A stretch of DNA of 64,000 bases. Source: Rufibacter hautae. GTDB taxonomy: Bacteria; Bacteroidota; Bacteroidia; Cytophagales; Hymenobacteraceae. This document shows, piece by piece, positions 1 to 64,000 of the stretch. Position 1 is the stretch's first letter, and each line of letters starts with the position of its first letter. The position numbers were made by a program, and so were the translations under genes. The notes beneath the pieces were generated by a model. It was given only the letters and a program-made list of their open reading frames with translations. It did no database searches and was not told the DNA's origin. Location of the stretch: the NCBI RefSeq assembly GCF_008271695.1, contig NZ_VKKY01000002.1, forward strand, positions 806,001 through 870,000, given 5' to 3'.

Positions 1-128
1 GTTTTCGCGAAAGTGGGCCAGAAACGCATCGGTAGATTTTAAAGGTCTCAAGTTTAGGATGTGTCTTTAATTTAGATAAATATGTTAAGTAATCGTGCGG
101 GGTGCTACGTGATGAGTGATACCAGAAC
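1..128. other. Left window edge; no assignable gene
   Basis: All three forward frames entering from the left edge stop within the first 70 bases, so a C-terminal tail of an upstream gene may lie here, but none of the three short tails is recognisable. In other Bacteroidota this type of DnaE often follows a Y-family polymerase (ImuB/DinB-like) gene. Such a partner could lie just outside the window, which is inference only. Confidence 0.3.
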
Positions 129-3083
129 ATGTTAGCCTTTGTCCATTCTTATTATAGTCTGCGGTACGGGACGCTGTCGGTGGAGGAGTTGGCGGCGGAG
201 GCGAAGGCGCGGGGGTATGCGGCGCTGGCGTTGACCGATATCAATTCCACCTCAGGAGTGTTTCCCTTTATCAAGGCTTGCCAGGCGCAGGGCCTCCAGC
301 CGCTTGTGGGCATTGAGTTCCGGCGGGAGCACCAATGGCTGTACACGGGCGTCGCCAGAAACCAGGCGGGCTTTCAGGAGCTGAATGCTTTCCTGAGCCA
401 CTACCTCTTGCAGCACCAGCCGCTGCCTGAGGTGCCGCCGACTTTCTCACACGCCTTCATCATTTATCCGTTCGCGCGGGCCAGCGCGATGGGAGGGCAG
501 CTGTCGCTCCGCGAGAATGAGTACGTGGGGGTGGCGCCCGGTGAGGTGAACCAGTTGCTTTTCTCTGAGTTGCGGCGGCAGGGCGCTCCGCTCGTCATGT
601 ATCCGCTGTTCACCTGCAAAGACGCGGAAGGCGTGGCCCTGCATCGGCACCTACGGGCCATCGACCATAACATCCTGCTGAGTCAGCTGGAGGGGCAGCA
701 CGGTGTGGCCGGGGAGGAGGCCTGCTTTAAGCCCTGCCCCGATATCCTGAAAGGGTACGCGCAGTTTCCGGAGTTGGTGCAGAATGCCGAGAAGCTGGCG
801 CGGGAGGCGACGTTTACATTCGATTTTCAGAAAAGGAGAAACAAACTGACCTTCACGGGCACCGACGAGGATGACAGGCTGCTGTTGGAAAAACTGGCCT
901 GGGACGGCCTCCGGAAGCGCTATGGCGCGCAGCACAAAGTAGCCAAACAACGGGTCGCGCATGAGCTGGCCATCATCCACAAACTGGGTTTCAGCTCCTA
1001 TTTCCTCATCACCTGGGACGTGATCCGGTACTCCATGAGCCGGGGTTTTTACCACGTGGGGCGGGGGAGCGGGGCCAACAGTGTGGTGGCTTATTGCTTG
1101 CATATCACGGATGTTGACCCAATTGAGCTGGACCTTTACTTTGAACGCTTCCTCAACCCCAAGCGCACTTCGCCCCCGGATTTTGACATTGATTACAGCT
1201 GGGATGAACGCGACGAGGTACTGGACTACATCTTCAAGCGGTACGGCAAACAGCACACCGCCTTACTGGGTGCCATGGTCACGTTTCAGCAGAGCTCCAT
1301 CTTGCGGGAACTGGGTAAGGTCTACGGATTACCTAAAACTGAGCTGGATGCGCTGGTGGCCCAGCCGCTGGCTTCTGACAACGCCAACCACATCACCAAG
1401 GAGATTTTCCGGTACGGGCAGATGCTCACTGATTTTCCCAACGTGCGCTCCATCCATGCCGGGGGCGTGCTCATCTCTGAGGAACCTATTTACAGCTACA
1501 CGGCCCTGGATTTGCCGCCCAAAGGCCTGCCCACGGTGCAGTGGGACATGTATGTGGCGGAGAGCATCGGGTTTGAGAAGCTGGACATCCTGAGCCAGCG
1601 GGGCATCGGGCACATCAAGGAGTGCGTGCAGCTGGTGCAGCAGAACCGGGGCATTAAGGTAGACGCGCACGACGTGGCCCGGTTCAAGCAGGACGAGAAA
1701 GTGAAGGAACAGCTCAAGTCTGGTGACACCATCGGGTGCTTTTACATTGAGAGTCCGGCCATGCGGGGGCTTTTGACCAAGCTGCGCTGCGACAATTACC
1801 TATCACTGGTGGCAGCCAGTTCCATCATCCGGCCGGGCGTGGCCAAGAGCGGAATGATGAAGGCCTACATCCACCGGTTCCACCACCCAGACCAGATCCA
1901 GCACATCCACCCGGTGATGGGCGAGCAGCTGGGCGAGACCTACGGCGTGATGGTCTACCAGGAAGACGTGCTTAAGGTCTGCCATCACTTCGCGGGGTTG
2001 GACCTGGCAGATGCCGATGTGCTGCGCCGGGCCATGAGCGGCAAGTACCGGTCCCGCGCCGAGTTCCAGAAACTGGTGGACAAGTTCTTTGCCAACTGCC
2101 GGGAGCGGGGCTACTCTGAGGCCATCACCAAGGAGGTCTGGCGGCAGATTGAGTCCTTCGCGGGGTATTCGTTCTCCAAGGCACACTCGGCCTCCTTTGC
2201 CGTGGAGAGTTACCAAAGCCTGTTCCTGAAAACTTATTATCCGCTGGAGTTCATGGTGGCTGTGATCAACAACTTCGGGGGCTTTTACAAGACGTGGGTG
2301 TACGTGCAGCAGGCGCAGAAAGCGGGCGGGACCATTCATCTGCCCTGCGTGAACCATAGCCGGTACTATACCTCCATCGCGGGCACCGATATTTACCTGG
2401 GGCTGGTGCACGTGCAGAACCTGGAGCAGAAAGCGGCCTTTAAGATGGTAAGTGAGCGGGAGGAGAACGGACCTTACGCCTCGTTGGAGGAGTTCATCCG
2501 GCGCAGCCAGATCACGCTGGAGCAGCTGCTGATTCTGGTGCGGGTGCAGGCGCTGCGCTTCACGGGTCAGGACAAGAAGACGCTGCTCTGGGAGGCGCAC
2601 CTGCACCTGGGCCACAAGGTGTCTGCGCCGGGCCAATCACTGCTGTTCCAGACATCGGTTAAGACGTTCACGCTGCCCACGCTCACCCATACGTTGGTGG
2701 AAGACGCCTACGACGAGATGGAACTGCTGGGCTTTCCGGTGACCTGCTCGTACTTTGAGCTGCTGCAGACCTCGGCGCGGGGCGATGTGCCCGCCAAAGA
2801 CCTGTCTGCGTTCTTGGGGCAGAAGGTGCGCATGATCGGCGTACTGGTGACCACCAAATACGTGCGCACCGTACGCGGCGAGGTCATGCAGTTCGGTACG
2901 TTCCTGGACAGCGCCGGCGATTTCTTCGATACCGTGCATTTCCCGCCCTCGCTCAAAAGCTGGCCCTTCAAAGGCAACGGCGTGTACCTGCTCTATGGCA
3001 AAGTAGTGGAGGAGTTCGGGTTTCCCAGCATGGAAGTGGAGAAAATGGCGAAGCTACCATTCCAGAAAGATCCCCGGTACTAA
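129..3083 (+). CDS. DNA polymerase III alpha subunit, short second type (DnaE2/ImuC-like)
   Basis: A C-family DNA polymerase that extends primers, probably an accessory or damage-tolerant copy rather than the main replicase. An N-terminal PHP domain spans about residues 1-200 and the polymerase core follows. The catalytic motif PDFDID is at 350-355 (Asp353, Asp355), and a third Asp sits in EKLDILSQ at 486. A C-terminal OB-fold region follows at about 860-960. At 984 residues it is clearly shorter than a main DnaE (about 1150-1250) and fits the Bacteroidota second DnaE. The PHP start reads FVHSYYSLRYGTLS, so one of the paired histidines of an active PHP proofreading site is missing, as is usual in DnaE2/ImuC. 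The ATG at 129 is used because it leads directly into this conserved start; no clear ribosome binding site precedes it. The ImuC versus ordinary DnaE distinction is inference. Confidence 0.9.
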   Translation: MLAFVHSYYSLRYGTLSVEELAAEAKARGYAALALTDINSTSGVFPFIKACQAQGLQPLVGIEFRREHQWLYTGVARNQAGFQELNAFLSHYLLQHQPLPEVPPTFSHAFIIYPFARASAMGGQLSLRENEYVGVAPGEVNQLLFSELRRQGAPLVMYPLFTCKDAEGVALHRHLRAIDHNILLSQLEGQHGVAGEEACFKPCPDILKGYAQFPELVQNAEKLAREATFTFDFQKRRNKLTFTGTDEDDRLLLEKLAWDGLRKRYGAQHKVAKQRVAHELAIIHKLGFSSYFLITWDVIRYSMSRGFYHVGRGSGANSVVAYCLHITDVDPIELDLYFERFLNPKRTSPPDFDIDYSWDERDEVLDYIFKRYGKQHTALLGAMVTFQQSSILRELGKVYGLPKTELDALVAQPLASDNANHITKEIFRYGQMLTDFPNVRSIHAGGVLISEEPIYSYTALDLPPKGLPTVQWDMYVAESIGFEKLDILSQRGIGHIKECVQLVQQNRGIKVDAHDVARFKQDEKVKEQLKSGDTIGCFYIESPAMRGLLTKLRCDNYLSLVAASSIIRPGVAKSGMMKAYIHRFHHPDQIQHIHPVMGEQLGETYGVMVYQEDVLKVCHHFAGLDLADADVLRRAMSGKYRSRAEFQKLVDKFFANCRERGYSEAITKEVWRQIESFAGYSFSKAHSASFAVESYQSLFLKTYYPLEFMVAVINNFGGFYKTWVYVQQAQKAGGTIHLPCVNHSRYYTSIAGTDIYLGLVHVQNLEQKAAFKMVSEREENGPYASLEEFIRRSQITLEQLLILVRVQALRFTGQDKKTLLWEAHLHLGHKVSAPGQSLLFQTSVKTFTLPTLTHTLVEDAYDEMELLGFPVTCSYFELLQTSARGDVPAKDLSAFLGQKVRMIGVLVTTKYVRTVRGEVMQFGTFLDSAGDFFDTVHFPPSLKSWPFKGNGVYLLYGKVVEEFGFPSMEVEKMAKLPFQKDPRY

Positions 3084-3758
3084 GAGTCGGTACCATGTTT
3101 AGGGCCGATTTGCAGAAAACAGGCCCTAAACGCCGGCTTCGATTTTAGGGATAAGCTCCTGCCTAAGGTGGTGGGTAGATGCCCTTGGTTGGTCTTCTGA
3201 GCCACTAGCCTAAGGGTTCTTTGCTTCTAAACCGTAAACCATTGTTCGTCTGTCGCTTTCCCTTCGAAAAAATAATAGCGTTTTGAGTCCGAAATTTTCA
3301 AACGTCTCTTAAACGAAAATATGCGGCTTAAGATTTTTAAGGCAGTGATCTGCTTTCAGGTGCTTTCTATTAAAATACCCTGAAAACAGGCGAACTGAGC
3401 GAGGGTTAGGTTTGTCTTTGCAGAATCCTATACCGCCATTTACGAGCAGTTTGCACAAGTTTAAGATGAATTAACGGAAGGAAGAATTAAAAATGGGTTG
3501 CTCAATACAGGAAACTCTTGGTTAACGACTGGGCGCCTTGAATATAATTAAGTAAAGTTGATTGTAAGAGGTGTAAACAGCTTTTAGATGAGTTCGACAG
3601 AGGTAAGAAACTAAAGATATGATTGTTATATATTAAGATTTGGGTATTTGATAGAAGATTATCGGTTTTGAAGAGTTGTATTTAAGCAATCCATTAGTCT
3701 ATCTTTACTTTCACTTGTAGATGATTATTCCTATCCAATCCTCATCCAATAAACAAAT
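3084..3758. other. Intergenic region, no gene seen
   Basis: About 675 bases between the polymerase and the first subtilase gene. It starts with a copy of the dispersed palindrome (3097-3131) and then becomes AT-rich, without a convincing open frame. It presumably carries the promoter of the subtilase gene, but I found no good TAnnTTTG match with a paired -33 element. Confidence 0.5.
3097..3131. repeat. Dispersed palindrome, well-conserved copy
   Basis: Ten-base arms GTTTAGGGCC (3097-3106) and GGCCCTAAAC (3122-3131) are perfectly inverted around a 15-base centre containing AGAAAACA. It begins 13 bases after the polymerase stop codon and could act as a terminator. It is one of many related copies in this window. 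Confidence 0.8.
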
Positions 3759-5165
3759 ATGAAGAGAAATTCTTTTACCCTTGGAAGGTTCGCTTTCGCG
3801 GCAAGCCTGTGTTCAGTAACCATGTTCACCGCTTGCGACACGGAGCAACTCATTGAAAACCAGGAAGTAGCTGCGTCTAGCCAATCAGATGCCAGAATAG
3901 CCGGGGAGCAGCGCGTAGTACCCAACGAGGTGTTGGTGAAGTTCAAAGCAGGCGCTTCACAGGAGGCCAGAGCGGCCGTCTTCGCCCGTATTGGAGGCAA
4001 GGTGAAAGAGAAAATCCTGACCAAGACCATGGAACGCCTCGGCGACAAAGAAGGACTGGTACTGGTACATACGCCGCTGGCCGCCTTAGAGGCCTTGAGC
4101 AAAGTAAAAGGCGCGGACATGATTGAATACGCCGAGCCCAACTACCTCTACACCCACCAGGCGACCACGGCAGACCCATATTTCACCCAAAACAACCTTT
4201 GGGGATTGTACGGTGACGCCACCAACCCAAAGAACGTCTACGGCAGCCAGGCAGCTGAAGCCTGGGCCAAAGGGCATATCGGATCTGCCTCGGTCGTGGT
4301 GGGCATCATTGACGAGGGCGTGCAGACAAACCACCCTGACTTGCAGGGCCAGGTATGGGTGAACCCTTATGACAAAGCAGACGGCATTGACAACGACGGC
4401 AACGGCTACATTGACGATGTGAACGGCTGGGACTTCGCGGGCAACAACAAAACCGTCTATGACGGCGGCTCCGGGGGCAGCGTAGATGACCACGGCACGC
4501 ACGTGGCCGGTACCATTGGGGCTAAAAATAACGGCGCCGGGGTAGTGGGCGTGAACTGGAACGTGAAGATGATCTCCTGCAAGTTCCTGGGCCAGACCGG
4601 CGGAACATCGGTAGCCGCTATCAAAGCCCTGGATTACCTCACCGACCTGAAGAACCGTCACGGCATCAACATTGTGGCCAGCAACAATTCTTGGGGCGGC
4701 GGTGGCTACTCCCAAGCCCTGTACGATGCCATCAATCGGGCCAATGCCAAAAGCATCCTTTTTGTGGCGGCAGCCGGCAACGGCGGATCAGACGGAGTAG
4801 GCGATAACAACGATGTTGTAGCCAATTATCCCTCCAACTACAACCTGCCGAACGTCATCGCGGTGGCGGCTATCACTTCTTCGGGAGCGCGGGCTCCTTT
4901 CTCCAATTACGGAGCCACTACGGTAGACATTGGGGCGCCGGGTGCCGCCATTTTCTCCACCACGGCCTACAATACGTACTCAGGCTACAGCGGCACGTCG
5001 ATGGCTACGCCGCACGTGACCGGAGCTGCGGCATTGTACGCGGCTTCTCACCCAGGCTCTACTGCTACGGCTATCAAGAATGCCATCCTGGGCAGCGCTA
5101 CCCCAACGGCATCGCTGGCGGGGAAATGCGTGACCGGCGGTCGCCTGAACATGAGTAATTTCTAA
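3759..5165 (+). CDS. S8 family subtilisin-like serine protease, lipoprotein
   Basis: Predicted envelope-anchored subtilase. Signal peptide II ends in MFTAC with lipidated Cys26, and the mature start CDTEQLIENQE is acidic. An N-terminal propeptide/inhibitor-like region (about 50-130, PNEVLVKFKAG) precedes the catalytic domain. The triad is visible: Asp185 in GIIDEGVQ, His245 in DDHGTHVAG, Ser414 in SGTSMATPH, with an oxyanion Asn in AAAGNGG. At 468 residues it stops right after the catalytic domain, with no T9SS sorting domain. Its close paralogue lies at 7966-9390, with the GH5 gene between them on the other strand. The acidic residues after the Cys recall surface-export signals of other Bacteroidota lipoproteins, which is inference. 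Substrate unknown; general protein turnover is likely. Confidence 0.93.
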   Translation: MKRNSFTLGRFAFAASLCSVTMFTACDTEQLIENQEVAASSQSDARIAGEQRVVPNEVLVKFKAGASQEARAAVFARIGGKVKEKILTKTMERLGDKEGLVLVHTPLAALEALSKVKGADMIEYAEPNYLYTHQATTADPYFTQNNLWGLYGDATNPKNVYGSQAAEAWAKGHIGSASVVVGIIDEGVQTNHPDLQGQVWVNPYDKADGIDNDGNGYIDDVNGWDFAGNNKTVYDGGSGGSVDDHGTHVAGTIGAKNNGAGVVGVNWNVKMISCKFLGQTGGTSVAAIKALDYLTDLKNRHGINIVASNNSWGGGGYSQALYDAINRANAKSILFVAAAGNGGSDGVGDNNDVVANYPSNYNLPNVIAVAAITSSGARAPFSNYGATTVDIGAPGAAIFSTTAYNTYSGYSGTSMATPHVTGAAALYAASHPGSTATAIKNAILGSATPTASLAGKCVTGGRLNMSNF

Positions 5166-5190
5166 ATCTAACCTGTTTCTGTAAAAACAG

Positions 5191-5248
5191 GCCCTAAACG
5201 CAAAAGGCCGTCCTGATACTTTTCAGGACGGCCTTTTGCGTTTAGGGC
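5191..5248. terminator. Very long perfect hairpin, probable bidirectional terminator
   Basis: A 26-base arm at 5191-5216 is perfectly complementary to 5223-5248 around a six-base loop. The outer ends are GCCCTAAAC/GTTTAGGGC, the same sequence as the arm of the dispersed palindrome, and a small hairpin CCTGTTT/AAACAGG (5172-5191) abuts it. It lies between two convergent genes and so may end transcription from both. Confidence 0.85.
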
Positions 5249-5383
5249 GATAGAGCAGGTGCTTCGTTTATAGCACTGGTGATGGTAAAAATTACTTAAA
5301 GCATAGAAGCCTAAATAGCGTCATGGAAGCGAGTTATAGAGGTAGACCTTAAAGCAACCTTGTGTCCACTAGTTAAAACTGCC

Positions 5384-7369
5384 TCACCGCTGCAGCATGA
5401 TTTTTCGGGTAGTGGACTGGCCGTTGGGTTGGATCACTTTCAAGAAATACGCCCCGGCCGGGAAGGCGATGGTAGAAAGCTTTAGCCGCTGGGTGAAAGC
5501 CGCCCGTTGGACCACTGTACCCACGCTGTTGCTGAGCTCCGCGGTGAGTTTGCCGGGCAAGGTGGTTTCCAGGAGCAGATACCCGGCGGCCGGATTGGGG
5601 TACACTTTCAGGTCTGCGTTTTTGATGCCGGGGGAGATGCCCGTCACGGCTCCGGTGAAAACCGAGGTCTCATACACTTTGGCGGTATCCTGGTTGGAGA
5701 TGTAGAGGTTATCGAACCAGAGCTTGGCCTGGCCTAAGGCGCCGTGCTCGGCGGTAATTTCCAAGCGGTCCACGCTAGTCCAGTCAAACTTGCCTTCGGG
5801 GTTAAACCAGGCACCGTCCCAGGAGCCTTTCTCGGTGAAGGAACTCAGGGGGATGCGAACGTGGTGCCAACGGCCATCGAACGGAACCTGATCGGGCGTG
5901 ATGGTGACGCCTGATCGCCAGGGATGGTCCTCAGGGCCTGCTTTGGTGTCCAGGAAGCGCAGGTCAAAGCTCAGGGCGGGGGCAGTGCCCCGGAACAGGA
6001 AATCCACAGCGTACCCTTCCTGTTTCAGTTTGGAGAGGTCCTTATCGGGTTTGAAGTCAAACCCGATGCTGCTGTACTGCTCGGCCCCGGTCCAGGCCAG
6101 GCTGTAGCGGCCGTTGTTGGGTTTCTGGTCGGCGTAAAAATCCAGGGGACCGGTGCCGTAGCTGGCGTTCACAATCCGGGGCCCTATATAATCAGAATAC
6201 ACCGCGAACCCGGCGGCCTCGGGTTGTTTGACGTAAGGCGTCTGCGCCGGCACGGTAAACCCAAGGGCATGTAGCAGCGGAACGTTCAGATCATGCTCGA
6301 AAAGATCATTCCCGCCCGGGTTGAACAGCCCGAAACCGTAGTGGTAGTCCCAACTGGTCCAGGCAATGCCTTTTTCCTCCAGGTAGCGGCGCACCTCGTT
6401 GTACCAGAACGCGCGGTCGGCAGGACGGCTGTAATCCATGAGCACCCCGAACTCGCCGCAGTACACCGGCACCTGGCGGCTCTGCTTGAACTGCGCGGCA
6501 ATGTCAATGAGCTGTTTTACTTTAGCCACGGTGCCATCCTGCGCATAGTTGTTGTACGCGCTTTCCATCCAGGAGCCCCGCAGGCTATAGGGCAGGGGAG
6601 GCATGTCTTGGGCGCGGTACGGAAACGGCATATTGGCCAGGGGCAAGAGGGAAGGTGCCACCCAGGTGGCACCCTGGTGGGTGAACAGGAACGGATCGTA
6701 GAAGTGGAAGGTGTAAATGAGTTTGTTGTCTGGGTACACCGGCATCTGAGCCAGGTTCTGGTAGTTGTTGAAATTGGTGGCGCCCACAATAATGGTATGA
6801 CGGGTATCCTGCCGGCGGATGGCCTGGATAATGCGGCCCTGAATGGCGTTCCATTGCGCGTCTGAAATGCCGTGAGGCTCGTTCAGGATCTCGTAATAAA
6901 TGCGTTCTGACCGGTCTTTATAATGCTGCGCCATTTGGGGCCAGACTTTCTCTAGAATTGTTTCTACCTGGGGCTGGGTATCGGCGATGGGGTCAAAGGA
7001 GTGGTTGTCCAGGATAAGGTGCAGGTTCAGTTCCTCGGCCCAGGTCACCGCCTCATCCAGGAAGGAGAAGAAAAGCGGATTAATGGTGTAGGCTGGGGCG
7101 CCGTTGGTCATGGCGTGCAGGTTAATGGGCAACCGGATGACATCACAACCCAGGCTCTTAATCTGCGCAAAGTCCTGCCGGGTATAGCGGGAAAACTGCA
7201 CCTCCCGGGCACTATTGGCCTGGAACCAACCCGTTAGGTTCACCCCTTTCTTAAAAGGCGCCTCTTGGGCCAGAAGGGGTGAGGCTGCCATACAAAACAA
7301 CAGAAGAAGCATTGCCAGATGCCAAACGGATTGCTGGCCAGGTTTCCGGTTTTTCGGAGTTCGTGTCAT
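5384..7369 (-). CDS. Glycoside hydrolase family 5 enzyme with carbohydrate-binding and T9SS sorting domains
   Basis: Secreted beta-glycanase of the cellulase clan. With the start at 7369 the 661-residue product has a signal peptide ending near SPLLAQ. A GH5 TIM barrel follows (about 40-370), with the acid/base Glu164 in ILNEPHG and the nucleophile Glu306 in YCGEFGV. A beta-sandwich resembling carbohydrate-binding modules comes next (about 385-560), and then a C-terminal Por/T9SS sorting domain (about 585-661, LKVYPNPAAG). The frame extends upstream to 7459, but that would put 30 non-signal residues before a normal signal peptide, so the ATG at 7369 is preferred. The exact substrate (beta-glucan, mannan or xylan) cannot be read from these motifs. 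It is flanked by two subtilase genes on the opposite strand. Confidence 0.9.
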   Translation of the reverse strand: MTRTPKNRKPGQQSVWHLAMLLLLFCMAASPLLAQEAPFKKGVNLTGWFQANSAREVQFSRYTRQDFAQIKSLGCDVIRLPINLHAMTNGAPAYTINPLFFSFLDEAVTWAEELNLHLILDNHSFDPIADTQPQVETILEKVWPQMAQHYKDRSERIYYEILNEPHGISDAQWNAIQGRIIQAIRRQDTRHTIIVGATNFNNYQNLAQMPVYPDNKLIYTFHFYDPFLFTHQGATWVAPSLLPLANMPFPYRAQDMPPLPYSLRGSWMESAYNNYAQDGTVAKVKQLIDIAAQFKQSRQVPVYCGEFGVLMDYSRPADRAFWYNEVRRYLEEKGIAWTSWDYHYGFGLFNPGGNDLFEHDLNVPLLHALGFTVPAQTPYVKQPEAAGFAVYSDYIGPRIVNASYGTGPLDFYADQKPNNGRYSLAWTGAEQYSSIGFDFKPDKDLSKLKQEGYAVDFLFRGTAPALSFDLRFLDTKAGPEDHPWRSGVTITPDQVPFDGRWHHVRIPLSSFTEKGSWDGAWFNPEGKFDWTSVDRLEITAEHGALGQAKLWFDNLYISNQDTAKVYETSVFTGAVTGISPGIKNADLKVYPNPAAGYLLLETTLPGKLTAELSNSVGTVVQRAAFTQRLKLSTIAFPAGAYFLKVIQPNGQSTTRKIMLQR

Positions 7370-7965
7370 CTCTTTCGGTATAGGTGTTTTCTCTAGTATT
7401 AATTTCTCTATAAAAGGTGCAGGCGTGACCTGATAAAGATAAAGGTATTTAATAAGCAATTTACTTCAGCGTGTTGAATTCTGACGGAGCTGCTTTAAGA
7501 TGCTGAAGCAAAAGAAGGTAAGGGTTGCTGTTTCTGCTTTTGGTTCAACCAAACCTTTTGCTTTCAGCCTAGCCATGAGGTTCATTCCAGAACCATATAT
7601 GTGATCTTACTTCTTGCATTTACTGTTTTAGGGCCATTAATGTGAAAAGTGCCTTAATTCAGAAAGTGACTTGTCCTAGAGAAAGGAGGAGCAAGGTACT
7701 GGGTCATCCTTTGGAGAGTAAGAAAATTTTTGGGTGTAATCAGGAATATAGAAAATGTATATAGTTACGGATGACTAGAAATCTGCCCAAACGATGAAAA
7801 TGATCTTCAATAAAAATAAGAAACCAAGCGAGTTTTAATTGCAAAGTGCAAATTTGGTATAAAATAATTTATGTTAAGTGAAAGCAGGATTTTTCCTCTG
7901 TATTGTCTTTTTTATTTAGTCAATTAGACCATGATTTTTAGCCACCCAAACCTAAACTAACAAAC
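7370..7965. other. Divergent intergenic region, no gene seen
   Basis: About 600 bases between the GH5 and second subtilase starts. It holds a weak copy of the dispersed palindrome at about 7625-7657 (GTTTTAGGGCC...GCCTTAA). The rest is AT-rich and should contain promoters for both genes. No confident promoter pair was found. Confidence 0.5.
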
Positions 7966-9390
7966 ATGAAGAAAAAGTACCTTGCCTTTGGAAAATCTGC
8001 CGTTGCGGCAGCCATGTTGTCGGCGACGTTGTTGACGGCCTGTAACACAGACCAGTTAACGGAAGATCAGGAACTGTCGGCTACTGCCCAAGCCGATGCG
8101 GGAATTGCCGGAGGACAGCAGATTGTCCCCAATGAGGTGCTTGTAAAATTCAGAGCCGGAGCCGCCTCTGAGGCCCGGGCCGCTGTGCTGGAGCGCATCA
8201 GCGGTAAGGTAAAAGAGAAGATCCTGACCAAAACCATGGCTCGGTTCGGGGACAAAGAAGGCGTAGTGCTGGTGCATACCCCCATGGCCGCACTGGAGGC
8301 CTTGAGCAAAATCAAAGGAGAGGGCGCAGTGGAATTCGCGGAGCCTAACTTCCTCTACACCCATCAGGCGGCTTCTTCAGACCCGTACTACACCAACGGC
8401 TCCTTATGGGGCATGTACGGCGATGCCACCGCCCCGGCTAACCAGTATGGCAGCCAGGCCGGTGAAGCCTGGGCCGTCGGTCACACCGGTTCTGCCTCGG
8501 TCGTAGTGGGCATCATTGACGAAGGCGTACAGACGGACCATCCAGACCTGCAGGGTCAAATCTGGACCAACCCCTTTGATCCGGTGAACGGCGTAGACGA
8601 TGACGGCAACGGCTACATTGACGATGTGAACGGCTGGGACTTTGACGCCAATGACAACTCTGTCTATGACGGCGGTACCCGTGGTGCCTATGACGACCAC
8701 GCCACGCACGTGGCCGGTACCATCGGCGCTAAAAACGACGGGAAAGGCGTAGTAGGTGTGAACTGGAACGTGACCATGATCTCGTTGAAGTTCCTGGGCC
8801 GCAGAGGCGGTACCACCGCGAACGCCATCAAAGCCGTTGACTACTTAACTGACCTGAAAACCCGCCACAACATGAACATTGTGGCCAGCAATAATTCCTG
8901 GGGCGGCGGTGGATTCTCCCAAGCCCTAAGCGATGCGGTAGTACGCGCAGCCCAAGCCCAGATTCTGTTCGTGGCCGCCGCCGGTAACGGAGGTTCTGAT
9001 GGCGTAGGTGATAACAACGATGCCGTAGGAAGCTACCCCTCTAACTACAACACCGCATCTGCGGCAGGGTATGACAATGTAATCGCGGTAGCGGCCATTA
9101 CCTCCACGGGCGGAAGATCTTCTTTCTCCAATTATGGCGCCACTACGGTAGACATCGGGGCCCCAGGTTCCGGCATCTATTCTTCCACTGCTTATAACAC
9201 CTATTCATCCTATAACGGTACGTCTATGGCTACGCCACACGTCACCGGAGGAGTGGCCCTGTACGCGGCTTCGCACCCAGGTTCCACTGCCCAAACCATC
9301 AAAGATGCCATCCTGAGCAGCGCGGTTCCCACCTCGTCTCTAGCTGGCAAATGCACTACCGGCGGTCGCCTTAATGTGAGCGGATTTTAG
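7966..9390 (+). CDS. S8 family subtilisin-like serine protease, lipoprotein, with DHATH active-site variant
   Basis: Paralogue of the protease at 3759-5165, nearly collinear with it over its whole length. It has the same lipobox (LLTAC, Cys26), propeptide region and catalytic domain. The triad is Asp185 (GIIDEGVQ), His245 and Ser420 (NGTSMATPH). The histidine motif reads DDHATHVAG, so the near-invariant glycine after the catalytic His is alanine in this copy while the other copy keeps DHGTH. Six residues (ASAAGY) inserted around residue 366 account for the small length difference (474 versus 468). It is probably still active but may have altered efficiency or specificity. A strong terminator follows the stop by 23 bases. 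Confidence 0.93.
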   Translation: MKKKYLAFGKSAVAAAMLSATLLTACNTDQLTEDQELSATAQADAGIAGGQQIVPNEVLVKFRAGAASEARAAVLERISGKVKEKILTKTMARFGDKEGVVLVHTPMAALEALSKIKGEGAVEFAEPNFLYTHQAASSDPYYTNGSLWGMYGDATAPANQYGSQAGEAWAVGHTGSASVVVGIIDEGVQTDHPDLQGQIWTNPFDPVNGVDDDGNGYIDDVNGWDFDANDNSVYDGGTRGAYDDHATHVAGTIGAKNDGKGVVGVNWNVTMISLKFLGRRGGTTANAIKAVDYLTDLKTRHNMNIVASNNSWGGGGFSQALSDAVVRAAQAQILFVAAAGNGGSDGVGDNNDAVGSYPSNYNTASAAGYDNVIAVAAITSTGGRSSFSNYGATTVDIGAPGSGIYSSTAYNTYSSYNGTSMATPHVTGGVALYAASHPGSTAQTIKDAILSSAVPTSSLAGKCTTGGRLNVSGF

Positions 9391-9413
9391 AGAGTCGTTT
9401 GTTTAAATGGAGG

Positions 9414-9446
9414 GCCGTCCTGCTGAAAAGCAGGACGGCTTTTTTA
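9414..9446 (+). terminator. Rho-independent terminator
   Basis: Arms GCCGTCCTGCT (9414-9424) and AGCAGGACGGC (9429-9439) form a perfect stem with a GAAA tetraloop, followed by a run of T. The classical form fits the end of the second subtilase gene. Confidence 0.92.
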
Positions 9447-9514
9447 TGTTTTAGCTTTTTTGTTCCTTGGTCTGCTAAGGAGTTTTTGACATCTCCTTCT
9501 AATCTCTCTCCCTG

Positions 9515-9564
9515 GTTCAAGTTTTCAACTTGGACCTACGATGGTCTGCAGTTTGAAACTGCAG
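9515..9564. repeat. Two adjacent short palindromes
   Basis: GTTCAAGTT-TTC-AACTTGGAC (9515-9535, one mismatch) is followed 10 bases later by the perfect CTGCAGTTT-G-AAACTGCAG (9546-9564). The paired arrangement of small hairpins is typical of REP-like elements. Confidence 0.6.
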
Positions 9565-9935
9565 TGAGGCGCTAGCTTCAAAAACACCTTCTGAGCAGTT
9601 ACTTTCTACTCCCTTCCTTACTAAGCTTCTAGTTGCAGCCGGGGTCTGCGGGCGTTTGTCACTTTTCTCCTTGATGAGAAAAGTAACCAAAAGAATCAAG
9701 AAGCCTCAAACTCGCTGACGCTCGGACAGTGAGGCTTCAGTTAAGGTACCACCTGGCCAAAGCTATCTGTTCTATAGCTGACGCAGGTCACTGCCATTCG
9801 AACAGTTCTTCCGTGCGACAGGCCGAGCCTCGGCCTCACTGTAGGCCTTCGCCCCAGCCCGCCGCAGGAAACTGCTGGTCTTGGAATTCGTCTGAATTAT
9901 GCCACCTGATTGAGTGATTCAATCTGGAAATATTT

Positions 9936-9975
9936 GATCATGTAGAGACAAGGCATGCCTTGTCTCTACATGATC
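9936..9975. repeat. Perfect 40-base palindrome
   Basis: The sequence from GATCATGTAGAGACAAGG (9936) to the mirror end at 9975 is perfectly self-complementary around 9955/9956, with centre GGCATGCC. Elements of the form GTAGAGAC...GTCTCTAC are known as dispersed palindromes in several bacterial phyla. It could form a cruciform or a strong RNA hairpin. Confidence 0.85.
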
Positions 9976-10001
9976 CTCCGCAATGAACGGCAGCTACTGC
10001 C

Positions 10002-10026
10002 AGGGGCACCCACAAGAGGTGCCCCT
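10002..10026. repeat. REP-like hairpin
   Basis: Arms AGGGGCACC (10002-10010) and GGTGCCCCT (10018-10026) are perfectly inverted around CACAAGA. This resembles the GGGGCACCCACAAG...GGTGCCCC repeats associated with REP/RAYT systems elsewhere. No RAYT transposase gene is in the window. Confidence 0.7.
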
Positions 10027-10129
10027 ACATTATCCTAATCGTTCTCTCGGCAACCTAAGCCGCCGTTGTTGGTGTTATCGCCAACAATCCAAACTACGAC
10101 TCAACTACCTTCATATGCATTGCTTGATT

Positions 10130-10145
10130 CCCCTCCTAGGAGGGG
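10130..10145. repeat. CCCCTCCTAGGAGGGG palindrome
   Basis: A perfect 16-base palindrome inside GATTCCCCTCCTAGGAGGGG, followed by TAGGGGTGGGTT. This composite is familiar as a dispersed non-coding repeat in other genomes. Confidence 0.65.
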
Positions 10146-10407
10146 TAGGGGTGGGTTCCTCCTTTAAGTCTGTTTTCTCAAACAGAAGCCAAAAATCAAC
10201 AAAATCAAATTCCGGCAAAAGGCTAGCACATGAGCCTGTATTGATGGAGACAAGTTCCTAAAATTACCCTAAATACCCAGTCAGGTAGTGATTGTCCTTA
10301 CACCTTTAAGGAATCGAAATATTGAAAACTTTTTGTACCAGTGTGAGCCATTCTAATGCTACTTCTGGAGTACCAGAGGGAAATGCCAAGGTATGGGAGG
10401 GACGCGT

Positions 10408-11163
10408 TTACTTCGCCTTCTCGTACAGCAAGAAATGCTGAATGGGCAAAAAGTCCTCCCGCCGGGAGAGAGTGAACCCGTTGGCGGATAGTTCTTTGTA
10501 GGCCTGGGCCACGCTCATCTTGTGCAAGGCTTTAATGGGCACCGACGGGTCCTCAGCGCGGTACTCCAGCAGGAGGAGCTTGCCGGTAGGTTTCAGGGAT
10601 CGGTGCAGGGCCTGAAGCATCTCGCGAGGGTATTCCAGTTCATGGTACACATCCACCATTATGGCCAGGTCCACCGAAGCCTCAGGTAGGTTAGGAGATT
10701 GTGCGCTGCCTTTGACCACCGTCACATTGTTTAGGACCAATTCCTTTTTGCGGGCCTCCAATCCTGTCACGAATGCCTCCTGCACTTCTACGGCGTACAC
10801 GGTTCCCTGCGGAACCTTCGGCGCGATCCGGAACGTGTAGTAGCCCGTGCCGGCGCCTACATCGGCGACCACGCTGTTAGGTTGGAGTTGTAATTTGGAG
10901 ATGGCGAGCGCCACGTTTTCTTCTTCCTGCCGGGTATCGCGCTCCAGCCATTCCCCACCGCTCGCCGACATAACGTGAGCGATCTCGCGGCCCAGGTACA
11001 CCTTGCCGGTTCCATCGGGGTGCGGGGTTTTGGACGCGTACACAGCGGCACTTTTCGCCTGGCTTTTCACCGGTTGGGCATCGCAGGCGGTGAAAAGCAG
11101 GGGCAACACCGCCCAAAGCAGGGAAGTGGCTGAAAGAAGCGGACGTAGAGCTAACTTTTTCAC
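10408..11163 (-). CDS. Class I SAM-dependent methyltransferase with lipoprotein signal peptide
   Basis: The 251-residue protein starts with a signal peptide II (KKLALRPLL...PLLFTAC, Cys27), a linker, then a Rossmann-type methyltransferase domain (about 85-240). The SAM-binding motif VADVGAGTGYY and the acidic end of strand 2 in YAVEVQ are clear, and motif IV reads MVDVYHELEY. The start is a GTG at 11163; the only in-frame alternative before an upstream stop is a CTG. Methyltransferases use cytoplasmic SAM, so a lipidated version outside the inner membrane is unexpected. Either the signal sequence acts as an inner-membrane tether facing the cytoplasm, or the enzyme works with exported SAM, or it has a non-methyltransferase role. 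It is the only gene in its neighbourhood on this strand. Substrate unknown. Confidence 0.85.
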   Translation of the reverse strand: MKKLALRPLLSATSLLWAVLPLLFTACDAQPVKSQAKSAAVYASKTPHPDGTGKVYLGREIAHVMSASGGEWLERDTRQEEENVALAISKLQLQPNSVVADVGAGTGYYTFRIAPKVPQGTVYAVEVQEAFVTGLEARKKELVLNNVTVVKGSAQSPNLPEASVDLAIMVDVYHELEYPREMLQALHRSLKPTGKLLLLEYRAEDPSVPIKALHKMSVAQAYKELSANGFTLSRREDFLPIQHFLLYEKAK

Positions 11164-11384
11164 GGGCAGGAATGGTATGTTTTTTTATATACCCTGTAAA
11201 CGGAGGTTTGTTCTAAGAATCCAGGCAATTTCAGGAGGGCTCATATCTTTGCCTTCCCCGGCTTATCCATCTTCCTGGGCATGTAAGTGTAGCAGGTACC
11301 TGGGTGGAGTGTTTCCTTTGTTTCGCCCGGCCGGGGAGCCTGCAAATTAAATCACCTCAGGTCAATAGTTTAGGTCGTTTCCTG

Positions 11385-11392
11385 TACCTTTG
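11385..11392 (+). promoter_or_regulatory. Bacteroidota -7 promoter element TACCTTTG
   Basis: A perfect TAnnTTTG match 48 bases before the ATG at 11441. No clear -33 TTG lies at the usual spacing, so this is a moderate call. It argues against the longer frame beginning at a TTG at 11390, which lies inside this element. Confidence 0.45.
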
Positions 11393-11440
11393 TGGTCTCT
11401 TGACAATAGCAATTGTGCCCAATCCATCGGTTCTTTACGC

Positions 11441-12202
11441 ATGAAATCCCTTACCTCTTCTCTACAGTATTTCGTGGTGCAGAAAGGGAGGCTATCTAAC
11501 AAAGAAGCCATCCAGGCCATCATCTCCGGTAGGGTGCTGGTGAATGGGGCGAAAGGCCAGTTCCAGCAGGCGCTATCCCCCGAAGACGAGGTGCAGTTTG
11601 ACGGGCAGGTGCTCAAAGAACCCCAAACCTTTACGTACCTGGCCTACTACAAACCCCGCGGTGTGGAATCTACGCTCAACCCCGCCATTGAAAACAACCT
11701 GGCGCAGGCCCTGAACCTGAACGTGCGGGTGTTCCCGGTGGGCCGGCTGGACAAAGAATCTGAAGGACTCATGCTGCTCACGGATGACGGGGCCCTCTAC
11801 AACCGCATCAGCCACTCTGAAAGCCACCAAGAAAAGGAATACATAGTAACGGTAGACAAGCCCTTAACTCCCGAAGCGCTGGAACAACTGGCCTCCGGGG
11901 TGGTGGTTATGGGCCAGAAGACACGTCCTGCCCAGGTACAGCCGCTAGGAGAAAAGACGTTTTCCATTGTGCTCACGCAGGGCCTTAACCGGCAGATTCG
12001 GCGCATGTGCTATAAGCTGGGATATGCCGTGGAGAGGTTGGCGCGGGTGCGGATGGTAAATGTGGTAGTAGGAGAGTTGCAGCCGGGGGAGTGGAGGGAA
12101 TTGAACCTTAAGCAAGTAGCTGAATGTGATTATAGATATAAGCAAAGTTTTACCAAAAGCTTAAAATTACCTCTATTGTCTCCAGCTATCTCGTACAAAT
12201 AG
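11441..12202 (+). CDS. rluF: 23S rRNA pseudouridine synthase, RsuA/RluF family
   Basis: A pseudouridine synthase modifying large-subunit rRNA (RluF-type, U2604 in E. coli numbering). An S4 RNA-binding domain spans about 1-60 (SNKEAIQAIISGRVLVNG). The catalytic domain follows, with GRLDKESEGLMLLTDDG carrying the catalytic Asp, and the RluF-like GLNRQIRRMC. It is 253 residues from the ATG at 11441. The reading frame is open to a TTG at 11390, but that site overlaps a promoter-like element and adds non-conserved residues. RluF rather than RluB/RluE is chosen on the LNRQIRRMCYKLGY segment; the exact uridine is inference. Confidence 0.9.
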   Translation: MKSLTSSLQYFVVQKGRLSNKEAIQAIISGRVLVNGAKGQFQQALSPEDEVQFDGQVLKEPQTFTYLAYYKPRGVESTLNPAIENNLAQALNLNVRVFPVGRLDKESEGLMLLTDDGALYNRISHSESHQEKEYIVTVDKPLTPEALEQLASGVVVMGQKTRPAQVQPLGEKTFSIVLTQGLNRQIRRMCYKLGYAVERLARVRMVNVVVGELQPGEWRELNLKQVAECDYRYKQSFTKSLKLPLLSPAISYK

Positions 12203-12295
12203 CCACATAGGATATTTAGTGAAATTAAAGAGCAAAAACCAGCAGTCTAAATCTCGATGTTCCAAAAAGAACAAAGAAATTTAGATCAAGCTTAT

Positions 12296-12763
12296 TCATT
12301 CATACAGAAATGTTTCAGGGTCTGTGGGAAAAGATTCCGGTTGATGAACCAAATTCATTTGATTCCTATACTTCTGTAATTTATCGTACTGTTCAGGGCT
12401 TTGAAGTAGAAGTTTCTTTCTCTTGTTTCGATAAGTTACTAAAACCATGTCATCTTTCTTAAGTGATTGCACCATCATGTACAAACCAAAGAAATATGGT
12501 AGAAGAGGCACCAAGAACAGGGTTGAGATTCTGGTTGTGTCTACAAATAAAAGTATGACTAATGTATAGAGAAGGGCAAATAGCTGCAAACTAACTCCAA
12601 CTACTAAAATAATTACCCAGTTGTTTAGCACTCTAGTACGTTTTACTTGAAGACTTGTGATTTGGTTAAATGGGATAGTCTCGTAGTTGAACCTATTCCT
12701 TAGCAGATGTAGACCTTTTGGTGACACACGAAAGTCTCCAGATAATTCTTCATTTTTGCCCAT
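12296..12763 (-). CDS. Hypothetical membrane protein, possibly PH-like
   Basis: A 155-residue protein with two hydrophobic segments (about 49-72 and 78-100). A short N-terminal stretch (FRVSPKGLHLLRNRFNYETIPFNQITSLQV, split here by function) has the rhythm of bacterial PH-like domains, and a charged C-terminal tail follows the second segment. The ATG at 12763 is the only good start. The region is AT-rich compared with its neighbours. I do not recognise a specific family, and the PH-like idea is tentative. Confidence 0.6.
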   Translation of the reverse strand: MGKNEELSGDFRVSPKGLHLLRNRFNYETIPFNQITSLQVKRTRVLNNWVIILVVGVSLQLFALLYTLVILLFVDTTRISTLFLVPLLPYFFGLYMMVQSLKKDDMVLVTYRNKRKKLLLQSPEQYDKLQKYRNQMNLVHQPESFPTDPETFLYE

Positions 12764-13073
12764 AAAAAACAGGTATAAATTTGTTTCTAATGCATCTTGA
12801 TTCTACCATTTTACTTTTAAGGTACGTTTATTAGTGGAGTCCCAATACACAAACCAATTGGATCTTAAAACATTAGCTATGAGGATTTGGAATATACATT
12901 TCATCATTCTAAACCTATGATGATGCAGAATGTAATATCCCAAGCATACAGAAACAAGTTTCTGTATGCTTGGATCTAGATTAAGTTACGAATAAAAATT
13001 TTTCTACTTTAGAATTGTTCATGTTTTGCACAGGTAAATCAAAATCATACTTTACTTAAACTTTTCAGCATAA
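12764..13073. other. Intergenic region with one hairpin
   Basis: AT-rich, with no open frame of note. The only structure is the inverted repeat at 12940-12973. Confidence 0.5.
12940..12973. repeat. Near-perfect palindrome, hairpin
   Basis: Arms CCAAGCATACAGAAAC (12940-12955) and GTTTCTGTATGCTTGG (12958-12973) are perfectly complementary with two bases between. It lies in the gap downstream of the first cold-shock gene and upstream of the membrane protein gene. Function unknown. Confidence 0.75.
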
Positions 13074-13101
13074 AAAAGCCTCTCCATTTGGAGAGGCTTT
13101 T
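13074..13101 (-). terminator. Terminator of the first cold-shock gene
   Basis: Arms AAAAGCCTCTCC (13074-13085) and GGAGAGGCTTTT (13090-13101) with an ATTT loop. Read on the minus strand the stem ends in a T run, 27 bases past the cold-shock stop. Confidence 0.9.
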
Positions 13102-13127
13102 CATTACACTAGGTTTATGACAAATGA

Positions 13128-13319
13128 CTATGCCAATTGTACATTGGTGGCGTTAAGTCCTTTTTTACCTTCTTTAAGCTCGTAGGTTACTTCGTCGTTC
13201 TCTCTGATCTCGTCAATCAGTCCGGATACGTGGACGAAGTACTCTTGAGATGTTTGTGCGTCTTTAATGAAACCGAAGCCTTTTTCGGTGTTAAAGAATT
13301 TTACTGTTCCTTGATTCAT
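13128..13319 (-). CDS. Cold-shock domain protein (CspA family)
   Basis: A 63-residue single cold-shock domain that binds single-stranded RNA/DNA. The RNP1 motif KGFGFI and RNP2-like YFVHVSG are present. An upstream in-frame ATG at 13331 would add four residues (MNNY). The paralogue at 13783-13974 aligns from MNxGTVKF, so the start at 13319 is preferred. It is followed by a good terminator and is therefore monocistronic. It lies 460 bases from its paralogue on the same strand, a local duplication with about 70 percent identity by eye. Confidence 0.93.
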   Translation of the reverse strand: MNQGTVKFFNTEKGFGFIKDAQTSQEYFVHVSGLIDEIRENDEVTYELKEGKKGLNATNVQLA

Positions 13320-13782
13320 ATAGTTGTTCATTGTACTCTAAAGACACCCCCCCAAGGGTATTCGTTCATTCCTGGTAGAAGATAACGGGAATACTTTCCA
13401 GAACTTGGTTTAACGCCTGTCAAGGCCCTTTTCTGGCATCATTCCAATCCTGCCTTTCAGGGTCTGTACTTGCAAGATCTTTCTAATCATCAAAAACGGG
13501 TAGGGGAAGCCAGTCTGCCGAGGCGGTTCTTACCTAGGCAGATCTCCTTTCAAAAGCATTACGCTGGGGTGTGCTGTTTAGGGCCTGGTTTCTGAAAACA
13601 GGATCTAAACGGACGCGGGTTTCCACAGAGCTTTCTTACTCCTGCCAAGGTGCAAAGGACAGGTTGTGAGGGACCGCCTCACACCAGGGGCTTGCCCTGC
13701 TGGATCTCCTTGGGTGTACTTGCAAAAGCCCCTTCCGCAGAAGAGGCCCTTGGGATACCTGTATAGTAGTTTTAGGGAATAC
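13320..13782. other. Intergenic region between the two cold-shock genes
   Basis: It should hold the promoter and a long leader of the downstream cold-shock gene; long leaders are common in this family. I see a copy of the dispersed palindrome (13576-13610) and no convincing gene. No good TAnnTTTG element was found on the minus strand. Confidence 0.5.
13576..13610. repeat. Dispersed palindrome copy
   Basis: GTTTAGGGCCTGGTTTC-TGA-GAAAACAGGATCTAAAC is close to the consensus in both arms. It could terminate the upstream minus-strand cold-shock gene at 13783, which lacks another obvious terminator. Confidence 0.8.
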
Positions 13783-13974
13783 CTACGCCAGTTTGACGTT
13801 GGTGGCGTTAAAGCCTTTGCGGCCTTCCTGAAGCTCATAGACCACTTCATCATCCTCGCTGATTTGGTCAATGAGGCCAGACACGTGCACGAAGTATTCC
13901 TTGTTAGATTGGGTGTCTGTAATAAAGCCGAAGCCCTTATCTGAATTGTAGAATTTTACCGTTCCGTGGTTCAT
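13783..13974 (-). CDS. Cold-shock domain protein (CspA family), second copy
   Basis: A 63-residue cold-shock domain, MNHGTVKFYN at the start and KGFGFI/YFVHVSG nucleic-acid-binding motifs. It is a paralogue of the gene at 13128-13319, with substitutions mostly at the surface (e.g. SDKGFGFITDTQ versus TEKGFGFIKDAQ). Retention of two copies suggests different expression conditions, as in other bacteria with multiple Csp genes. Confidence 0.93.
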   Translation of the reverse strand: MNHGTVKFYNSDKGFGFITDTQSNKEYFVHVSGLIDQISEDDEVVYELQEGRKGFNATNVKLA

Positions 13975-14162
13975 ATGGTTGTTGTAAATACCTAGTCGAC
14001 AATCCTATACGTGGATTAACTACTTAGGTAAACAAGGAAAACCAGAAACTTTTACAAACCCCGTTGAGAGGCGCTCAAGGCCTAAAAAGCCCGAAAATAA
14101 TTAAAATCCTGGCCCTGGTTCAGGTGAAAATCAATGTCTTAGAGCCAGGATTCTGAGCTGCA

Positions 14163-15320
14163 TTACTTCTTACCTAGAGGCATGGGCTTAGGCGAGGTGC
14201 TGGGGCCTTCTACCACCAGTCTGCCGTCCTTTTGGATCTTCATGGGGTCAATGAACACCACCCGTTCATCGCCGGTGGCTTTGGTACGGCCATGGTACAC
14301 GCAGAACATCTGCTTACCGTCTGGCGAAAACGCTACGCTGTTATGGCCCGTGCCGGTCACCAGTCCGCCTTTGGGTGTGTTCTTCTGCAATACCGGGTTG
14401 TTCTCGGCCTTCTTAAAAGGTCCCAGCGGACTTTTAGACGTGGCGTAGCCCACTGCGTAATGCTCGCCCCCAAAGTGATTGGCGGAGTACATCATGTAAT
14501 AAGTATCGCCCTGCTTGAACGTGTAGGAGCCCTCGGTCCAGCGGCGGTTCACTTCTTTGGCCGTCACCGAGCGGCTTTCCCACTCAGACTGCGGATCGTT
14601 CATTTTCACCGGCGGCCTCAGCAGCAGCTCCGGCTCGCCAATCACACCACTGAAATCGGGTTTCAGCTCCACCCCGTAGATCCAACTTTCCTCAATCTCG
14701 GGGAATAGGCCCGTTTTCTTCGCCCAGGTAGCCACCTCACTCTCCACGGGGTGTTTGTAGCAGCAGCGCGAGTAATACAGATACATTTTCCCGCTGGGAT
14801 CTATGTACAGGTTGGCATCAATGATGGGGTAGCCCGGATCAAAGATAGGTTTGTCGCTGAGGTGCTTGAAGGGACCGGTGGGTTTATCGGCCACGGCTAC
14901 GCCGATCCGGAAGTTCTCTTCTTCATTCGTGGGGTTGTGGCGCCAGTCGGCAGAGTAGAAAAGGTAGTACTTGTCTTTGACGCGGTACACCTCAGGCGCC
15001 CAGAAGTTCTTCTCGTCCCAGGAGCCCGGGATGTTGCCCCTAAACACCTGCCCCTCGGGTTTCCAGTTCACCAGGTCCTTGGAAGAATATGTCCCGAAAC
15101 CATCTTTGGCCCCGCCGCCCGTACCGTACATGTAATACGTCTGGGTAGGCGCATCATACAGCACATACGGGTCGCCAATGGCCACTGGCATGGGGTTCTT
15201 GTACATGCCCGGCTTCACCGCTGCTGGGGCAGTGGCCTGGGCCTGGCCTTGCGCAGAAAGATCTAAATGAGCTACCAGCAAACCGAAGGATATAGCTAAA
15301 ACACTTTTTGTCCAGTACAT
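14163..15320 (-). CDS. Glycoside hydrolase family 43 enzyme, secreted
   Basis: A five-bladed beta-propeller glycosidase of the arabinanase/xylosidase type. The signal peptide ends near DLSAQG. The three acidic residues expected of GH43 are visible: Asp in AIGDPYVLYD (base), Asp in IDANLYIDPSG (pKa modulator) and Glu in RRWTEGSYTFK (acid). Propeller repeats such as KYYLFYSADW and TYYMMYSANH recur. The frame extends two codons upstream to a TTG, but the ATG at 15320 (MYWTKSV) is the natural start, giving 385 residues. There is no T9SS domain or lipobox, so it is probably periplasmic. No SusCD pair is nearby, so it is not in a recognisable polysaccharide utilisation locus. Substrate (arabinan or xylan side chains) uncertain. 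Confidence 0.9.
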   Translation of the reverse strand: MYWTKSVLAISFGLLVAHLDLSAQGQAQATAPAAVKPGMYKNPMPVAIGDPYVLYDAPTQTYYMYGTGGGAKDGFGTYSSKDLVNWKPEGQVFRGNIPGSWDEKNFWAPEVYRVKDKYYLFYSADWRHNPTNEEENFRIGVAVADKPTGPFKHLSDKPIFDPGYPIIDANLYIDPSGKMYLYYSRCCYKHPVESEVATWAKKTGLFPEIEESWIYGVELKPDFSGVIGEPELLLRPPVKMNDPQSEWESRSVTAKEVNRRWTEGSYTFKQGDTYYMMYSANHFGGEHYAVGYATSKSPLGPFKKAENNPVLQKNTPKGGLVTGTGHNSVAFSPDGKQMFCVYHGRTKATGDERVVFIDPMKIQKDGRLVVEGPSTSPKPMPLGKK

Positions 15321-15824
15321 ACGCAATGAGGTTGGTTCTTGTAAGATTAAAGCTACTAAAAAGAAAGCAGCCCGGAAAGAAGCCAGCCTTACAAACCATT
15401 TTAAGCCCCATTTTAGAAAACCTCATACAAAGTAGCAGGTTGAAAGAAACAGGTGTTCTCTTAATGTCACAAATTTTGAGAGGAGATCAGGTTTGTCTTG
15501 CCTTTTTAATAATTTGCTTGGTGTCTTTCCTCCTGATAGGTAATTATCATACGCTGGCGCGAGCGTCCCGCTCGTGTCCGCACGCATTCCAGATTGTCAT
15601 CTTGCTGGTGGCGTTATTTGCCTAAAGATTGATCTGCAGGTGTAGGCACGAGCGGGACGCTCGCGCCAGCGAATTTTACATGGGTAATCCCTTTTGAGTT
15701 TCCTTGCACCTTATCCAGCACTTTGGTTAATGAGCAAGGAAACTAGAAGAGGCACCAGCTATCAGCAGCCCGGAGGATTGAAAAGACTTAGCAGATTGAA
15801 TTAACTATGAGTAAAAAGCGATGG
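15321..15824. other. Intergenic region with a long-arm inverted repeat
   Basis: No believable gene in about 500 bases. The main structure is the pair of inverted 25-base arms at 15552-15671. Confidence 0.5.
15552..15671. repeat. Inverted repeat with perfect 25-base arms
   Basis: The arm at 15552-15576 (CGCTGGCGCGAGCGTCCC... to CGTG) is exactly complementary to 15647-15671, separated by 70 bases. Each arm carries its own small palindrome GAGCG-TCC-CGCTC. The unit is more GC-rich than its flanks. GCGAGCGTCCCGCTCGTG-type units are dispersed in many genomes, so this looks like a mobile non-coding element. Confidence 0.8.
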
Positions 15825-17870
15825 TTAAAAGATGCTTTTCAACTTAGACAACTTCAGAATCTTATCTTTCACCATGAAGTGGGCCTTGGTGAGTTGGCGG
15901 CCTGTTTCGTCATAGATCTCTACGCGGTGGTCGCCGGCCACAAAGGTGGTGTCCCGGTCGCTGCCCCATCCCGAAAGGTACAAGTATTCATCATCGGGGC
16001 TGTAGCTAAGGGTGGCAGCAAAGGAGTAGCCGGTAGGAGAGGACTTCGGGTTGAAATACAGTTGCCCGTTGGGTTTCACGTATTTTACCAGCACGTTCAG
16101 CTTGCCAGGTTTGTCGGCGAGCACGGCAATCTTCATCCGGCTGAAGATGTACTTGATGTCCGCCCGTTCAAAGGAATCGCGGTAGACTTTGGGTGTCGCC
16201 GAGTTGAAGAAGTCCATGCGCTCTACCAAAAACGGCTGCAGGTGGGCCAAGTGCGTGTACCGGCTTTTGACGGCCAACAGTTCTTTTTGCAGCTCAGTTA
16301 CCCTTTGTACCTGGGTGGCTTTCTCCTTCTCTAGGTCTTGAATTTTGCTTTGGGCAGTGCGCTTCTGCGCGGTTTCCTGTTCCAGTTCTTTGGTTTTGCG
16401 CTGCAGGTCCTGCTGGCTTGTGGCTGTGGTTTTCTTTTGGTCTTCTAATTCTTTTTGCAGCGCCTGCTTCTGCGCATTGGCGGTTTGCAGCGCTTGAGTT
16501 CTGGCCTGCAACTCAGTTTGGTCTTTTGCAGCTTGTCCCTCCAGTTTCTGGATGGTGGCGTGCAATTTGGTTTCCTCTTGGGCCAAGGCTTTTAGTTTTG
16601 CCTGCAGTTCCTGTAGCTTTTGAGAAAGGTGCGTGTGTTCTTCGGCTTTAGCCTTAAGCAGTGCTCCTAGACGGAGGGCCTCCTGCTCCAACTCCTGAAT
16701 TTTAATTTGATGGGCCTGTTTAGCCTTTAGCTCTCCTTCCAGCTCCTGGGTTTTGCGGTGTAATTGCTCTTGTTGCTGGGCAACTTGCTCTGAAAGGTTT
16801 TGAAGCTTGGCTTGTAACTCCTGCTTCAGGGCTTTTTCCTGCTGCAGGTTTTTGGTTTTGTCCTGGAGAACCTGTTTCAACTGCTCGGCGGCCAGTTCCA
16901 AATCATGTACCTGGTTCTGCAAGGCTTGTTTTTGGGTGGTGATTTCCAAAATTTGGTTCTGCTGGTACCGGGCCTTCTCGTTCTTTTCGCCTTTTGCCGC
17001 TGGCACGGCGGTGGGTTCCGGTTTTCTGTCTTCCAGTTCCTGCAGATGCAGTTGCAGGGTTTTACGGTGCTGTAGGACCAGTTCTAACTCGCGGCTTTTG
17101 CCTTGCAGTTCAGCCTGTACCTGCTGGGTCTGTTTTTCCAGTTCCTGCATCCGGGCTTTCTGCTTGGCCGCTTCCTGGGTGAGGGCCGTAAATTGCTTTT
17201 CCCGGGCTTGCGCCTGGGCGGCTTCCAATACCAGTTCCTGTAGTCGCTTCTCCAGTTTTATTTTCACCTGGTTCTCACGAGCCAGCTCCTGTGCGTTGGT
17301 GGCAATCTGCTTCTGAGCATTCTGCAGCTCATGCTCCAGGGCCTGTAAACTGCGCTGGAGCTCCAGTTCGCGGCTACGGTCAGGGGCTTTCTCCACTACG
17401 GTAGCCGGACGCTTGCTCAGGGAGGCGGTTTGCTGCTCCAGTTCCTTTACTTTGCTTTGCAGATTACTGCGCTCGTTCTTCACCTCAAACAAGGCTTTCA
17501 CAAAATGCTCTAACTCCTGGTGCAGTGATTTCTTCTCGGCCTGCAGGGTGGCCATCTGTTCGTTTTGGTCCCGTAATTTCAATTCAAGCCTTGAAACCTG
17601 GTACTCCAGGTTTACCAGGTTGCTGGGAATGGGAGGCGCATTGTTGGTGATGGCCGGTCTGAAGCGTCGGGTGTCATAGTTCCGCTTTTTCTCCTGGTCA
17701 GACAAGGTTTCATATGCCTCTTTTACCTCCTTGAAATATTCCTCGAAAAAGGTTTCTCCCTGGTTCAGATCGGGGTGGATTTTCTTGGATAGTTTGCGGT
17801 ATGCATCCTTGATCTCCAGGGGAGACGCCGATTCCTTTATCCCAAGCAGTTGGTAGTAGTTCTTCTGCAT
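15825..17870 (-). CDS. J-domain protein with a very long coiled coil and a novel C-terminal domain
   Basis: A 681-residue protein. The N-terminal J-domain (about 1-70) has the HPD tripeptide at 32-34, so it should recruit and stimulate DnaK. Residues about 75-545 are almost pure heptad-like Gln/Glu/Lys/Leu sequence, a predicted coiled coil tens of nanometres long. The last about 135 residues form a separate globular beta-rich domain (from [13 protein letters not shown] to the end) with [18 protein letters not shown] and LSGWGSDRD segments. This resembles beta-sandwich domains that occur in other Bacteroidota proteins, but I cannot name it. There is no signal peptide or membrane segment, so it is cytoplasmic. 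It stands alone on its strand. A role as a tethering or scaffold co-chaperone is inference. Confidence 0.85.
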
Positions 17871-18351
17871 ATAAAATTTTTATCTGTTCTATTCTTTATT
17901 GCTTACCTTCTGCTCTCTTACCTTTTAGCCCTCAAGTGCGCAAAAGCCTTCTTTTCTGAAATATGGATTTACTTGCCTTCTAATATAGCTATATTTATAC
18001 TTAATCAAAAAATATTTTTAATAAGTATTGAATTGTTACTTTTTCTTCTTCATAGGTTTTCCTTCAATTGTATTCCTTCCACCTGATTGACTTTTCTGTA
18101 AATGGGAGTTACATGCACCTATCTGTTTTCACTCTGATTTCTTATAAGCGACCTGAAAACAGCCTAACCTCGATTGTAAAAGGTAAGTTTCTCCATACAA
18201 AATCTCTGCGCCTTATCATTAGAGGAGAATGGAATATGGGAATAGTGTACTTTCCGGTTGGCTGGTTAAGTCGCATAAAGGAATGCAGCCAAATCCAGTA
18301 AGGCATCCGGATGATTGCTTATCTAAACTTTTCCCCCGTTTTATTGGTAGA
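17871..18351. other. Divergent intergenic region
   Basis: AT-rich for the first 200 bases, with no believable gene. The open frame running into the histidine kinase from 18229 is not supported by homology. The region must carry the J-domain gene promoter; no clear match was found. Confidence 0.5.
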
Positions 18352-18382
18352 TTGGAGGGCATTGACGTGAGGCGTACCTTTC
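18352..18382 (+). promoter_or_regulatory. Putative Bacteroidota-type promoter of the PAS kinase
   Basis: TTG at 18352-18354 and TACCTTTC (7 of 8 to TAnnTTTG) at 18375-18382 are spaced by 20 bases. Transcription would start only about 5 bases before the ATG at 18394, so the message would be nearly leaderless. Confidence 0.4.
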
Positions 18383-18393
18383 ATTACATCACC

Positions 18394-19509
18394 ATGGAAA
18401 CCAAGAATACCTCTCCAGGCTTATACCAAACGCTGTTAGAACAAACCGGTCAGGCCTTTTTCGCCTATGAGGTAGACAAAGAATCTTTCGTGTATCAAAG
18501 TCCCGAGTTCCAGGCTTCTTTTAAGGTTCCGGCGGACAATACAAGTCCTCAGGCCATGCTTAACTTGGTGCATATAGAAGACCAGCAATTTGTGCAGGAC
18601 TGGTTTGCTCAATTGCAGGTACAGGGAAAATCCTCAACCATTGAGTTCAGGGTGTTGTTTCAAGGTGAACAGGAACAATGGGTTTGCCTGACTGCCTCGC
18701 TGGTAGAGGAGGCCTCTGGTACATTGTTGCTTGGCCACATGGAGGATATTACCGCTGCCAGAAGGTACAATGATCATCTTAAGCGGTATTCCAACAAGAA
18801 GAACAGCGTGCTCAACATTCTGGCGCATGACCTAGCCGGACCTTTGGGCATGATTCAGAATCTTTCCGGCCTGTTGGCAGACCAATTGAAGACAAATCAG
18901 GACGAGGATACCCAGCACATGCTGCACCTGATTGAACGCATCAGCAAACAGGGTTCTGATATGCTTCGGGAGTTCATGAACCAGGAGTTTTTGGAATCAT
19001 CGCACACGCAGGTGGTAACCCGCCGGGTGAACCTGGTGGAGAAGATGCGGGAGGCGATGATTGAGTATGAAATTATAGGGAGCGAGCTGTTGCCCGTGAC
19101 CGTGAGTTTTATCGCTAGCGCCGACGAGATTTTTGTGGAGATTGACGATCTCAAGTTTATGCAGGTCATCACGAACCTTATTTCCAACGCCCTAAAATTC
19201 ACCCCTGATGGCGGTTCCATCACGGTGACCGTGGACGAGGAATCCGAGGAAGTGTTGGTGAAGGTAGCGGATACTGGAATTGGTATCCCCGAGAAGTTGC
19301 AGGACAGCCTTTTTGAAAAATTTACCCCAGCCAGAAGACCCGGCCTGAAGGGAGAACATTCCGTGGGACTGGGCATGTCCATCGTGAAGACCATTGTGGA
19401 ATGGCACCGCGGGGTTATCACCTTTGAAAGTACCGAAGGCAAAGGCACCACTTTTTATATTCGGCTACCGAAAAAGCACCTAGGCAAGCCTACCCAGCCA
19501 AGAGCTTAG
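18394..19509 (+). CDS. Soluble PAS-domain sensor histidine kinase
   Basis: A cytoplasmic two-component kinase of 371 residues. A PAS domain spans about 10-130 (FAYEVDKESFVYQSPEF), then a dimerisation/phosphoacceptor helix with His145 in LAHDLAGPLGMI, and an HATPase domain (about 245-365) with N box VITNLISNALKF, G1 VADTGIGIP and G2 GLGMSIVKTIVE. There are no membrane segments. The open frame extends to 18229, but the ATG at 18394 follows a promoter-like element and starts the conserved part. No response regulator gene is adjacent, so the partner is unknown. The H-box HDLAGP is a variant of the usual HExRxP. Confidence 0.9.
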   Translation: METKNTSPGLYQTLLEQTGQAFFAYEVDKESFVYQSPEFQASFKVPADNTSPQAMLNLVHIEDQQFVQDWFAQLQVQGKSSTIEFRVLFQGEQEQWVCLTASLVEEASGTLLLGHMEDITAARRYNDHLKRYSNKKNSVLNILAHDLAGPLGMIQNLSGLLADQLKTNQDEDTQHMLHLIERISKQGSDMLREFMNQEFLESSHTQVVTRRVNLVEKMREAMIEYEIIGSELLPVTVSFIASADEIFVEIDDLKFMQVITNLISNALKFTPDGGSITVTVDEESEEVLVKVADTGIGIPEKLQDSLFEKFTPARRPGLKGEHSVGLGMSIVKTIVEWHRGVITFESTEGKGTTFYIRLPKKHLGKPTQPRA

Positions 19510-19545
19510 TTTTCTAGTAAATGTATTTAGGTTAATTTATCGAAG

Positions 19546-19794
19546 CTATGCCCGGTCGTAGCGGCGCGCGCGGGCTACTCCGGTTTTGGTGAGGTACAGT
19601 AAGGGAGGATCAGACAAGGAACTGATGGCGACCAGGCCTTCCTCCGAAAGTTCTCTGCTAAGAGCCAAAACACAATTCAGGGGTAATTGGGTATCATCTG
19701 CGATCACTCCTGATTGGGTAGGGTGATCATGAGGCTCCGGGAGCTTCCCCACTTTGGCCAGTATAGCCCGGAGAATTGAATCTTTTTTCTCCAT
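19546..19794 (-). CDS. Small hypothetical protein, possibly winged-helix
   Basis: An 82-residue protein convergent with the PAS kinase, 36 bases apart. The start is the ATG at 19794; a TTG four codons upstream is less likely. The pattern of a helical N-terminus, LSRELSEEGLVAI followed by LLYLTKTGVARARRY, resembles the recognition helix and wing of small winged-helix proteins. No family is recognised; DNA binding is a guess. Confidence 0.6.
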   Translation of the reverse strand: MEKKDSILRAILAKVGKLPEPHDHPTQSGVIADDTQLPLNCVLALSRELSEEGLVAISSLSDPPLLYLTKTGVARARRYDRA

Positions 19795-20008
19795 ACAACC
19801 ACTCAATTATTAAAGCTTCACCGGTAAATTATTAGCCACTTGACAACCGCTTACGCATTGTCTTTCCTTCTGGAAAGGCGTTGCCTTTTAGAAGTTGCAT
19901 TAAGCATAACAACTCCTTATGCCCGCGTTTACTGCACTTGCTTTAAGGCTATTTTCAAGAAAACAGGCAGAATTCAAAGAGGCAAAAGCAATGCAGAAAA
20001 ATTATTGC

Positions 20009-20299
20009 TTATTCAGCCGCGGGTTCATCATACTCCAGCTGTTCTACAAGGGCTTTTACCTGAGGAGCAGGTGTGCCTTGGGTAGCTAAAATGAAGTAAG
20101 AATTTCTAGTATCTTCCTCAATAGAAAACGCCACCAGATTGCTTTCCTTTCCCTCCAAATCCTCTTCGGGGAAGTAATAGGTTATGTTTATCCCGAACAA
20201 ACTAAACCCCTTTGAGGTGAGTTTTGGGGCATAATGGTCCAGAATAACTTCTAGTACTTCCTTGGAAACCTGTTCCTTAGCATATCTTTCCATGCTCAT
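20009..20299 (-). CDS. Small hypothetical protein
   Basis: A 96-residue, acidic, soluble protein with mixed alpha/beta character (EVLEVILDHYAPKL, then YYFPEEDLEGKESNLVAFSIEED). Two ATGs lie at 20299 and 20293. No recognised family, signal peptide or membrane segment. The codon use and composition look like the neighbouring genes, so it is probably real. Confidence 0.6.
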   Translation of the reverse strand: MSMERYAKEQVSKEVLEVILDHYAPKLTSKGFSLFGINITYYFPEEDLEGKESNLVAFSIEEDTRNSYFILATQGTPAPQVKALVEQLEYDEPAAE

Positions 20300-20700
20300 T
20301 GTACTACAAAATGCGTGCTACAATTTATTTACCAGCAATATTGTATTTTGTTTAGACAAAAACAATACTGTTTGAACCTGGTGTAAGAGATTTATGTTGG
20401 TCACTTTCATTCTTTTTTTCAGATATAAAAGGTGTAACCTCAAGAGAAAAAGAATGAAGCCGCAGAGACAAAATCCATCGGCTTATTTCCAGGTAAAACT
20501 TTCTAGCAATTATTGCCCCAATTTTTTCAACTGCTGATTTTAGATGCTTTTAAGTGTGGAAAAGGATAGCTTTTACAAATATTATGAAGGTTGACTTGAG
20601 TGTTTTGTTTTCTATTCACGCTAACTAACCTAACCTAAGCACAAGGGCCGCGTTGTGGTAGTATAAAAATTTCATTCACTTCATTCTATCCAATTTATTT
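20300..20700. other. Divergent intergenic region
   Basis: It contains a short imperfect inverted repeat ATTGTATTTTGT-TTAG-ACAAAAACAAT (20340-20366) just upstream of the small hypothetical gene, perhaps an operator or hairpin. Otherwise AT-rich, with no gene. Confidence 0.45.
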
Positions 20701-21723
20701 ATGCTCTTACGCCAGGTTTACCGCATGCCCAACGCTGGGTCTATCCATGATCTTTCTTTGCAGACAGAGCAATTGGGCCGCCCCAAAGCCCACGAAGTGT
20801 GCATTCAGGTAAAAGCCATCGGACTCAACTTCGCCGATATCTTTGCCATGCAGGGCCTGTACAGCGCTACTCCGGAAGGCTCCTTCATACCTGGTCTTGA
20901 GTTCTCGGGGGTGGTGGTAGCGGTTGGGTCAGCCGTGGAGGAATGGCAGGTAGGGGACCGGGTGATGGGCGCTACAAAGTTTGGGGGGTATGTCTCGCAT
21001 CTCAACATCCACCACCGGTATGTCATTGCCTTGCCCCCGAGCTGGAGCTTTGAGGAAGGGGCTGGGTTCCTGGTACAAGGACTCACCGCCTACTATGCGC
21101 TTACCCAATTAGGCAATCTCCAGCCGGGAATGACGGTGCTCATCCACAGTGCGGCAGGTGGCGTAGGGATTCTGGCCAACCGCATCTGTAAAAAGTTGGG
21201 GGCTTATACCATTGGCAGTGTGGGGAAGAAAAATAAGATTGACTTTCTGCAGGAGGAAGAAGCCTACGATGCCGTAATCCTTCGGGGTAAGGATTTCAAA
21301 AGAAAGCTGGAAGAAGCTCTTGGCGGACGCCCCTTGCAGTTGATCATGGAATGCATTGGCGGTAAGATTCTGCGGCAGGGTTGGGAAACAATGGCTCCCA
21401 TGGGCCGGATGGTGGTGTACGGCAATGCCAGCTTCTCCAGCCACGGCGCTAAACCCAACTACCCCAAACTCATCTGGAAGTACCTCCAACGCCCCCAGAT
21501 TGATCCCTTGAAACTTCCAACCTTGAACAAATCACTGATGGGCTTTAACCTCATCTATCTTTACGAGCAGACGGATATGATGCTCCAATTACTCCAAGAT
21601 TTGCAAAAACTAGCTCTAAAACCCCAGCACATTGGCCACACATTTGAATTCAACCAAATGCACCAAGCCATCAAGCTCTTCCAAATCGGGCAAACCATAG
21701 GTAAAGTGGTAGTCAGGGTTTAG
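20701..21723 (+). CDS. Zinc-independent MDR family oxidoreductase (quinone oxidoreductase/VAT-1-like)
   Basis: A medium-chain dehydrogenase/reductase of 340 residues using NADPH. The N-terminal GroES-like domain has GLNFADIFAMQGLY, PGLEFSGVV and VGDRVMG. The nucleotide-binding fold carries HSAAGGVGILANRICK. Zinc ligands of alcohol dehydrogenases are absent, which fits the quinone oxidoreductase/VAT-1 branch. It is a single gene, convergent with truC across an element copy. Substrate unknown; reduction of quinones or reactive enones is typical of the branch. Confidence 0.87.
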   Translation: MLLRQVYRMPNAGSIHDLSLQTEQLGRPKAHEVCIQVKAIGLNFADIFAMQGLYSATPEGSFIPGLEFSGVVVAVGSAVEEWQVGDRVMGATKFGGYVSHLNIHHRYVIALPPSWSFEEGAGFLVQGLTAYYALTQLGNLQPGMTVLIHSAAGGVGILANRICKKLGAYTIGSVGKKNKIDFLQEEEAYDAVILRGKDFKRKLEEALGGRPLQLIMECIGGKILRQGWETMAPMGRMVVYGNASFSSHGAKPNYPKLIWKYLQRPQIDPLKLPTLNKSLMGFNLIYLYEQTDMMLQLLQDLQKLALKPQHIGHTFEFNQMHQAIKLFQIGQTIGKVVVRV

Positions 21724-21746
21724 GGCTTTAACAGTACCACAGAGGC

Positions 21747-21781
21747 TTAAGGGCCTGGTCTTATGGAAAAATGGAACCCTA
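21747..21781. repeat. Dispersed palindrome copy overlapping the truC stop
   Basis: TTAAGGGCCTGGTC-TTATGGAAAAATGG-AACCCTA is a degenerate copy. Its right end contains the truC stop codon (21779-21781). It sits between two convergent genes, where a bidirectional terminator would be useful. Confidence 0.55.
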
Positions 21782-22525
21782 CGCGTTCCTAGCCGACTCA
21801 GATAAGGGCAGTTCCTGCTGCTGCTGTACTATCTCTAGCCAGGAGAACTCCTGGCAAAGTCGGCGCATGTTCTCTGGCAGGGAGGCTTTTATTTCCACTA
21901 ATTCTTTGGTGAATGGATGCTCAAAAGTTAGGGAGGCGGCATGTAGCAACAAGGCAGGACTTTGCAATTGCTCCAGAAACATGCGGTTATGGCGCCAGTC
22001 ACCGTGCTTCTTATCGCCGATGATGTAGTGCCGGAGGTGGGCAAAGTGTTTTCTGATCTGGTGCATGCGCCCGGTTTCCGGCTTGATCTTAACCAAACTA
22101 TACCTGGCAGTTTGGTAAGGGCCTACGGGAATGGGCAGCTCCACGGTAGCCAGCCTGGTGTAGTGGGTGATGGCGTCCTGGGCTTCTTTGTGCTGGTGGT
22201 CTTTGTCGGGGCGGATGGGGCTGTCAATGGTACCCGCCTCCGGGGCGTACCCGCGCACAATGGCGAAATACGTTTTATCGGGCTGGCGCTCGGCAAAGGC
22301 CTTCACCAAAGGGGCCGTTGCTTCCGGGGATTTGGCGAAAAGCAGCACGCCGGAGGTTCCCCGGTCCAGGCGATGCACGGCGTGTAAGCGGCACCCCAGT
22401 TGGTCGCGCAGCAACTGCAGGGCGAACTCCTTTTTCTCCTCGGCAATGCGGGTGCGGTGCACCAGTAAGCCATTGGGCTTGTTGATGGCCACATAGTGCG
22501 CATCCTCAAATATGATCTCCAGCAC
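21779..22525 (-). CDS. truC: tRNA pseudouridine synthase C
   Basis: An RluA-family pseudouridine synthase of 248 residues, matching TruC, which makes pseudouridine 65 in tRNA. The N-terminus (LEIIFEDAHYVAINKPNGLLVHRT) and the catalytic HRLDRGTSGVLLF motif follow the E. coli TruC pattern, and MHQIRKHFAHL is the family motif near the C-terminus. There is no S4 domain, as expected for TruC. The start is a GTG at 22525 preceded by AAGAAAAAG; no upstream ATG continues the frame. It is the second pseudouridine synthase in the window. Confidence 0.9.
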   Translation of the reverse strand: MLEIIFEDAHYVAINKPNGLLVHRTRIAEEKKEFALQLLRDQLGCRLHAVHRLDRGTSGVLLFAKSPEATAPLVKAFAERQPDKTYFAIVRGYAPEAGTIDSPIRPDKDHQHKEAQDAITHYTRLATVELPIPVGPYQTARYSLVKIKPETGRMHQIRKHFAHLRHYIIGDKKHGDWRHNRMFLEQLQSPALLLHAASLTFEHPFTKELVEIKASLPENMRRLCQEFSWLEIVQQQQELPLSESARNA

Positions 22526-22644
22526 CTTTTTCTTTCTTATTGAAGCCGCAAATTACGGAGATTATTCCACTCTCGGCAGAAGATCAAACCAGCAATGGCT
22601 TTGTAATTTCTGTTTAGGTAATCTTCAGCGCATAGATAAAAAGT

Positions 22645-22684
22645 TGGCTAGGCCCAAGAGAAGGACATCTCCAAAGCCTAGCCA
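22645..22684 (-). terminator. Possible terminator hairpin
   Basis: Arms TGGCTAGGC (22645-22653) and GCCTAGCCA (22676-22684) enclose a 22-base loop, 70 bases beyond the stop of the aminotransferase. No T run follows on the minus strand, so the call is weak. Confidence 0.4.
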
Positions 22685-22753
22685 GCTTCTGGCAAGAATT
22701 AACAATTGGGTCAATTAGGATCGTTTTTACAAAGTTAGCCAGAAAACAAAAGC

Positions 22754-24013
22754 TTAAACCTGAGAAGGCTGTAACTTCTTCACATGTGTGGAGATAAATT
22801 CCTGCAAAGCTTTTTCAAACAGCTGAATTTCCTCTAAGGTATTGTAAGGCGCCAACCCAATCCGGACCCAGCCGCCCATAGGGTTTACTTTCAGCTTATC
22901 GGCGAGGGTGGAGGCGTAGAAGTGACCATCAGCGATGCACATGTTGTAGTTCTGGGCAAACCAGGTGGTGACTTCGCGCGCTGGCACGTTCTCCACGGTA
23001 AAGGCAAAGGTAGGAGTTTTAGGGGTGCCTTCCGGAGCCCGGTAAAGGCGTACTTCCGGTACATTCATCAGGAAGGTTTCTACCCTGTGGGCCAGCTCAT
23101 CTTCATGGGCGGCAATGCGCTGCATACCGGAGGTGAGTTGTTCTCTTCTGGTGGAGCCTTCCCCCAGGTTTTGGATGAACTGGATCGCACCCAGCAACCC
23201 GGCAATGCCTTCGTGGTTCTGGGTACCCGTTTCCAACTTATCGGGAATTTCCTGGGGAGCCGGAGCCAGCTTGTACACGGGCAGTTTCTCAAACAAGGAC
23301 TCCGCGATTACCGCAATGCCCAGGTGAGGACCGAAGAATTTGTATGCCGAGCACAGCAGCACATCGCAACCCAGTTTTTTAAAGTCCATGGCCAGGTGCG
23401 GAACGGCGTGCACCGCATCAATGATGACCAACGCATTCACCTCTTTGGCCCGGGCGATAATGGCATTTACATCGGTCACGGTGCCGGTAACGTTGGAGGA
23501 CAGTCCCACGGCTACCACTTTGGTCTTCTCCGTAATGATCTTGTGCAGGTTCCCCAGTTCCAGGGTGTAGGTATTGGGGTTGGCGGGTATAAACGTAACG
23601 GTCGCACCTCTATCTTTTGCCAGCGTCACCCAAGGATCTACGTTGGCGCGGTGATCCAGCTCGGTGACTACCACTTCGTCAGAACTGGAGAGGAACGGAC
23701 CCAGGCTTCGGGCGATGGAAAACGCGAGCGAGGTCATGTTCTGCCCAAATGCGACTTCTGTAGGGGAACAGTTCAGTAGATCAGCGATGGCGTTCCTGCC
23801 TTCCAACAGGAGATTGTCGGTCCGGATACTGGTAAGGAACGCGCCGTGGAGGTTGGCCATGCCTTGGGTGATATAATCCACCATGCCATCTACCGCCTGC
23901 TGGGCCATCTGGGTGCCGCCCGGCCCATCGAAAAAAATAAAGGGCTTTTTATTTTCTACTGGCCTCAAGGCCGGAAATGCTTCGCGTAACTTCTGTACTG
24001 AAAACTCACTCAT
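22754..24013 (-). CDS. Class V aminotransferase, cysteine desulfurase-like (TIGR01976 type)
   Basis: A PLP enzyme of 419 residues related to SufS/CsdA. Visible fold-type I features are GGTQMAQQAVDGMVDY near the start, the TELDHRANVDPW segment, the VIIDAVHAVPH Asp that contacts the PLP ring nitrogen, and the Schiff-base Lys in CSAYKFFGPHLG. The position and surroundings match the cysteine desulfurase-like subgroup (VC1184 type) rather than true SufS. I do not see the canonical RxGHHC loop with its active-site cysteine. It has no Suf or Isc neighbours. The real reaction is therefore uncertain: PLP-dependent lyase or desulfurase. Confidence 0.85.
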   Translation of the reverse strand: MSEFSVQKLREAFPALRPVENKKPFIFFDGPGGTQMAQQAVDGMVDYITQGMANLHGAFLTSIRTDNLLLEGRNAIADLLNCSPTEVAFGQNMTSLAFSIARSLGPFLSSSDEVVVTELDHRANVDPWVTLAKDRGATVTFIPANPNTYTLELGNLHKIITEKTKVVAVGLSSNVTGTVTDVNAIIARAKEVNALVIIDAVHAVPHLAMDFKKLGCDVLLCSAYKFFGPHLGIAVIAESLFEKLPVYKLAPAPQEIPDKLETGTQNHEGIAGLLGAIQFIQNLGEGSTRREQLTSGMQRIAAHEDELAHRVETFLMNVPEVRLYRAPEGTPKTPTFAFTVENVPAREVTTWFAQNYNMCIADGHFYASTLADKLKVNPMGGWVRIGLAPYNTLEEIQLFEKALQEFISTHVKKLQPSQV

Positions 24014-24333
24014 TAGCTGTTTGTTTTTGGTGTAGATTTTACGTTAGGGCTGTTTTCTTAGAAATGGCCTTAAAACAAATTGCGTAAGTTATGACATTTT
24101 CAGCTAATAGATGCAGGGATGTTTTCTTGCCTTTGAAGCATCAGAATAGAATGAGAAATCAACTTTCCTAAAAAGTTAAAGCTCTAAAATCCGTTAGGTA
24201 GCTATAACCGTTCCCTGAAAGCTCTTTAGGGCAAAACTATATAGCCAATAAGGTCAAATTAGGGTGGGACGGAGGGCAAGAGCACCGTTATTGCGCTTCC
24301 TTGGCACTGAGAAACAACCGCTAAGATTTGACC
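24014..24333. other. Intergenic region
   Basis: A copy of the dispersed palindrome lies at 24043-24076, upstream of the aminotransferase. Nothing else recognisable. Confidence 0.5.
24043..24076. repeat. Dispersed palindrome copy
   Basis: GTTAGGGCTGTTTTC-TTA-GAAATGGCCTTAAAAC matches both arms of the consensus with a few changes. It lies 30 bases upstream of the aminotransferase start. Confidence 0.75.
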
Positions 24334-24744
24334 TTAGAAGTAGGCCAGTTCCTCTGTGGTTTGGTAGGGCGCCTTCTTGTTCAGGTTCAGTCGCAAGACG
24401 GTCTCCAATTCGTCTGAAGGGTGTACACTGACACTCGTCAACACAATGGTGGATTTTTGGCCGAGGCTGGTAAAGATATAGTTGCTCTTGAGGAGGTAAC
24501 CATCTTTGTCCCTGAAGTAGAAACAGGTTTTGTCGCAGCCTAGATAGTTGATATTGATGAGGTATTGCCCGAAGTGGGAATGATCATCTATAAAAGAGGT
24601 GGCACAGATGTACTCCCAGGGCGCGAACGCCTCACCTGTGACCAGTTTCAACAGGTTCTGGTTTTTCATCATGTGCTGCAGGTTTACCAGCTTTAAATTT
24701 TGAGTTAATCTAAGGAATTGTCCTAAGGGTATAGAATTCTGCAT
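24334..24744 (-). CDS. Hypothetical protein
   Basis: A 136-residue soluble protein. The N-terminal third is helical and basic, the rest beta-rich (YICATSFIDDHSHFGQYLIN, CFYFRDKDGYLL, STIVLTSVSVHP). No known motif, signal peptide or membrane segment. The downstream border is 320 bases of non-coding sequence and the PAS kinase lies upstream on the same strand, 260 bases away. It may be specific to close relatives. Confidence 0.6.
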   Translation of the reverse strand: MQNSIPLGQFLRLTQNLKLVNLQHMMKNQNLLKLVTGEAFAPWEYICATSFIDDHSHFGQYLININYLGCDKTCFYFRDKDGYLLKSNYIFTSLGQKSTIVLTSVSVHPSDELETVLRLNLNKKAPYQTTEELAYF

Positions 24745-25006
24745 AGTACTGATTTGGTAATTGGTGATGAAATAAAAGATGCATTAATGTTTAGTTGAAT
24801 GTAGGTAAAGTATGCGTTATTAAATTTTATAAGTGATTAAGGAATAGTTAATTATTAAAGAGATAGTAAAGTGTGTTTTCAAATAGAAGGAGGATTAGTT
24901 TTTGGCCACTTTCATCAAAAACACTTGTAAAATGTAATGAGTAAAAAGCGCCGAAGCTGTGACGATGGTGACCCAGGAACTATCCTGAATCTAGAATTTT
25001 TGACCT

Positions 25007-26215
25007 TTAAGGCAGATTGATCTGGAAGCAGGTGCCTTGCCCCACCTGACTATCTACCTCAATGCGGCCCCCTAACGAATCAAGGTGCGTTTTGATGAGG
25101 AACAAGCCCATGCCGCGTCCTTCAGTATGCGTGTGGAAGCGCTTGTAAAGTTTGAAGACATTGTTGCGGTTCTTTTCCATGTCAAACCCCGAGCCGTTGT
25201 CTGAGAAGGAAATGGCCGCCTCGGTTTTGGACTTACGGTAACAATGGATGTTTACCTCCAATTTGCGCTCCTCGGCTCTGTATTTCACAGAGTTAGATAG
25301 GAGGTTTAGGATGATGCTGTAAAAATAAGCCTTATTGGCCTGGACCGTCAATCCGTCGGTGATATCCAGGTTGATGGTGGCGCCGGCGCTTCTTAACTGG
25401 TCCTCCAAAGAAGACATGGCCTGCAATATCACCTCTTTGACATTTACCTGCTCACGCTCCACATTACCCCTCCGGTCTCTGATGGTCAGGATCGTATTCA
25501 TATCCCGCAGGACATTGTCCATCCGGTACAGGCTCAGCCGCAGGTAAGACAAAGACCGGTCAAAGGAAGCTGAGTTCCGGTCAGTGGTGGCCAACAGATT
25601 TGCCAGTCCCATGGCGTTCGCCACCGGGGTGCGCAGGTTATGGGACACGATGTAGGTGAACTGTTGGAGATCGGCGTTTTTCCTTATCAGGTCCTTGGTC
25701 AGTTGAGAAAGCTGCAGCTTGGTCTCTTTGCAACCCGTTTCCTCCTGGGTATCGGAAAGCTGCGGGACTATCTGCTGTTTTAGAACCTCTTTCATGAAAA
25801 CTGGCTTAAAACGCTGCTCTGTTTTCTGAGATTTTTGCTCTTTGAATTTAAAGTCTGTGATGTCCCGGCCCACGCAGAACAGGGTACCCTCTTCCTCAGA
25901 CCAGGCCACGGACCAAAGAACCCACACCTCCTGGCCATCCTTATGGATCATTCGGTTCTCGAATTTCTGCCTTGTCCCGGAAGAGGCAGCCCAAAAGGCT
26001 TGCTGGGTTTGGGTCTTATCATCTGGGTGAACCAGATCAGTATAATGCATGCCCTCCATCTCCCATGAGCGATACCCCAGCATGTCTACACAAGCCTCGC
26101 TGGCATATTGGTAGAACCTGTTGTTATCTAACGTGCAGAAAAGATCCAGCGACAGTTCTGTCATCTTCTCCCAGTTGATTCTGTTGCTTATGGTTAAGAT
26201 TTGGGATTCTATCAT
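25007..26215 (-). CDS. Soluble PAS-domain sensor histidine kinase
   Basis: A 402-residue cytoplasmic kinase. A PAS domain spans about 20-130 (SLDLFCTLDNNRFYQYASEA) with a PAC-like end (EVWVLWSVAWSEEEGTLFCVGRDITDF). A coiled linker follows, then an H box with His192 in YIVSHNLRTPV, an N box in IILNLLSNSVKY, G1 FSDNGSGFDM and G2 GRGMGLFLIKTH. This SHNLRTP subtype is common in Bacteroidota. No response regulator is nearby. It shares the soluble PAS architecture of the kinase at 18394-19509 but is not close in sequence. Confidence 0.9.
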   Translation of the reverse strand: MIESQILTISNRINWEKMTELSLDLFCTLDNNRFYQYASEACVDMLGYRSWEMEGMHYTDLVHPDDKTQTQQAFWAASSGTRQKFENRMIHKDGQEVWVLWSVAWSEEEGTLFCVGRDITDFKFKEQKSQKTEQRFKPVFMKEVLKQQIVPQLSDTQEETGCKETKLQLSQLTKDLIRKNADLQQFTYIVSHNLRTPVANAMGLANLLATTDRNSASFDRSLSYLRLSLYRMDNVLRDMNTILTIRDRRGNVEREQVNVKEVILQAMSSLEDQLRSAGATINLDITDGLTVQANKAYFYSIILNLLSNSVKYRAEERKLEVNIHCYRKSKTEAAISFSDNGSGFDMEKNRNNVFKLYKRFHTHTEGRGMGLFLIKTHLDSLGGRIEVDSQVGQGTCFQINLP

Positions 26216-26661
26216 TGTTACTTATTGATATAAAATTGAATCTGGTATGATTTTCTTTAATGAAAGTAAGGAAAAAATTATACAATGCAATAGGGTATAT
26301 GATATTTATTATGAAAAAATAGACATAATAGTGATACTAAAGACGCAAATTGAACAGGATACCATCGTTAATATGATCCTTTTGATACGTATGAAGCGTT
26401 TTAGGGCAGTTTGTTGAAGAGTAGTAAGAGCAGGGATGTCTGTAAAATATTTTGGAATAGGATGGGTTATATGGAGGAGTTGAGTAAAGACAAGACTCAA
26501 AACCTTGGTTTAATTTTGACACTAAGGAAGAGTCTGATCAATAATTGGCCCTGATAAATAATAATAGGCCCTTCTTCAATATATAGAATGCTCTATTTAG
26601 AAGTGACGGAGCTCAAAAATTATTAAGAGTGAATATTAACAGTTATAGATTGCCCTAATAC
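26216..26661. other. AT-rich intergenic region
   Basis: About 450 bases with low GC and no credible gene; small open frames at 26309-26522 have no family features. It may include the promoter of the PAS kinase. Confidence 0.5.
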
Positions 26662-26699
26662 TCAAAATCCCTCCATGAACAAACATGGAGGGATTTTGA
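26662..26699 (-). terminator. Terminator hairpin downstream of the VWA gene
   Basis: Arms TCAAAATCCCTCCATG (26662-26677) and CATGGAGGGATTTTGA (26684-26699) pair perfectly around AACAAA. It lies about 120 bases after the VWA stop, and its T-rich end is suitable for minus-strand termination. Confidence 0.75.
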
Positions 26700-26820
26700 A
26701 TATTGCAAATAAAATTAAAAGCTGCTTTAAGGTAGTAGCGTTAGTTAACTCACAGTTTAATGGAGTTGATCCTGATAATTCTTTTACCTGTTACTTATCA
26801 GCGCATGGACATGGTTCTGC

Positions 26821-27516
26821 TTAAAATACCCTTGTTTGGTTGTCTCCTTGCTGATCTCCTTGTTCATCGTCTTCATCAGATGAATCAGCGAACAGGTTGT
26901 CAGTCTTAACATCTTGTCGTTCTTTTTCCAAGGACCGGTAATACGAGGAAGCATTACTCATCCTTCTGTACATTTTTTGTGTGCCGTCAGAGGAAGCCTG
27001 AAAATTGAGAGAATTTCCTCTGGCAATACCTAACCTCTCAGAAACTGTAAAGGCGTCTTGATTGGCAGCTAAAAAGAGGAATTCCCATTTGTACACGTTC
27101 CGCTGATGGGTGATCATCTCATTAATTTGTTCCGGGGTATAGTGGTTACTGGCATTTTCGTGTCCATCGGTCAAAATTACAAATAGCACCTTATTAGGCC
27201 TTTCGGATTCTGGGAGAGCCGCTAACCGGACACCTATTTCTCTAATAGTTAATCCCACAGCATCTAAAAGCGCGGTACTTCCTCTAGGGACAAAGGTGGA
27301 ATGGTTGAAGGGAGGAATGTCGTGTAAGGGTTTTGCTTTATGCACCAACTCAAACTCGTTGTCAAACAACACTACGCTCATCACCGCCTCGCCGGGTGTA
27401 TCTTGTTGCGTTTTTAGAAAGGTATTAAATCCTCCGATTGCGTCATCTAGTATACTGGTCATGGACCCCGACCGGTCCAAGACACAAACTATCTCTGTAG
27501 AGTCTTTCATAATCAT
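26821..27516 (-). CDS. VWA domain protein
   Basis: A 231-residue single von Willebrand factor A domain with the metal-ion-dependent adhesion site: Asp14, Ser16 and Ser18 in DRSGS, a Thr in RGSTALLDAV and an Asp in ILTDGHEN. No signal peptide or membrane segment, so it is cytoplasmic. A Ser/Asp/Glu-rich tail (from SDGTQKM to the end) is low complexity. VWA proteins of this type often work with MoxR ATPases or in tellurite/stress clusters, but no such partner is in the window. A second ATG two codons in is possible. Confidence 0.85.
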   Translation of the reverse strand: MIMKDSTEIVCVLDRSGSMTSILDDAIGGFNTFLKTQQDTPGEAVMSVVLFDNEFELVHKAKPLHDIPPFNHSTFVPRGSTALLDAVGLTIREIGVRLAALPESERPNKVLFVILTDGHENASNHYTPEQINEMITHQRNVYKWEFLFLAANQDAFTVSERLGIARGNSLNFQASSDGTQKMYRRMSNASSYYRSLEKERQDVKTDNLFADSSDEDDEQGDQQGDNQTRVF

Positions 27517-28161
27517 GTATATTTTAAGTAGTTAACGAAGTAAGTAGAAGCTTTGTAAACTAACGTATGATGCAGAGAGGAGTTAAATTAGTTGGAAGAG
27601 AGTGGTTTTTGTATTGCCTTAGATACTTTTCATTTAATGGTTCATACTTCTACTCTCATAAGAATATGGCTAGGAAAAATCCTTACTACAGGAGATTGGG
27701 GTGCTATAATTCATTAAATTTTAGAGCGAATAATTTGAAATATTCAACTATGTCTGCTCAAGAAAAGCAACAATGACACCCTTTATTCATCAGTTTAGAG
27801 GACCTTATAAGAACCCTGACATTGTAGTTAAGTAGCTTGGAAGTATTCTAGCTAAAAGAAAAACAATGAGCGGGCTATAAAACAAGTAACCTGGAGAGAA
27901 TGAAAAATGAGTTGCTTTCTTATGGTGAGTTGGCCGTTAACTATTGTAAAGACTGCTTGTGGTTAAAGGGTTAGGAAGGAAGAAGGTGACAAGTTGAAGC
28001 ATCTAAATAAGGATCTTCAAGTGCAGTGAATCAAATTATTATACATAAGTGTACAAAGCGTGATACTTGAAGTTTGTTCATCCTAAGGGTATATCACATA
28101 GGAAAGCAGTAGTATTTTGGAGACAATTATATGTATTGGTATTAACTTAAATAGGCAGGAT
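27517..28161. other. Intergenic region, no supported gene
   Basis: About 640 AT-rich bases. An open frame at 27567-27776 has no family features and unusual composition. Nothing else recognised. Confidence 0.45.
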
Positions 28162-28311
28162 ATGAGTACTAGATCAGCAGACCAACAAAAGAAACAGCGT
28201 CAAAAAGAATTCAAGGAAAGGAAAGAAAATGAAGAGCGCCTAAAAGCTGAAGCTAAAAACGCCAAAAAAGGTAAGCCTGGCAATGATGAGGAAGAGGACA
28301 AGCCAAGCTGA
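28162..28311 (+). CDS. Small highly charged hypothetical protein
   Basis: From the ATG at 28162 the product is 49 residues, almost half Lys/Arg/Glu, and predicted as a single helix with an acidic end (NDEEEDKPS). The frame is open back to 28117, but those residues are hydrophobic and unlike the rest. Similar small charged proteins are found in related genomes. It is near the lower limit of what can be trusted. Confidence 0.45.
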   Translation: MSTRSADQQKKQRQKEFKERKENEERLKAEAKNAKKGKPGNDEEEDKPS

Positions 28312-28388
28312 ATAGTAGGAAATGGTGGGAGTTGCTTTAATGATAAACCTTTCCCAATAAGACAGCAGTGGTTAGGCCTTGTGTTATT

Positions 28389-28422
28389 TAGCCGCATTTA
28401 CCCGAAAAGGTAAATGCAGCTA
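28389..28422 (-). terminator. Terminator of mnmE
   Basis: Stem TAGC-c-GCATTTACC (28389-28402) with GGTAAATGC-a-GCTA (28409-28422), one mismatch, directly after the mnmE stop. The T tract is weak. Confidence 0.6.
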
Positions 28423-28426
28423 AAGC

Positions 28427-29806
28427 CTACTTCCCGATGCAGAATTTAGTAAAAATATTGTCCAAAAGGTCATCAGTGGTTATCTCACCGGTGATCTGGC
28501 CAAGGTAATAAAGGCAGCGCCTGATGTCCGCAGCGAGCCAGTCTCCGGTGAGGCCGCTGTCCAAGCCTTGCAGGACTTCTATCAAGGTATCTGAGGTTTG
28601 CTGCAGACTTTGGTAGTGGCGGAGGTTGGTCACAATGGTGCGATCTCCAGTGATGGCTTCGTTTGCGTTTACTTGCTCCAGGAGTTCTTTTTTGAGGTCC
28701 TCCAGACCCTCTTTCTTGCCTGCCGATAAGTACACCAGATTTTCAAAAGAGCCAAAGCTTCCCAACTGCTCAGGAGTAGCTAAATCCTTTTTATTTCCCA
28801 GCAGAAGGTAAGGAACCGCTGGTAAGTTAAGCGCATCTAATTCTTCCTGCAGCTGAGCAGGAGTAGTGGAGGTTACATCAAATAAGTAGAGAACCAGAGC
28901 AGCCTTCTGTAATTGCTCTTTGGTGCGGGCAACCCCAATGGCTTCCACAGTATCCAAGGTTTCGCGCAGACCAGCGGTATCAATGAACCGGAAGCGAATG
29001 CCACCAATCATGGCCTCATCTTCAATGACGTCGCGGGTGGTGCCGGGAATCTCAGATACGATGGCTTTTTCCTCGTTCAGAAGCGCGTTGAGCAGCGTGG
29101 ATTTACCAGCATTTGGTTTGCCGGCGATGACCGTGGGAACTCCGTTCTTGAGCACGTTCCCCATTTCAAAAGACTGCAGCAGATCCGTAATCAGGCGCTG
29201 TAGGGAAGAGATTAGGCGCCGGAGGGCACTGCGGTCGGCGAACTCCACGTCCTCTTCACTGAAATCCAGTTCCAGCTCAATCATGGAAGCAAAATGAATG
29301 AGTTGCGCCCGTAGGGCCTTAATCTCCTGCGAGAAGCCTCCGCGCATTTGCTTCATGGCTACCTGGTGCGTCAGCGCCGAATCAGAGGCGATGAGATCGG
29401 CCACGGCCTCGGCCTGGGCCAGGTCGAACTGCCCGTTCAGGAAAGCACGCTTGGTGAACTCGCCGGCCTCGGCCAGACGAGCGCCCTGGCGCAGAAATAG
29501 CTTCAGAAGCTGCTCGGTGATGTACGGCGATCCATGGCAGGAGACTTCCACCACGTCTTCTTTGGTGTAGGAATTCGGGCCTTTGAACAGAGTTACCACC
29601 ACCTCATCCAGAATCTTCTCGGCATCTCTGATGGTCCCAAAATGTAGCGTATGCGAGGCTTGCTTTTGCAGGTTCTTTCCTTTGAAAACGCTCTGCACAA
29701 TGGAAATCGCCTCGGGGCCGGAGAGCCGTATCACGGCAATGGCGCCGTGCCCCGCAGCGGTGGACAGGGCCACAATGGTATCTTTGGAAAGGATGGAAGG
29801 TATCAA
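28427..29806 (-). CDS. mnmE: tRNA uridine-5-carboxymethylaminomethyl modification GTPase MnmE
   Basis: With MnmG (not in the window) it modifies the wobble uridine of several tRNAs. It has an N-terminal folate-binding domain (about 1-120, IVALSTAAGHGAIAVIRLSG) and a helical domain. A G domain is inserted within it, with GKPNAGKST, the GTTRD switch and DTAG. The C-terminus is the invariant CIGK. Its 459 residues are the usual length. The start codon is TTG at 29806: a strong AAGGAG lies 9 bases upstream and the frame has no earlier ATG before a stop. It is preceded by the thioredoxin-like gene with a 34-base gap, likely one operon. Confidence 0.96.
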   Translation of the reverse strand: MIPSILSKDTIVALSTAAGHGAIAVIRLSGPEAISIVQSVFKGKNLQKQASHTLHFGTIRDAEKILDEVVVTLFKGPNSYTKEDVVEVSCHGSPYITEQLLKLFLRQGARLAEAGEFTKRAFLNGQFDLAQAEAVADLIASDSALTHQVAMKQMRGGFSQEIKALRAQLIHFASMIELELDFSEEDVEFADRSALRRLISSLQRLITDLLQSFEMGNVLKNGVPTVIAGKPNAGKSTLLNALLNEEKAIVSEIPGTTRDVIEDEAMIGGIRFRFIDTAGLRETLDTVEAIGVARTKEQLQKAALVLYLFDVTSTTPAQLQEELDALNLPAVPYLLLGNKKDLATPEQLGSFGSFENLVYLSAGKKEGLEDLKKELLEQVNANEAITGDRTIVTNLRHYQSLQQTSDTLIEVLQGLDSGLTGDWLAADIRRCLYYLGQITGEITTDDLLDNIFTKFCIGK

Positions 29807-29840
29807 AGCAATGTACTCCTTAGGGTTTGCCGTTTAGCGG

Positions 29841-30335
29841 CTATTTTTCCGAAAGATACGCTAAAGCGCGCAGAAAATCTTTGGCCGGTATAAAACCGGG
29901 AACCCGCTCCATCACCTGTTGCTTCTCGTTCAGGAAAACCGTGGAAGGATAACTCATCTGTCCTTGCAGAAGGGACAATGCCAGTTCATGTGCTCGGTAC
30001 TTCTCCAAGTATTTGTAGGTTCTGCCCTGCAAAGTAATGGCTTGGCGCTGCTCGGCGTTGAGTTTCACTACATAGTAATCCTGGTTCAGTTTCTTCACCA
30101 CCTCAGGGTTCTGGTACACCTGCTTGTCCATTTTCTTGCACCAGCCGCACCAATCGGTGTATACATCCACCAAAATCTTCTTGGGCTTGGTTTTGCTTTT
30201 CACGAGGGCCTGCTCCAACGTGAGCCACTCCAGCTTTTCTGAGGGAGCAGCTACGATAAATTCAGCCGGTTTAAGGGAGGAAGTAGGAGAGAAGAAGGAG
30301 GCGAACGCGGTTATGATAATAAAAAGGAAGTGCAT
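29841..30335 (-). CDS. Thioredoxin-like secreted protein (CGWC)
   Basis: A 164-residue thioredoxin-fold protein with an N-terminal signal or membrane segment (MHFLFIIITAFASFF). The active site CGWC lies in YTDWCGWCKKMD. The surrounding sequence (PKKILVDVYTDWCGWCKKMDKQ) fits the periplasmic DsbD-gamma/DUF255-like group, which reduces or isomerises disulfides outside the cytoplasm. The expected cis-Pro lies in QMSYPSTVFLN. It lies 34 bases upstream of mnmE. Confidence 0.85.
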   Translation of the reverse strand: MHFLFIIITAFASFFSPTSSLKPAEFIVAAPSEKLEWLTLEQALVKSKTKPKKILVDVYTDWCGWCKKMDKQVYQNPEVVKKLNQDYYVVKLNAEQRQAITLQGRTYKYLEKYRAHELALSLLQGQMSYPSTVFLNEKQQVMERVPGFIPAKDFLRALAYLSEK

Positions 30336-30485
30336 GTAACTTAAATTTCGCTTCTGCTTAAGGGTCAGTTGGTTTGAAGTCGCTTCTAATACGAAAAGAA
30401 CCGTTATCTATTGTGGTATCCGGAGGAAAGTAGAAAAGCGCTTCTCTTCTCGAGTGCCCTTTAGACTTTCAAAAAGGGAGTCGCT

Positions 30486-30520
30486 GTTTAAAGCTTATTA
30501 TAGAAAAATGAGCCCGAAAC
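30486..30520. repeat. Dispersed palindrome, degenerate copy
   Basis: GTTTAAAGCTTATTATAGAAAAATGAGCCCGAAAC keeps the arm ends and the central AGAAAA. It lies just beyond the 3' end of the metal transporter operon. Confidence 0.5.
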
Positions 30521-30578
30521 CCTTTAAATCCTAAAGCCAAATTCACCAATATCTAACCGGATTGACATTTAGAGATTT

Positions 30579-31475
30579 TTAAACGGCGTTAGCCTTCATA
30601 ACTGCTATCGGCTGCCGGCGCTTGGCCAATAGACCGTGGCTGGGAGAGAAGACAAAGGCGAGCAGAAACTGTAGTCCAATGATGACAGAGATAGCCCCTG
30701 CCACAGAGCCGTTCAACCACAAGGCCAGGTAAAAACCAGCCGCCGAAGCGATGGTTCCGGCCAAGGCTGAGAGGACCAACATCTTCTTCAGGTCATCGGT
30801 GAGCAAATAAGCGGTAGCCGGTGGACCTACCATGAGCGCCACCACCAGAATAGCCCCCACAGATTCAAAGGCCGCTACTGTGGTCAGGGAAACCGCGCCC
30901 ATAAGGAGGTAGTACCAAAGCGTGGTGGAGAGCCCGATGGCCGTAGCGAAAGCCGGATCAAAGGAGGTGAGGTATAACTGTTTGTAGAAAACGGTGATAA
31001 ACAACAGCAGCAGCACCAAAACTCCGCCTATAATCCAGACGGTTCGCGGACCCATGTTCAAACCGCTTTCGGTGAGCCAGATGTCTAAAGGAACATAGGC
31101 AATCTCGCCGTAAAGCACACAATCCTGGTCCAGGTCCACTTTGCCGGCGTACACCGAGATGAGGATAATACCCAGTGCAAACAACGTAGTGAAGGTGACT
31201 CCAATGGAGGCATCGGCTTGGACGCGGGCTTTTTTGTGGAAGAACTCAATCAGGAAGGTGCAGGCAACACCCAGCAGGGCCGCCCCAATCAACATGGTCC
31301 AGACCTCGCGAGAGCCACTGAACAGAAAAGCCAGCACAATGCCCGGCAGCACCGCGTGCGAAATAGCATCGCCCACCATAGCCATGCGGCGCAAAATCAG
31401 AAAGCAACCCAGCAAACTGCAGCAAATGGCTACCAGCGCCCCGGTTAAAATAATCCAGAAAGCATCTATGTTCAT
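30579..31475 (-). CDS. Metal ABC transporter permease (ABC-3 family)
   Basis: A 298-residue inner-membrane permease for Mn/Zn/Fe-type divalent metals. It has about eight hydrophobic segments and the ABC-3 signature GDAISHAVLPGIVLAF. It is the last gene of the locus; its ATG overlaps the stop of the fused permease gene by ATGA, which indicates translational coupling. With the neighbouring permease it would form the heterodimeric channel. A C-terminal His-poor tail ends with KANAV. Confidence 0.92.
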   Translation of the reverse strand: MNIDAFWIILTGALVAICCSLLGCFLILRRMAMVGDAISHAVLPGIVLAFLFSGSREVWTMLIGAALLGVACTFLIEFFHKKARVQADASIGVTFTTLFALGIILISVYAGKVDLDQDCVLYGEIAYVPLDIWLTESGLNMGPRTVWIIGGVLVLLLLFITVFYKQLYLTSFDPAFATAIGLSTTLWYYLLMGAVSLTTVAAFESVGAILVVALMVGPPATAYLLTDDLKKMLVLSALAGTIASAAGFYLALWLNGSVAGAISVIIGLQFLLAFVFSPSHGLLAKRRQPIAVMKANAV

Positions 31476-32764
31476 GACTGTTGCGGAATAGTGGTATGGT
31501 GCGGATCTGAGGTAGGGTAGTCCAGCAGCTCTTCTAACCGTTTCTCCAGCTCCGGGGTAAGCACGTGTTCAATGGACTCCGCATCCTCGTGGACGTGGTC
31601 TGAGGCTACTTGCAGGTACTCTGTGAGGTACAACTCCCATAGGCGGTGTAGCCGGACAATGCGTTGAGCTTCTTTTTTGCCGGGTGACGTAAGTGCCCAG
31701 CCGTCATGGCTTTCCTGCACCAGACCTTGGCGGCGAAGCACCTTCAGCCCATTCTTCATCCGGAGCAAGGGTTGGCGGCGGCGTTCCAAAATCTGCTGTT
31801 TGGAGTAACTGTGTTCGTATTCGCCTTTGGCCTCGCCCAAATGGAACAGCGTTTTAAGGATGTTCTCGCGGGTCATCTGCCGGCGCAAGCGGCGCTGCAT
31901 CAGGTAACGGGCCAAAAGTCCCTTTTTCGGGGCCAGGATAAACGAGAAGATTGCCAGTAAGGACAACAGCATCACAATCCAGGGGCCGGTAGGCATGGCA
32001 GGAGCCGTAAAGGAGACATAGGCCCCAGCCGCGCCGCAGAAGGCACTCATTGCGGCGGCAATCACCACCATCGCCCCAAGCCGGTCTGTCCAGAAGCGTG
32101 CAGCAGCAGCAGGTGTGATGAGCATAGCCGACATCAGCACCACGCCCACTGATTGGATTCCTACCACCACCGCCAAAACCGTGAGGGTCGTAAGCAAGAG
32201 CTCCAAGCCGCGCACGGGCAACCCGATGGTGCGGGCATAAGCCAGGTCAAAACTGATTAACTTGAATTCTTTGTACAGCAGCAGCACGCTCAACAGCAGC
32301 AGCACCGCCACTGCCCCGAAGGTGATGAGGTCCTGGCCCACCAAAGCCGCCGCGCTCCCGAAAAGAAATTTATCCAGCCCACTTTGGTTTTCATTGTTGG
32401 AGTGCTGAATGGAGGTGAGCAGCAGAATGCCAATCCCGAAGAAAACGGACAAGACTAAGCCAATGGCGGTGTCTTCTTTTATGCGGCTATTTGCGGTGAC
32501 CAGGTCAATGATGATAAGAGACAGCCACCCGGTCAGGAAGGAGCCTAACAGCAGGATCAAGGGGTTTTTCTCACCGGTCAGGATAAAGGCCAGGCAAACG
32601 CCCGGCAAAACGGCGTGCGCCACGGCGTCACCTACCAGCGCCCTTTTCCGAAGCACGGTAAAGCAGCCTACCACCGCTGAACTGGCCGCCAGCAGAACAG
32701 AGCCGATAGTCACAAACCGCACGTTGGCGTCTGACATGCTCAGGAAATCCCACAGGGTATTCAT
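31472..32764 (-). CDS. Metal ABC transporter permease fused to a DtxR/MntR-like domain
   Basis: A 430-residue protein. Residues about 1-285 are an ABC-3 permease with GDAVAHAVLPGVCLAF and eight hydrophobic segments. After a basic linker (MQRRLRRQMTREN), residues about 300-415 are a winged-helix plus dimerisation domain of the DtxR/MntR family. HRLWELYL and HEDAESIEHVL retain the His/Glu/Glu/His metal ligands of the MntR type. The same architecture is known in chlamydial YtgCR, where the repressor part is released by proteolysis. Here the domain would sit on the cytoplasmic side of the permease. It could sense metal at the membrane or act as a cleavable regulator; both are inference. It overlaps its upstream and downstream genes by ATGA. 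Confidence 0.92.
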   Translation of the reverse strand: MNTLWDFLSMSDANVRFVTIGSVLLAASSAVVGCFTVLRKRALVGDAVAHAVLPGVCLAFILTGEKNPLILLLGSFLTGWLSLIIIDLVTANSRIKEDTAIGLVLSVFFGIGILLLTSIQHSNNENQSGLDKFLFGSAAALVGQDLITFGAVAVLLLLSVLLLYKEFKLISFDLAYARTIGLPVRGLELLLTTLTVLAVVVGIQSVGVVLMSAMLITPAAAARFWTDRLGAMVVIAAAMSAFCGAAGAYVSFTAPAMPTGPWIVMLLSLLAIFSFILAPKKGLLARYLMQRRLRRQMTRENILKTLFHLGEAKGEYEHSYSKQQILERRRQPLLRMKNGLKVLRRQGLVQESHDGWALTSPGKKEAQRIVRLHRLWELYLTEYLQVASDHVHEDAESIEHVLTPELEKRLEELLDYPTSDPHHTTIPQQS

Positions 32765-33564
32765 TTGCGGGTTGGTTTGGTTTCTCTGATGGGGAATTGT
32801 TTCTTCTGCAGCAACTCGCTTACGCGGCTAAGCTCGGTTAATCGGCCGCCGTACGTTTTCTCCAGAAGGGGAGGCGTAAGCGTCTCCTCGGTAGGGCCCG
32901 AGGCTACCAGGCGCATGTTGAGCAGAATGATCCAGTCAAAGTAGTCCTGCGCCGATTGCAGGTCATGGTGCACCACCACCACCGTTTTGCCGTTGTCGCG
33001 CATCAGGCGCAGCAGTTCAATGATGGCGGTTTCGGTGGCGATGTCTACCCCCGCGAACGGCTCGTCCATAAGGTACAAATCCGCGTCCTGGGCCAAGGCG
33101 CGGGAAAGGAAAACCCGTTGTTGCTGTCCGCCGGAAAGTTGGGAGATCTGCCGGTTGGCGAAATCCTGCATGCCTACTTTCTCCAGCGCTTCCATGGCCA
33201 GTTTCTTCTCTCGGGACCCAGGCCTTCTGAAAAGCCCCAGTTGCCCGTAGGTCCCCATCATGGCCACATCCAGTGCCGAAGCCGGGAAATCCCAATCCAC
33301 CGACTCGCGCTGCGGCACGTAGCTCACCCGCTTGCGGACCTCTTCCAAGGGCTTGCCAAACAGCTCCACAAAGCCGCTGTTCAATGGAAGCAAGCCCATG
33401 ATGGCCTTGATGAGCGTGGACTTACCAGCCCCGTTCGGGCCAATGATGCCCACCAGCGCCTGTTGCGGTAAGGTCAGGTCTACGTCCCACAGCACGGGTT
33501 TCCGCTGATAGCTCACCGTTAAATCATGCACTTCTAAAACCGGATTCGTGACGTGTTGTATCAT
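32761..33564 (-). CDS. Metal ABC transporter ATP-binding protein
   Basis: The 267-residue ATPase of the metal importer. Walker A GPNGAGKST, Q-loop, signature LSGGQQQRVFLSRAL, Walker B DLYLMDEPF and the H-loop VVHHDL are all intact. The stop overlaps the start of the permease-regulator gene by ATGA. It lies 233 bases downstream of the binding-protein gene, a gap that contains an element copy. Confidence 0.95.
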   Translation of the reverse strand: MIQHVTNPVLEVHDLTVSYQRKPVLWDVDLTLPQQALVGIIGPNGAGKSTLIKAIMGLLPLNSGFVELFGKPLEEVRKRVSYVPQRESVDWDFPASALDVAMMGTYGQLGLFRRPGSREKKLAMEALEKVGMQDFANRQISQLSGGQQQRVFLSRALAQDADLYLMDEPFAGVDIATETAIIELLRLMRDNGKTVVVVHHDLQSAQDYFDWIILLNMRLVASGPTEETLTPPLLEKTYGGRLTELSRVSELLQKKQFPIRETKPTRK

Positions 33565-33611
33565 GGGTTACTCCTGAAATACGCTTCTACCTTCTAAAAC
33601 TTTGTTCTGGT

Positions 33612-33647
33612 GTTTCTAAGCTGATTTTATGAAAACAGGCCTAAAAT
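33612..33647. repeat. Dispersed palindrome copy inside the metal operon
   Basis: GTTTCTAAGCTGATTTTATGAAAACAGGCCTAAAAT, with the right arm close to consensus. It lies between the ATPase and binding-protein genes and could attenuate transcription within the operon. Confidence 0.65.
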
Positions 33648-33797
33648 AGGATTGCTAACCCTTATTCAAATGACCAGCTTAAAAGTTTAATGTCCTTTAC
33701 CGCTGCTTTATATTGATGCTACAAACTAGTAAGTTCTTCAAACATCACTTTTCTAAACAGACTATAACCAATAAGTAAAACAGCAACTTATGGTATT

Positions 33798-34739
33798 TTA
33801 CTTCAATGCCTTTACAATCTTGGACACGTTGGCTTTCACCATCCCCTCGTAAGTGCCGGCCGGGCCGTTGGGCTCACCCAAGGCATCGGAGTACAGGGTT
33901 CCGCCCAGTTGTATCTCATGCCCTTTCTGACGGCAGCCTTCCATCACGGCTTCTATGGCTTTCTGCGAGACAGAACTCTCCACAAAAACCGCTTTCACTT
34001 TCTGGTCTACAATGAAATTGACCAACGAGGAGACATCCTGCAAGCCAAACTCTGAAACTGTGGAGATCCCCTGCAAACCCTGCACCTTGATGTTGTAGGC
34101 TCTTCCAAAATACCCGAAGGCATCGTGGGCGGTAATGAGGATCCGTTGCCGTTCTGGGATGGAGGCAATCTGCGCCTTTGTCCAGAGATGGAGGCTGTCT
34201 AACCTAGCGCGGTACTGCTTGGTGTTGGCTTGATACTGAGCGGCGTTCCGTGGGTCCTGCTGCTGGAGTTTCTGGGAAACGTGTTCCACTAACTGGCCCC
34301 AGAGGGCCACGTCAAACCAGATGTGCGGGTCATGGCTGTCCTGGAACTGGGGCGATTTCCGGAGGCGCTCCTCGGGGAGACCTTCGGCGGCCGCCCAAAC
34401 CACCTTTTGGCGGGCCAGTTTGTCCAGCACTTCGCCCATCTTTCCTTCCAGGTGCAGGCCGTTGTAAATGATGACGTCTGCCTCGCGTAAGGTCTGCAGA
34501 TCGCCTAGGGCCGCTTTGTACAAGTGCGGATCAACGCCTGCGCCCATTAAAGACGTCACCACGGCCCGGTCGCCTACCAGGTTGGCCACCGCATTGCGGA
34601 GAATGCTGGTGGTGGTGACAATGTAGAGTTTGCCCTGCTGGTGCGCCTGAGCCCCGGGAGTATCCTCGGGGGCACAGGCCGCACAAAGCAGCATTAAGAA
34701 AAGCGCACAACGAAACCAACGTTTAAGGCCTGTTTTCAT
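33798..34739 (-). CDS. Metal-binding lipoprotein of the ABC importer (TroA/ZnuA-like)
   Basis: A 313-residue cluster A-I binding protein that captures a divalent metal outside the inner membrane. Signal peptide II ends LCAAC (Cys22). Expected ligands are visible: His in GVDPHLYKA, His in DPHIWFD, His in ITAHDAFGYF and an Asp in LYSDALGE. The third ligand is His, as in ZnuA and TroA, rather than Glu as in PsaA/MntC, so zinc cannot be excluded. The neighbouring regulator looks manganese-type, so TroA-like Mn/Zn is the best guess. The frame is open to 34796, but that overlaps the regulator gene and precedes a normal signal peptide. The first codons (MKTGLKR) are formed by a dispersed palindrome copy. 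Confidence 0.92.
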   Translation of the reverse strand: MKTGLKRWFRCALFLMLLCAACAPEDTPGAQAHQQGKLYIVTTTSILRNAVANLVGDRAVVTSLMGAGVDPHLYKAALGDLQTLREADVIIYNGLHLEGKMGEVLDKLARQKVVWAAAEGLPEERLRKSPQFQDSHDPHIWFDVALWGQLVEHVSQKLQQQDPRNAAQYQANTKQYRARLDSLHLWTKAQIASIPERQRILITAHDAFGYFGRAYNIKVQGLQGISTVSEFGLQDVSSLVNFIVDQKVKAVFVESSVSQKAIEAVMEGCRQKGHEIQLGGTLYSDALGEPNGPAGTYEGMVKANVSKIVKALK

Positions 34740-34756
34740 AAAATCAGCGCGTAAAC
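34721..34756. repeat. Dispersed palindrome copy that supplies a start codon
   Basis: GTTTAAGGCCTGTTTTC-ATA-AAATCAGCGCGTAAAC. Read on the minus strand, its GAAAACAGGCC arm, preceded by AT, forms the ATG and first codons of the binding-protein gene. It therefore spans the mntR-binding protein junction. Confidence 0.7.
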
Positions 34757-34761
34757 GCACC

Positions 34762-35421
34762 TCACGGATTGATGACGAAAATCTTCTCCAGCACATCTGA
34801 AGAAAGAATCACTGACTTACTTTTATTGATACTGATCTCTAACGAGTTATCGTAGGGTATTTTGTCCACTACTTGCAGCTGCGTTCCAATCTGAATGCCC
34901 ACCCGGTTGAGGTACTGCAGGAAAGCGGGCTGCGAGTCTTTCACCCGGCACACCACGCCTTTTTGCTCTATGGCCAAAGAAGCCAGCACCCGCTGCTCTT
35001 CCTCGCGCAGTTCCCCCGCCTCCGTAGGGATAGGGTCGCCGTGCGGATCAATGCGCGGATGACCCAGGAACTCATCCAAACGCTGAATAAGCAGCTCAGA
35101 TTTCACGTGTTCCATCTGCTCGGCCACCTCATGTACTTCGTCCCAGGTGAAGTGGAGTTTCTGCACCAGGAACACCTCCCAGAGGCGGTGTTTCCGGATG
35201 ATCTTTAACGCCACCCTTTGTCCTTCGGCTGTGAGCTGCACCCCGTGGTATTTCACGTAGTGCACCAGGTCTTTAGCGCTGAGCTTCCGCAGCATGTCAC
35301 TCACTGAGGCGGGTTTGGTCTGCAGCGTCTCAGAAAGGCCGGTGGTGCTTACCGCGTTGGTGCCGCCTCCAGAGAGTTTGTAGATGGCTTTGATGTAGTT
35401 TTCTTCCGCGGTACTGTGCAT
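34762..35421 (-). CDS. mntR: DtxR/MntR family metal-dependent transcriptional regulator
   Basis: A 219-residue repressor with a winged-helix N-terminal domain (about 1-65), a dimerisation/metal domain (66-140) and a C-terminal FeoA/SH3-like domain (about 145-219). The metal site reads HRLWEVFL and HEVAEQMEHV. The position of DtxR Cys102 is Glu, which matches Glu99 of B. subtilis MntR, so manganese sensing is favoured. It is located between fabH (7 bases upstream) and the binding protein (22 bases downstream) in the same direction. It probably autoregulates the operon through the box at 36472-36487. Confidence 0.9.
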   Translation of the reverse strand: MHSTAEENYIKAIYKLSGGGTNAVSTTGLSETLQTKPASVSDMLRKLSAKDLVHYVKYHGVQLTAEGQRVALKIIRKHRLWEVFLVQKLHFTWDEVHEVAEQMEHVKSELLIQRLDEFLGHPRIDPHGDPIPTEAGELREEEQRVLASLAIEQKGVVCRVKDSQPAFLQYLNRVGIQIGTQLQVVDKIPYDNSLEISINKSKSVILSSDVLEKIFVINP

Positions 35422-35427
35422 GACGGT

Positions 35428-36438
35428 CTACCAGCGAATCAGGGCAGAAGCCCAGGTGAAACCACTGCCAAACGCCGCCAGGCAGATCAAATCTCCCTCT
35501 TTTACCCTTCCTTCTTCAAAAGCCTCGGAAAACGCAATGGGCACGGAAGCCGCAGTGGTGTTGCCGTACTTCTGGATGTTACTGAAAATCTTATTGTCTG
35601 GCAGTTTCATTTTTTGCTGGATGAACTGCGTGATGCGCAGGTTAGCCTGGTGAGGCACCACCAGATCCAAATCATCGGCAGTGACACCGTTGTGGGTAAG
35701 GGCTTCGTTGATCACCTCGGGGAAGCGGGTAACGGCGTGTTTGAAGACGGTGCTTCCGTTCATCACTGGCCAGATGTCGCCGCTATCAATGGTCTGGTAA
35801 GTGAGGCGCTCCGCATCGTTGCTTGATGGTCCTTTGGTCATCAGTTCCTCCGCAAATTCGCCCTGAGCGTGTAAATGGGTAGATAAGATGCCCCGATCTA
35901 AGCTATCTGAGGGTGTCAAAACAGCAGCTCCGGCTCCATCGCCGAAAATCACTGAAACGGACCGGCCTTTGTCTGAGAAGTCAAGCCCCGAAGAGTGGAT
36001 CTCTGAACCCACTACCAGCACGTTGTCATACATGCCGGTTTTGATGAACTGATCCGCTAAAGACAAGGCATAGATAAAACCGGAGCATTGGTTCCGGACA
36101 TCGTAGCAAGGAATATCTGAAATGCCTAACTCGCGCTGCAACAGCACTCCGGAGCCAGGGAAAAAATAATCGGGGCTCAAGGTCGCGAACACAATCATGT
36201 CCAAGTCTTTGGCCTCTAAGCCGGCTTTCTCCAAGGCTTTGCGAGCCGCGTTGGCAGCCATGTTGGCGGTGGTGTCTTTGCCAGGTTCAAAATAACGTCG
36301 TTCATGGATACCGGTCCGCTCCACAATCCAGGCGTCTGAGGTATCCATCAGTTTCTCCAGATCAGCGTTCTTCACTACCTTTTCGGGTACATAGTGGCCA
36401 AGGCCAGCAATGCGGGAGTTTCTTAGTTCTTTCGTCAT
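35428..36438 (-). CDS. fabH: 3-oxoacyl-ACP synthase III
   Basis: Condenses an acyl-CoA starter with malonyl-ACP to begin fatty acid synthesis. The 336-residue enzyme has Cys118 in RNQCSGF, the catalytic His in PHQANLRI, and the Asn in YGNTTAAS. The FabH sequence GHYVPEKVV is at the start. It is the first gene of the metal-import locus, only 7 bases ahead of mntR. This is an unusual position, because fabH normally sits with other fab genes. Bacteroidota often have several FabH paralogues, so this may not be the housekeeping one. Confidence 0.95.
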   Translation of the reverse strand: MTKELRNSRIAGLGHYVPEKVVKNADLEKLMDTSDAWIVERTGIHERRYFEPGKDTTANMAANAARKALEKAGLEAKDLDMIVFATLSPDYFFPGSGVLLQRELGISDIPCYDVRNQCSGFIYALSLADQFIKTGMYDNVLVVGSEIHSSGLDFSDKGRSVSVIFGDGAGAAVLTPSDSLDRGILSTHLHAQGEFAEELMTKGPSSNDAERLTYQTIDSGDIWPVMNGSTVFKHAVTRFPEVINEALTHNGVTADDLDLVVPHQANLRITQFIQQKMKLPDNKIFSNIQKYGNTTAASVPIAFSEAFEEGRVKEGDLICLAAFGSGFTWASALIRW

Positions 36439-36445
36439 AGTTGGT

Positions 36446-36453
36446 CAAATATA
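36446..36453 (-). promoter_or_regulatory. Bacteroidota -7 element TATATTTG of fabH-mntR operon
   Basis: A perfect TAnnTTTG on the minus strand, 7 bases before the fabH ATG, so the message would be almost leaderless. No TTTG -33 element is visible. The position where it should lie is occupied by the operator at 36472-36487. Confidence 0.65.
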
Positions 36454-36471
36454 CGTATATGGAAATTAAAG

Positions 36472-36487
36472 TTTAGGTTTGCCTAAA
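36472..36487. promoter_or_regulatory. Putative MntR/DtxR operator TTTAGG-N4-CCTAAA
   Basis: TTTAGGTTTGCCTAAA has perfect six-base inverted arms and a TTTG spacer, and resembles known DtxR/MntR boxes. It overlaps the expected -33 region of the promoter at 36446-36453, an ideal position for metal-dependent repression of fabH-mntR and the downstream metal-import genes. Confidence 0.65.
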
Positions 36488-36505
36488 TAAATTTTTAAAC
36501 CTGTT

Positions 36506-37648
36506 TTAAAGGCTTAACAGCTTGATCACCACCCCCTGTAGGGTAGATTCTTCTTCCATCCAGAATACCTGTTCAGGAATTCCATTTTGGTAGTACGGTT
36601 TTTCCAATAGTGCCTCTATCTTCTTGGGAGTGATGGCGCGCGCGAAGGGCAACACCACCCCGGCCTCATGGTCCTGAAGGATTTTTTGCCACAGCGGGTT
36701 TGATTCCATGATGACTACCAAGCCATTGCCTATGTACTCAAATAGCTTGGTAGGTACGCAGGTAAAGGTGCTGGGGTGCGGCCGGTAGGGCAACAATCCT
36801 ATGTGGTGCAGTTTTTCCTGGGCTAAAATTTCATTGTGCGGCACCAAGGTATTACCTCCCAGGAGGGTCACAAAGCAAAGTGGCGCCACCCGGGCTTTTA
36901 CTTCTTCCAGGAAAGCCGCATCAGCGGCGTAACCTATGATGGTGAGTTCTGCGGAGGGCACCCACTGCCGGAGATTTTGGGTGAAGGTGATGGCTTCCAT
37001 GACCCCATATAGCCGGGAGATGGTGCCAGAGTACAAGAGGCGCAAGGGTTTCTCCTCCTGCAGGATCACAGGAAGTGACCTGGGTACGGAAGTTTCCTGG
37101 GTAGGAGGAAGGTACTTATTTTGCAGAACGGTGTACCGGTGGCCTATAAACGGCAACTCCAGCCTGTAGGCTTCCTCGGCTAAAAAGAAGTGACTGATAG
37201 AAGGTGCTATGGCGTGCTCTAGGCTTCTAACGGCATGGCCCAAGATTTTACCTAAAACTCCCGGATACACCTTTTGGGTGAGAAGATTAAGAAAGTAATT
37301 CTCCTGCACATCATACACCAGTTGGCAGGAATGCAGGCGACAGTATAACCACCCTAGGGGCAGAAGTTCGTGGGTGCCCACGACTAATAGTGCGGGTTTT
37401 ACCTTTTTTAATAATCTCCAGTACTTCAGTTGAGCCCCCAGACGACCAAATGAAATCCGTTTAAAATCAAATACCGGATGGAAGGTGATTTTATCAGATT
37501 GAGCGTAAGAGGGTAAGGGAGCATTGTAACCGGCTACGTGCACTTCCACTTGAGGGAGTTTGGCAAGGCTTTGGCCGATTTTCTCGTATAAACGAGTGTC
37601 AGAGACTGGCTTTAAGAGGGAGGCCAGTAGAATTCGTTTTCGGATCAT
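36506..37648 (-). CDS. Glycosyltransferase, family 4-like
   Basis: A GT-B fold glycosyltransferase of 380 residues from the ATG at 37648 (a GTG two codons upstream is less likely). The N-terminal half has KILLAS-like strand 1 and LVVGTHELLPLGWLY. The C-terminal half has RLLYSGTISRLYGVMEAI and the donor-binding segment LFEYIGNGLVVIMES. No signal or membrane segment. The nucleotide-sugar donor and acceptor are unknown. It is not in a larger polysaccharide cluster here; it lies between the fabH operator and dapD. Confidence 0.82.
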   Translation of the reverse strand: MIRKRILLASLLKPVSDTRLYEKIGQSLAKLPQVEVHVAGYNAPLPSYAQSDKITFHPVFDFKRISFGRLGAQLKYWRLLKKVKPALLVVGTHELLPLGWLYCRLHSCQLVYDVQENYFLNLLTQKVYPGVLGKILGHAVRSLEHAIAPSISHFFLAEEAYRLELPFIGHRYTVLQNKYLPPTQETSVPRSLPVILQEEKPLRLLYSGTISRLYGVMEAITFTQNLRQWVPSAELTIIGYAADAAFLEEVKARVAPLCFVTLLGGNTLVPHNEILAQEKLHHIGLLPYRPHPSTFTCVPTKLFEYIGNGLVVIMESNPLWQKILQDHEAGVVLPFARAITPKKIEALLEKPYYQNGIPEQVFWMEEESTLQGVVIKLLSL

Positions 37649-37669
37649 CGCCACAATTTAATAATTTTG
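37638..37669 (+). promoter_or_regulatory. Putative promoter of dapD
   Basis: TAATTTTG at 37662-37669 is a perfect TAnnTTTG. TTTC at 37638-37641 lies 20 bases upstream as a -33-like element. The predicted start site is about 20 bases before the dapD ATG. Confidence 0.6.
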
Positions 37670-37695
37670 ATCTCTTATTCTTTCACAAAGACAAA

Positions 37696-38514
37696 ATGAA
37701 CGATTTACGAGAAGCAATAGAAACTGCCTGGAATGACCGGTCGTTGTTGGGGCAAAAAGCTACCCAAGAGGCCATCAGATGCGTGATCCATCAACTGGAC
37801 CGCGGCGAGCTGCGGGTGGCCGAGCCAACCGACACTGAGAAATGGCAGGTGAATGAGTGGGTGAAAAAAGCCGTGCTCATGTACTTCCCCATCCAGCAGA
37901 TGGAAACCATTGAGGCCGGTCCTTTCGAGTTCCATGACAAAATTCCGTTGAAAAGCGGCTTTGCCCAATTAGGCATCCGGGTGGTTCCTCATGCTTTGGC
38001 CCGTTATGGTGCCTATATTTCCAAAGGCGTAATCCTGATGCCTTCATATACCAACATTGGGGCGTACGTAGACGAGGGAACCATGGTAGATACCTGGGCT
38101 ACCGTAGGGTCTTGCGCGCAGGTTGGCAAGCACGTACACCTGAGCGGCGGTGTTGGCCTTGGCGGGGTGTTGGAGCCGGTACAGGCTGCCCCCGTGATTA
38201 TTGAGGATGGGGCCTTCATCGGGTCACGCAGTATCCTGGTGGAAGGTTGCCACATTGGCAAGGAAGCCGTAATTGGTGCTAACGTGTGCATCACTGGTTC
38301 ATCTAAAATCATTGACGTGACCGGCGCAGAGCCGAAAGAGTACAAAGGCTACGTGCCACCTCGCTCTGTGGTGATTCCGGGTTCTTACACGAAAGAATTT
38401 CCGGCCGGGTCTTTTCAGGTGCCTTGCGCCCTGATCATTGGGCAGCGTAAAGAAAGCACTGACCTGAAAACTTCACTGAATGATGCGCTCCGCGAGAACG
38501 CAGTGGCTGTTTAA
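37696..38514 (+). CDS. dapD: 2,3,4,5-tetrahydropyridine-2,6-dicarboxylate N-succinyltransferase
   Basis: Succinylates tetrahydrodipicolinate in the lysine/diaminopimelate pathway. It has 272 residues: an N-terminal helical domain, then a left-handed parallel beta-helix with hexapeptide repeats (IGAYVDEGTMVDTWATVGS, VHLSGGVGLGGVLEP, IGSRSILVEGCHIG). The family motif PSYTNIGAYVD is present. It is monocistronic, with its own promoter and terminator. The stop codon lies within a dispersed palindrome copy. Confidence 0.96.
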   Translation: MNDLREAIETAWNDRSLLGQKATQEAIRCVIHQLDRGELRVAEPTDTEKWQVNEWVKKAVLMYFPIQQMETIEAGPFEFHDKIPLKSGFAQLGIRVVPHALARYGAYISKGVILMPSYTNIGAYVDEGTMVDTWATVGSCAQVGKHVHLSGGVGLGGVLEPVQAAPVIIEDGAFIGSRSILVEGCHIGKEAVIGANVCITGSSKIIDVTGAEPKEYKGYVPPRSVVIPGSYTKEFPAGSFQVPCALIIGQRKESTDLKTSLNDALRENAVAV

Positions 38515-38543
38515 GGCTTGTTTTTACAAAATGATCATAAAAC
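38509..38543. repeat. Dispersed palindrome copy overlapping the dapD stop
   Basis: GTTTAAGGCTTGTTTTTACAAAATGATCATAAAAC; the dapD TAA is inside the left arm. It merges directly into the terminator hairpin. Confidence 0.7.
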
Positions 38544-38580
38544 AGAAGAGGCCGGCAATTTGCCGGCCTCTTCTGTTTTA
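38538..38580. terminator. Terminator after dapD, bidirectional form
   Basis: A 21-base arm from TAAAACAGAAGAGGCC (38538) to 38558 pairs with 38560-38580, ending in CTGTTTTA. The core is GCCGGC. The A-rich and T-rich ends allow termination on both strands. Confidence 0.9.
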
Positions 38581-38706
38581 TATGGATTGTGATTGCCTTG
38601 GCTTCTGCTTTATAAGGAATTTAAATAAGGAATTTAAATCTGAAGCCGTTTAGAGGCAATTTCTTTCAAAACAACCCAAAAGCAGCATCAATTGATTTTG
38701 TAAATA

Positions 38707-39597
38707 TTATCGCTTCTTGAAAGTATCGGCCACAACCAGGTCCTTCGTGCCATGAGTGTAGCTGTAGAAACCTTGTCCGCTTTTCACGCCTTTGTGCCCG
38801 GCCTGAACCATGTTCACCAATAATGGACAAGGTGCGTATTTGGGGTTCCCGAAGCCGTCATGCAGCACCCGTAGAATGGAAAGGCATACATCTAACCCAA
38901 TAAAGTCGGCGAGTTGCAGGGGACCCATGGGGTGCGCCATGCCCAGTTTCATGATGGTGTCAATTTCTTCCACGCCGGCTACTCCCTCAAACAAAGAATA
39001 GATCGCTTCATTGATCATGGGCATTAAAATGCGATTGGCCACAAAGCCTGGGTAGTCGTTCGCCTCCGCCGGGATTTTACCTAATAGCTTGGAGAGATCC
39101 AGGATCTGGTTTGTGACCCCATCGCTGGTGGAATAGCCTCTGATCACTTCCACCAATTTCATCACCGGCACCGGGTTCATGAAGTGCATGCCAATCACCT
39201 TGTCAGGGCGCTGCGTCACGGAGGCTATTTTGGTGATGGAGATAGAAGAGGTATTGCTGGCCAGGATGCAGGAAGGCTTGGTGAAGGCCTCCAACTGCCG
39301 GAAAAGGTCCAGTTTGATGTCTACGTTCTCCGTAGCGGCCTCTATCACCAGGTCGGCGTCTTTCACACCTTCTTCCAGGCTGGTGAAGGTGGCAATGCGC
39401 TGTAAGGTCTCCGCCTTCTGCTCCTCAGTCGCGGTGCCTTTGGCCACCATGCGGTCCAGGTTTTTAGAAATGGTCCCCAAGGCTTTGGCCAAAGAATCAG
39501 GGGAAATATCAATAAGAGAAACCGAGAAATTATTCTGTGCGAAAACGTGGGCGATGCCGTTGCCCATGGTACCAGACCCAATGACGGCTATGTTCAT
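38707..39597 (-). CDS. 3-hydroxybutyryl-CoA dehydrogenase family protein
   Basis: An NAD-dependent 3-hydroxyacyl-CoA dehydrogenase of 296 residues. The Rossmann motif VIGSGTMGNGIAHVFA is at the N-terminus. The catalytic His lies in GMHFMNPVPVMKLVE, paired with Glu in that segment. The C-terminal domain has NRILMPMINEAIY and GMAHPMGPLQLADFIGLD. This matches the short single-function Hbd/PaaH type used in butyrate/PHB or fatty acid metabolism. It stands alone with its own promoter. Confidence 0.93.
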   Translation of the reverse strand: MNIAVIGSGTMGNGIAHVFAQNNFSVSLIDISPDSLAKALGTISKNLDRMVAKGTATEEQKAETLQRIATFTSLEEGVKDADLVIEAATENVDIKLDLFRQLEAFTKPSCILASNTSSISITKIASVTQRPDKVIGMHFMNPVPVMKLVEVIRGYSTSDGVTNQILDLSKLLGKIPAEANDYPGFVANRILMPMINEAIYSLFEGVAGVEEIDTIMKLGMAHPMGPLQLADFIGLDVCLSILRVLHDGFGNPKYAPCPLLVNMVQAGHKGVKSGQGFYSYTHGTKDLVVADTFKKR

Positions 39598-39628
39598 AGA
39601 ATGAGCGTTAGTTAGTGAATTATGGGTG

Positions 39629-39658
39629 CAAAGCTATGATAATTCTCTGCCGGCGCAA
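39629..39658 (-). promoter_or_regulatory. Putative promoter of the hydroxyacyl-CoA dehydrogenase gene
   Basis: On the minus strand TAGCTTTG (39629-39636) is a perfect TAnnTTTG, with TTG (39656-39658) 19 bases upstream. The start site would be about 25 bases before the ATG. Confidence 0.65.
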
Positions 39659-39839
39659 GAAATGGCTTAATTATGGCCTAAACACATTTTAACGAACTTG
39701 TGCATAAGTAATTATATCTTTTTAAAAGACTATATAAATCTTTTCAAATATTCTTGCGTACAAGCAGAAAAATCGATATCGGGACGATATTTGAAAAACG
39801 TTCTAAAACAATTAAACAAAACCAAACACAACTAAAACT

Positions 39840-39992
39840 ATGGGAAATCTATTGTATATCATCGCAGTAGTGCTGGTAATTATCTGGCTGATCGGATTCT
39901 TAGGATTCGGAGATCAAGTAGGCGGTATCATCCACATCTTATTGGTGATCGCCGTTATCGCTGTGATTCTGCGACTAATACGCCGAGCATAA
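39840..39992 (+). CDS. lmo0937 family small membrane protein
   Basis: A 50-residue protein, MGNLLYIIAV at the start, two hydrophobic segments around the GFLGFGDQVGG turn, and a basic end LRLIRRA. This is the pattern of the lmo0937 family, small membrane proteins linked to stress responses in other bacteria. It is the first of a tandem pair; the second begins 54 bases downstream. Too short for routine gene calling but well conserved between the two copies. Confidence 0.85.
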   Translation: MGNLLYIIAVVLVIIWLIGFLGFGDQVGGIIHILLVIAVIAVILRLIRRA

Positions 39993-40046
39993 ACAACACC
40001 TTTTCACCGGCACTTACAGAAATTTTGATCAGCTTAAGTTAACATT

Positions 40047-40196
40047 ATGGGAAACTTGCTCTATATCATTGCTTTGGTGCTGGTAATCTTATGGCTCATC
40101 GGGTTCTTAGGATTTGGTGACCAGGTTGGCGGAATCATCCACGTGTTGTTGGTGATTGCCATCGTGGCTGTCTTGCTAAGATTGATACGCGGGTAG
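40047..40196 (+). CDS. lmo0937 family small membrane protein, tandem copy
   Basis: A 49-residue protein nearly identical to the preceding one (GFLGFGDQVGGIIHVLLVIA), differing by about nine substitutions plus a shorter end (LRLIRG). The codon differences between copies are mostly synonymous, which shows selection on the protein. A terminator follows by 16 bases, so the pair is probably co-transcribed. Confidence 0.85.
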   Translation: MGNLLYIIALVLVILWLIGFLGFGDQVGGIIHVLLVIAIVAVLLRLIRG

Positions 40197-40212
40197 GGCC
40201 CTGGCATTACCG

Positions 40213-40254
40213 AAAACAGAAAGGGCGATCCATTTGGATCGCCCTTTCTGTTTT
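40213..40254. terminator. Bidirectional terminator
   Basis: AAAACAGAAAGGGCGATCC (40213-40231) and GGATCGCCCTTTCTGTTTT (40236-40254) pair perfectly around ATTT. It lies between the lmo0937 pair and the convergent ABC-F gene. Confidence 0.92.
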
Positions 40255-40291
40255 ATGGTTGATTTAGAAAACCGGCTCTAAAACGAGAACC

Positions 40292-42229
<1,938 letters not shown>

Positions 42230-42694
42230 ATGGAACAACGTCGGACATCGGTACAGAAGACAGGTACCTACTTTGGAGTAATGACGGGAATTGCGGCAAT
42301 TATCTATATGATCTTGCTAAGGCTGGTAGGCCTTTTAGAGAATGTATCCTTGCATTTCTTAACGGGCATAATCCTGGTTATTGGAATTTGCCTGGCCATC
42401 AGAAGCTTCAAAATAGCAAAAGAGGGCAAGATTGGGTATTTAGAAGGCATAGGAGTGGGCTTTTTTGTAGGCCTGGTTTCCTCGGTGCTGTTCACCATAT
42501 TCCAGGTCTTAACTGACAAGGTCTTTAACTTAGCAGTGTCTTATCCTTACGCGGCAGATGAGTCTTACGGCAATGAGCAGGCCATCTGGCTCATGGCCAT
42601 CGTGTGGATTTTGCTTGGCGTGGTGATTGGTGCTTTTGTAGGGTATATAGCCATGCAGTTCTTTAAACGCCCAGACCATAAACTTACCTCTTAA
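42230..42694 (+). CDS. DUF4199 family membrane protein
   Basis: A 154-residue inner-membrane protein with four hydrophobic segments (about 14-34, 41-57, 70-93 and 118-144). Sequence features such as GTYFGVMTGI, the IGYLEGIGVGFFVGLVSS stretch after the second segment, and a C-terminal basic tail match the Bacteroidota DUF4199 family. Its function is not known. It is followed by a good terminator and stands alone. Confidence 0.85.
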   Translation: MEQRRTSVQKTGTYFGVMTGIAAIIYMILLRLVGLLENVSLHFLTGIILVIGICLAIRSFKIAKEGKIGYLEGIGVGFFVGLVSSVLFTIFQVLTDKVFNLAVSYPYAADESYGNEQAIWLMAIVWILLGVVIGAFVGYIAMQFFKRPDHKLTS

Positions 42695-42715
42695 GTGAAA
42701 CGCACGATTTAGGAT

Positions 42716-42747
42716 AAACCCTGACCCTGAAATGGTCAGGGTTTTTT
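42716..42747 (+). terminator. Terminator after the DUF4199 gene
   Basis: AAACCCTGACC (42716-42726) and GGTCAGGGTTT (42734-42744) pair perfectly, followed by more T. Confidence 0.92.
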
Positions 42748-43109
42748 GTTTATACAAAGGTGGTATAGAGGAGAAACAATACTTTTTTAAGAACACGCGT
42801 GAGTTTTGATTAAAGCCTTGTAAAAGGGTAATATGGGTTAAACCCAATTAGAATTGTTGTTAGGATATGGGTAAATGAGCCAAATAAAGCATATTCTCCA
42901 TTTTGATGCTTTAAATATCAAAAAATAGCTATATATTAAATTTTAGGCTAATGTATTAAAGACAGGTGTTCAATTTGGTTTTATTACTTAAATGCAATAA
43001 CAAAATATTAAAATTCCCATAACTAAGGTTTCTGTGGCGCGTTAAAGGACATATATAACAACACAAAGAGATCTTGATAAAAATTCTACCTAAAGCGTCA
43101 AAAAACACC
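42748..43109. other. AT-rich intergenic region
   Basis: No credible gene. It contains the leader of the Lys-rich protein gene. No clear promoter match. Confidence 0.45.
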
Positions 43110-43856
43110 ATGAAAAAGTTAATCCTATCCGCAGTATTATTTGGAGCTGTCTTCACCGCACAGGCCCAAACCAATTTAACAGGAACAGCCGCCACTTCAC
43201 GTGCGGTACTCTCTATGAGTGCTCAGGAAATGAGCCGCCAGATGTACAATGAACTGGAGTTGAACGAAGGTCAGTACATCAAACTGAAAGCGCTGAACCA
43301 AGCAAGATTTGACAAGTTCAGTGAAATTGAGAAAATGTACGGCAGTGACGCCCAGATGCGTGATGCCAAAATCAAAGAAGTAAATGAGCAACTAGATCAG
43401 GAATTTGCGCAGGTTTTAACTCCTAAGCAATTCACTTCTTACCTTGAAATGGATGGCCGCGCGATGGCAGCCCCTGCTTCAACTGAGATGGGCGCTACCA
43501 GCACCAATGTTTCTGCCGGCTCTACTGCTACCACACCAACCACCGGAACCGTTGGAACATCTACCAACACTACCCAGGGTGGAACTACCGCCACCGAAGT
43601 GAAGGTAAAAGATGACAAAGTGAAAATGGAAAGCGGCTCAGACAAAGTGAAGCTGGAAGACAACAAAATGAAAGCTGAAACTGCCAACGGTGAAATGAAA
43701 GTAAAAGGTGATACCGAAAAGCTGAAAACTGATAAAGTAAAATATAAGTCAAGTCCGTCTGAAACCAAGATCATTACTCCTGAGGGAAAATCCAAAGTGG
43801 AGGATGACAAGATAAAAATCAAGACTGAGACTACTAAAAAGAAAGTGAAAAACTAA
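43110..43856 (+). CDS. Secreted protein with a helical domain and a Lys-rich repetitive tail
   Basis: From the ATG at 43110 the product has 248 residues: a signal peptide ending AQAQ, then a helical domain (about 30-120, MSRQMYNELELNEGQYIKL and LTPKQFTSYLEM) resembling small periplasmic DUF4168/Spy-like helical proteins. A Ser/Thr/Ala linker follows, then a tail from about 165 made of repeating KVKMESGSDKVKLEDNKMK-like units rich in Lys, Asp and Glu. The repeats have the period of amphipathic heptads and alternate charge. The ATG at 43110 gives a clean signal peptide; a longer frame from 43074 does not. Function unknown; an envelope-stress or DNA/polyanion-binding role is speculation. Confidence 0.75.
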   Translation: MKKLILSAVLFGAVFTAQAQTNLTGTAATSRAVLSMSAQEMSRQMYNELELNEGQYIKLKALNQARFDKFSEIEKMYGSDAQMRDAKIKEVNEQLDQEFAQVLTPKQFTSYLEMDGRAMAAPASTEMGATSTNVSAGSTATTPTTGTVGTSTNTTQGGTTATEVKVKDDKVKMESGSDKVKLEDNKMKAETANGEMKVKGDTEKLKTDKVKYKSSPSETKIITPEGKSKVEDDKIKIKTETTKKKVKN

Positions 43857-43873
43857 AAGTTGACGCTTGCTTG

Positions 43874-43914
43874 GAAAGCCGTTCTCCCGCTGAGGAGAAT
43901 GGCTTTCTTTTTTT
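43874..43914 (+). terminator. Terminator after the Lys-rich protein gene
   Basis: GAAAGCCGTTCTCC (43874-43887) and GGAGAATGGCTTTC (43894-43907) pair with one wobble, then seven T. Confidence 0.92.
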
Positions 43915-43926
43915 ATAGGTATCTGT

Positions 43927-44334
43927 TTACTCTGTGAAAAGGTTGACCTCCCGCACGGTTCCTAAGGCATCCATACGAATCGCTAAGGCCTCTTTCTTCG
44001 TTTCCTTTTCTGCGATTGGCGTGCATTTAGGTCCAGGGGAGATATAGTAAATATAGATCTTCTGGCTTCTTTCCATCAGTTCCTCAGAATCTGGCTTCCC
44101 AAACAGTTTTCTGATGCTGGTCTCTTTTAACCCGACGAGTTTAAGCCTGATGTCTTCTACCTGTCCCTTCATCTTCTCGCGTTCTCCTTTGCAGCCGTTC
44201 AAATCAGCTTTCCAGGCAACTGAATCCATTTTCAGGTTGTCTGTCGGGGAGGAACAGGAAAAGAAGGTTAGGGCAAAAAAATAACAAAGTAGGGGAGTGA
44301 TCGTTTTTTTTGAGGAAAAAGTATTTATCTTCAT
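43927..44334 (-). CDS. Hypothetical lipoprotein, possibly BamE/SmpA-like
   Basis: From the ATG at 44334 the 135-residue product has a lipobox LTFFSC (Cys27). The segment LKLVGLKETSIRKLFGKPDSEEL has the G-x-x-x-x-x-x-x-x-x-G-x-P layout of BamE/SmpA-type small outer-membrane lipoproteins (helix then a strand after GKPD). That assignment is tentative. The mature part is basic, with two Cys. It is convergent with the Lys-rich protein gene across a terminator. Confidence 0.65.
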   Translation of the reverse strand: MKINTFSSKKTITPLLCYFFALTFFSCSSPTDNLKMDSVAWKADLNGCKGEREKMKGQVEDIRLKLVGLKETSIRKLFGKPDSEELMERSQKIYIYYISPGPKCTPIAEKETKKEALAIRMDALGTVREVNLFTE

Positions 44335-44467
44335 AAGGTGTTGAATTTGTGTGGGAAGCATCAGAAATATAGCTTTAAACAGAATTGTTTATGCCTCATT
44401 TTCGCCAATTTGGAACAAAAGTAGGAAGGAATGGGGTTAATAAATCGGAACACGTAAAGAAATAAGA

Positions 44468-45265
44468 ATGAACAAAGTAATCCCGGTTTTCGCTTTCGTC
44501 TCGCTATTGTCTTTCGTTTCTCCTGTTAATAGTTCTGCCACTTCTACTGTGGTGGTTGCTGCTCCTTCTTCCAAATCAGTGGAAGTTTCTAGTACAGTGG
44601 CTTTTGACGACTTTCTGGAGAATCTCTATGACGAAGCAGACCTCAAAAAGGCAGGATTGAACATAGAAGTATTCAAAAAGGCCGCCACCGGTTTTTATAA
44701 CCTCAAAAAGAATAACAAGCTAAGCCGCACCAAGGATGTGCTGACGGTGGTGGACTTCAACAAGCCTAGCACTGCCAAGCGACTGTGGGTGGTGGACCTG
44801 AATAAAAAGAAAGTGCTTTACCATAGCCTGGTAGCGCACGGCATGGGATCTGGCAACGATAAAGCAGTGAAGTTCTCCAACACCGTGAACTCGCATATGA
44901 GCAGCCTTGGCTTTTACGTAACCGAGAACACCTACATTGGAAAGCATGGCCTGTCGCTTAAACTGAATGGCCTGGATCAGGGGTTCAACACCAAAGCCAA
45001 AGAGAGAGCTGTGGTGATCCATGGGGCTGACTATGTGAGCGAGGCTTTTGTACGGCAACACGGTCGTTTGGGCCGGAGCCACGGATGCCCTGCTTTGCCA
45101 AAGGAAATCACTCCTGAGGTGATCCAGGTGATCAAAGGCGGCACCCTGCTCTACATTGATGGACCTTCTTCCAACTACACCTCGGCCTACTTGGATACTG
45201 ACTCTGCCATCAAGCACTTTGAGAATGAGATCCTTGCTAAACAGGCTAAATTGTTGAGCAGATAA
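44468..45265 (+). CDS. L,D-transpeptidase catalytic domain protein, secreted
   Basis: A 265-residue murein L,D-transpeptidase-like protein of the YkuD_2 group. A signal peptide is at 1-25. The catalytic motif HGRLGRSHGCPAL has Cys207 and the conserved His/Gly. Also seen are the HGADYVS and GSGNDKAVKFSN segments. It cross-links or trims peptidoglycan peptides or attaches proteins to murein. It is followed by a long terminator and stands alone. Confidence 0.92.
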   Translation: MNKVIPVFAFVSLLSFVSPVNSSATSTVVVAAPSSKSVEVSSTVAFDDFLENLYDEADLKKAGLNIEVFKKAATGFYNLKKNNKLSRTKDVLTVVDFNKPSTAKRLWVVDLNKKKVLYHSLVAHGMGSGNDKAVKFSNTVNSHMSSLGFYVTENTYIGKHGLSLKLNGLDQGFNTKAKERAVVIHGADYVSEAFVRQHGRLGRSHGCPALPKEITPEVIQVIKGGTLLYIDGPSSNYTSAYLDTDSAIKHFENEILAKQAKLLSR

Positions 45266-45281
45266 TCATAATAATATATTA

Positions 45282-45333
45282 CCTAAAAGCAGCAGAAGCC
45301 GACCTGAATGGGTCGGCTTCTGCTGCTTTTAGG
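45282..45333. terminator. Long perfect terminator hairpin
   Basis: A 23-base arm (45282-45304, starting CCTAAAAGCAGCAG) pairs perfectly with 45311-45333 (ending GCTTTTAGG). The outer CCTAAAA/TTTTAGG again resembles the dispersed palindrome arm. Confidence 0.9.
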
Positions 45334-45347
45334 CGTTCTGATTTATA

Positions 45348-45539
45348 TCAGGCCGTATCTTTGGTGCCTTTGATGAGGCTTATTCCGGTAAAGAAAAAGA
45401 TAAGTCCTACCACAAAAGGTACCAGGGAGGATATCTGATTCATAGAATCACCATGGGCCAAAAAGGCATATGCCCCATAAATGACGCCCACAATCCCTAG
45501 GATTGTAAGAATAGCGCCGAATGTTCTTTTTAGATTCAT
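45348..45539 (-). CDS. Small membrane protein with two hydrophobic segments
   Basis: A 63-residue protein with helices at about 8-27 and 38-57 (FGAILTILGIVGVIYGAYAFL and LVPFVVGLIFFFTGISLI, given here for position). Short termini. It resembles a set of small uncharacterised membrane proteins in related bacteria. Convergent with the L,D-transpeptidase gene across the terminator. Confidence 0.7.
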   Translation of the reverse strand: MNLKRTFGAILTILGIVGVIYGAYAFLAHGDSMNQISSLVPFVVGLIFFFTGISLIKGTKDTA

Positions 45540-46090
45540 TGTAGTTTGTTCTTAGTGTATTTATACGCCTGCTGGGGCTACAGGGATTCTTACGTATGTA
45601 CAATCAAAAATGATATAGTATTCTACCTATATCAAGAAGAAACAGGTGCAGGCTTGTCCGTAGTTGGCGCAACCAAGTAGCAGTTAAGCCGTTCTTTTAA
45701 CCATATCCGCGTTTTAGCGGTTTTTTTACAAAAACAGGCGGAAAGTTTAACAGGCTAAGAAAACTACAAATATGAGAGGTTCCATTCGGTTTATGATCGG
45801 GTTGCTTATTCCGGCGTTTTCATCTTTGACATATTGGTGTAACCAGCTGTACAAGCTGGCCACCTGCAAGCCACAGCACCTTAAATTACAAGGAGGCGGA
45901 TCTGTGAATCTTAATTTTGCCAGAACCATCCCATTCCGGAGAATAGGTACGCCCGCATTGAAGAAGCCATAAGGGACTTTCTTCAATGGCCAACCTAGAG
46001 TTTTGGTTCAATAAATATTAATCAGTTTACAGCACTCTTTTATAAGATTAGCCCCTAAACGACGGGGGTAACCATAAAGTTAAAACCGGT
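45540..46090. other. Intergenic region, no supported gene
   Basis: Overlapping frames of 66 and 79 codons on opposite strands (45747-45986) have no family features and look fortuitous. It contains a dispersed palindrome copy (45711-45745). Confidence 0.45.
45711..45745. repeat. Dispersed palindrome, degenerate copy
   Basis: GTTTTAGCGGTTTTTTTACAAAAACAGGCGGAAAG keeps the central GTTTTT...AAAACAGGC core. Confidence 0.55.
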
Positions 46091-46978
46091 ATGACAAAGA
46101 TACTTTTCGTAATCAACCCAATCTCAGGGGACATTGATAAAGAGGATTTAATGGAGGACCTGAAGGCCTTCGGCCGGCAGCACGATCTTACCGTAGATAT
46201 TTTCAAAACCACAGGCGAGGAGGACGAGAAAAAGCTTAAAGAAATGCTCGCTTCCTATAAGCCTGAAATTGCCTGCGCAGTAGGAGGGGACGGAACCGTG
46301 AGCCTTACTGCAAAATCCATCATCAATTCAGAAGTGGCTTTGGCTATTATTCCCATGGGCTCAGGTAACGGATTGTCCAAGGACTTGGGCATTCCCCAGA
46401 ACATAGACGAGGCACTCCAACTCTTGGTTGACCACCAGAAGATGGCCATAGATACCCTGGATGTGAACGGGCACCTGTCCATCCACATCTGTGACATGGG
46501 CTTCAATGCGTTGGTGGTGAAAAGATTTTGCGGCGGCGAAACCCGCGGACCTGGTGCCTACGCCTGGATTGCCATGCAGGAGTTTATGGCCTATGAACCC
46601 AAAAAGTACACCATTAAGACAGACGGAAAAACCATTTTTGACGGGGAGGCTTTCATGATCACCGTTACCAACGCCCGGGCCTTCGGTAGCAATGCCGCCA
46701 TCAATCCCACGGGTGTGATCAACGACGGGGAATTCGAAATCTGTATTCTGGAGCCTTTCCCTAAATCGTCCAGCCTGGGAATCCTCTACCGCCTGTACAC
46801 CGATACCATTGATGATTCTGTTTACACTCACCGGTTCAGCTGTAGCTCGGCCAGTATCATCAACCACGCAGAAGAGGTGTCGCAGATTGACGGTGAACCC
46901 GAGGATTTAGGGAAGACTATTTCGTTCCGGGCGCAGCCTCAGAATCTGCATGTGCTGTTGCCGCCTCAGGCAGTTTAG
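46091..46978 (+). CDS. Diacylglycerol/lipid kinase family protein (YegS-like)
   Basis: A 295-residue DAGK catalytic-domain protein. NPISG at the N-terminus, the nucleotide-binding AVGGDGTVS and the PMGSGNGLSKDLG motif are all present. The C-terminal beta-sandwich has VSQIDGEPEDLG, the conserved lipid-kinase DGE. It probably phosphorylates a membrane lipid. Its last 62 bases overlap convergently with the phosphoesterase gene. Confidence 0.92.
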   Translation: MTKILFVINPISGDIDKEDLMEDLKAFGRQHDLTVDIFKTTGEEDEKKLKEMLASYKPEIACAVGGDGTVSLTAKSIINSEVALAIIPMGSGNGLSKDLGIPQNIDEALQLLVDHQKMAIDTLDVNGHLSIHICDMGFNALVVKRFCGGETRGPGAYAWIAMQEFMAYEPKKYTIKTDGKTIFDGEAFMITVTNARAFGSNAAINPTGVINDGEFEICILEPFPKSSSLGILYRLYTDTIDDSVYTHRFSCSSASIINHAEEVSQIDGEPEDLGKTISFRAQPQNLHVLLPPQAV

Positions 46979-48179
46979 GGGCCGTTTCTGCCTGAAAGAT
47001 GCATTTCTGGAAAACCAACTGCGGCTCTTCCCCGGCATTTAGGGCTGGTTCTATCACGCGGAGCCAAACCGTGCCGTCAGTGTATTGGTCCAGCACCATA
47101 AAGCCTTTGCTCTCGTGGGCGAAAGAAGCTTTACCGCCTTTCGCCACGAAGTTGGTCTTACTGCCAGATCCGCTCACGGCATAATGGTTTCCTTTCACCT
47201 GGAAGTACTGCAGGTTGTGGTCATGGCCCGCCACGTAGAAAATGGAGTTGTGCTGATGCAGAACCCGCAGGATTCTGCGCCTGAATTTCCGGAAAGGTGG
47301 GTAAGACATGTCTTCATGCATGCCCATGTACTTGCGGTAAATCCGGAAGATGGAGCCGGCCAGGGGTAGCGGAATAAGGGCGCGTTTGTTGATGAAGGTG
47401 AGCGGAAAGAGATGCTGCTTCACCGTGAATTTACCGCCGTGCAAAGCGTTGCTATAAAGCGGGTGGTGCGCAGCCAACACAATGAATTTACCCTGATGTT
47501 CCTTTAGCAAAGCATCCAAAGCTGGATAGAAGTCCCTGGAGATTTTATAAGGCTGTCCTGGGCTTTTCTCCAACGGGCGATGCCCCAATTGCACCCACCA
47601 CTGCGTGTTGATGATCAAAATAAGAAGCTGGTTATTGATCTCCCAGGTAACCGGGCCCAAAGTACCGCCCTGGGGAAGGTAAGCAGTCTCATCCTGCAAC
47701 CGCTCCGTGATGTATTTCTCCTGGCGCAGCACATACGAATAGCCATCCGGCCGGCCTTTGTGCCAGTCATGGTTGCCGCTGAGGTAAATCACCTTGCCCT
47801 CATACTCCTTGAACAAGTCTAACTGATGGTCTAACCTCTGAACCGCTTGGGCGCGTTTGAAGCTGTCCTCGGGCGGCAAGCCGATGGGGTAAATGTTGTC
47901 ACCCAAAAAAACTATAGTACTATCTTTGCCTGCCTCCCTGACCCAGTGATCTACGGCTTTCAGAAGAGGATCATCCTGGAGGGAACCATTGGCGCCTACG
48001 TCTCCCACCAAAGCGATGGAATGGGTTCTTTGGTCTACCGGCGGCGGCGAGGTGGTGCGCCAGCCAATCTCAGACAAGGCGTAGAAGGGTTTTTTCCTAT
48101 ACTTCCGCTCCTGCAGGTAAGCCCAGGTAAACCAAACGGTCAGGGCCAGGAGAACGGAAAGGGCAACCAGATAGAGCAT
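46917..48179 (-). CDS. Membrane-anchored metallophosphoesterase
   Basis: A 420-residue protein from the ATG at 48179 (a GTG at 48206 gives nine more). An N-terminal membrane anchor (LYLVALSVLLALTVWF, about 2-22) leads to a calcineurin-like domain. The two-metal site is visible in GDVGANG, FLGDNIYPIG, GNHDWHKG, AAHHPLYSN and GHDHNLQYF. The active site would face the periplasm. The group with GDNIYPxGLP resembles phosphoesterase domains of large Bacteroidota envelope proteins that also carry a kinase-like module and a BamA-like barrel. Here the domain is a separate gene. The C-terminal residues overlap the lipid kinase gene. Confidence 0.9.
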   Translation of the reverse strand: MLYLVALSVLLALTVWFTWAYLQERKYRKKPFYALSEIGWRTTSPPPVDQRTHSIALVGDVGANGSLQDDPLLKAVDHWVREAGKDSTIVFLGDNIYPIGLPPEDSFKRAQAVQRLDHQLDLFKEYEGKVIYLSGNHDWHKGRPDGYSYVLRQEKYITERLQDETAYLPQGGTLGPVTWEINNQLLILIINTQWWVQLGHRPLEKSPGQPYKISRDFYPALDALLKEHQGKFIVLAAHHPLYSNALHGGKFTVKQHLFPLTFINKRALIPLPLAGSIFRIYRKYMGMHEDMSYPPFRKFRRRILRVLHQHNSIFYVAGHDHNLQYFQVKGNHYAVSGSGSKTNFVAKGGKASFAHESKGFMVLDQYTDGTVWLRVIEPALNAGEEPQLVFQKCIFQAETAPKLPEAATAHADSEAAPGTK

Positions 48180-48228
48180 TGTGTAAGGGATATGCCTGAA
48201 TAGCACTATCTCTTACTCTTATTTTAGG

Positions 48229-48864
48229 CTAAAAGTTGGGCGGAATGAGGTGTTTGAAGTGCCCGTTGAGTTTTACCCGCTCTTTCAGGCGCTCGGTCTC
48301 CAGTACTACAGGCAAAATGCGGGTGAGGTGGTCCAGGATAATCTCCAGCCGTTCGCTTTCCTTGGTGCATTGCAAAAGCTCGTATTCCTGCTCGGTGGTA
48401 AAACCTAGGTGGTGCGCCACGTCATACGACTGGAAATTGTCTTTCAAATTGAGCATGAGCGATTGGATGCCCAGCGCACTGTAGAGTTGCTTCAGGAGCT
48501 CCACGATCTGAATTCGTTGGAAAGGTTGCTCGTCCTGGATGAGAGGCACGTCTTCAATCTCGCCGCCAGAGTACAGCCTGCCTGGCACTTGCCGCTGAAA
48601 CTCCTTTATTTTGAACACGCCCAAGCCTTTGGTTTTGATGTCCATCTCGCCGCTCAGGTACTTTTTCTCCAGGCTCAGGATCTTGATCTCGGTGCCGTAT
48701 TCTCCCAGCCCTTTCTCCAGGTACACGGGTATCCCGAAGGTAGTATCTTTGGCCTGGCACTCAATGATCAGCTGCCGGTATCTTGGTTCAAAGATATGGA
48801 GGTTCAGTTTTTCCCCGGGGAAGACGACAATATTTAAAGGAAAGAGCGGAAGAAATCTACCCAT
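48229..48864 (-). CDS. LON peptidase substrate-binding domain protein
   Basis: A 211-residue protein consisting of the N-terminal (LAN) domain of Lon, without ATPase or protease. FPLNIVVFPGEKLNLHIFEPRY is the family start. Standalone LAN proteins are common, and their role is unclear (substrate binding or adaptor). The start is the ATG at 48864 (TTG two codons upstream less likely). It lies upstream of the phosphoesterase gene with a 49-base gap, likely in one operon. Confidence 0.88.
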   Translation of the reverse strand: MGRFLPLFPLNIVVFPGEKLNLHIFEPRYRQLIIECQAKDTTFGIPVYLEKGLGEYGTEIKILSLEKKYLSGEMDIKTKGLGVFKIKEFQRQVPGRLYSGGEIEDVPLIQDEQPFQRIQIVELLKQLYSALGIQSLMLNLKDNFQSYDVAHHLGFTTEQEYELLQCTKESERLEIILDHLTRILPVVLETERLKERVKLNGHFKHLIPPNF

Positions 48865-48911
48865 GGACAAAAGCGCGTGATGTAACGTAAACGCTTCTAA
48901 TTTAAGAAGGC

Positions 48912-48944
48912 TTTCTACATGCTGCCACTATTTCTCTATTTTTG
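48912..48944 (+). promoter_or_regulatory. Putative promoter of mtgA
   Basis: TATTTTTG at 48937-48944 is a perfect TAnnTTTG, with TTTC at 48912-48915 spaced 21 bases upstream. The ATG of mtgA is 39 bases after the element. Confidence 0.6.
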
Positions 48945-48983
48945 TGGAAGTAGATTTTTTAAGCAGGCAGCTTAGGTTGAGTT

Positions 48984-49715
48984 ATGGCTAAAAAGCAGAT
49001 ATCCGTTCCATTTACCTGGGCAGACGCCCGATGGCTTTTCCTGAAGCTCTGTATCACCCTTTTCCTGGTTTCGGTGCTGTGGGTGCTCACCTATCGGTGG
49101 ATTGATCCGCCGGCTACGCTGCACATGCTTTTGAAACGCTCCGAGCCTAGTCCTAAAACCCAGAAGATAGACCAAATTCAGCACCAGTTTGTGGATTTGG
49201 AAGACATGTCCGTGAACTTGCCTTTGGCTGTCATCGCCGCCGAGGACCAGTTGTTCATCACCCACAACGGGTTCGATTTTAAAGCCATCAAGCAAGCGTT
49301 TCAGAGGAACATGTCCAGCAAGAAAACAATTGGCGGCAGCACCATCAGCCAGCAGGTAGCCAAAAACGTGTTTCTGTGGCACGGGCGCAGCTATCTCCGG
49401 AAAGGGGTGGAAATGTACTTCACCTTCATGATTGAGCTCTTGTGGGGCAAAGAACGCATTATGGAAGTGTACCTGAACATTGCCGAGATGGGTGACCATG
49501 TATTTGGCGTGCAGGCCGCGAGTAAAAAGTATTTCAAGTGCGCGCCCAAAGACGTGACCCGGCAACAAGCAGCCCTGCTGGCGGCCATTCTTCCAAACCC
49601 CATCCGGTACTCCGCTGCCCGGCCTTCTGGATACACCCTCCGGCGCCGCCGGAACATCGTCCGGAACATGAGTCGCCTGGGCGGAAGCAACTACATCAAA
49701 CTCTGGCTAAAATAA
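48984..49715 (+). CDS. mtgA: Monofunctional biosynthetic peptidoglycan transglycosylase
   Basis: Polymerises lipid II glycan strands. The 243-residue protein has a transmembrane segment (about 18-40) and one GT51 domain with the catalytic Glu in AAEDQLF, the KKTIGGSTISQQVAKN motif and the ERIMEVYLNIAEMG motif. The length and single domain are typical of MtgA. The NTF2-like lipoprotein gene starts 3 bases after its stop, so they form an operon. Confidence 0.96.
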   Translation: MAKKQISVPFTWADARWLFLKLCITLFLVSVLWVLTYRWIDPPATLHMLLKRSEPSPKTQKIDQIQHQFVDLEDMSVNLPLAVIAAEDQLFITHNGFDFKAIKQAFQRNMSSKKTIGGSTISQQVAKNVFLWHGRSYLRKGVEMYFTFMIELLWGKERIMEVYLNIAEMGDHVFGVQAASKKYFKCAPKDVTRQQAALLAAILPNPIRYSAARPSGYTLRRRRNIVRNMSRLGGSNYIKLWLK

Positions 49716-49718
49716 AGC

Positions 49719-50177
49719 ATGATTAAAAATTCTACTCTCTTTAACACAGCGGGGCTGTGGCTTCTGCTTTTAGTACTAGGCACAAGCTGTACTGTTTCCC
49801 AGAAATCAGCCGACCAAGACAGAGAAGCCATTGAGGGCGTGATGCGCCAACAGAGCGAGGCCTGGAACAAAGGCGATCTGGTAGGCTACATGCAAACCTA
49901 CTGGCACTCAGATTCGCTGGTCTTCATCGGGAAGAACGGACCTACGTATGGTTGGGAGAAGACGCTGCAGAACTACCAGAAAGGCTATCCTAGCCAAGAG
50001 GCCATGGGGAAACTTACCTTCACCCTACTCAAAAAAGACAGATTAAGTCGAGACGCTTACTTTGTGGTTGGCAAATGGCACCTAGCTAGAACCGTGGGTG
50101 TTCTGCAAGGCCATTTCTCGCTCGTTTTCCGAAAAATAGCTGGTAAATGGAAGATTGTGGCAGACCATTCTAGCTAA
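49719..50177 (+). CDS. NTF2-like (SnoaL/DUF4440) lipoprotein
   Basis: A 152-residue protein with a signal peptide and lipobox GTSC (Cys24). The mature part, from DREAIEGVMRQQSEAWNKGDLVGYM to DHSS, is a typical NTF2-like cone fold of the DUF4440 type. It may bind a small ligand. Its start is 3 bases after mtgA, which suggests a role at the cell envelope. A large hairpin follows. Confidence 0.85.
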   Translation: MIKNSTLFNTAGLWLLLLVLGTSCTVSQKSADQDREAIEGVMRQQSEAWNKGDLVGYMQTYWHSDSLVFIGKNGPTYGWEKTLQNYQKGYPSQEAMGKLTFTLLKKDRLSRDAYFVVGKWHLARTVGVLQGHFSLVFRKIAGKWKIVADHSS

Positions 50178-50220
50178 GTCTAAGATCGATTTTCAGACAA
50201 GAATCCCCAAAAGCCTAAAA

Positions 50221-50280
50221 AGCGGCAGCTCCGTTTTAAGTCCAGTTTAGATAAATCGGGTTTAAAACGGAACTGCCGCT
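50221..50280. terminator. Large hairpin between convergent genes, probable bidirectional terminator
   Basis: AGCGGCAGCTCCGTTTTA (50221-50238) pairs with TAAAACGGAACTGCCGCT (50263-50280) except one position. The loop is 24 bases. The outer sequences are GC-rich and the inner ends are TTTTA/TAAAA. Confidence 0.75.
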
Positions 50281-50298
50281 TTCAGTTTGAATTCTTTA

Positions 50299-50326
50299 CT
50301 CAGAACTCAGGACTCAGGACTCAGAA
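50299..50326. repeat. Four tandem heptamers CTCAGRA at the end of the App1 gene
   Basis: CTCAGAA-CTCAGGA-CTCAGGA-CTCAGAA. The stop codon of the phosphatase gene (50314-50316) is inside this array, so it defines the last residues of the protein. Confidence 0.75.
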
Positions 50327-51519
50327 CTAAGCTTTTTCGTGTCTTTACTGATGGGCGCTGGAGCTTGTTGAGTAGGCGTACCGGCCGTATCGCTTTTATC
50401 AATCTCTTTCTGCTCTTCCACTTTCTTGATTTCTTCATAGAAGATAAGCCCTGAATCAGCCGCGTGTTTAGCGGCGGCGGCGGTGTCTTTCACCAGCAGC
50501 ATCTCCACAGTACCTTTTAACTCCTCTGAAATGGTGTTTACTATTTTAGCCCGATCTTCCAGTTCCACATCCCTAATATAAACGCAGATGATGCGGCCGG
50601 GAAACTGCTTGATCACCTCGTGGTAAATAGGGGCGTCCTGCTGGCCGCTGTCCCCGATGAGTACGAAGTTCAGGTGCGGATAGGTGAGCAGGATGTTCTG
50701 GATTTCTTTGAACTTATGGCTCATGTGATCCGCTCCGAAGAACTTGTTCTGCATCAACCCAAAATCACGGAGCAGGAGGGGGCCGGCCGGAATGTCGTTG
50801 ATGTCCAGAAAGTCATGGAGCAGGTCATACATGTTCCAGGGGCTGCTGCTCACGTAAAAGAACGGGTTGTTGCGCTTGCCGTTTCGGCCTAGTTGCAGGG
50901 AACGGTAGAAGGCAGAAACCCCCGCGAACGGCAGCCTGGTACGCGCATTGTTCATGAACGTGTGCTGCGACATTTTGATAATATCGGTGGCCGAGGAAAG
51001 CACAATGGTATCGTCAATGTCTGAGATGATGCCGTACTCGGCATCCGGGGGCGGAACCAGCACGTGGGCTTCTGATTTGATGCCCGGCTCAAAAGAAGAG
51101 ATATCCGCCTTGATCAGTTCTACTTCCATCTCGTGCCAGATATCGTCTAGCTGCAGCGGGGTCTTGGGTTCCAGGTTGATGGTGAAATACCCTTCTTTAT
51201 CGGTCAACACGGTGTGTTCCTGATCCTGGAAAGTAATGCGCAGTTGGGCATTACGGACTTCATCTGTCTCAAACCGGCGGTACATGTTCACCAGGTTCTT
51301 CAAGAGCGTGTCATTATCTGCGGCGGAGGTGATGCCTTGGTTTGAGATGACGCGGCCTTTGAGGTACAGACGGTTCACGGTGCCGTAACTGCGGTAAGAA
51401 ACTATCTGCAAAGGCTTGTAGAGGCCAAACCGGTTCCTGATCCGCTGCATGAAAAAGTCAAACTGGTCATCAGCGTTCTCTATGACTTTGCCCATGGTTT
51501 GTTTGAAATCCTTTGCCAT
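50314..51519 (-). CDS. App1-family phosphatase (DUF2183)
   Basis: A 401-residue protein of the HAD-like App1/phosphatidate phosphatase group. The nucleophile motif DIDDTIVLSS is central (about residue 165), FYVSSSPWNMYDLL is motif II, and VLIGDSGQQD is motif IV. The N-terminal region (YGTVNRLYLKGRVIS) is a beta-domain typical of App1-like proteins. No signal peptide. The C-terminal Ala/Pro/Ser-rich tail is low complexity and ends in the heptamer repeat. Phosphatidate phosphatase activity is known for fungal App1, so lipid phosphatase is a reasonable guess here. Confidence 0.88.
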   Translation of the reverse strand: MAKDFKQTMGKVIENADDQFDFFMQRIRNRFGLYKPLQIVSYRSYGTVNRLYLKGRVISNQGITSAADNDTLLKNLVNMYRRFETDEVRNAQLRITFQDQEHTVLTDKEGYFTINLEPKTPLQLDDIWHEMEVELIKADISSFEPGIKSEAHVLVPPPDAEYGIISDIDDTIVLSSATDIIKMSQHTFMNNARTRLPFAGVSAFYRSLQLGRNGKRNNPFFYVSSSPWNMYDLLHDFLDINDIPAGPLLLRDFGLMQNKFFGADHMSHKFKEIQNILLTYPHLNFVLIGDSGQQDAPIYHEVIKQFPGRIICVYIRDVELEDRAKIVNTISEELKGTVEMLLVKDTAAAAKHAADSGLIFYEEIKKVEEQKEIDKSDTAGTPTQQAPAPISKDTKKLSSES

Positions 51520-51584
51520 TCAATAGGGGTTTTTGCGTTGTTTTTTCGTTTTTACGCAGAAACTGGCCTTAGGTATATATACGG

Positions 51585-52451
51585 TTACAGTCCCAGGTTG
51601 CGCTTGAACTCTTGGTACCCTGTGTTGGAGGCTGTGGAGGTTTTGCAGCCCTGTTCCTGCGCCCTGGTCTGGATCTCCCTGATACGGTTAGCCGGAGCAG
51701 GGTGGGTGCTGATGAACTCCGGCGGAACGCCCTTGCTTTCAAGCGACTGCATTTTCTGGAAGAACCCCGCTGCCCCGTCGCACGCGTAAAAATCAGTGGC
51801 ACCCAGGTAGCGCACCGAGTACTCGTCTGCCTCACGCTCATAGTCGCGGCTGAATTTGAGACCTACCAATTGGCCGCCTACTTGGGTAAAAATCCGCTCT
51901 AGGTTGCCGCTCTCATTTCCCAGGATAAGCTTGGTGAGCACGGAGATGCCGTATTGCTTCTGCAGTTGCTTGATGGAGTGCCGCTGGTCTGCGTGGGCAA
52001 TCTCGTGGCCCAGCACGCCCGCTAATTGGTCTTCGTTGTCCAGGTACTTGATAAGCCCGGTGAAAACGTAGATGTGGCCGCCCGGCGTGGCGAAGGCATT
52101 CTGCACCTCAGGGTCATTGATGATTTTCACGTCCCAGGGAAATTCTTCCCGGTAGCTTACCTCACCAGACTCCAAGAGTCGCTCTACAATGGCATCTAGG
52201 TGCGCGTAAGCCGCCCGGGTTCTGGTATTAGAGGAGTTACGGTTCAATAACTGGCCTTTGCTGCCATAGGCCGAGTCTACCTGCTGGGAAACCTGCAAAC
52301 CTAACTGCAGATCATTGTCAATGGGAAAGAACACCGCATCGCCGTTTTTATCGCCGCCGCAACTGGTGAACAGCACGGAAGACAGAAGAAAGAAAGCCAT
52401 TACCAGCCCTGTGTAGGCAGAAGGAGACGCAGTGTGAAATCTTGGTTTCAT
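51585..52451 (-). CDS. M48 family zinc metalloprotease, lipoprotein
   Basis: A 288-residue periplasmic metalloprotease. Lipobox LFTSC (Cys31), then the M48 domain with zinc motif HEIAHADQRHS and a third ligand Glu in YEREADEYSVRYL. It resembles BepA/LoiP-type envelope quality-control proteases but lacks TPR repeats. It is 65 bases downstream of the App1 phosphatase start, same strand, possibly in one operon. Confidence 0.92.
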   Translation of the reverse strand: MKPRFHTASPSAYTGLVMAFFLLSSVLFTSCGGDKNGDAVFFPIDNDLQLGLQVSQQVDSAYGSKGQLLNRNSSNTRTRAAYAHLDAIVERLLESGEVSYREEFPWDVKIINDPEVQNAFATPGGHIYVFTGLIKYLDNEDQLAGVLGHEIAHADQRHSIKQLQKQYGISVLTKLILGNESGNLERIFTQVGGQLVGLKFSRDYEREADEYSVRYLGATDFYACDGAAGFFQKMQSLESKGVPPEFISTHPAPANRIREIQTRAQEQGCKTSTASNTGYQEFKRNLGL

Positions 52452-52562
52452 GGAGTTGTTTATGTATGATTTTCCGTTTTACGAGAACTTTTGCAAAATG
52501 ACAACCTCCGCTTTCTAGGTAAGGAAAGAACCCAACTTTGCGGCCGCTATGGAGGCGATTTA

Positions 52563-52596
52563 TTTTGAGGCTGTTCTGGTGAAATAAGGCTCAAAA
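52563..52596. repeat. Dispersed palindrome copy
   Basis: TTTTGAGGCTGTTCTGGTGAAATAAGGCTCAAAA with perfect TTTTGAG/CTCAAAA arms and the GCTGTTC core. It lies in the divergent gap between the M48 and topoisomerase genes. Confidence 0.65.
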
Positions 52597-52660
52597 CAGC
52601 GGTTATAACCTTTATGCCTGTATTGGGTTAAAGGAGATAAACCTTGCTTTTACCTTAGAC

Positions 52661-53740
52661 ATGGAAAAACAGTTAACTCCCCAGGCCATCTACGCCGATG
52701 CCGTTGTATCTGCTGAACAAGCCGGCCTTCGCTATTTCCCAGACACCAAAGCCGGGATTACCCGCGAGATCAAGGGAAAAGAGGTGACCTATTTCACTGC
52801 CAAAGGCGAGCTGATCACCGATGAGAAAATCCTTGGCCGCATCCAGAAACTGGTGATTCCGCCGGCCTGGACCCAGGTGTGGATTTCTCCGCAGCCCAAC
52901 GGCCACATTCAGGCCACCGGCCGCGATGAAAAAGGCCGGAAGCAGTACGTGTACCATCCGCAGTGGCAGCAGGCCCGCAGCCTGAACAAATTCGGGCGGA
53001 TGATTGCCTTCGGGAACGCGTTGCCCCTCATCCGGAAACAGGTAGAAAAAGACCTCAAACTCAAGAAGCTGGAGAAGCGCAAGATTCTGGCCATTGTGGT
53101 GGAACTGCTGGACAATTCCTTTATCCGGATCGGGAACCGCACGTATGCCAAAGAGAACAAATCGTACGGGCTAACCACCCTGCGGGACCGGCACGTGAAA
53201 GTAGAGGGCGACCATCTGCGCCTGGAGTTTGTGGGCAAAAAAGGCGTGAAGCACGAGATCAGCATCAAAGACCGGCGCCTGGCCCGGCTGGTGAAACAAT
53301 GCCAGGACATCCCGGGGTATGACCTTTTCCAGTACTACGATGAAGAGGGCAACCGGCAACCGGTAGAGTCAGGGGACGTGAACGAGTACCTGCGCAGCCT
53401 TAGTGCCGAGGAGTTTACCGCCAAGGATTTCAGGACCTGGGGCGGCACGGTGCTCATGGTGGAATGCCTGGAACACCTGCTGGACGAGAACCCCGAAATC
53501 ACCAAAGAGAAATCAGTCAAAGAGGCGGCCAAAATGGTGGCAGTAGAATTGGGTAACACTCCCACGGTTTGCAGCAAGTACTACATTCACCCCGAGGTGG
53601 TAAACCTATTCAAGCAAGACAAACTGATTGACTACCTCAGAAAGCATGACGCCAAGAAGCGGAAAGAGAACCCGTACCTATCCAGAACCGAAGAGTTTGT
53701 GATTAAAATGTTGAAAGCGATAAAGTTAGAGGCAAAATAA
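52661..53740 (+). CDS. DNA topoisomerase IB (bacterial/poxvirus type)
   Basis: A type IB topoisomerase of 359 residues that relaxes supercoils by a 3'-phosphotyrosyl intermediate. The N-terminal beta-domain (FTAKGELITDEKILGRI, IPPAWTQVWI, GHIQATGRDEKGRKQYVYH) and the catalytic domain follow the bacterial TopIB pattern. The active-site Tyr is in CSKYYIHP near the C-terminus. The GNAT gene starts 40 bases later. Confidence 0.94.
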   Translation: MEKQLTPQAIYADAVVSAEQAGLRYFPDTKAGITREIKGKEVTYFTAKGELITDEKILGRIQKLVIPPAWTQVWISPQPNGHIQATGRDEKGRKQYVYHPQWQQARSLNKFGRMIAFGNALPLIRKQVEKDLKLKKLEKRKILAIVVELLDNSFIRIGNRTYAKENKSYGLTTLRDRHVKVEGDHLRLEFVGKKGVKHEISIKDRRLARLVKQCQDIPGYDLFQYYDEEGNRQPVESGDVNEYLRSLSAEEFTAKDFRTWGGTVLMVECLEHLLDENPEITKEKSVKEAAKMVAVELGNTPTVCSKYYIHPEVVNLFKQDKLIDYLRKHDAKKRKENPYLSRTEEFVIKMLKAIKLEAK

Positions 53741-53780
53741 GTTTTTATGAATATATTTCCGGTGGAAAAGCGCCGAAGCC

Positions 53781-54311
53781 ATGTACATAGAAACAGAAAG
53801 ACTTCTCATTCAGCCGCTGACCCTTGCGCAGTTGAAGCTGTATGCCGCCAATAATGGGTCCCTGGAGAAACTACTAGGCCTCAGGTACACACCCAAAGAG
53901 ATTGAACCTGATCTCGCCGATGCCTTGGACACCTATTTCCTACGCCTGTTGCCGCTTCACCAGGACAAGTACTACTTCTATACCTTGTGGGCCATTGTGC
54001 TGAAGAAGGAGCAAACCATGGCCGGCGACCTGTGCTTCAAAGGAGAGCCTGATGAAACCGGCGAAGTAGAGATTGGCTATGGCACCTACCCAGAATACCA
54101 ACAGCAGGGAATCATGCGTGAAGCCATTGACGGACTACTCAACTGGTGCGCCCAACGTCCAGACATTTCCTCCATCATTGCCGAAACCGAAACCGGGAAC
54201 ACCGCCTCAGAGAAGATTTTGGAGCGCAATGGCTTTCACAAAGACTGCCAAAGCAGAGACAACACCTGGTGGAAACGCGAAGTGAAAGAATTGGTGGATT
54301 TGAAAATTTGA
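53781..54311 (+). CDS. GNAT family N-acetyltransferase
   Basis: A 176-residue acetyltransferase of the RimJ/RimL-like group. IETERLLIQPLT is a typical start, YGTYPEYQQQGIMREAI carries the acetyl-CoA binding Q/RxxGxG/A variant, and NTASEKILERNGF is the family C-terminal motif. Substrate unknown. Its last codons overlap a low-complexity repeat. Confidence 0.88.
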   Translation: MYIETERLLIQPLTLAQLKLYAANNGSLEKLLGLRYTPKEIEPDLADALDTYFLRLLPLHQDKYYFYTLWAIVLKKEQTMAGDLCFKGEPDETGEVEIGYGTYPEYQQQGIMREAIDGLLNWCAQRPDISSIIAETETGNTASEKILERNGFHKDCQSRDNTWWKREVKELVDLKI

Positions 54312-54482
54312 AGGTGTGCAGATTTGGAGATGAGAAGATGTGGAGATTTGAAGGTAAGGATATTCAGAGAATTGTGAATAAATATCAATAACAACATTCA
54401 CATCGAAAGCCGATACCCACAATCTGTAAATTGCCACATCCTCACATTTTCCAATCTACACATCTCCTCATCTTCAAATCTA
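54297..54482. repeat. Inverted AGATTTGAAG-type repeat pair linking two convergent gene ends
   Basis: The left arm (about 54297-54352) is built of TTTGAAG, GAGATG and AGATTTG units; the right arm (about 54434-54482) is their complement (CATCTCCTCATCTTCAAATC). The left arm overlaps the GNAT stop codon and the right arm the stop codon of the next gene. Similar tracts are scattered at gene ends in Bacteroidota. It could fold as a long hairpin terminator. Confidence 0.65.
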
Positions 54483-56072
54483 CAACCCTTCCCGGTCGAA
54501 GGCAGTAATGCTGACGTCACGTGTCTTCTTTACTTTCGTTTCTTTTCCCTTCTCTACCTCAATGCCTTGTTTGGTGTCGTAGACGCGCGTCTTGCGACCC
54601 CAGCCCCGCACAAAGGAATCGTCTTTCACGTCATCTTCGCCCATACCGCCGTAGATGTTCACTTTAATGCCGCTTTTTCCCTTACCCGTGAGGATAAACT
54701 CATCTTCGTCGGCTAAGCCGTGGAGGGAAATGGATTTTGTGTCCGTTTTTTTGAAAATGCGGTCAAACACCAACAGGTTTCTTTCCTTTTCATCACCGGC
54801 AATTTGGGAGATAAGGACCCTTGTATCGCCGTTGTCTAGCCGCTGCACAATGAACTTCTCTTTTTTGTCGGTGCCCGGCACCAGTACGTGCTTGGAAAGG
54901 TGACGGTACATATCACGGGCGATGGCCGGCAACTGTTCCCGTCTGGAGACAAGTTTGCGCTTGATCTCTTCGCCGGTAAGTTGGTAGGCTTGGGTAGGCA
55001 TGAGCTCTACCGATGCATTGATGACACTGTCGGTCAATTGGTTCTGCAACTGCAACGCCAATTGTTCCCATTGCTCAAGCGTTACCTCGTTAAGGCAGCG
55101 CTCATCTATAAAACGGGCATTCTGCAGGTATCCTTTGGTGAAAGCCACCTTGGGGTGGAAAGTCTTCATCTTTTTAAGCGGTGCCCAAGGGCGGCTGAAC
55201 AGCCAAGGCACCAGCCCATCATCAAACTTAAAGAAGGCTTGGTCACGGTCTTTGGGCACCGGGGAGTAGGTGGTCACGTTGCTGGTGTCATATACGGCCC
55301 ATTGCCACTGGCCTTCGTGGCGGTCCCAATCGCCAATGAAAACATCAAACAGCCGCGCTTTGGCAAAGGACAACTGGTCTGGTTGGTGCGAGTGCTGGGA
55401 AAATCTTTTCTCCAAAAATTCTTTGGAGTCTACCAGGTTTTTGGCCTTGCCCAAGTAACCGGTGATGGCTGCCTTTCCCTCGTACTTTTCCTCCAACAGG
55501 AACACGCGGTCCTGGAACTCCGCTGAGCTTTTACCTAAGCCTTTCTCGTCTTTGGGAATGTACACGTAGCGGGGATGGCTGTGCGGGACTTGGGCGCCAC
55601 CCGCCAGGCCAGATACTACCAAAGCGCCATACGGGTGGGCTGCCGAGGTTTGGTCTCTGAGCAGGTTGGTGACGAAGGTTTTTTGAAGGCCTTTTGGCAA
55701 GATATCTTTCGGGTCTTTGTCCACGGAGCGGAGGGCGTACTGTTTTCCCGCCTCATTCTCTAGGGTAAGGCTCGTAGTCTGAAAACCACCTCCCAATTTC
55801 TCAGGACTCAACCCACCGTGCATTTTAGAAATATCGAAAACAGGCAGGGTTACCGGTTGGGCCCACACCTTGCGGTAATGTTTGCCCCACAAGAACGTAT
55901 GCAGAAAACCACGCTGGTAATGTTTGCCCGCCACCACCGTTGCCGAGTCCCATTTCGCATTCCGTTCCTGCTCCACAGGGCCCACCAAGGCTGATTCCTG
56001 GAAATAATTTTTCCGGGCGCAGCCGTAACTCATCAAAATCACGGAGAAAGAAAGGGTCAGTAGTTTCCGCAT
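54480..56072 (-). CDS. Secreted lipoprotein with a kinase-like DxDRH...DRDxAFF pattern
   Basis: A 530-residue protein with lipobox MSYGC (Cys18). The order of features resembles the secreted FAM20/HipA/PI3K-like kinase fold: a Lys in QYALRSVDKDP (about 110-121) after a GGGFQTTSL loop, then GDWDRHEGQW (247-256) with Asp250, Arg251 and His252, then PVPKDRDQAFFKFDDG (271-286) with Asp275 and Asp277. In known kinases DRH gives the catalytic Asp, and a following Asp binds metal. The closest sequences I recall are the central domains of large Bacteroidota proteins between a metallophosphoesterase and a BamA-like barrel. This gene has only the middle part. It is divergent from its paralogue at 56228-57817. 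Kinase activity is inference. Confidence 0.7.
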   Translation of the reverse strand: MRKLLTLSFSVILMSYGCARKNYFQESALVGPVEQERNAKWDSATVVAGKHYQRGFLHTFLWGKHYRKVWAQPVTLPVFDISKMHGGLSPEKLGGGFQTTSLTLENEAGKQYALRSVDKDPKDILPKGLQKTFVTNLLRDQTSAAHPYGALVVSGLAGGAQVPHSHPRYVYIPKDEKGLGKSSAEFQDRVFLLEEKYEGKAAITGYLGKAKNLVDSKEFLEKRFSQHSHQPDQLSFAKARLFDVFIGDWDRHEGQWQWAVYDTSNVTTYSPVPKDRDQAFFKFDDGLVPWLFSRPWAPLKKMKTFHPKVAFTKGYLQNARFIDERCLNEVTLEQWEQLALQLQNQLTDSVINASVELMPTQAYQLTGEEIKRKLVSRREQLPAIARDMYRHLSKHVLVPGTDKKEKFIVQRLDNGDTRVLISQIAGDEKERNLLVFDRIFKKTDTKSISLHGLADEDEFILTGKGKSGIKVNIYGGMGEDDVKDDSFVRGWGRKTRVYDTKQGIEVEKGKETKVKKTRDVSITAFDREGL

Positions 56073-56227
56073 AGCCTAATATTAATTCTTTGCCATACAG
56101 AAACTGTACCATAAAGGTTTTCTTTCTCACCTTTCTTTGAATAGAGGCTCATTTTACATTTTGAGCCCTCATCCAGCAGGGCAGTTGTAAAACATAGAAC
56201 CTTTGTTTTAGGTATAAATACGCACCT

Positions 56228-57817
56228 ATGGTACAGAATTTAACTAAACAAAAGGGAATCAGTTATTTAAGATGCTGCTGCCTTTGGCTTCTCACGTTTT
56301 TGTTTTTCCCAACCGCCCAGGCAGCACCAACTTCTGCGGATTCCACCGTGATGGTGGCGGCTGGCAAGCATTACCTCAGAAGTGGGTTCCATAGGTTTTG
56401 GTGGGGCAAGCATTACCGCAAAGTGTGGGCTGAGCCAGTAGCCGCTCCCTACTTCTGGATAAGCCAGTTTCAGGGTGGGGTAATGCCTTTGAAGGAAGGA
56501 GGGAGTTTCCAGACGAAGAACCTGCGCCTCGTGGATTCCGCCGGCCGTGAATACGTGCTGCGCTCGGTAGACAAAGACCCATCAAAGGCCTTGCCCAAAA
56601 ACCTGCAGAAGACGTTTATAGCCAAGCTCATGCGCGATCAGACCAGCGTGATCCATCCTTATGGAGCCTTCATTGTGCCGGCGCTGGCCCAAGCCGCTGG
56701 CGTGTATCATACTAATCCAAGGTTGGTGTACATCGCGGATGACCCTGCCTTAGGTGAATTCAGGAAAGATTTTGCCCACATGCTGGCCTTGTTAGAAGAG
56801 CGACCGGATGGCAATTGGGAGAACCAGCAGAGTTTCGGGAAACCGCAGAACATCTTAAGCTCCAGAAACGCTTTTCAGGAACTGATCAAAAGTTCGGACT
56901 ACCAGGTGGACCGCCAACGGTATCTTCTGTCCAGGTTGTTTGATATGTGGCTCAGCGATTGGAGCCGGCGCGAGGACCAGTGGCGCTGGTCAGTATTCAA
57001 GAAAGGCGAAGTAACAGAACTGGCTCCTATTCCGCGTGACCGGGACCATGCTTTCTTTAAATTCAATGACGGGGCTTTAACAAAGTTGGTAAGCGTTATT
57101 AAGCCCAATTACCAAAGTTTCGATAAAACCATAAAGGAGCGGAATGTGAAAGGGCTCATCAGAAGCTCCTCGCAGATGGATGGTTTCTTCCTGGGCTATT
57201 TAACCCAAGACGATTTCCAAAAAGCGGCCCTGAAGCTGCAGGAAAACCTGACGGATCAAGTGATTGAAAAGGCGCTGCAAGGTTGGTCTCCGCAAATCAG
57301 GGAATTGTCTTCCCAGGAGTTTGGCGCCAAATTGAAATCGCGGCGGGATGACCTGCCTAAAGCCGCTGCTACCTTTTACCGAATCTTGAACCAAGAAGTG
57401 TTGCTGCCCGGCACCGATGCTCCAGATTCGTTCCAGTTGAATTTCAGGGAAGACGGCAGTTTGCTGGTGCAGCACTTTGCCGTGCATAAAAACAAAAAGC
57501 GAACCCTTATCCATGAAAAGGTTTTCCTGCCATCAGAGACTAAGAAGCTTTCCATCTTTGGCCTTGGAGACGAAGATACGTTTGTGCTGCAGGGCAAAGG
57601 GAATAACAAGATAATGGTGCAGCTGTACGGCGGGGAAGGAACCGATGGGCTCTCTGCCAACCCTTCTTTTCAGCTCAGCGGCCAGAAGATCCTCTTGTTT
57701 GATGAGGAAGACGGCAACGATTACCCGAAGACCAAAGGCGTGGAGCGCGAGGAGTACACCCCAGCCGCGCAGGAGTTCAACGGAACCGGATGGCTACTGA
57801 GGCACCGTCTGCATTAA
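56228..57817 (+). CDS. Secreted paralogue of the kinase-like protein, altered DxDRH motif
   Basis: A 529-residue protein with a cleavable signal peptide (ends PTAQA) rather than a lipobox. It is collinear with the protein encoded at 54480-56072: GKHYRKVWAEP, REYVLRSVDKDP, LMRDQTSVIHPYGA and PIPRDRDHAFFKFND are shared. The catalytic-like segment reads DWSRREDQW (244-252), so Asp and His of DWDRHEGQW are Ser246 and Arg248, while DRDHAFF (271-277) is kept. If the family are kinases, this copy may be a regulatory pseudokinase. It is transcribed divergently across 155 bases. Confidence 0.7.
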   Translation: MVQNLTKQKGISYLRCCCLWLLTFLFFPTAQAAPTSADSTVMVAAGKHYLRSGFHRFWWGKHYRKVWAEPVAAPYFWISQFQGGVMPLKEGGSFQTKNLRLVDSAGREYVLRSVDKDPSKALPKNLQKTFIAKLMRDQTSVIHPYGAFIVPALAQAAGVYHTNPRLVYIADDPALGEFRKDFAHMLALLEERPDGNWENQQSFGKPQNILSSRNAFQELIKSSDYQVDRQRYLLSRLFDMWLSDWSRREDQWRWSVFKKGEVTELAPIPRDRDHAFFKFNDGALTKLVSVIKPNYQSFDKTIKERNVKGLIRSSSQMDGFFLGYLTQDDFQKAALKLQENLTDQVIEKALQGWSPQIRELSSQEFGAKLKSRRDDLPKAAATFYRILNQEVLLPGTDAPDSFQLNFREDGSLLVQHFAVHKNKKRTLIHEKVFLPSETKKLSIFGLGDEDTFVLQGKGNNKIMVQLYGGEGTDGLSANPSFQLSGQKILLFDEEDGNDYPKTKGVEREEYTPAAQEFNGTGWLLRHRLH

Positions 57818-57822
57818 GGTTC

Positions 57823-57857
57823 GTTTAGGAACTGTTTTCAAGAAAACAGGCTTAAAT
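57823..57857. repeat. Dispersed palindrome copy at the end of two convergent genes
   Basis: GTTTAGGAACTGTTTTC-AA-GAAAACAGGCTTAAAT, with a near-perfect core. It begins 5 bases after the stop of the kinase-like gene and contains the stop codon of the exonuclease gene (57852-57854). Confidence 0.8.
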
Positions 57858-59273
57858 CGCGGCGTTAACATCTTCTGAAAACACCAGAACTTTGTCCTGA
57901 TGTTTCGTGCGCATGTAGCCTCTGATGATCTGCTGCGTGTCTTTGTTGTCATTGTAGTACTTGATCACGCCTTTGAAATCCTCCAGAGAACTGGCGCTGA
58001 ACGACTCATCAAAATACCCGAAGCCCAGGTAACGGCCATTGTCTACCACCACCACTGACTTCTCCTCGGGGCTGCGGCCCTTCCCGATGATGACGAATGT
58101 ATCGTAGTCGTACTTGAACGCGTCAATAGACTCAATCACGCGCTGGTTGTAGTCCTCCGGCGATTCTTTGCCCACGCAGGCGCCTTTGCATTGGTGTACC
58201 TGGTAATCAAAGCAAGGACCATTGGATTTGTACAGGTCGCACAGTTTCTGGCAGAGGTTGTACTTGGCCACGCGGTTGTAAAGAAAGTTCTTCGCCTGGA
58301 ACTGATTGGACATGGTGAGCAGCGGCGGAACCTCGGTCTTGGCCTTCTGGAAGGTGAGCCGCAGGTAGCCTTCCTGATCGTAGTAAGAATAAATGCCCGA
58401 GTGGTACACGCTTCGGCGCTGGGCGCGGTTGTAGAAAGGCTTCCGCTTCTTGATCTCATCAGACTCAAAAAGCAAAGCCACTAACTCACTGCCCGTGCGC
58501 TCATAGGTAATGCTGGCGATGCGGTTCTTGAACTCTATGGACTTCCGGCTCTTGAAATCAATGTTGAAGTGCTGGATGATGCGCTTCCGAATGCTCTTGC
58601 TTTTGCCCACGTAAATGATCTCGCCATTCTCGTCATGGAAGTAATAGACGCCAGCCTCCAGGGGCAAAGCATCTACCATGTCCCTGGAAATGGCCGGTGG
58701 CAGGAGCGAGGTTTTGATCTCCTTTGAGATGGAAGAGGTCTCCAGCAGTTTATCGTCTTGGGAGTCATTCACCTTTTTCTCATCGATTTTCAGCAAACGG
58801 TCAAAAAGGATGGCCGTGGCCTCGGCATCTCCTATGGCGCGGTGCCGCATCTGCAGCGGAATGTCAATGCTCTTGCAGAGTTTGCCCAAGCTGTAAGACG
58901 GAAGCCCCGGCATAAGTTTGCGGCTCAGTCGAACGGTGCACAGGGTCTTGCGCTGGAAAGTAAAGCCAAGGTCGGCAAACTCTTTCTTCACGAAGGAATA
59001 ATCAAACCGCACGTTGTGGGCCACAAACACGTTGCCCTCGGTGATCTGCACAATCTGCTTGGCCACCTCATGGAATTTAGGCGCGTCTTTCACCATCTCA
59101 TCGGTGATGCCGGTAAGCTGCGAGATGAAGAAGGGAATAGGCCGGCCCGGGTTGATGAGGCTATGAAACTGGTCTACTACCTGGTTCCCGTCATGGATGA
59201 AAATCGCAATCTCGGTAATCCGATCTTCTGAGGGCTGACCACCGGTAGTCTCGATATCTATAATGGCGTACAC
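57852..59273 (-). CDS. Exonuclease (DnaQ-like) fused to a GIY-YIG domain
   Basis: A 473-residue protein. The N-terminal 3'-5' exonuclease domain (about 1-165) has Exo I IIDIETTGG, Exo II VAHNVRFDYSF and Exo III HRAIGDAEATA. A GIY-YIG domain (about 205-285) has GVYYFHDENGEIIYVGKSKS. The C-terminal part is UvrC/Cho-like, with two CxxxC-type pairs (CQKLCDLY, CKGACVG). This is a known DnaQ-Cho type fusion, probably in DNA repair as an alternative to UvrC. The start is GTG at 59273. Confidence 0.93.
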   Translation of the reverse strand: MYAIIDIETTGGQPSEDRITEIAIFIHDGNQVVDQFHSLINPGRPIPFFISQLTGITDEMVKDAPKFHEVAKQIVQITEGNVFVAHNVRFDYSFVKKEFADLGFTFQRKTLCTVRLSRKLMPGLPSYSLGKLCKSIDIPLQMRHRAIGDAEATAILFDRLLKIDEKKVNDSQDDKLLETSSISKEIKTSLLPPAISRDMVDALPLEAGVYYFHDENGEIIYVGKSKSIRKRIIQHFNIDFKSRKSIEFKNRIASITYERTGSELVALLFESDEIKKRKPFYNRAQRRSVYHSGIYSYYDQEGYLRLTFQKAKTEVPPLLTMSNQFQAKNFLYNRVAKYNLCQKLCDLYKSNGPCFDYQVHQCKGACVGKESPEDYNQRVIESIDAFKYDYDTFVIIGKGRSPEEKSVVVVDNGRYLGFGYFDESFSASSLEDFKGVIKYYNDNKDTQQIIRGYMRTKHQDKVLVFSEDVNAAI

Positions 59274-59382
59274 GCGCGGAGATTAAAGTAAAAGATAGTG
59301 CTAGGTACTAACTATATTAGTAGAACCAAGAAAATGCCAAGAACGTTTCATCTGATTTTTGGCACCGTTTTATAAAAACGAC

Positions 59383-59420
59383 GCAAAAAAGGGCAGCTTT
59401 ATGGAGCTGCCCTTTTTTGC
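59383..59420. terminator. Terminator after the DUF2383 gene
   Basis: GCAAAAAAGGGCAGCT (59383-59398) and AGCTGCCCTTTTTTGC (59405-59420) pair perfectly around TTATGG. Oligo-A/T ends fit both strands. Confidence 0.9.
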
Positions 59421-59436
59421 GATCTAAGCTTATGGC

Positions 59437-59907
59437 TTAATAAGCTTGTTTCAAAGTAGTGATGGTTTGTTTAGCGGCCTCAATTTCCTGCTTTTGACGC
59501 TGAATCAACGTTAACACGTTCACCGGCAAATCTTTGTCATTCAAGGCATTGTCATAGGCTTTTAGCGCCGCGGCATCACCGTTTTCGCATTCGCTCAAAA
59601 TGGCTTTGCTGTCATTGGCGCCGATCGCAGACTTCAGGTTGATCCAGCCGCGGTGTACCGCTCCGGCAGCCTGTAACGCTGCGCCCTCCAGGGTTGTTTT
59701 CTCGGTGGTGCTGCCACCCAGGCTTTGGGCTGTACTTTCCAGCTCGCTCACAAACGTGGCGCGCTGATGAGCCAACCGATGGAACTCCGATTTCATTTGT
59801 GGGTTGTCTACGGCATCGGCGGCGGTTTCGTAGCCTTTTCTGCCATCGCGGGCAGTTTCCACTAAATCATTCAAAGTGCTGATAACTTTGCTATTTACAT
59901 TATCCAT
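59437..59907 (-). CDS. PA2169/DUF2383 family four-helix bundle protein
   Basis: A 156-residue all-helical soluble protein of the ferritin-like DUF2383 type: VNSKVISTLNDLVETARDGRKGYETAA, FHRLAHQRATFVSELES, GDAAALKAYDNALND. The family is often stress-induced; its function is unresolved. A terminator follows 17 bases after the stop. Confidence 0.9.
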   Translation of the reverse strand: MDNVNSKVISTLNDLVETARDGRKGYETAADAVDNPQMKSEFHRLAHQRATFVSELESTAQSLGGSTTEKTTLEGAALQAAGAVHRGWINLKSAIGANDSKAILSECENGDAAALKAYDNALNDKDLPVNVLTLIQRQKQEIEAAKQTITTLKQAY

Positions 59908-60024
59908 AGTTTTATGTGTTAAATGGTACAGGTAGTAAGATTAACCCAGAACTGAAGTAAATGTTTGACATTCAACAAGTCTGGCTTGTGGTTTATACTT
60001 AACCCAGTACGCATAAGTTTCAGC

Positions 60025-60060
60025 GTTTATAGCCTGGTTTTCTGTAAACAGCTCCTAAAC
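60025..60060. repeat. Dispersed palindrome copy overlapping the transporter stop
   Basis: GTTTATAGCCTGGTTTTC-TG-TAAACAGCTCCTAAAC. The stop codon of the AI-2E family gene (60055-60057) is in the right arm. Confidence 0.75.
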
Positions 60061-61167
60061 AGGGCCCTTCACCTGGTTCCGTCGGCTTTTGAGGCGCTTC
60101 AGAAGTCGGTTCTCGGCAGGTCCCTGGTTGATGTCGTTCAGCAGGAAGCCAAACGGTTGCAGGGGCTCATAGGCGTCAAAAATCACCTTCAGGATGGCGA
60201 TGATGGGAATAGACAAAATCATGCCCGGCGCTCCCCAGATCTCGCCGCCCAATATCAACGCCACAATAGCGGCAAACGGGTTGATGCTTACCTTAGAACC
60301 TACCACAAATGGCGTAATGAAATTGCCCTCCAGGAACTGGACAAAAGCAAATATCCCGATCACGATGAGCATTTGCCCGGCCGAGCCAGTGTTCACAAAC
60401 ACAAAAAGCGCTGGAAACAAAGCCCCGATCAAGATGCCTATATAGGGAATGACAGTAAGGATGGCCGCCATCACCCCGAAGAAAATAGCGAATTCCACGC
60501 CCATGATGAGCAACCCAACGGAGTTGAGCACCGATACCACACAGATCACAATTAACAAACCCGAAAGATAACCCTGCACCACCCGCTGAATATTGTCTAC
60601 CGTCTCCATCAGCGGCTCGCGCCGATCTCTGGTGATGAACTGAAACATGAACTGCCGCAGGTGATCTCGGTAGTACAGCATACAGAACACATAGATGGGA
60701 ATCAACGACAGCACAGTAAGCGCCCCGGTAGTGAGGGAAATGGTGCTGCCCAGAAAAGCGGTGCCCGTCTGGGTCACGTTGCCCAAGGCTTTCTGCAGGA
60801 ACTCACTTTTGTTTGTGGGCTTAATCCCGAACCGCTCATACAAAAAGGACTGGAACTTAGCGATTAGACCGCTCAACTTGCTGTTGATCTCAGTGAGCTC
60901 AGAGGAGAAGTTGGCTACCTGCGAGGAGAGAAACCAAATCAACATGCCCAAAATCAGGATAACCACCACCAGGGAAATGACGATGGAAATAGCCCTGGGA
61001 AGTCGTCTTTCCAGACCCCGGGCCATAGGCAGCAGCAGCAGGGCGAAAAGAGCCGCAAAGCAAATGGGGATGAGCACCGGTGAGAAGGTCTGCAAGAAAT
61101 GCAGAAGCAGGAACAGCCCTAGCAGGATCACGGTGTACTTAAAATAGGAGGGTAGTTTTATTTCCAT
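60055..61167 (-). CDS. AI-2E family transporter (PerM-like)
   Basis: A 370-residue membrane protein from the ATG at 61167 (a frame to 61200 adds residues with no conservation). Paired hydrophobic helices at the N-terminus, a soluble mid-section with coiled helices (SSELTEINSKLSGLIAKF), and four or so C-terminal helices with LIPIYVFCMLYYRDHL and the GGEIWGAPGMILSIPIIAI motif. Family members include putative quorum-signal and Na+/H+ exporters; substrate unknown. Confidence 0.9.
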   Translation of the reverse strand: MEIKLPSYFKYTVILLGLFLLLHFLQTFSPVLIPICFAALFALLLLPMARGLERRLPRAISIVISLVVVILILGMLIWFLSSQVANFSSELTEINSKLSGLIAKFQSFLYERFGIKPTNKSEFLQKALGNVTQTGTAFLGSTISLTTGALTVLSLIPIYVFCMLYYRDHLRQFMFQFITRDRREPLMETVDNIQRVVQGYLSGLLIVICVVSVLNSVGLLIMGVEFAIFFGVMAAILTVIPYIGILIGALFPALFVFVNTGSAGQMLIVIGIFAFVQFLEGNFITPFVVGSKVSINPFAAIVALILGGEIWGAPGMILSIPIIAILKVIFDAYEPLQPFGFLLNDINQGPAENRLLKRLKSRRNQVKGPV

Positions 61168-61492
61168 GGTTTTATTTCTGAGGAGTGAAAGGTTAAACAA
61201 ATATTATTTGATAAAGCTAAAAATATTAGTATTTCAAATAATTGTCTATCAGTTTATTGGGTATTTGGCTAAAAATATAAGCAAAATCCAGGGTCTTAAA
61301 TGAACTGCGAAGCACTATATTTGGTTACAGATAAATAGAAAACTTGATTTTTGGTAAAGTTTAACAGCCTTAAAACAGACCTTGATTTTAGACCGGTTTC
61401 TGCATTAAAATTGCTGTTTCGGGCTTTTGATGTCAAAGTACACGCAAATTTTCTTTTATTTTACCTTATTCTACTAAACCCTTAAGTTCCCC
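61168..61492. other. Divergent intergenic region before parE
   Basis: AT-rich with a weak element copy around 61370-61420 (CCTTAAAACAGACC...TTTTAGACCGG). It must carry the parE promoter; TACCTTAT at 61462-61469 is a weak match. Confidence 0.4.
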
Positions 61493-63364
61493 ATGGCTGA
61501 ACTGACTGATGTTACCTACAACGAGGATAGTATACGTTCGCTTGACTGGCGTGAACACATCCGGCTGCGCCCGGGTATGTACATTGGCAAGTTAGGTGAT
61601 GGTTCCTCTCCCGATGATGGGATTTACATTCTTGTGAAAGAGGTGATTGACAACTCCATTGATGAGCACATGATGGGGCATGGTCGCACGATTGAAGTAA
61701 AGATTTCTGACCACAAAGTAGTGGTCCGCGACTACGGACGTGGTATTCCGCTGGGCAAGGTGATTGACTGCGTGAGCAAGATCAACACCGGTGGTAAGTA
61801 TGACAGCCGCGCCTTCCAGAAATCGGTAGGTCTGAACGGGGTAGGTACCAAGGCGGTGAATGCTTTGTCCTCCAGCTTCAGAATCCAATCGGTGCGCGAC
61901 GGCAAAACCAAGGTAGCTGAGTTTGAGCGCGGCGAATTGGTGAACGATGAACCGCTGCAGGATTCCAACCAGCGCAATGGTACCACTACCGTCTTTGTGC
62001 CAGATGACACTATTTTCAAAAATTACCACTTCATTCCGGAGTTCTTGGAAAACCAGATCTGGAACTACGTGTACCTCAACGCCGGCCTTACTATACATTT
62101 CAACGGACAGAAGTATTTGTCTGAGAATGGCCTCAAAGACCTGTTGAGCCGCAAGATTGCCGAGGAAAGCATGCGTTACCCGATCATCCACCTGAAAGGG
62201 GATGATATTGAGCTGGCATTGACCCACGGCAATGATTACGGTGAAGAATATTATTCCTTCGTGAATGGTCAGTACACTACCCAAGGCGGTACGCACTTAG
62301 CGGCCTTCCGCGAAGCCGTGGTAAAAACCGTGCGCGAGTTCTATAAGAAAGACTACGATGCCACTGATATCAGGGGTTCTATTGTAGGTGCCGTGGCCAT
62401 TCGCGTTCAGGAGCCGGTTTTCGAAAGTCAGACCAAAACCAAGTTGGGCTCCATCAACGTGGCGCACGAAGGGCCAACCGTACGGAATTTCGTGAACGAT
62501 TTCGTGAAGGAGCACCTTGACAATTACCTGCACAAGAACCCTTCTGTAGCGGATGCCCTGCGCAAACGCATTGAGCAGAGCGAGCGCGAGCGCAAGGACA
62601 TGGCGGGTATCAAAAAGCTGGCTAACCAACGTGCGAAGAAAGCGAATCTGCACAACAAGAAACTGCGTGACTGCCGCTTCCACTTCGGTGAAAGCAAAGA
62701 ACTGGAGAAAGAGGCGTTGACCACCTTGTTTATCACGGAGGGGGACTCTGCTTCGGGTTCTATTACTAAGTCTAGAAACGTGGAGTTGGAGGCGGTATTC
62801 TCCTTAAGAGGTAAGCCTTTGAACTGCTTCGGGTTGAAGAAGAAGGTAGTGTACGAGAACGAGGAGTTCAACCTATTGCAGCACGCCTTGAACATTGAGG
62901 AAGGCTTGGAAGGTCTGCGCTACAACCGCGTGGTGGTCGCAACCGATGCTGATGTAGATGGCATGCACATTCGCTTGCTACTCATGACGTTTTTCCTGCA
63001 GTTTTTCCCAGATCTGGTCAAAAACGGCCACCTGTACATTCTGGAAACACCGCTGTTCCGGGTACGGAATAAGAAGGAGACCATCTATTGCTACAATGAG
63101 CAGGAGAAGCAGAACGCCATGCGCAAGTTGGGCAAGAACCATGAGATCACCCGTTTCAAAGGATTGGGCGAGATCTCGCCGGAAGAGTTCGGGAAGTTCA
63201 TCGGAGACAACATCCGTCTGGAGCCGGTGATCATGGGTAAGACCGAGCAAAACATCCAGAAGGTCTTGTCTTACTTCATGGGCAAGAACACGCCGGAGCG
63301 GCAACAGTTTATCATTGAGAATCTCAAGATTGAGAAAGATATAGTAGAGGAGGTATATGCTTAA
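61493..63364 (+). CDS. parE: DNA topoisomerase IV subunit B
   Basis: The ATPase subunit of topoisomerase IV, which decatenates chromosomes. A 623-residue protein: GHKL ATPase domain with [17 protein letters not shown] and [13 protein letters not shown]; transducer domain; TOPRIM with EGDSASG and the [10 protein letters not shown] metal site. The short length and the following parC support ParE rather than GyrB. Its stop overlaps the parC start by 8 bases. Confidence 0.96.
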
Positions 63365-64000
63365 CGAAGAATTGGAAAACGAGAACAACCTGGAACTAGA
63401 CGCGCAACTGGAAGGAGAGGAGACTATCCATGAGATAAGCTCTGTATCCGGACTGTACGAGAATTGGTTTCTGGACTACGCCTCCTATGTAATTCTGGAG
63501 CGGGCTGTTCCTGCTTTGGAAGACGGTTTCAAACCGGTGCAGCGCCGCATCATGCACGCCATGAAAGAAATGGACGATGGCCGTTTCAACAAAGTGGCGA
63601 ACGTGATTGGCCAGACCATGCAGTACCACCCGCACGGGGATGCTTCCATTGGCGATGCCATCGTAAACCTGGGCCAGAAAGACCTGCTCATTGAAACCCA
63701 GGGGAACTGGGGCGATGTGCGCACTGGCGACAGTGCGGCGGCCCCTCGATACATTGAGGCACGCCTCACCAAGTTTGCCCTGGATGTAGTCTTCAATGGC
63801 CAAACAACGGAGTGGCAACTAAGCTACGACGGACGTAAAAACGAGCCGGTGACGTTGCCGGTGAAATTTCCGCTGTTGCTTGCGCAAGGCGTGGAAGGGA
63901 TTGCCGTAGGCTTGTCTACCAAAATCATGCCCCACAACTTCCGGGAATTGATCAAAGGCTCTATTGACGTGCTCAAAGGCCGTAAAACCACCTTGTTGCC
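63357..64000 (+). CDS. parC: DNA topoisomerase IV subunit A, 5' part (runs off the window)
   Basis: The ATG at 63357 is within the last codons of parE (8-base overlap), so translation is coupled. The visible 214 codons start with an acidic leader (about residues 1-30), then [35 protein letters not shown]. The breakage-reunion domain follows with the active-site Tyr in [11 protein letters not shown]. The reading frame is open to the window edge, so the C-terminal domain is missing here. Confidence 0.94.

Follow-up and report, generated by a model that had tools for sequence, protein, structure and literature searches.

A divergent pair of exported paralogues

The window analysed here is a stretch of 64,000 nucleotides from the soil bacterium Rufibacter hautae (contig NZ_VKKY01000002.1). 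It contains two genes, P1 (530 amino acids in the ORF list) and P2 (529 amino acids), whose features are collected in Table 1. An initial annotation had described the two as divergent, secreted and kinase-like, and both open reading frames were recovered on opposite strands, 155 bp apart. The lipobox of P1 and the signal peptide of P2 that it reported are also present, as read by eye. An alignment of P1 with P2 spans 487 columns at 40% identity (E 3e-120), which indicates homology and not a chance sharing of motifs. Each of the four shared motifs listed in that annotation could be placed in both proteins: GKHYRKVW (63-70 in P1, 60-67 in P2), LRSVDKDP (114-121 and 111-118), DWxRxExQW, and PxPxDRDxAFF, which comes after the DWxRxExQW segment in both. 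The numbering of Asp250, His252 and Asp277 is correct for P1.

Table 1. Position and basis of the features of the P1/P2 locus (residue numbers are those of the respective protein).
Feature	Position in window	Strand	Basis
P1, lipoprotein, kinase-like, predicted catalytic residues intact	54480..56072	-	ORF; AlphaFold pLDDT 89.5; Foldseek CtkA, HipA, PI4KII
P1 C-terminal all-beta domain, 395-516	54525..54890	-	AlphaFold model and alignment
P1 PVPKDRDQAFF, 271-281, candidate metal-binding Asp275/Asp277	55230..55262	-	207/207; aligned with CotH IP-x-D-x-D
P1 predicted catalytic loop DWDRHEGQW, 248-256	55305..55331	-	Asp250 aligned with CotH and HipA catalytic-loop Asp (hhalign)
P1 Glu194, candidate hinge position, strand 189-195	55491..55493	-	207/207; model secondary structure
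P1 LRSVDKDP, 114-121, Arg115 and Lys119 (candidate ATP Lys)	55710..55733	-	207/207 rows
P1 GGGFQT, 94-99, candidate glycine-rich loop	55776..55793	-	Gly95 207/207; Gly96 144/159 Asp250 (D-type) rows
P1 signal sequence with lipobox MSYGC, Cys18	56019..56072	-	By eye; also pattern count
Intergenic region	56073..56227	.	155 bp separating divergent P1 and P2 start codons
P2, predicted pseudokinase paralogue	56228..57817	+	ORF; AlphaFold pLDDT 89.9; Foldseek CtkA, PI4KII, COQ8A
P2 signal peptide, predicted cut between AQA and A after residue 32	56228..56323	+	By eye; pLDDT <50 for 1-32
P2 GGSFQT, 91-96, loop Gly to Ser	56498..56515	+	Ser in 46/46 P2-like rows
P2 Lys116 (= P1 Lys119), kept	56573..56575	+	44/44 distinct P2-like copies
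P2 altered loop DWSRREDQW, 244-252: Asp to Ser246, His to Arg248	56957..56983	+	Ser 44/44
P2 PIPRDRDHAFF, 267-277, candidate metal-site DRD kept	57026..57058	+	44/44 distinct copies

Five copies of the P1/P2 family are found in the R. hautae genome, two of them inside fusion proteins of 1219-1256 amino acids. Across 207 family rows, the invariant residues include Lys119, Glu194, Asp243, Asp248, Arg251, Asp275, Arg276 and Asp277 (P1 numbering). A broader set, of 192 rows, has single divergent rows that break positions otherwise invariant. Asp250 is found in 159 of the 207 rows, the remainder being 46 P2-type rows with Ser and two rows with Gly. His252 is present in all 159 rows that carry Asp250, and Ser250 occurs together with Ser96 in 46/46 P2-like rows. 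The initial annotation had named two outcomes that would refute it, a fold unrelated to kinases and a lack of conservation at the Lys, DRH and DRD positions, and neither was observed: Asp277 and Lys119 are invariant, His252 is so within the Asp250 rows, and Asp250 gives way only in the P2 type and the two Gly250 rows. At the His position of the loop, distinct P2-like copies carry Arg in 39/44 cases and His in 5/44, and their other candidate nucleotide- and metal-site residues are kept in 44/44. A lipobox pattern was found in 10/46 P2-like rows, so that a lipoprotein P1 and a soluble P2 do not form a constant contrast.

The altered and intact types also occur together. A D-type (intact) copy lies within 4 kb of all 44 distinct P2-like genes, a set biased by how the sequences were fetched, and the order is divergent in 39 of these loci. 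Furthermore, among 25 whole genomes of the taxonomic family to which the window belongs, 22 have the P2 type, each time with a D-type copy no more than 4 kb away.

Predicted fold and distant relatives

The AlphaFold models of P1 and P2 are confident (see Table 1), and in that of P1 Lys119 directly follows strand 111-116. Searches of the PDB with Foldseek returned kinases as all 15 matches of P1 and all nine matches of P2 at E <=0.001, the best with probability 1.00. For P1 these include CtkA (best 3akl, 8e-7), HipA 4pu4, PI4KII, 7vkb and RIO2, and for P2 CtkA (best 3akj, 1.6e-5), PI4KIIalpha and COQ8A. The similarity is moderate, with a target-normalised TM of at most 0.53 for both models and an rmsd of 7.9-11.4 Angstrom for the 15 best matches of P1 and 9.2-16.7 Angstrom for the nine best of P2. 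Both proteins are thus predicted to have a two-lobed protein kinase-like fold, recognisable at the superfamily level, and the proposal of such a fold in the initial annotation is upheld. Its likening of the pair to FAM20, HipA and PI3K-type kinases holds in part, with HipA-like and PI4KII folds among the matches; CotH and FAM20C are not among the best 50 Foldseek matches listed for either model, and the Pfam model Fam20C does not match P1 or P2.

In domain libraries P1 and P2 have no match in Pfam or NCBIfam, including CotH (PF08757), HipA (PF07804) and Fam20C (PF06702). When 86 family members were compared with Pfam at E <=1, the best E among the best 25 of 35 families was 0.008, with no family matching more than two members, and PF08757 was not among these 25. 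Against NCBIfam the best E was 0.009 and at most seven members matched one family (TIGR02256, best E 0.032), again among the best 25 of 27 families. These scattered, weak matches are attributed to chance, and the P1/P2 family is without an entry in either library. Sequence searches of the PDB, with single sequences and with a profile, gave E 0.49 or worse. A search of 99 genomes for Fam20C (PF06702) found no match, in the control genomes as well, and so has no bearing on absence.

The closest sequence signal is a weak one to CotH. With HHalign the family matched the CotH profile locally, over the catalytic core, at P 4.7e-4 (probability 32%), as against P 0.037-0.56 for six unrelated control alignments; with a smaller alignment the values were P 0.0036 and 9%. 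CotH and HipA are an accepted related pair, and by the same method they gave 0.0015. The match to the HipA profile (P 0.27) is below significance. For these comparisons the CotH alignment was built from 28 of 30 loci, two short ones being dropped, and the HipA alignment from the 25 of 30 HipA proteins with the D-x-H-x-KN pattern. CotH motif patterns fitted only a few CotH ORFs, and the reading of motifs is therefore based on the hhalign alignments. In these, the HipA motif N-x-D-x-H-x-KN falls in register with D-W-D-R-H-x-x-Q, and Asp248 aligns with the Asn preceding the CotH and HipA catalytic-loop Asp, the HipA alignment not being significant.

Compared with known systems, the family resembles CotH, an atypical kinase, in the order of a catalytic-loop Asp followed by IP-x-D-x-D, but differs in its DWDRHxxQW loop, its C-terminal beta domain and its fusions to metallophosphatase and Omp85 domains. 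The HipA, CtkA and HipT group (PF07804) provides the best PDB fold matches, whereas the N- and C-terminal parts of HipA, a cytoplasmic toxin, differ from those of P1 and P2. PI4KII and RIO2 are similar at the fold level (E ~1e-4 to 2e-3) but show no Pfam or PDB sequence match and differ in architecture and location. Excerpts from a pan-kinome survey of Legionella describe novel bacterial kinase-like families found by a similar logic, some clustering with FAM20 and CotH, together with pseudokinase cases that do not have the catalytic Asp (PMC9758233). The family Lani_1194 is described there as fused to a methyltransferase, and these excerpts mention no fusion of the phosphatase-barrel kind (PMC9758233). 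Together, P1, P2 and their relatives are best described as Bacteroidota exported kinase-fold proteins, distinct from the CotH, HipA and PI4KII atypical kinases and probably related to them.

Fused relatives and polyphosphate genes

Many relatives outside the window are fusions of a metallophosphatase, the kinase-like domain and an Omp85 domain, in which a C-terminal all-beta domain of the P1 type sits before the barrel according to the alignment. Genes for polyphosphate kinase (PPK1), SixA or HD-PycTM adjoin 54 of the 81 loci that carry a fused copy (HD 53/81, SixA 22/81, PPK1 20/81), including one in the R. hautae genome, where Pfam confirms the PPK1, SixA and HD genes. None of the three markers was found at the 58 loci without a fused copy, and a polyphosphate link of the P1/P2 locus itself is therefore rejected. 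True CotH genes lie within 2 kb of a fused copy in 5/81 loci. Some barrel copies have genes for a PAP2 lipid phosphatase and a porin-type protein next to them. A possible link to the T9SS metallophosphoesterase of R. anatipestifer, reportedly described by Niu et al. in 2021, was also considered.

Proposed kinase and pseudokinase, and competing explanations

FAM20A and FAM20C are an active kinase and a catalytically impaired paralogue, both located outside the cytosol. P1 and P2 may work in a like manner, as an intact and a predicted impaired paralogue that are both exported, although the altered residues of FAM20A differ from those of P2. The kinase-plus-pseudokinase pair proposed in the initial annotation is well supported in its anatomy, with an intact set in P1, Ser in place of Asp250 in P2 and the constant nearby partner, while kinship to FAM20 is not. 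On balance, we lean towards P1 being an envelope kinase and P2 its pseudokinase partner, in a family probably devoted to phosphate- or polyphosphate-linked envelope phosphorylation. As a lipoprotein, P1 would probably sit on the periplasmic face of the outer membrane, and it would phosphorylate a substrate in the envelope by means of Lys119, Asp250 and a metal held at Asp275/Asp277. The exported P2, in which the nucleotide and metal residues are kept and the catalytic Asp and His are lost, would most likely bind P1 or its substrate and control or present it, as FAM20A does for FAM20C. The job of the family is probably linked to phosphate or polyphosphate, since in the wider family the domain has a metallophosphatase on one side and an Omp85-type barrel on the other, often in genes near PPK, SixA and HD-PycTM, provided that what applies to the fused copies extends to P1 and P2. 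Points counted against this model are the moderate fold similarity, the weak profile signal to CotH, the lack of a curated family match and the variable lipobox of the P2 type, and also that an exported kinase would have no obvious ATP supply, that P1 and P2 are not beside PPK1, SixA or HD, and that Asp248 is kept in P2 and could act as an alternative base.

ATP is scarce outside the cytoplasm and is not expected in the periplasm, which is why polyphosphate is considered as a possible phosphate donor. Few kinases are known to work outside the bacterial cytoplasm. A highly tentative extension would be an undescribed envelope phosphorylation system of Bacteroidota, in which a phosphatase-kinase-Omp85 outer-membrane protein is encoded with PPK and SixA, beside free exported kinases with pseudokinase partners. 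In it the kinase domain may take phosphate from polyphosphate, and the family could include the kinases that phosphorylate exported Bacteroidota proteins such as the gingipains. According to a review of type IX secretion published in 2023, the kinase or kinases that phosphorylate the gingipains of P. gingivalis are unidentified (PMC10202324), and the P1/P2 family would be a candidate type for them. The literature matches listed, with preprints and most subscription papers outside their scope, describe neither the family nor the phosphatase-kinase-barrel-PPK1 arrangement. A conserved envelope kinase-pseudokinase pair, if true, would offer a tractable system in which to study the control of live kinases by dead ones. 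Similarly, the wider family combines phosphatase and kinase-like domains in a single outer-membrane protein, frequently encoded near polyphosphate genes, and this makes the question of a donor other than ATP directly testable.

Possible, if on the unlikely side, is a substrate that is not a protein and instead a small molecule, a lipid (lipid A, for example) or a glycan (exopolysaccharide, for example). In favour of this are PI4KII, which ranks with the best fold matches, the LPS kinase WaaP and antibiotic kinases, which match more weakly, and the PAP2 and porin-type genes beside some barrel copies, but the best structural matches, HipA and CtkA, are protein kinases. It is less probable that both proteins are active with different chemistry, P2 using Asp248 or being a nucleotidyl transferase or nucleotide hydrolase and not a pseudokinase. 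It would suit this that every distinct copy retains the remaining nucleotide- and metal-site residues, and that the whole clade has lost Asp250 and Gly96, which resembles remodelling more than decay; however, the catalytic Asp of CotH and HipA aligns with Asp250 and not with Asp248 (the HipA alignment again not significant), and every P2 in the loci examined has a D-type copy nearby.

Also improbable, and a little more so, is a kinase fold that is no enzyme and serves as a ligand- or polyphosphate-binding module aiding an outer-membrane machine. Export, the middle position between phosphatase and Omp85 barrel in many relatives and the expected lack of periplasmic ATP are consistent with such a module, but plain binding would not need His252 in every row with Asp250 or the other residues of the catalytic set in 207/207 rows. 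It is extremely improbable that P2 is a duplicate in decay, paired with P1 by the accident of a tandem duplication: the non-synonymous share of change is indeed higher in P2 than in P1 in 9/9 relatives compared, but in the single one of these nine relatives where dN/dS could be computed for P1 as well as P2 it is ~0.08 for each, with synonymous sites near saturation, P2 frames are open in four named genera, and P1-like and P2-like rows occupy separate deep branches in a quick tree. A pseudogene status of P2 is likewise rejected on this selection and on the synteny with D-type copies. In the same tree 39 P2-like rows fall on one branch (SH-aLRT 99), and the P2-like proteins form a single clade and look constrained.

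The divergent gene pair and its copies

The genes for P1 (a kinase-like lipoprotein of 530 aa with intact predicted catalytic residues) and P2 (a predicted pseudokinase paralogue of 529 aa) are divergent, with start codons 155 bp apart, and their products share 40% identity across 487 aligned columns; all the shared motifs that the initial annotation had claimed are present in both. Neither protein has a match in Pfam or NCBIfam, and 86 family members (homologues of P1 and P2) give weak, scattered matches only. Five copies of the domain are found in the whole genome, namely P1, P2, L002, L003 and L005. In the long copy L003 the domain has on one side a calcineurin-type metallophosphatase that passes the cut-off of PF00149 and on the other, at the C-terminus, an Omp85-type barrel that stays below the cut-off of PF01103 (E 0.0015), and in L005, which is divergent from the genome's third short copy (locus L207), the Omp85-type barrel is above cut-off and the Pfam search finds no phosphatase domain.

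Coordinates of the gene pair, its copies in the genome and further features
Feature	Position	Strand	Description
P1	window 54480-56072	minus	ORF
P2	window 56228-57817	plus	ORF
L002			own genome; third short copy, 538 aa
L003			own genome; 1256 aa, kinase-like domain as middle part
L005	397-4056		own genome; 1219 aa, kinase-like domain as middle part
APP1-type phosphatidate phosphatase, M48 peptidase	window 50314-51519, 51585-52451		precede the P1/P2 pair
Exonuclease + GIY-YIG protein	window 57852-59273		adjoins P2
L195	3060-4730		D-type copy, Gln at 194
L198	3208-4452		D-type copy, Pro at 194
L201	3452-6112		887-aa copy adjoining an intact one
L199	4002-8886		true CotH gene adjoining barrel-fused member
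L200	3090-8705		true CotH gene adjoining barrel-fused member
L205	1335-7130		true CotH gene adjoining barrel-fused member
L283 (genome G001)	957-4495		fused gene split over two overlapping frames
L212 (own genome)	2083-11581 (C1:1104082-1113580)		grouped SixA, PPK1, metallophosphatase-kinase-Omp85 and HD-PycTM genes

Among named records, Rufibacter sp. XAAS-G3-1 (L006) comes nearest, at 82% identity, in a search that may have left out records of the own genome or very near ones. A contig scan matched at least 592 stretches, at least 572 of them encoding a relative; the titles of the best 80 of these are from Bacteroidota and the rest may include other phyla. Whole-genome scans, which covered one phylum, found the domain in 28 of 39 genomes (relatives search) and 113 of 296 (phylum search), own genome counted in both, and the majority of matches in the phylum search lie in open frames of at least 800 aa. 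Judged by eye, Hymenobacter and Adhaeribacter likewise have an APP1-like ORF close to the pair, and an ORF similar to the exonuclease/GIY-YIG gene stands near it in the Hymenobacter loci L013 and L018.

Predicted fold and possible remote kinship

AlphaFold models built from an 86-row alignment reached a pLDDT of 89.5 and pTM of 0.89 for P1, and 89.9 and 0.88 for P2. When these were compared with the PDB by Foldseek, all 15 matches of P1 at E <=0.001 were kinases, including CtkA (best, 8e-7), HipA, PI4KIIalpha and beta, 7vkb and RIO2, and the nine matches of P2 comprised CtkA, PI4KIIalpha and COQ8A. The likeness is at fold level only (target-normalised TM <=0.53; rmsd 7.9-11.4 Angstrom over 15 rows for P1 and 9.2-16.7 Angstrom over nine rows for P2). 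A kinase fold is very likely for both proteins. Of the resemblances proposed initially, that to HipA was recovered among the P1 matches. FAM20C and CotH were absent from the best 50 of 469 (P1) and 471 (P2) rows.

In profile comparisons, the family (229 rows, 103 after the program's filtering) scored P 4.7e-4 and a probability of 32% against 28 CotH domains, compared to P 0.037-0.56 for six unrelated control alignments from the same loci; a smaller 86-row profile gave P 0.0036 and 9%. By the same method CotH matched 25 HipA proteins with P 0.0015, and the family's match to those HipA proteins was not significant (P 0.27). In the CotH and HipA alignments alike, Asp250 (P1 numbering throughout) stands opposite the catalytic-loop Asp and Asp248 opposite the Asn before it, and in the CotH alignment DRD 275-277 pairs with an IP-x-D-x-D stretch; the residues opposite are taken as the catalytic Asp and metal Asp of these two kinase families. 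Few of the CotH ORFs fitted simple CotH motif patterns. The family is not a member of curated CotH, HipA or Fam20C. Its description is also absent among the literature matches listed, PMC10281475, PMC9758233 and PMC10202324 included, and so it is taken as a family within the atypical kinase fold that has a new architecture.

Predicted catalytic residues and pairing of the two types

Conservation was scored in 219 family ORFs from 164 loci, giving 207 distinct sequences, a few of which are truncated duplicates that arose where loci overlap. Residues invariant in all 207 include Gly63, Arg67, Gly95, Arg115, Lys119, Pro147, Glu194, Arg240, Asp243, Asp248, Trp249, Arg251, Trp256, Pro273, Asp275, Arg276 and Asp277, and Asp140 is found in 206. 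Of Asp250, His252 and Asp277, whose invariance was to be checked, the last is invariant here; position 250 is Asp in 159 rows, Ser in 46 and Gly in 2, and position 252 is His in 165 and Arg in 42. In a second set, wider in part and made up of 192 distinct rows, isolated rows break one or more otherwise invariant positions: Asp275 and Asp277 are each altered in two rows, Asp248 in one, and Glu194 is Gln in one row (L195) and Pro in another (L198). Among the divergent rows, L201 is a plainly degenerate copy, with no N-lobe match and without catalytic motifs, and is possibly a second, independent inactive partner. In the short members L197, L198, L202, L209 and L284 (402-429 aa) the match ends after roughly the first 350 of 470 model positions, suggesting a kinase part that stands as a unit by itself, without the C-terminal beta domain.

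Only three positions that are more than 90% fixed in D-type rows (those with Asp250) are changed in most P2-like rows: Gly96 to Ser (46/46), Asp250 to Ser (46/46; Ser246 of P2) and His252 to Arg (42/46). After removal of duplicates, all 44 distinct P2-like proteins keep Lys119, Asp140, Glu194, Asp248, Asp275 and Asp277, with Gln (39) or Asn (5) at position 255. In a quick likelihood tree (183 of 219 rows, midpoint root, columns 250 and 252 masked, 96 unmasked), 39 P2-like rows share one branch (SH-aLRT 99) and 52 short D-type rows of the P1-like and L002-like kinds make up a separate group (support 100). Given these separate groups, P1 and P2 do not appear to have arisen by recent tandem duplication. 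Both Gly250 rows, the Chitinophagales kinase-barrel proteins L051 and L055 with His252 kept, fall outside the P2-like branch, and their predicted loss of the catalytic Asp is separate from that in P2. When the window is compared with L006, the P1 gene has a dN/dS of 0.082 and the P2 gene one of 0.088, at synonymous sites that are already close to saturation; each of the eight further relatives compared has saturated synonymous sites in at least one of the two genes, and non-synonymous change is greater in P2 than in P1 in 9/9.

For each of the 44 distinct P2-like genes a D-type copy lies no more than 4 kb away, in divergent order in 39 cases and in tandem in 5; the set is biased because most loci came from a P1-led scan or were picked as pairs. 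The tandem copies have the Ser/His/Asn form, four being from Pontibacter and one from another genome of the same taxonomic family. In a less biased test, 22 of 25 whole genomes of the window's taxonomic family (G000-G024) carry a P2-type copy, always with a D-type copy at most 4 kb away (22/22); the remaining short copies typed are of D type, and none of the copies typed from G017, G018 and G023, a set that omits part of their long fused copies, is of P2 type. A nucleotide pattern built on the Ser/Arg/Gln loop, blind to the Asn form, matched four of 395 genomes, all of this taxonomic family and all beside a P1-type copy. D-type copies are also found without P2. P1 would transfer phosphate within the envelope, and its predicted catalysis is reasonably probable; P2 may bind nucleotide or substrate and thereby control P1, and its predicted role as a pseudokinase regulator is marginally favoured.

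Fused relatives and probable envelope location

A lipobox, scored by a rough pattern, is scattered over copy types (27/58 short D-type, 33/97 fused, 10/46 P2-like and 0/6 two-part fused), so the window's contrast between a lipoprotein (P1) and a plain signal peptide (P2) is, by these predictions, not constant among relatives. Acidic residues just after the lipobox Cys mark surface export in Bacteroidota. None of the 70 lipobox rows has two or more directly after the Cys, which, together with the C-terminal barrel of fused copies, favours a periplasmic location for the kinase-like domain. Fused relatives would anchor this domain, with a phosphatase, at the outer membrane. By regular expressions, a rough count, 70 of 97 distinct fused sequences above 1000 aa carry four or more out of five metallophosphatase motif patterns and 13 carry none, ten of these from the window's taxonomic family, L005 included. 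In L005 and similar copies of that taxonomic family all five patterns are gone from the metallophosphatase part, with the kinase motif intact.

Neighbours were scored at 139 loci (duplicates kept, flank lengths varying, marker queries drawn from two of the scored loci, L199 and L200). Near the 81 loci with a copy of at least 780 aa were HD-PycTM-type (53), SdiA-regulated/phytase-like (28), SixA-type phosphatase (22), PPK1 (20) and CotH (5) genes, with at least one of PPK1, SixA and HD in 54; the 58 loci without such a copy, which are not independent because they are mostly from one taxonomic family, had no scored neighbour genes. For the fused relatives, this recurring neighbourhood suggests a role in phosphate or polyphosphate metabolism; a polyphosphate-driven reaction is, as a prediction, unlikely. 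The fused gene of L283 is either truly broken or split by a sequencing error. CotH genes also adjoin barrel-fused members at L035 and L036, and in three genomes, at L199, L200 and L205, genes for a PAP2 phosphatase and for a Porin_O_P-type protein are nearby as well. Around the fused copy at L212, Pfam confirms a SixA-type gene (PF00300), a PPK1 gene with all four PPK domains and a gene that combines HD and PycTM, and parts of this group recur in other Bacteroidota.
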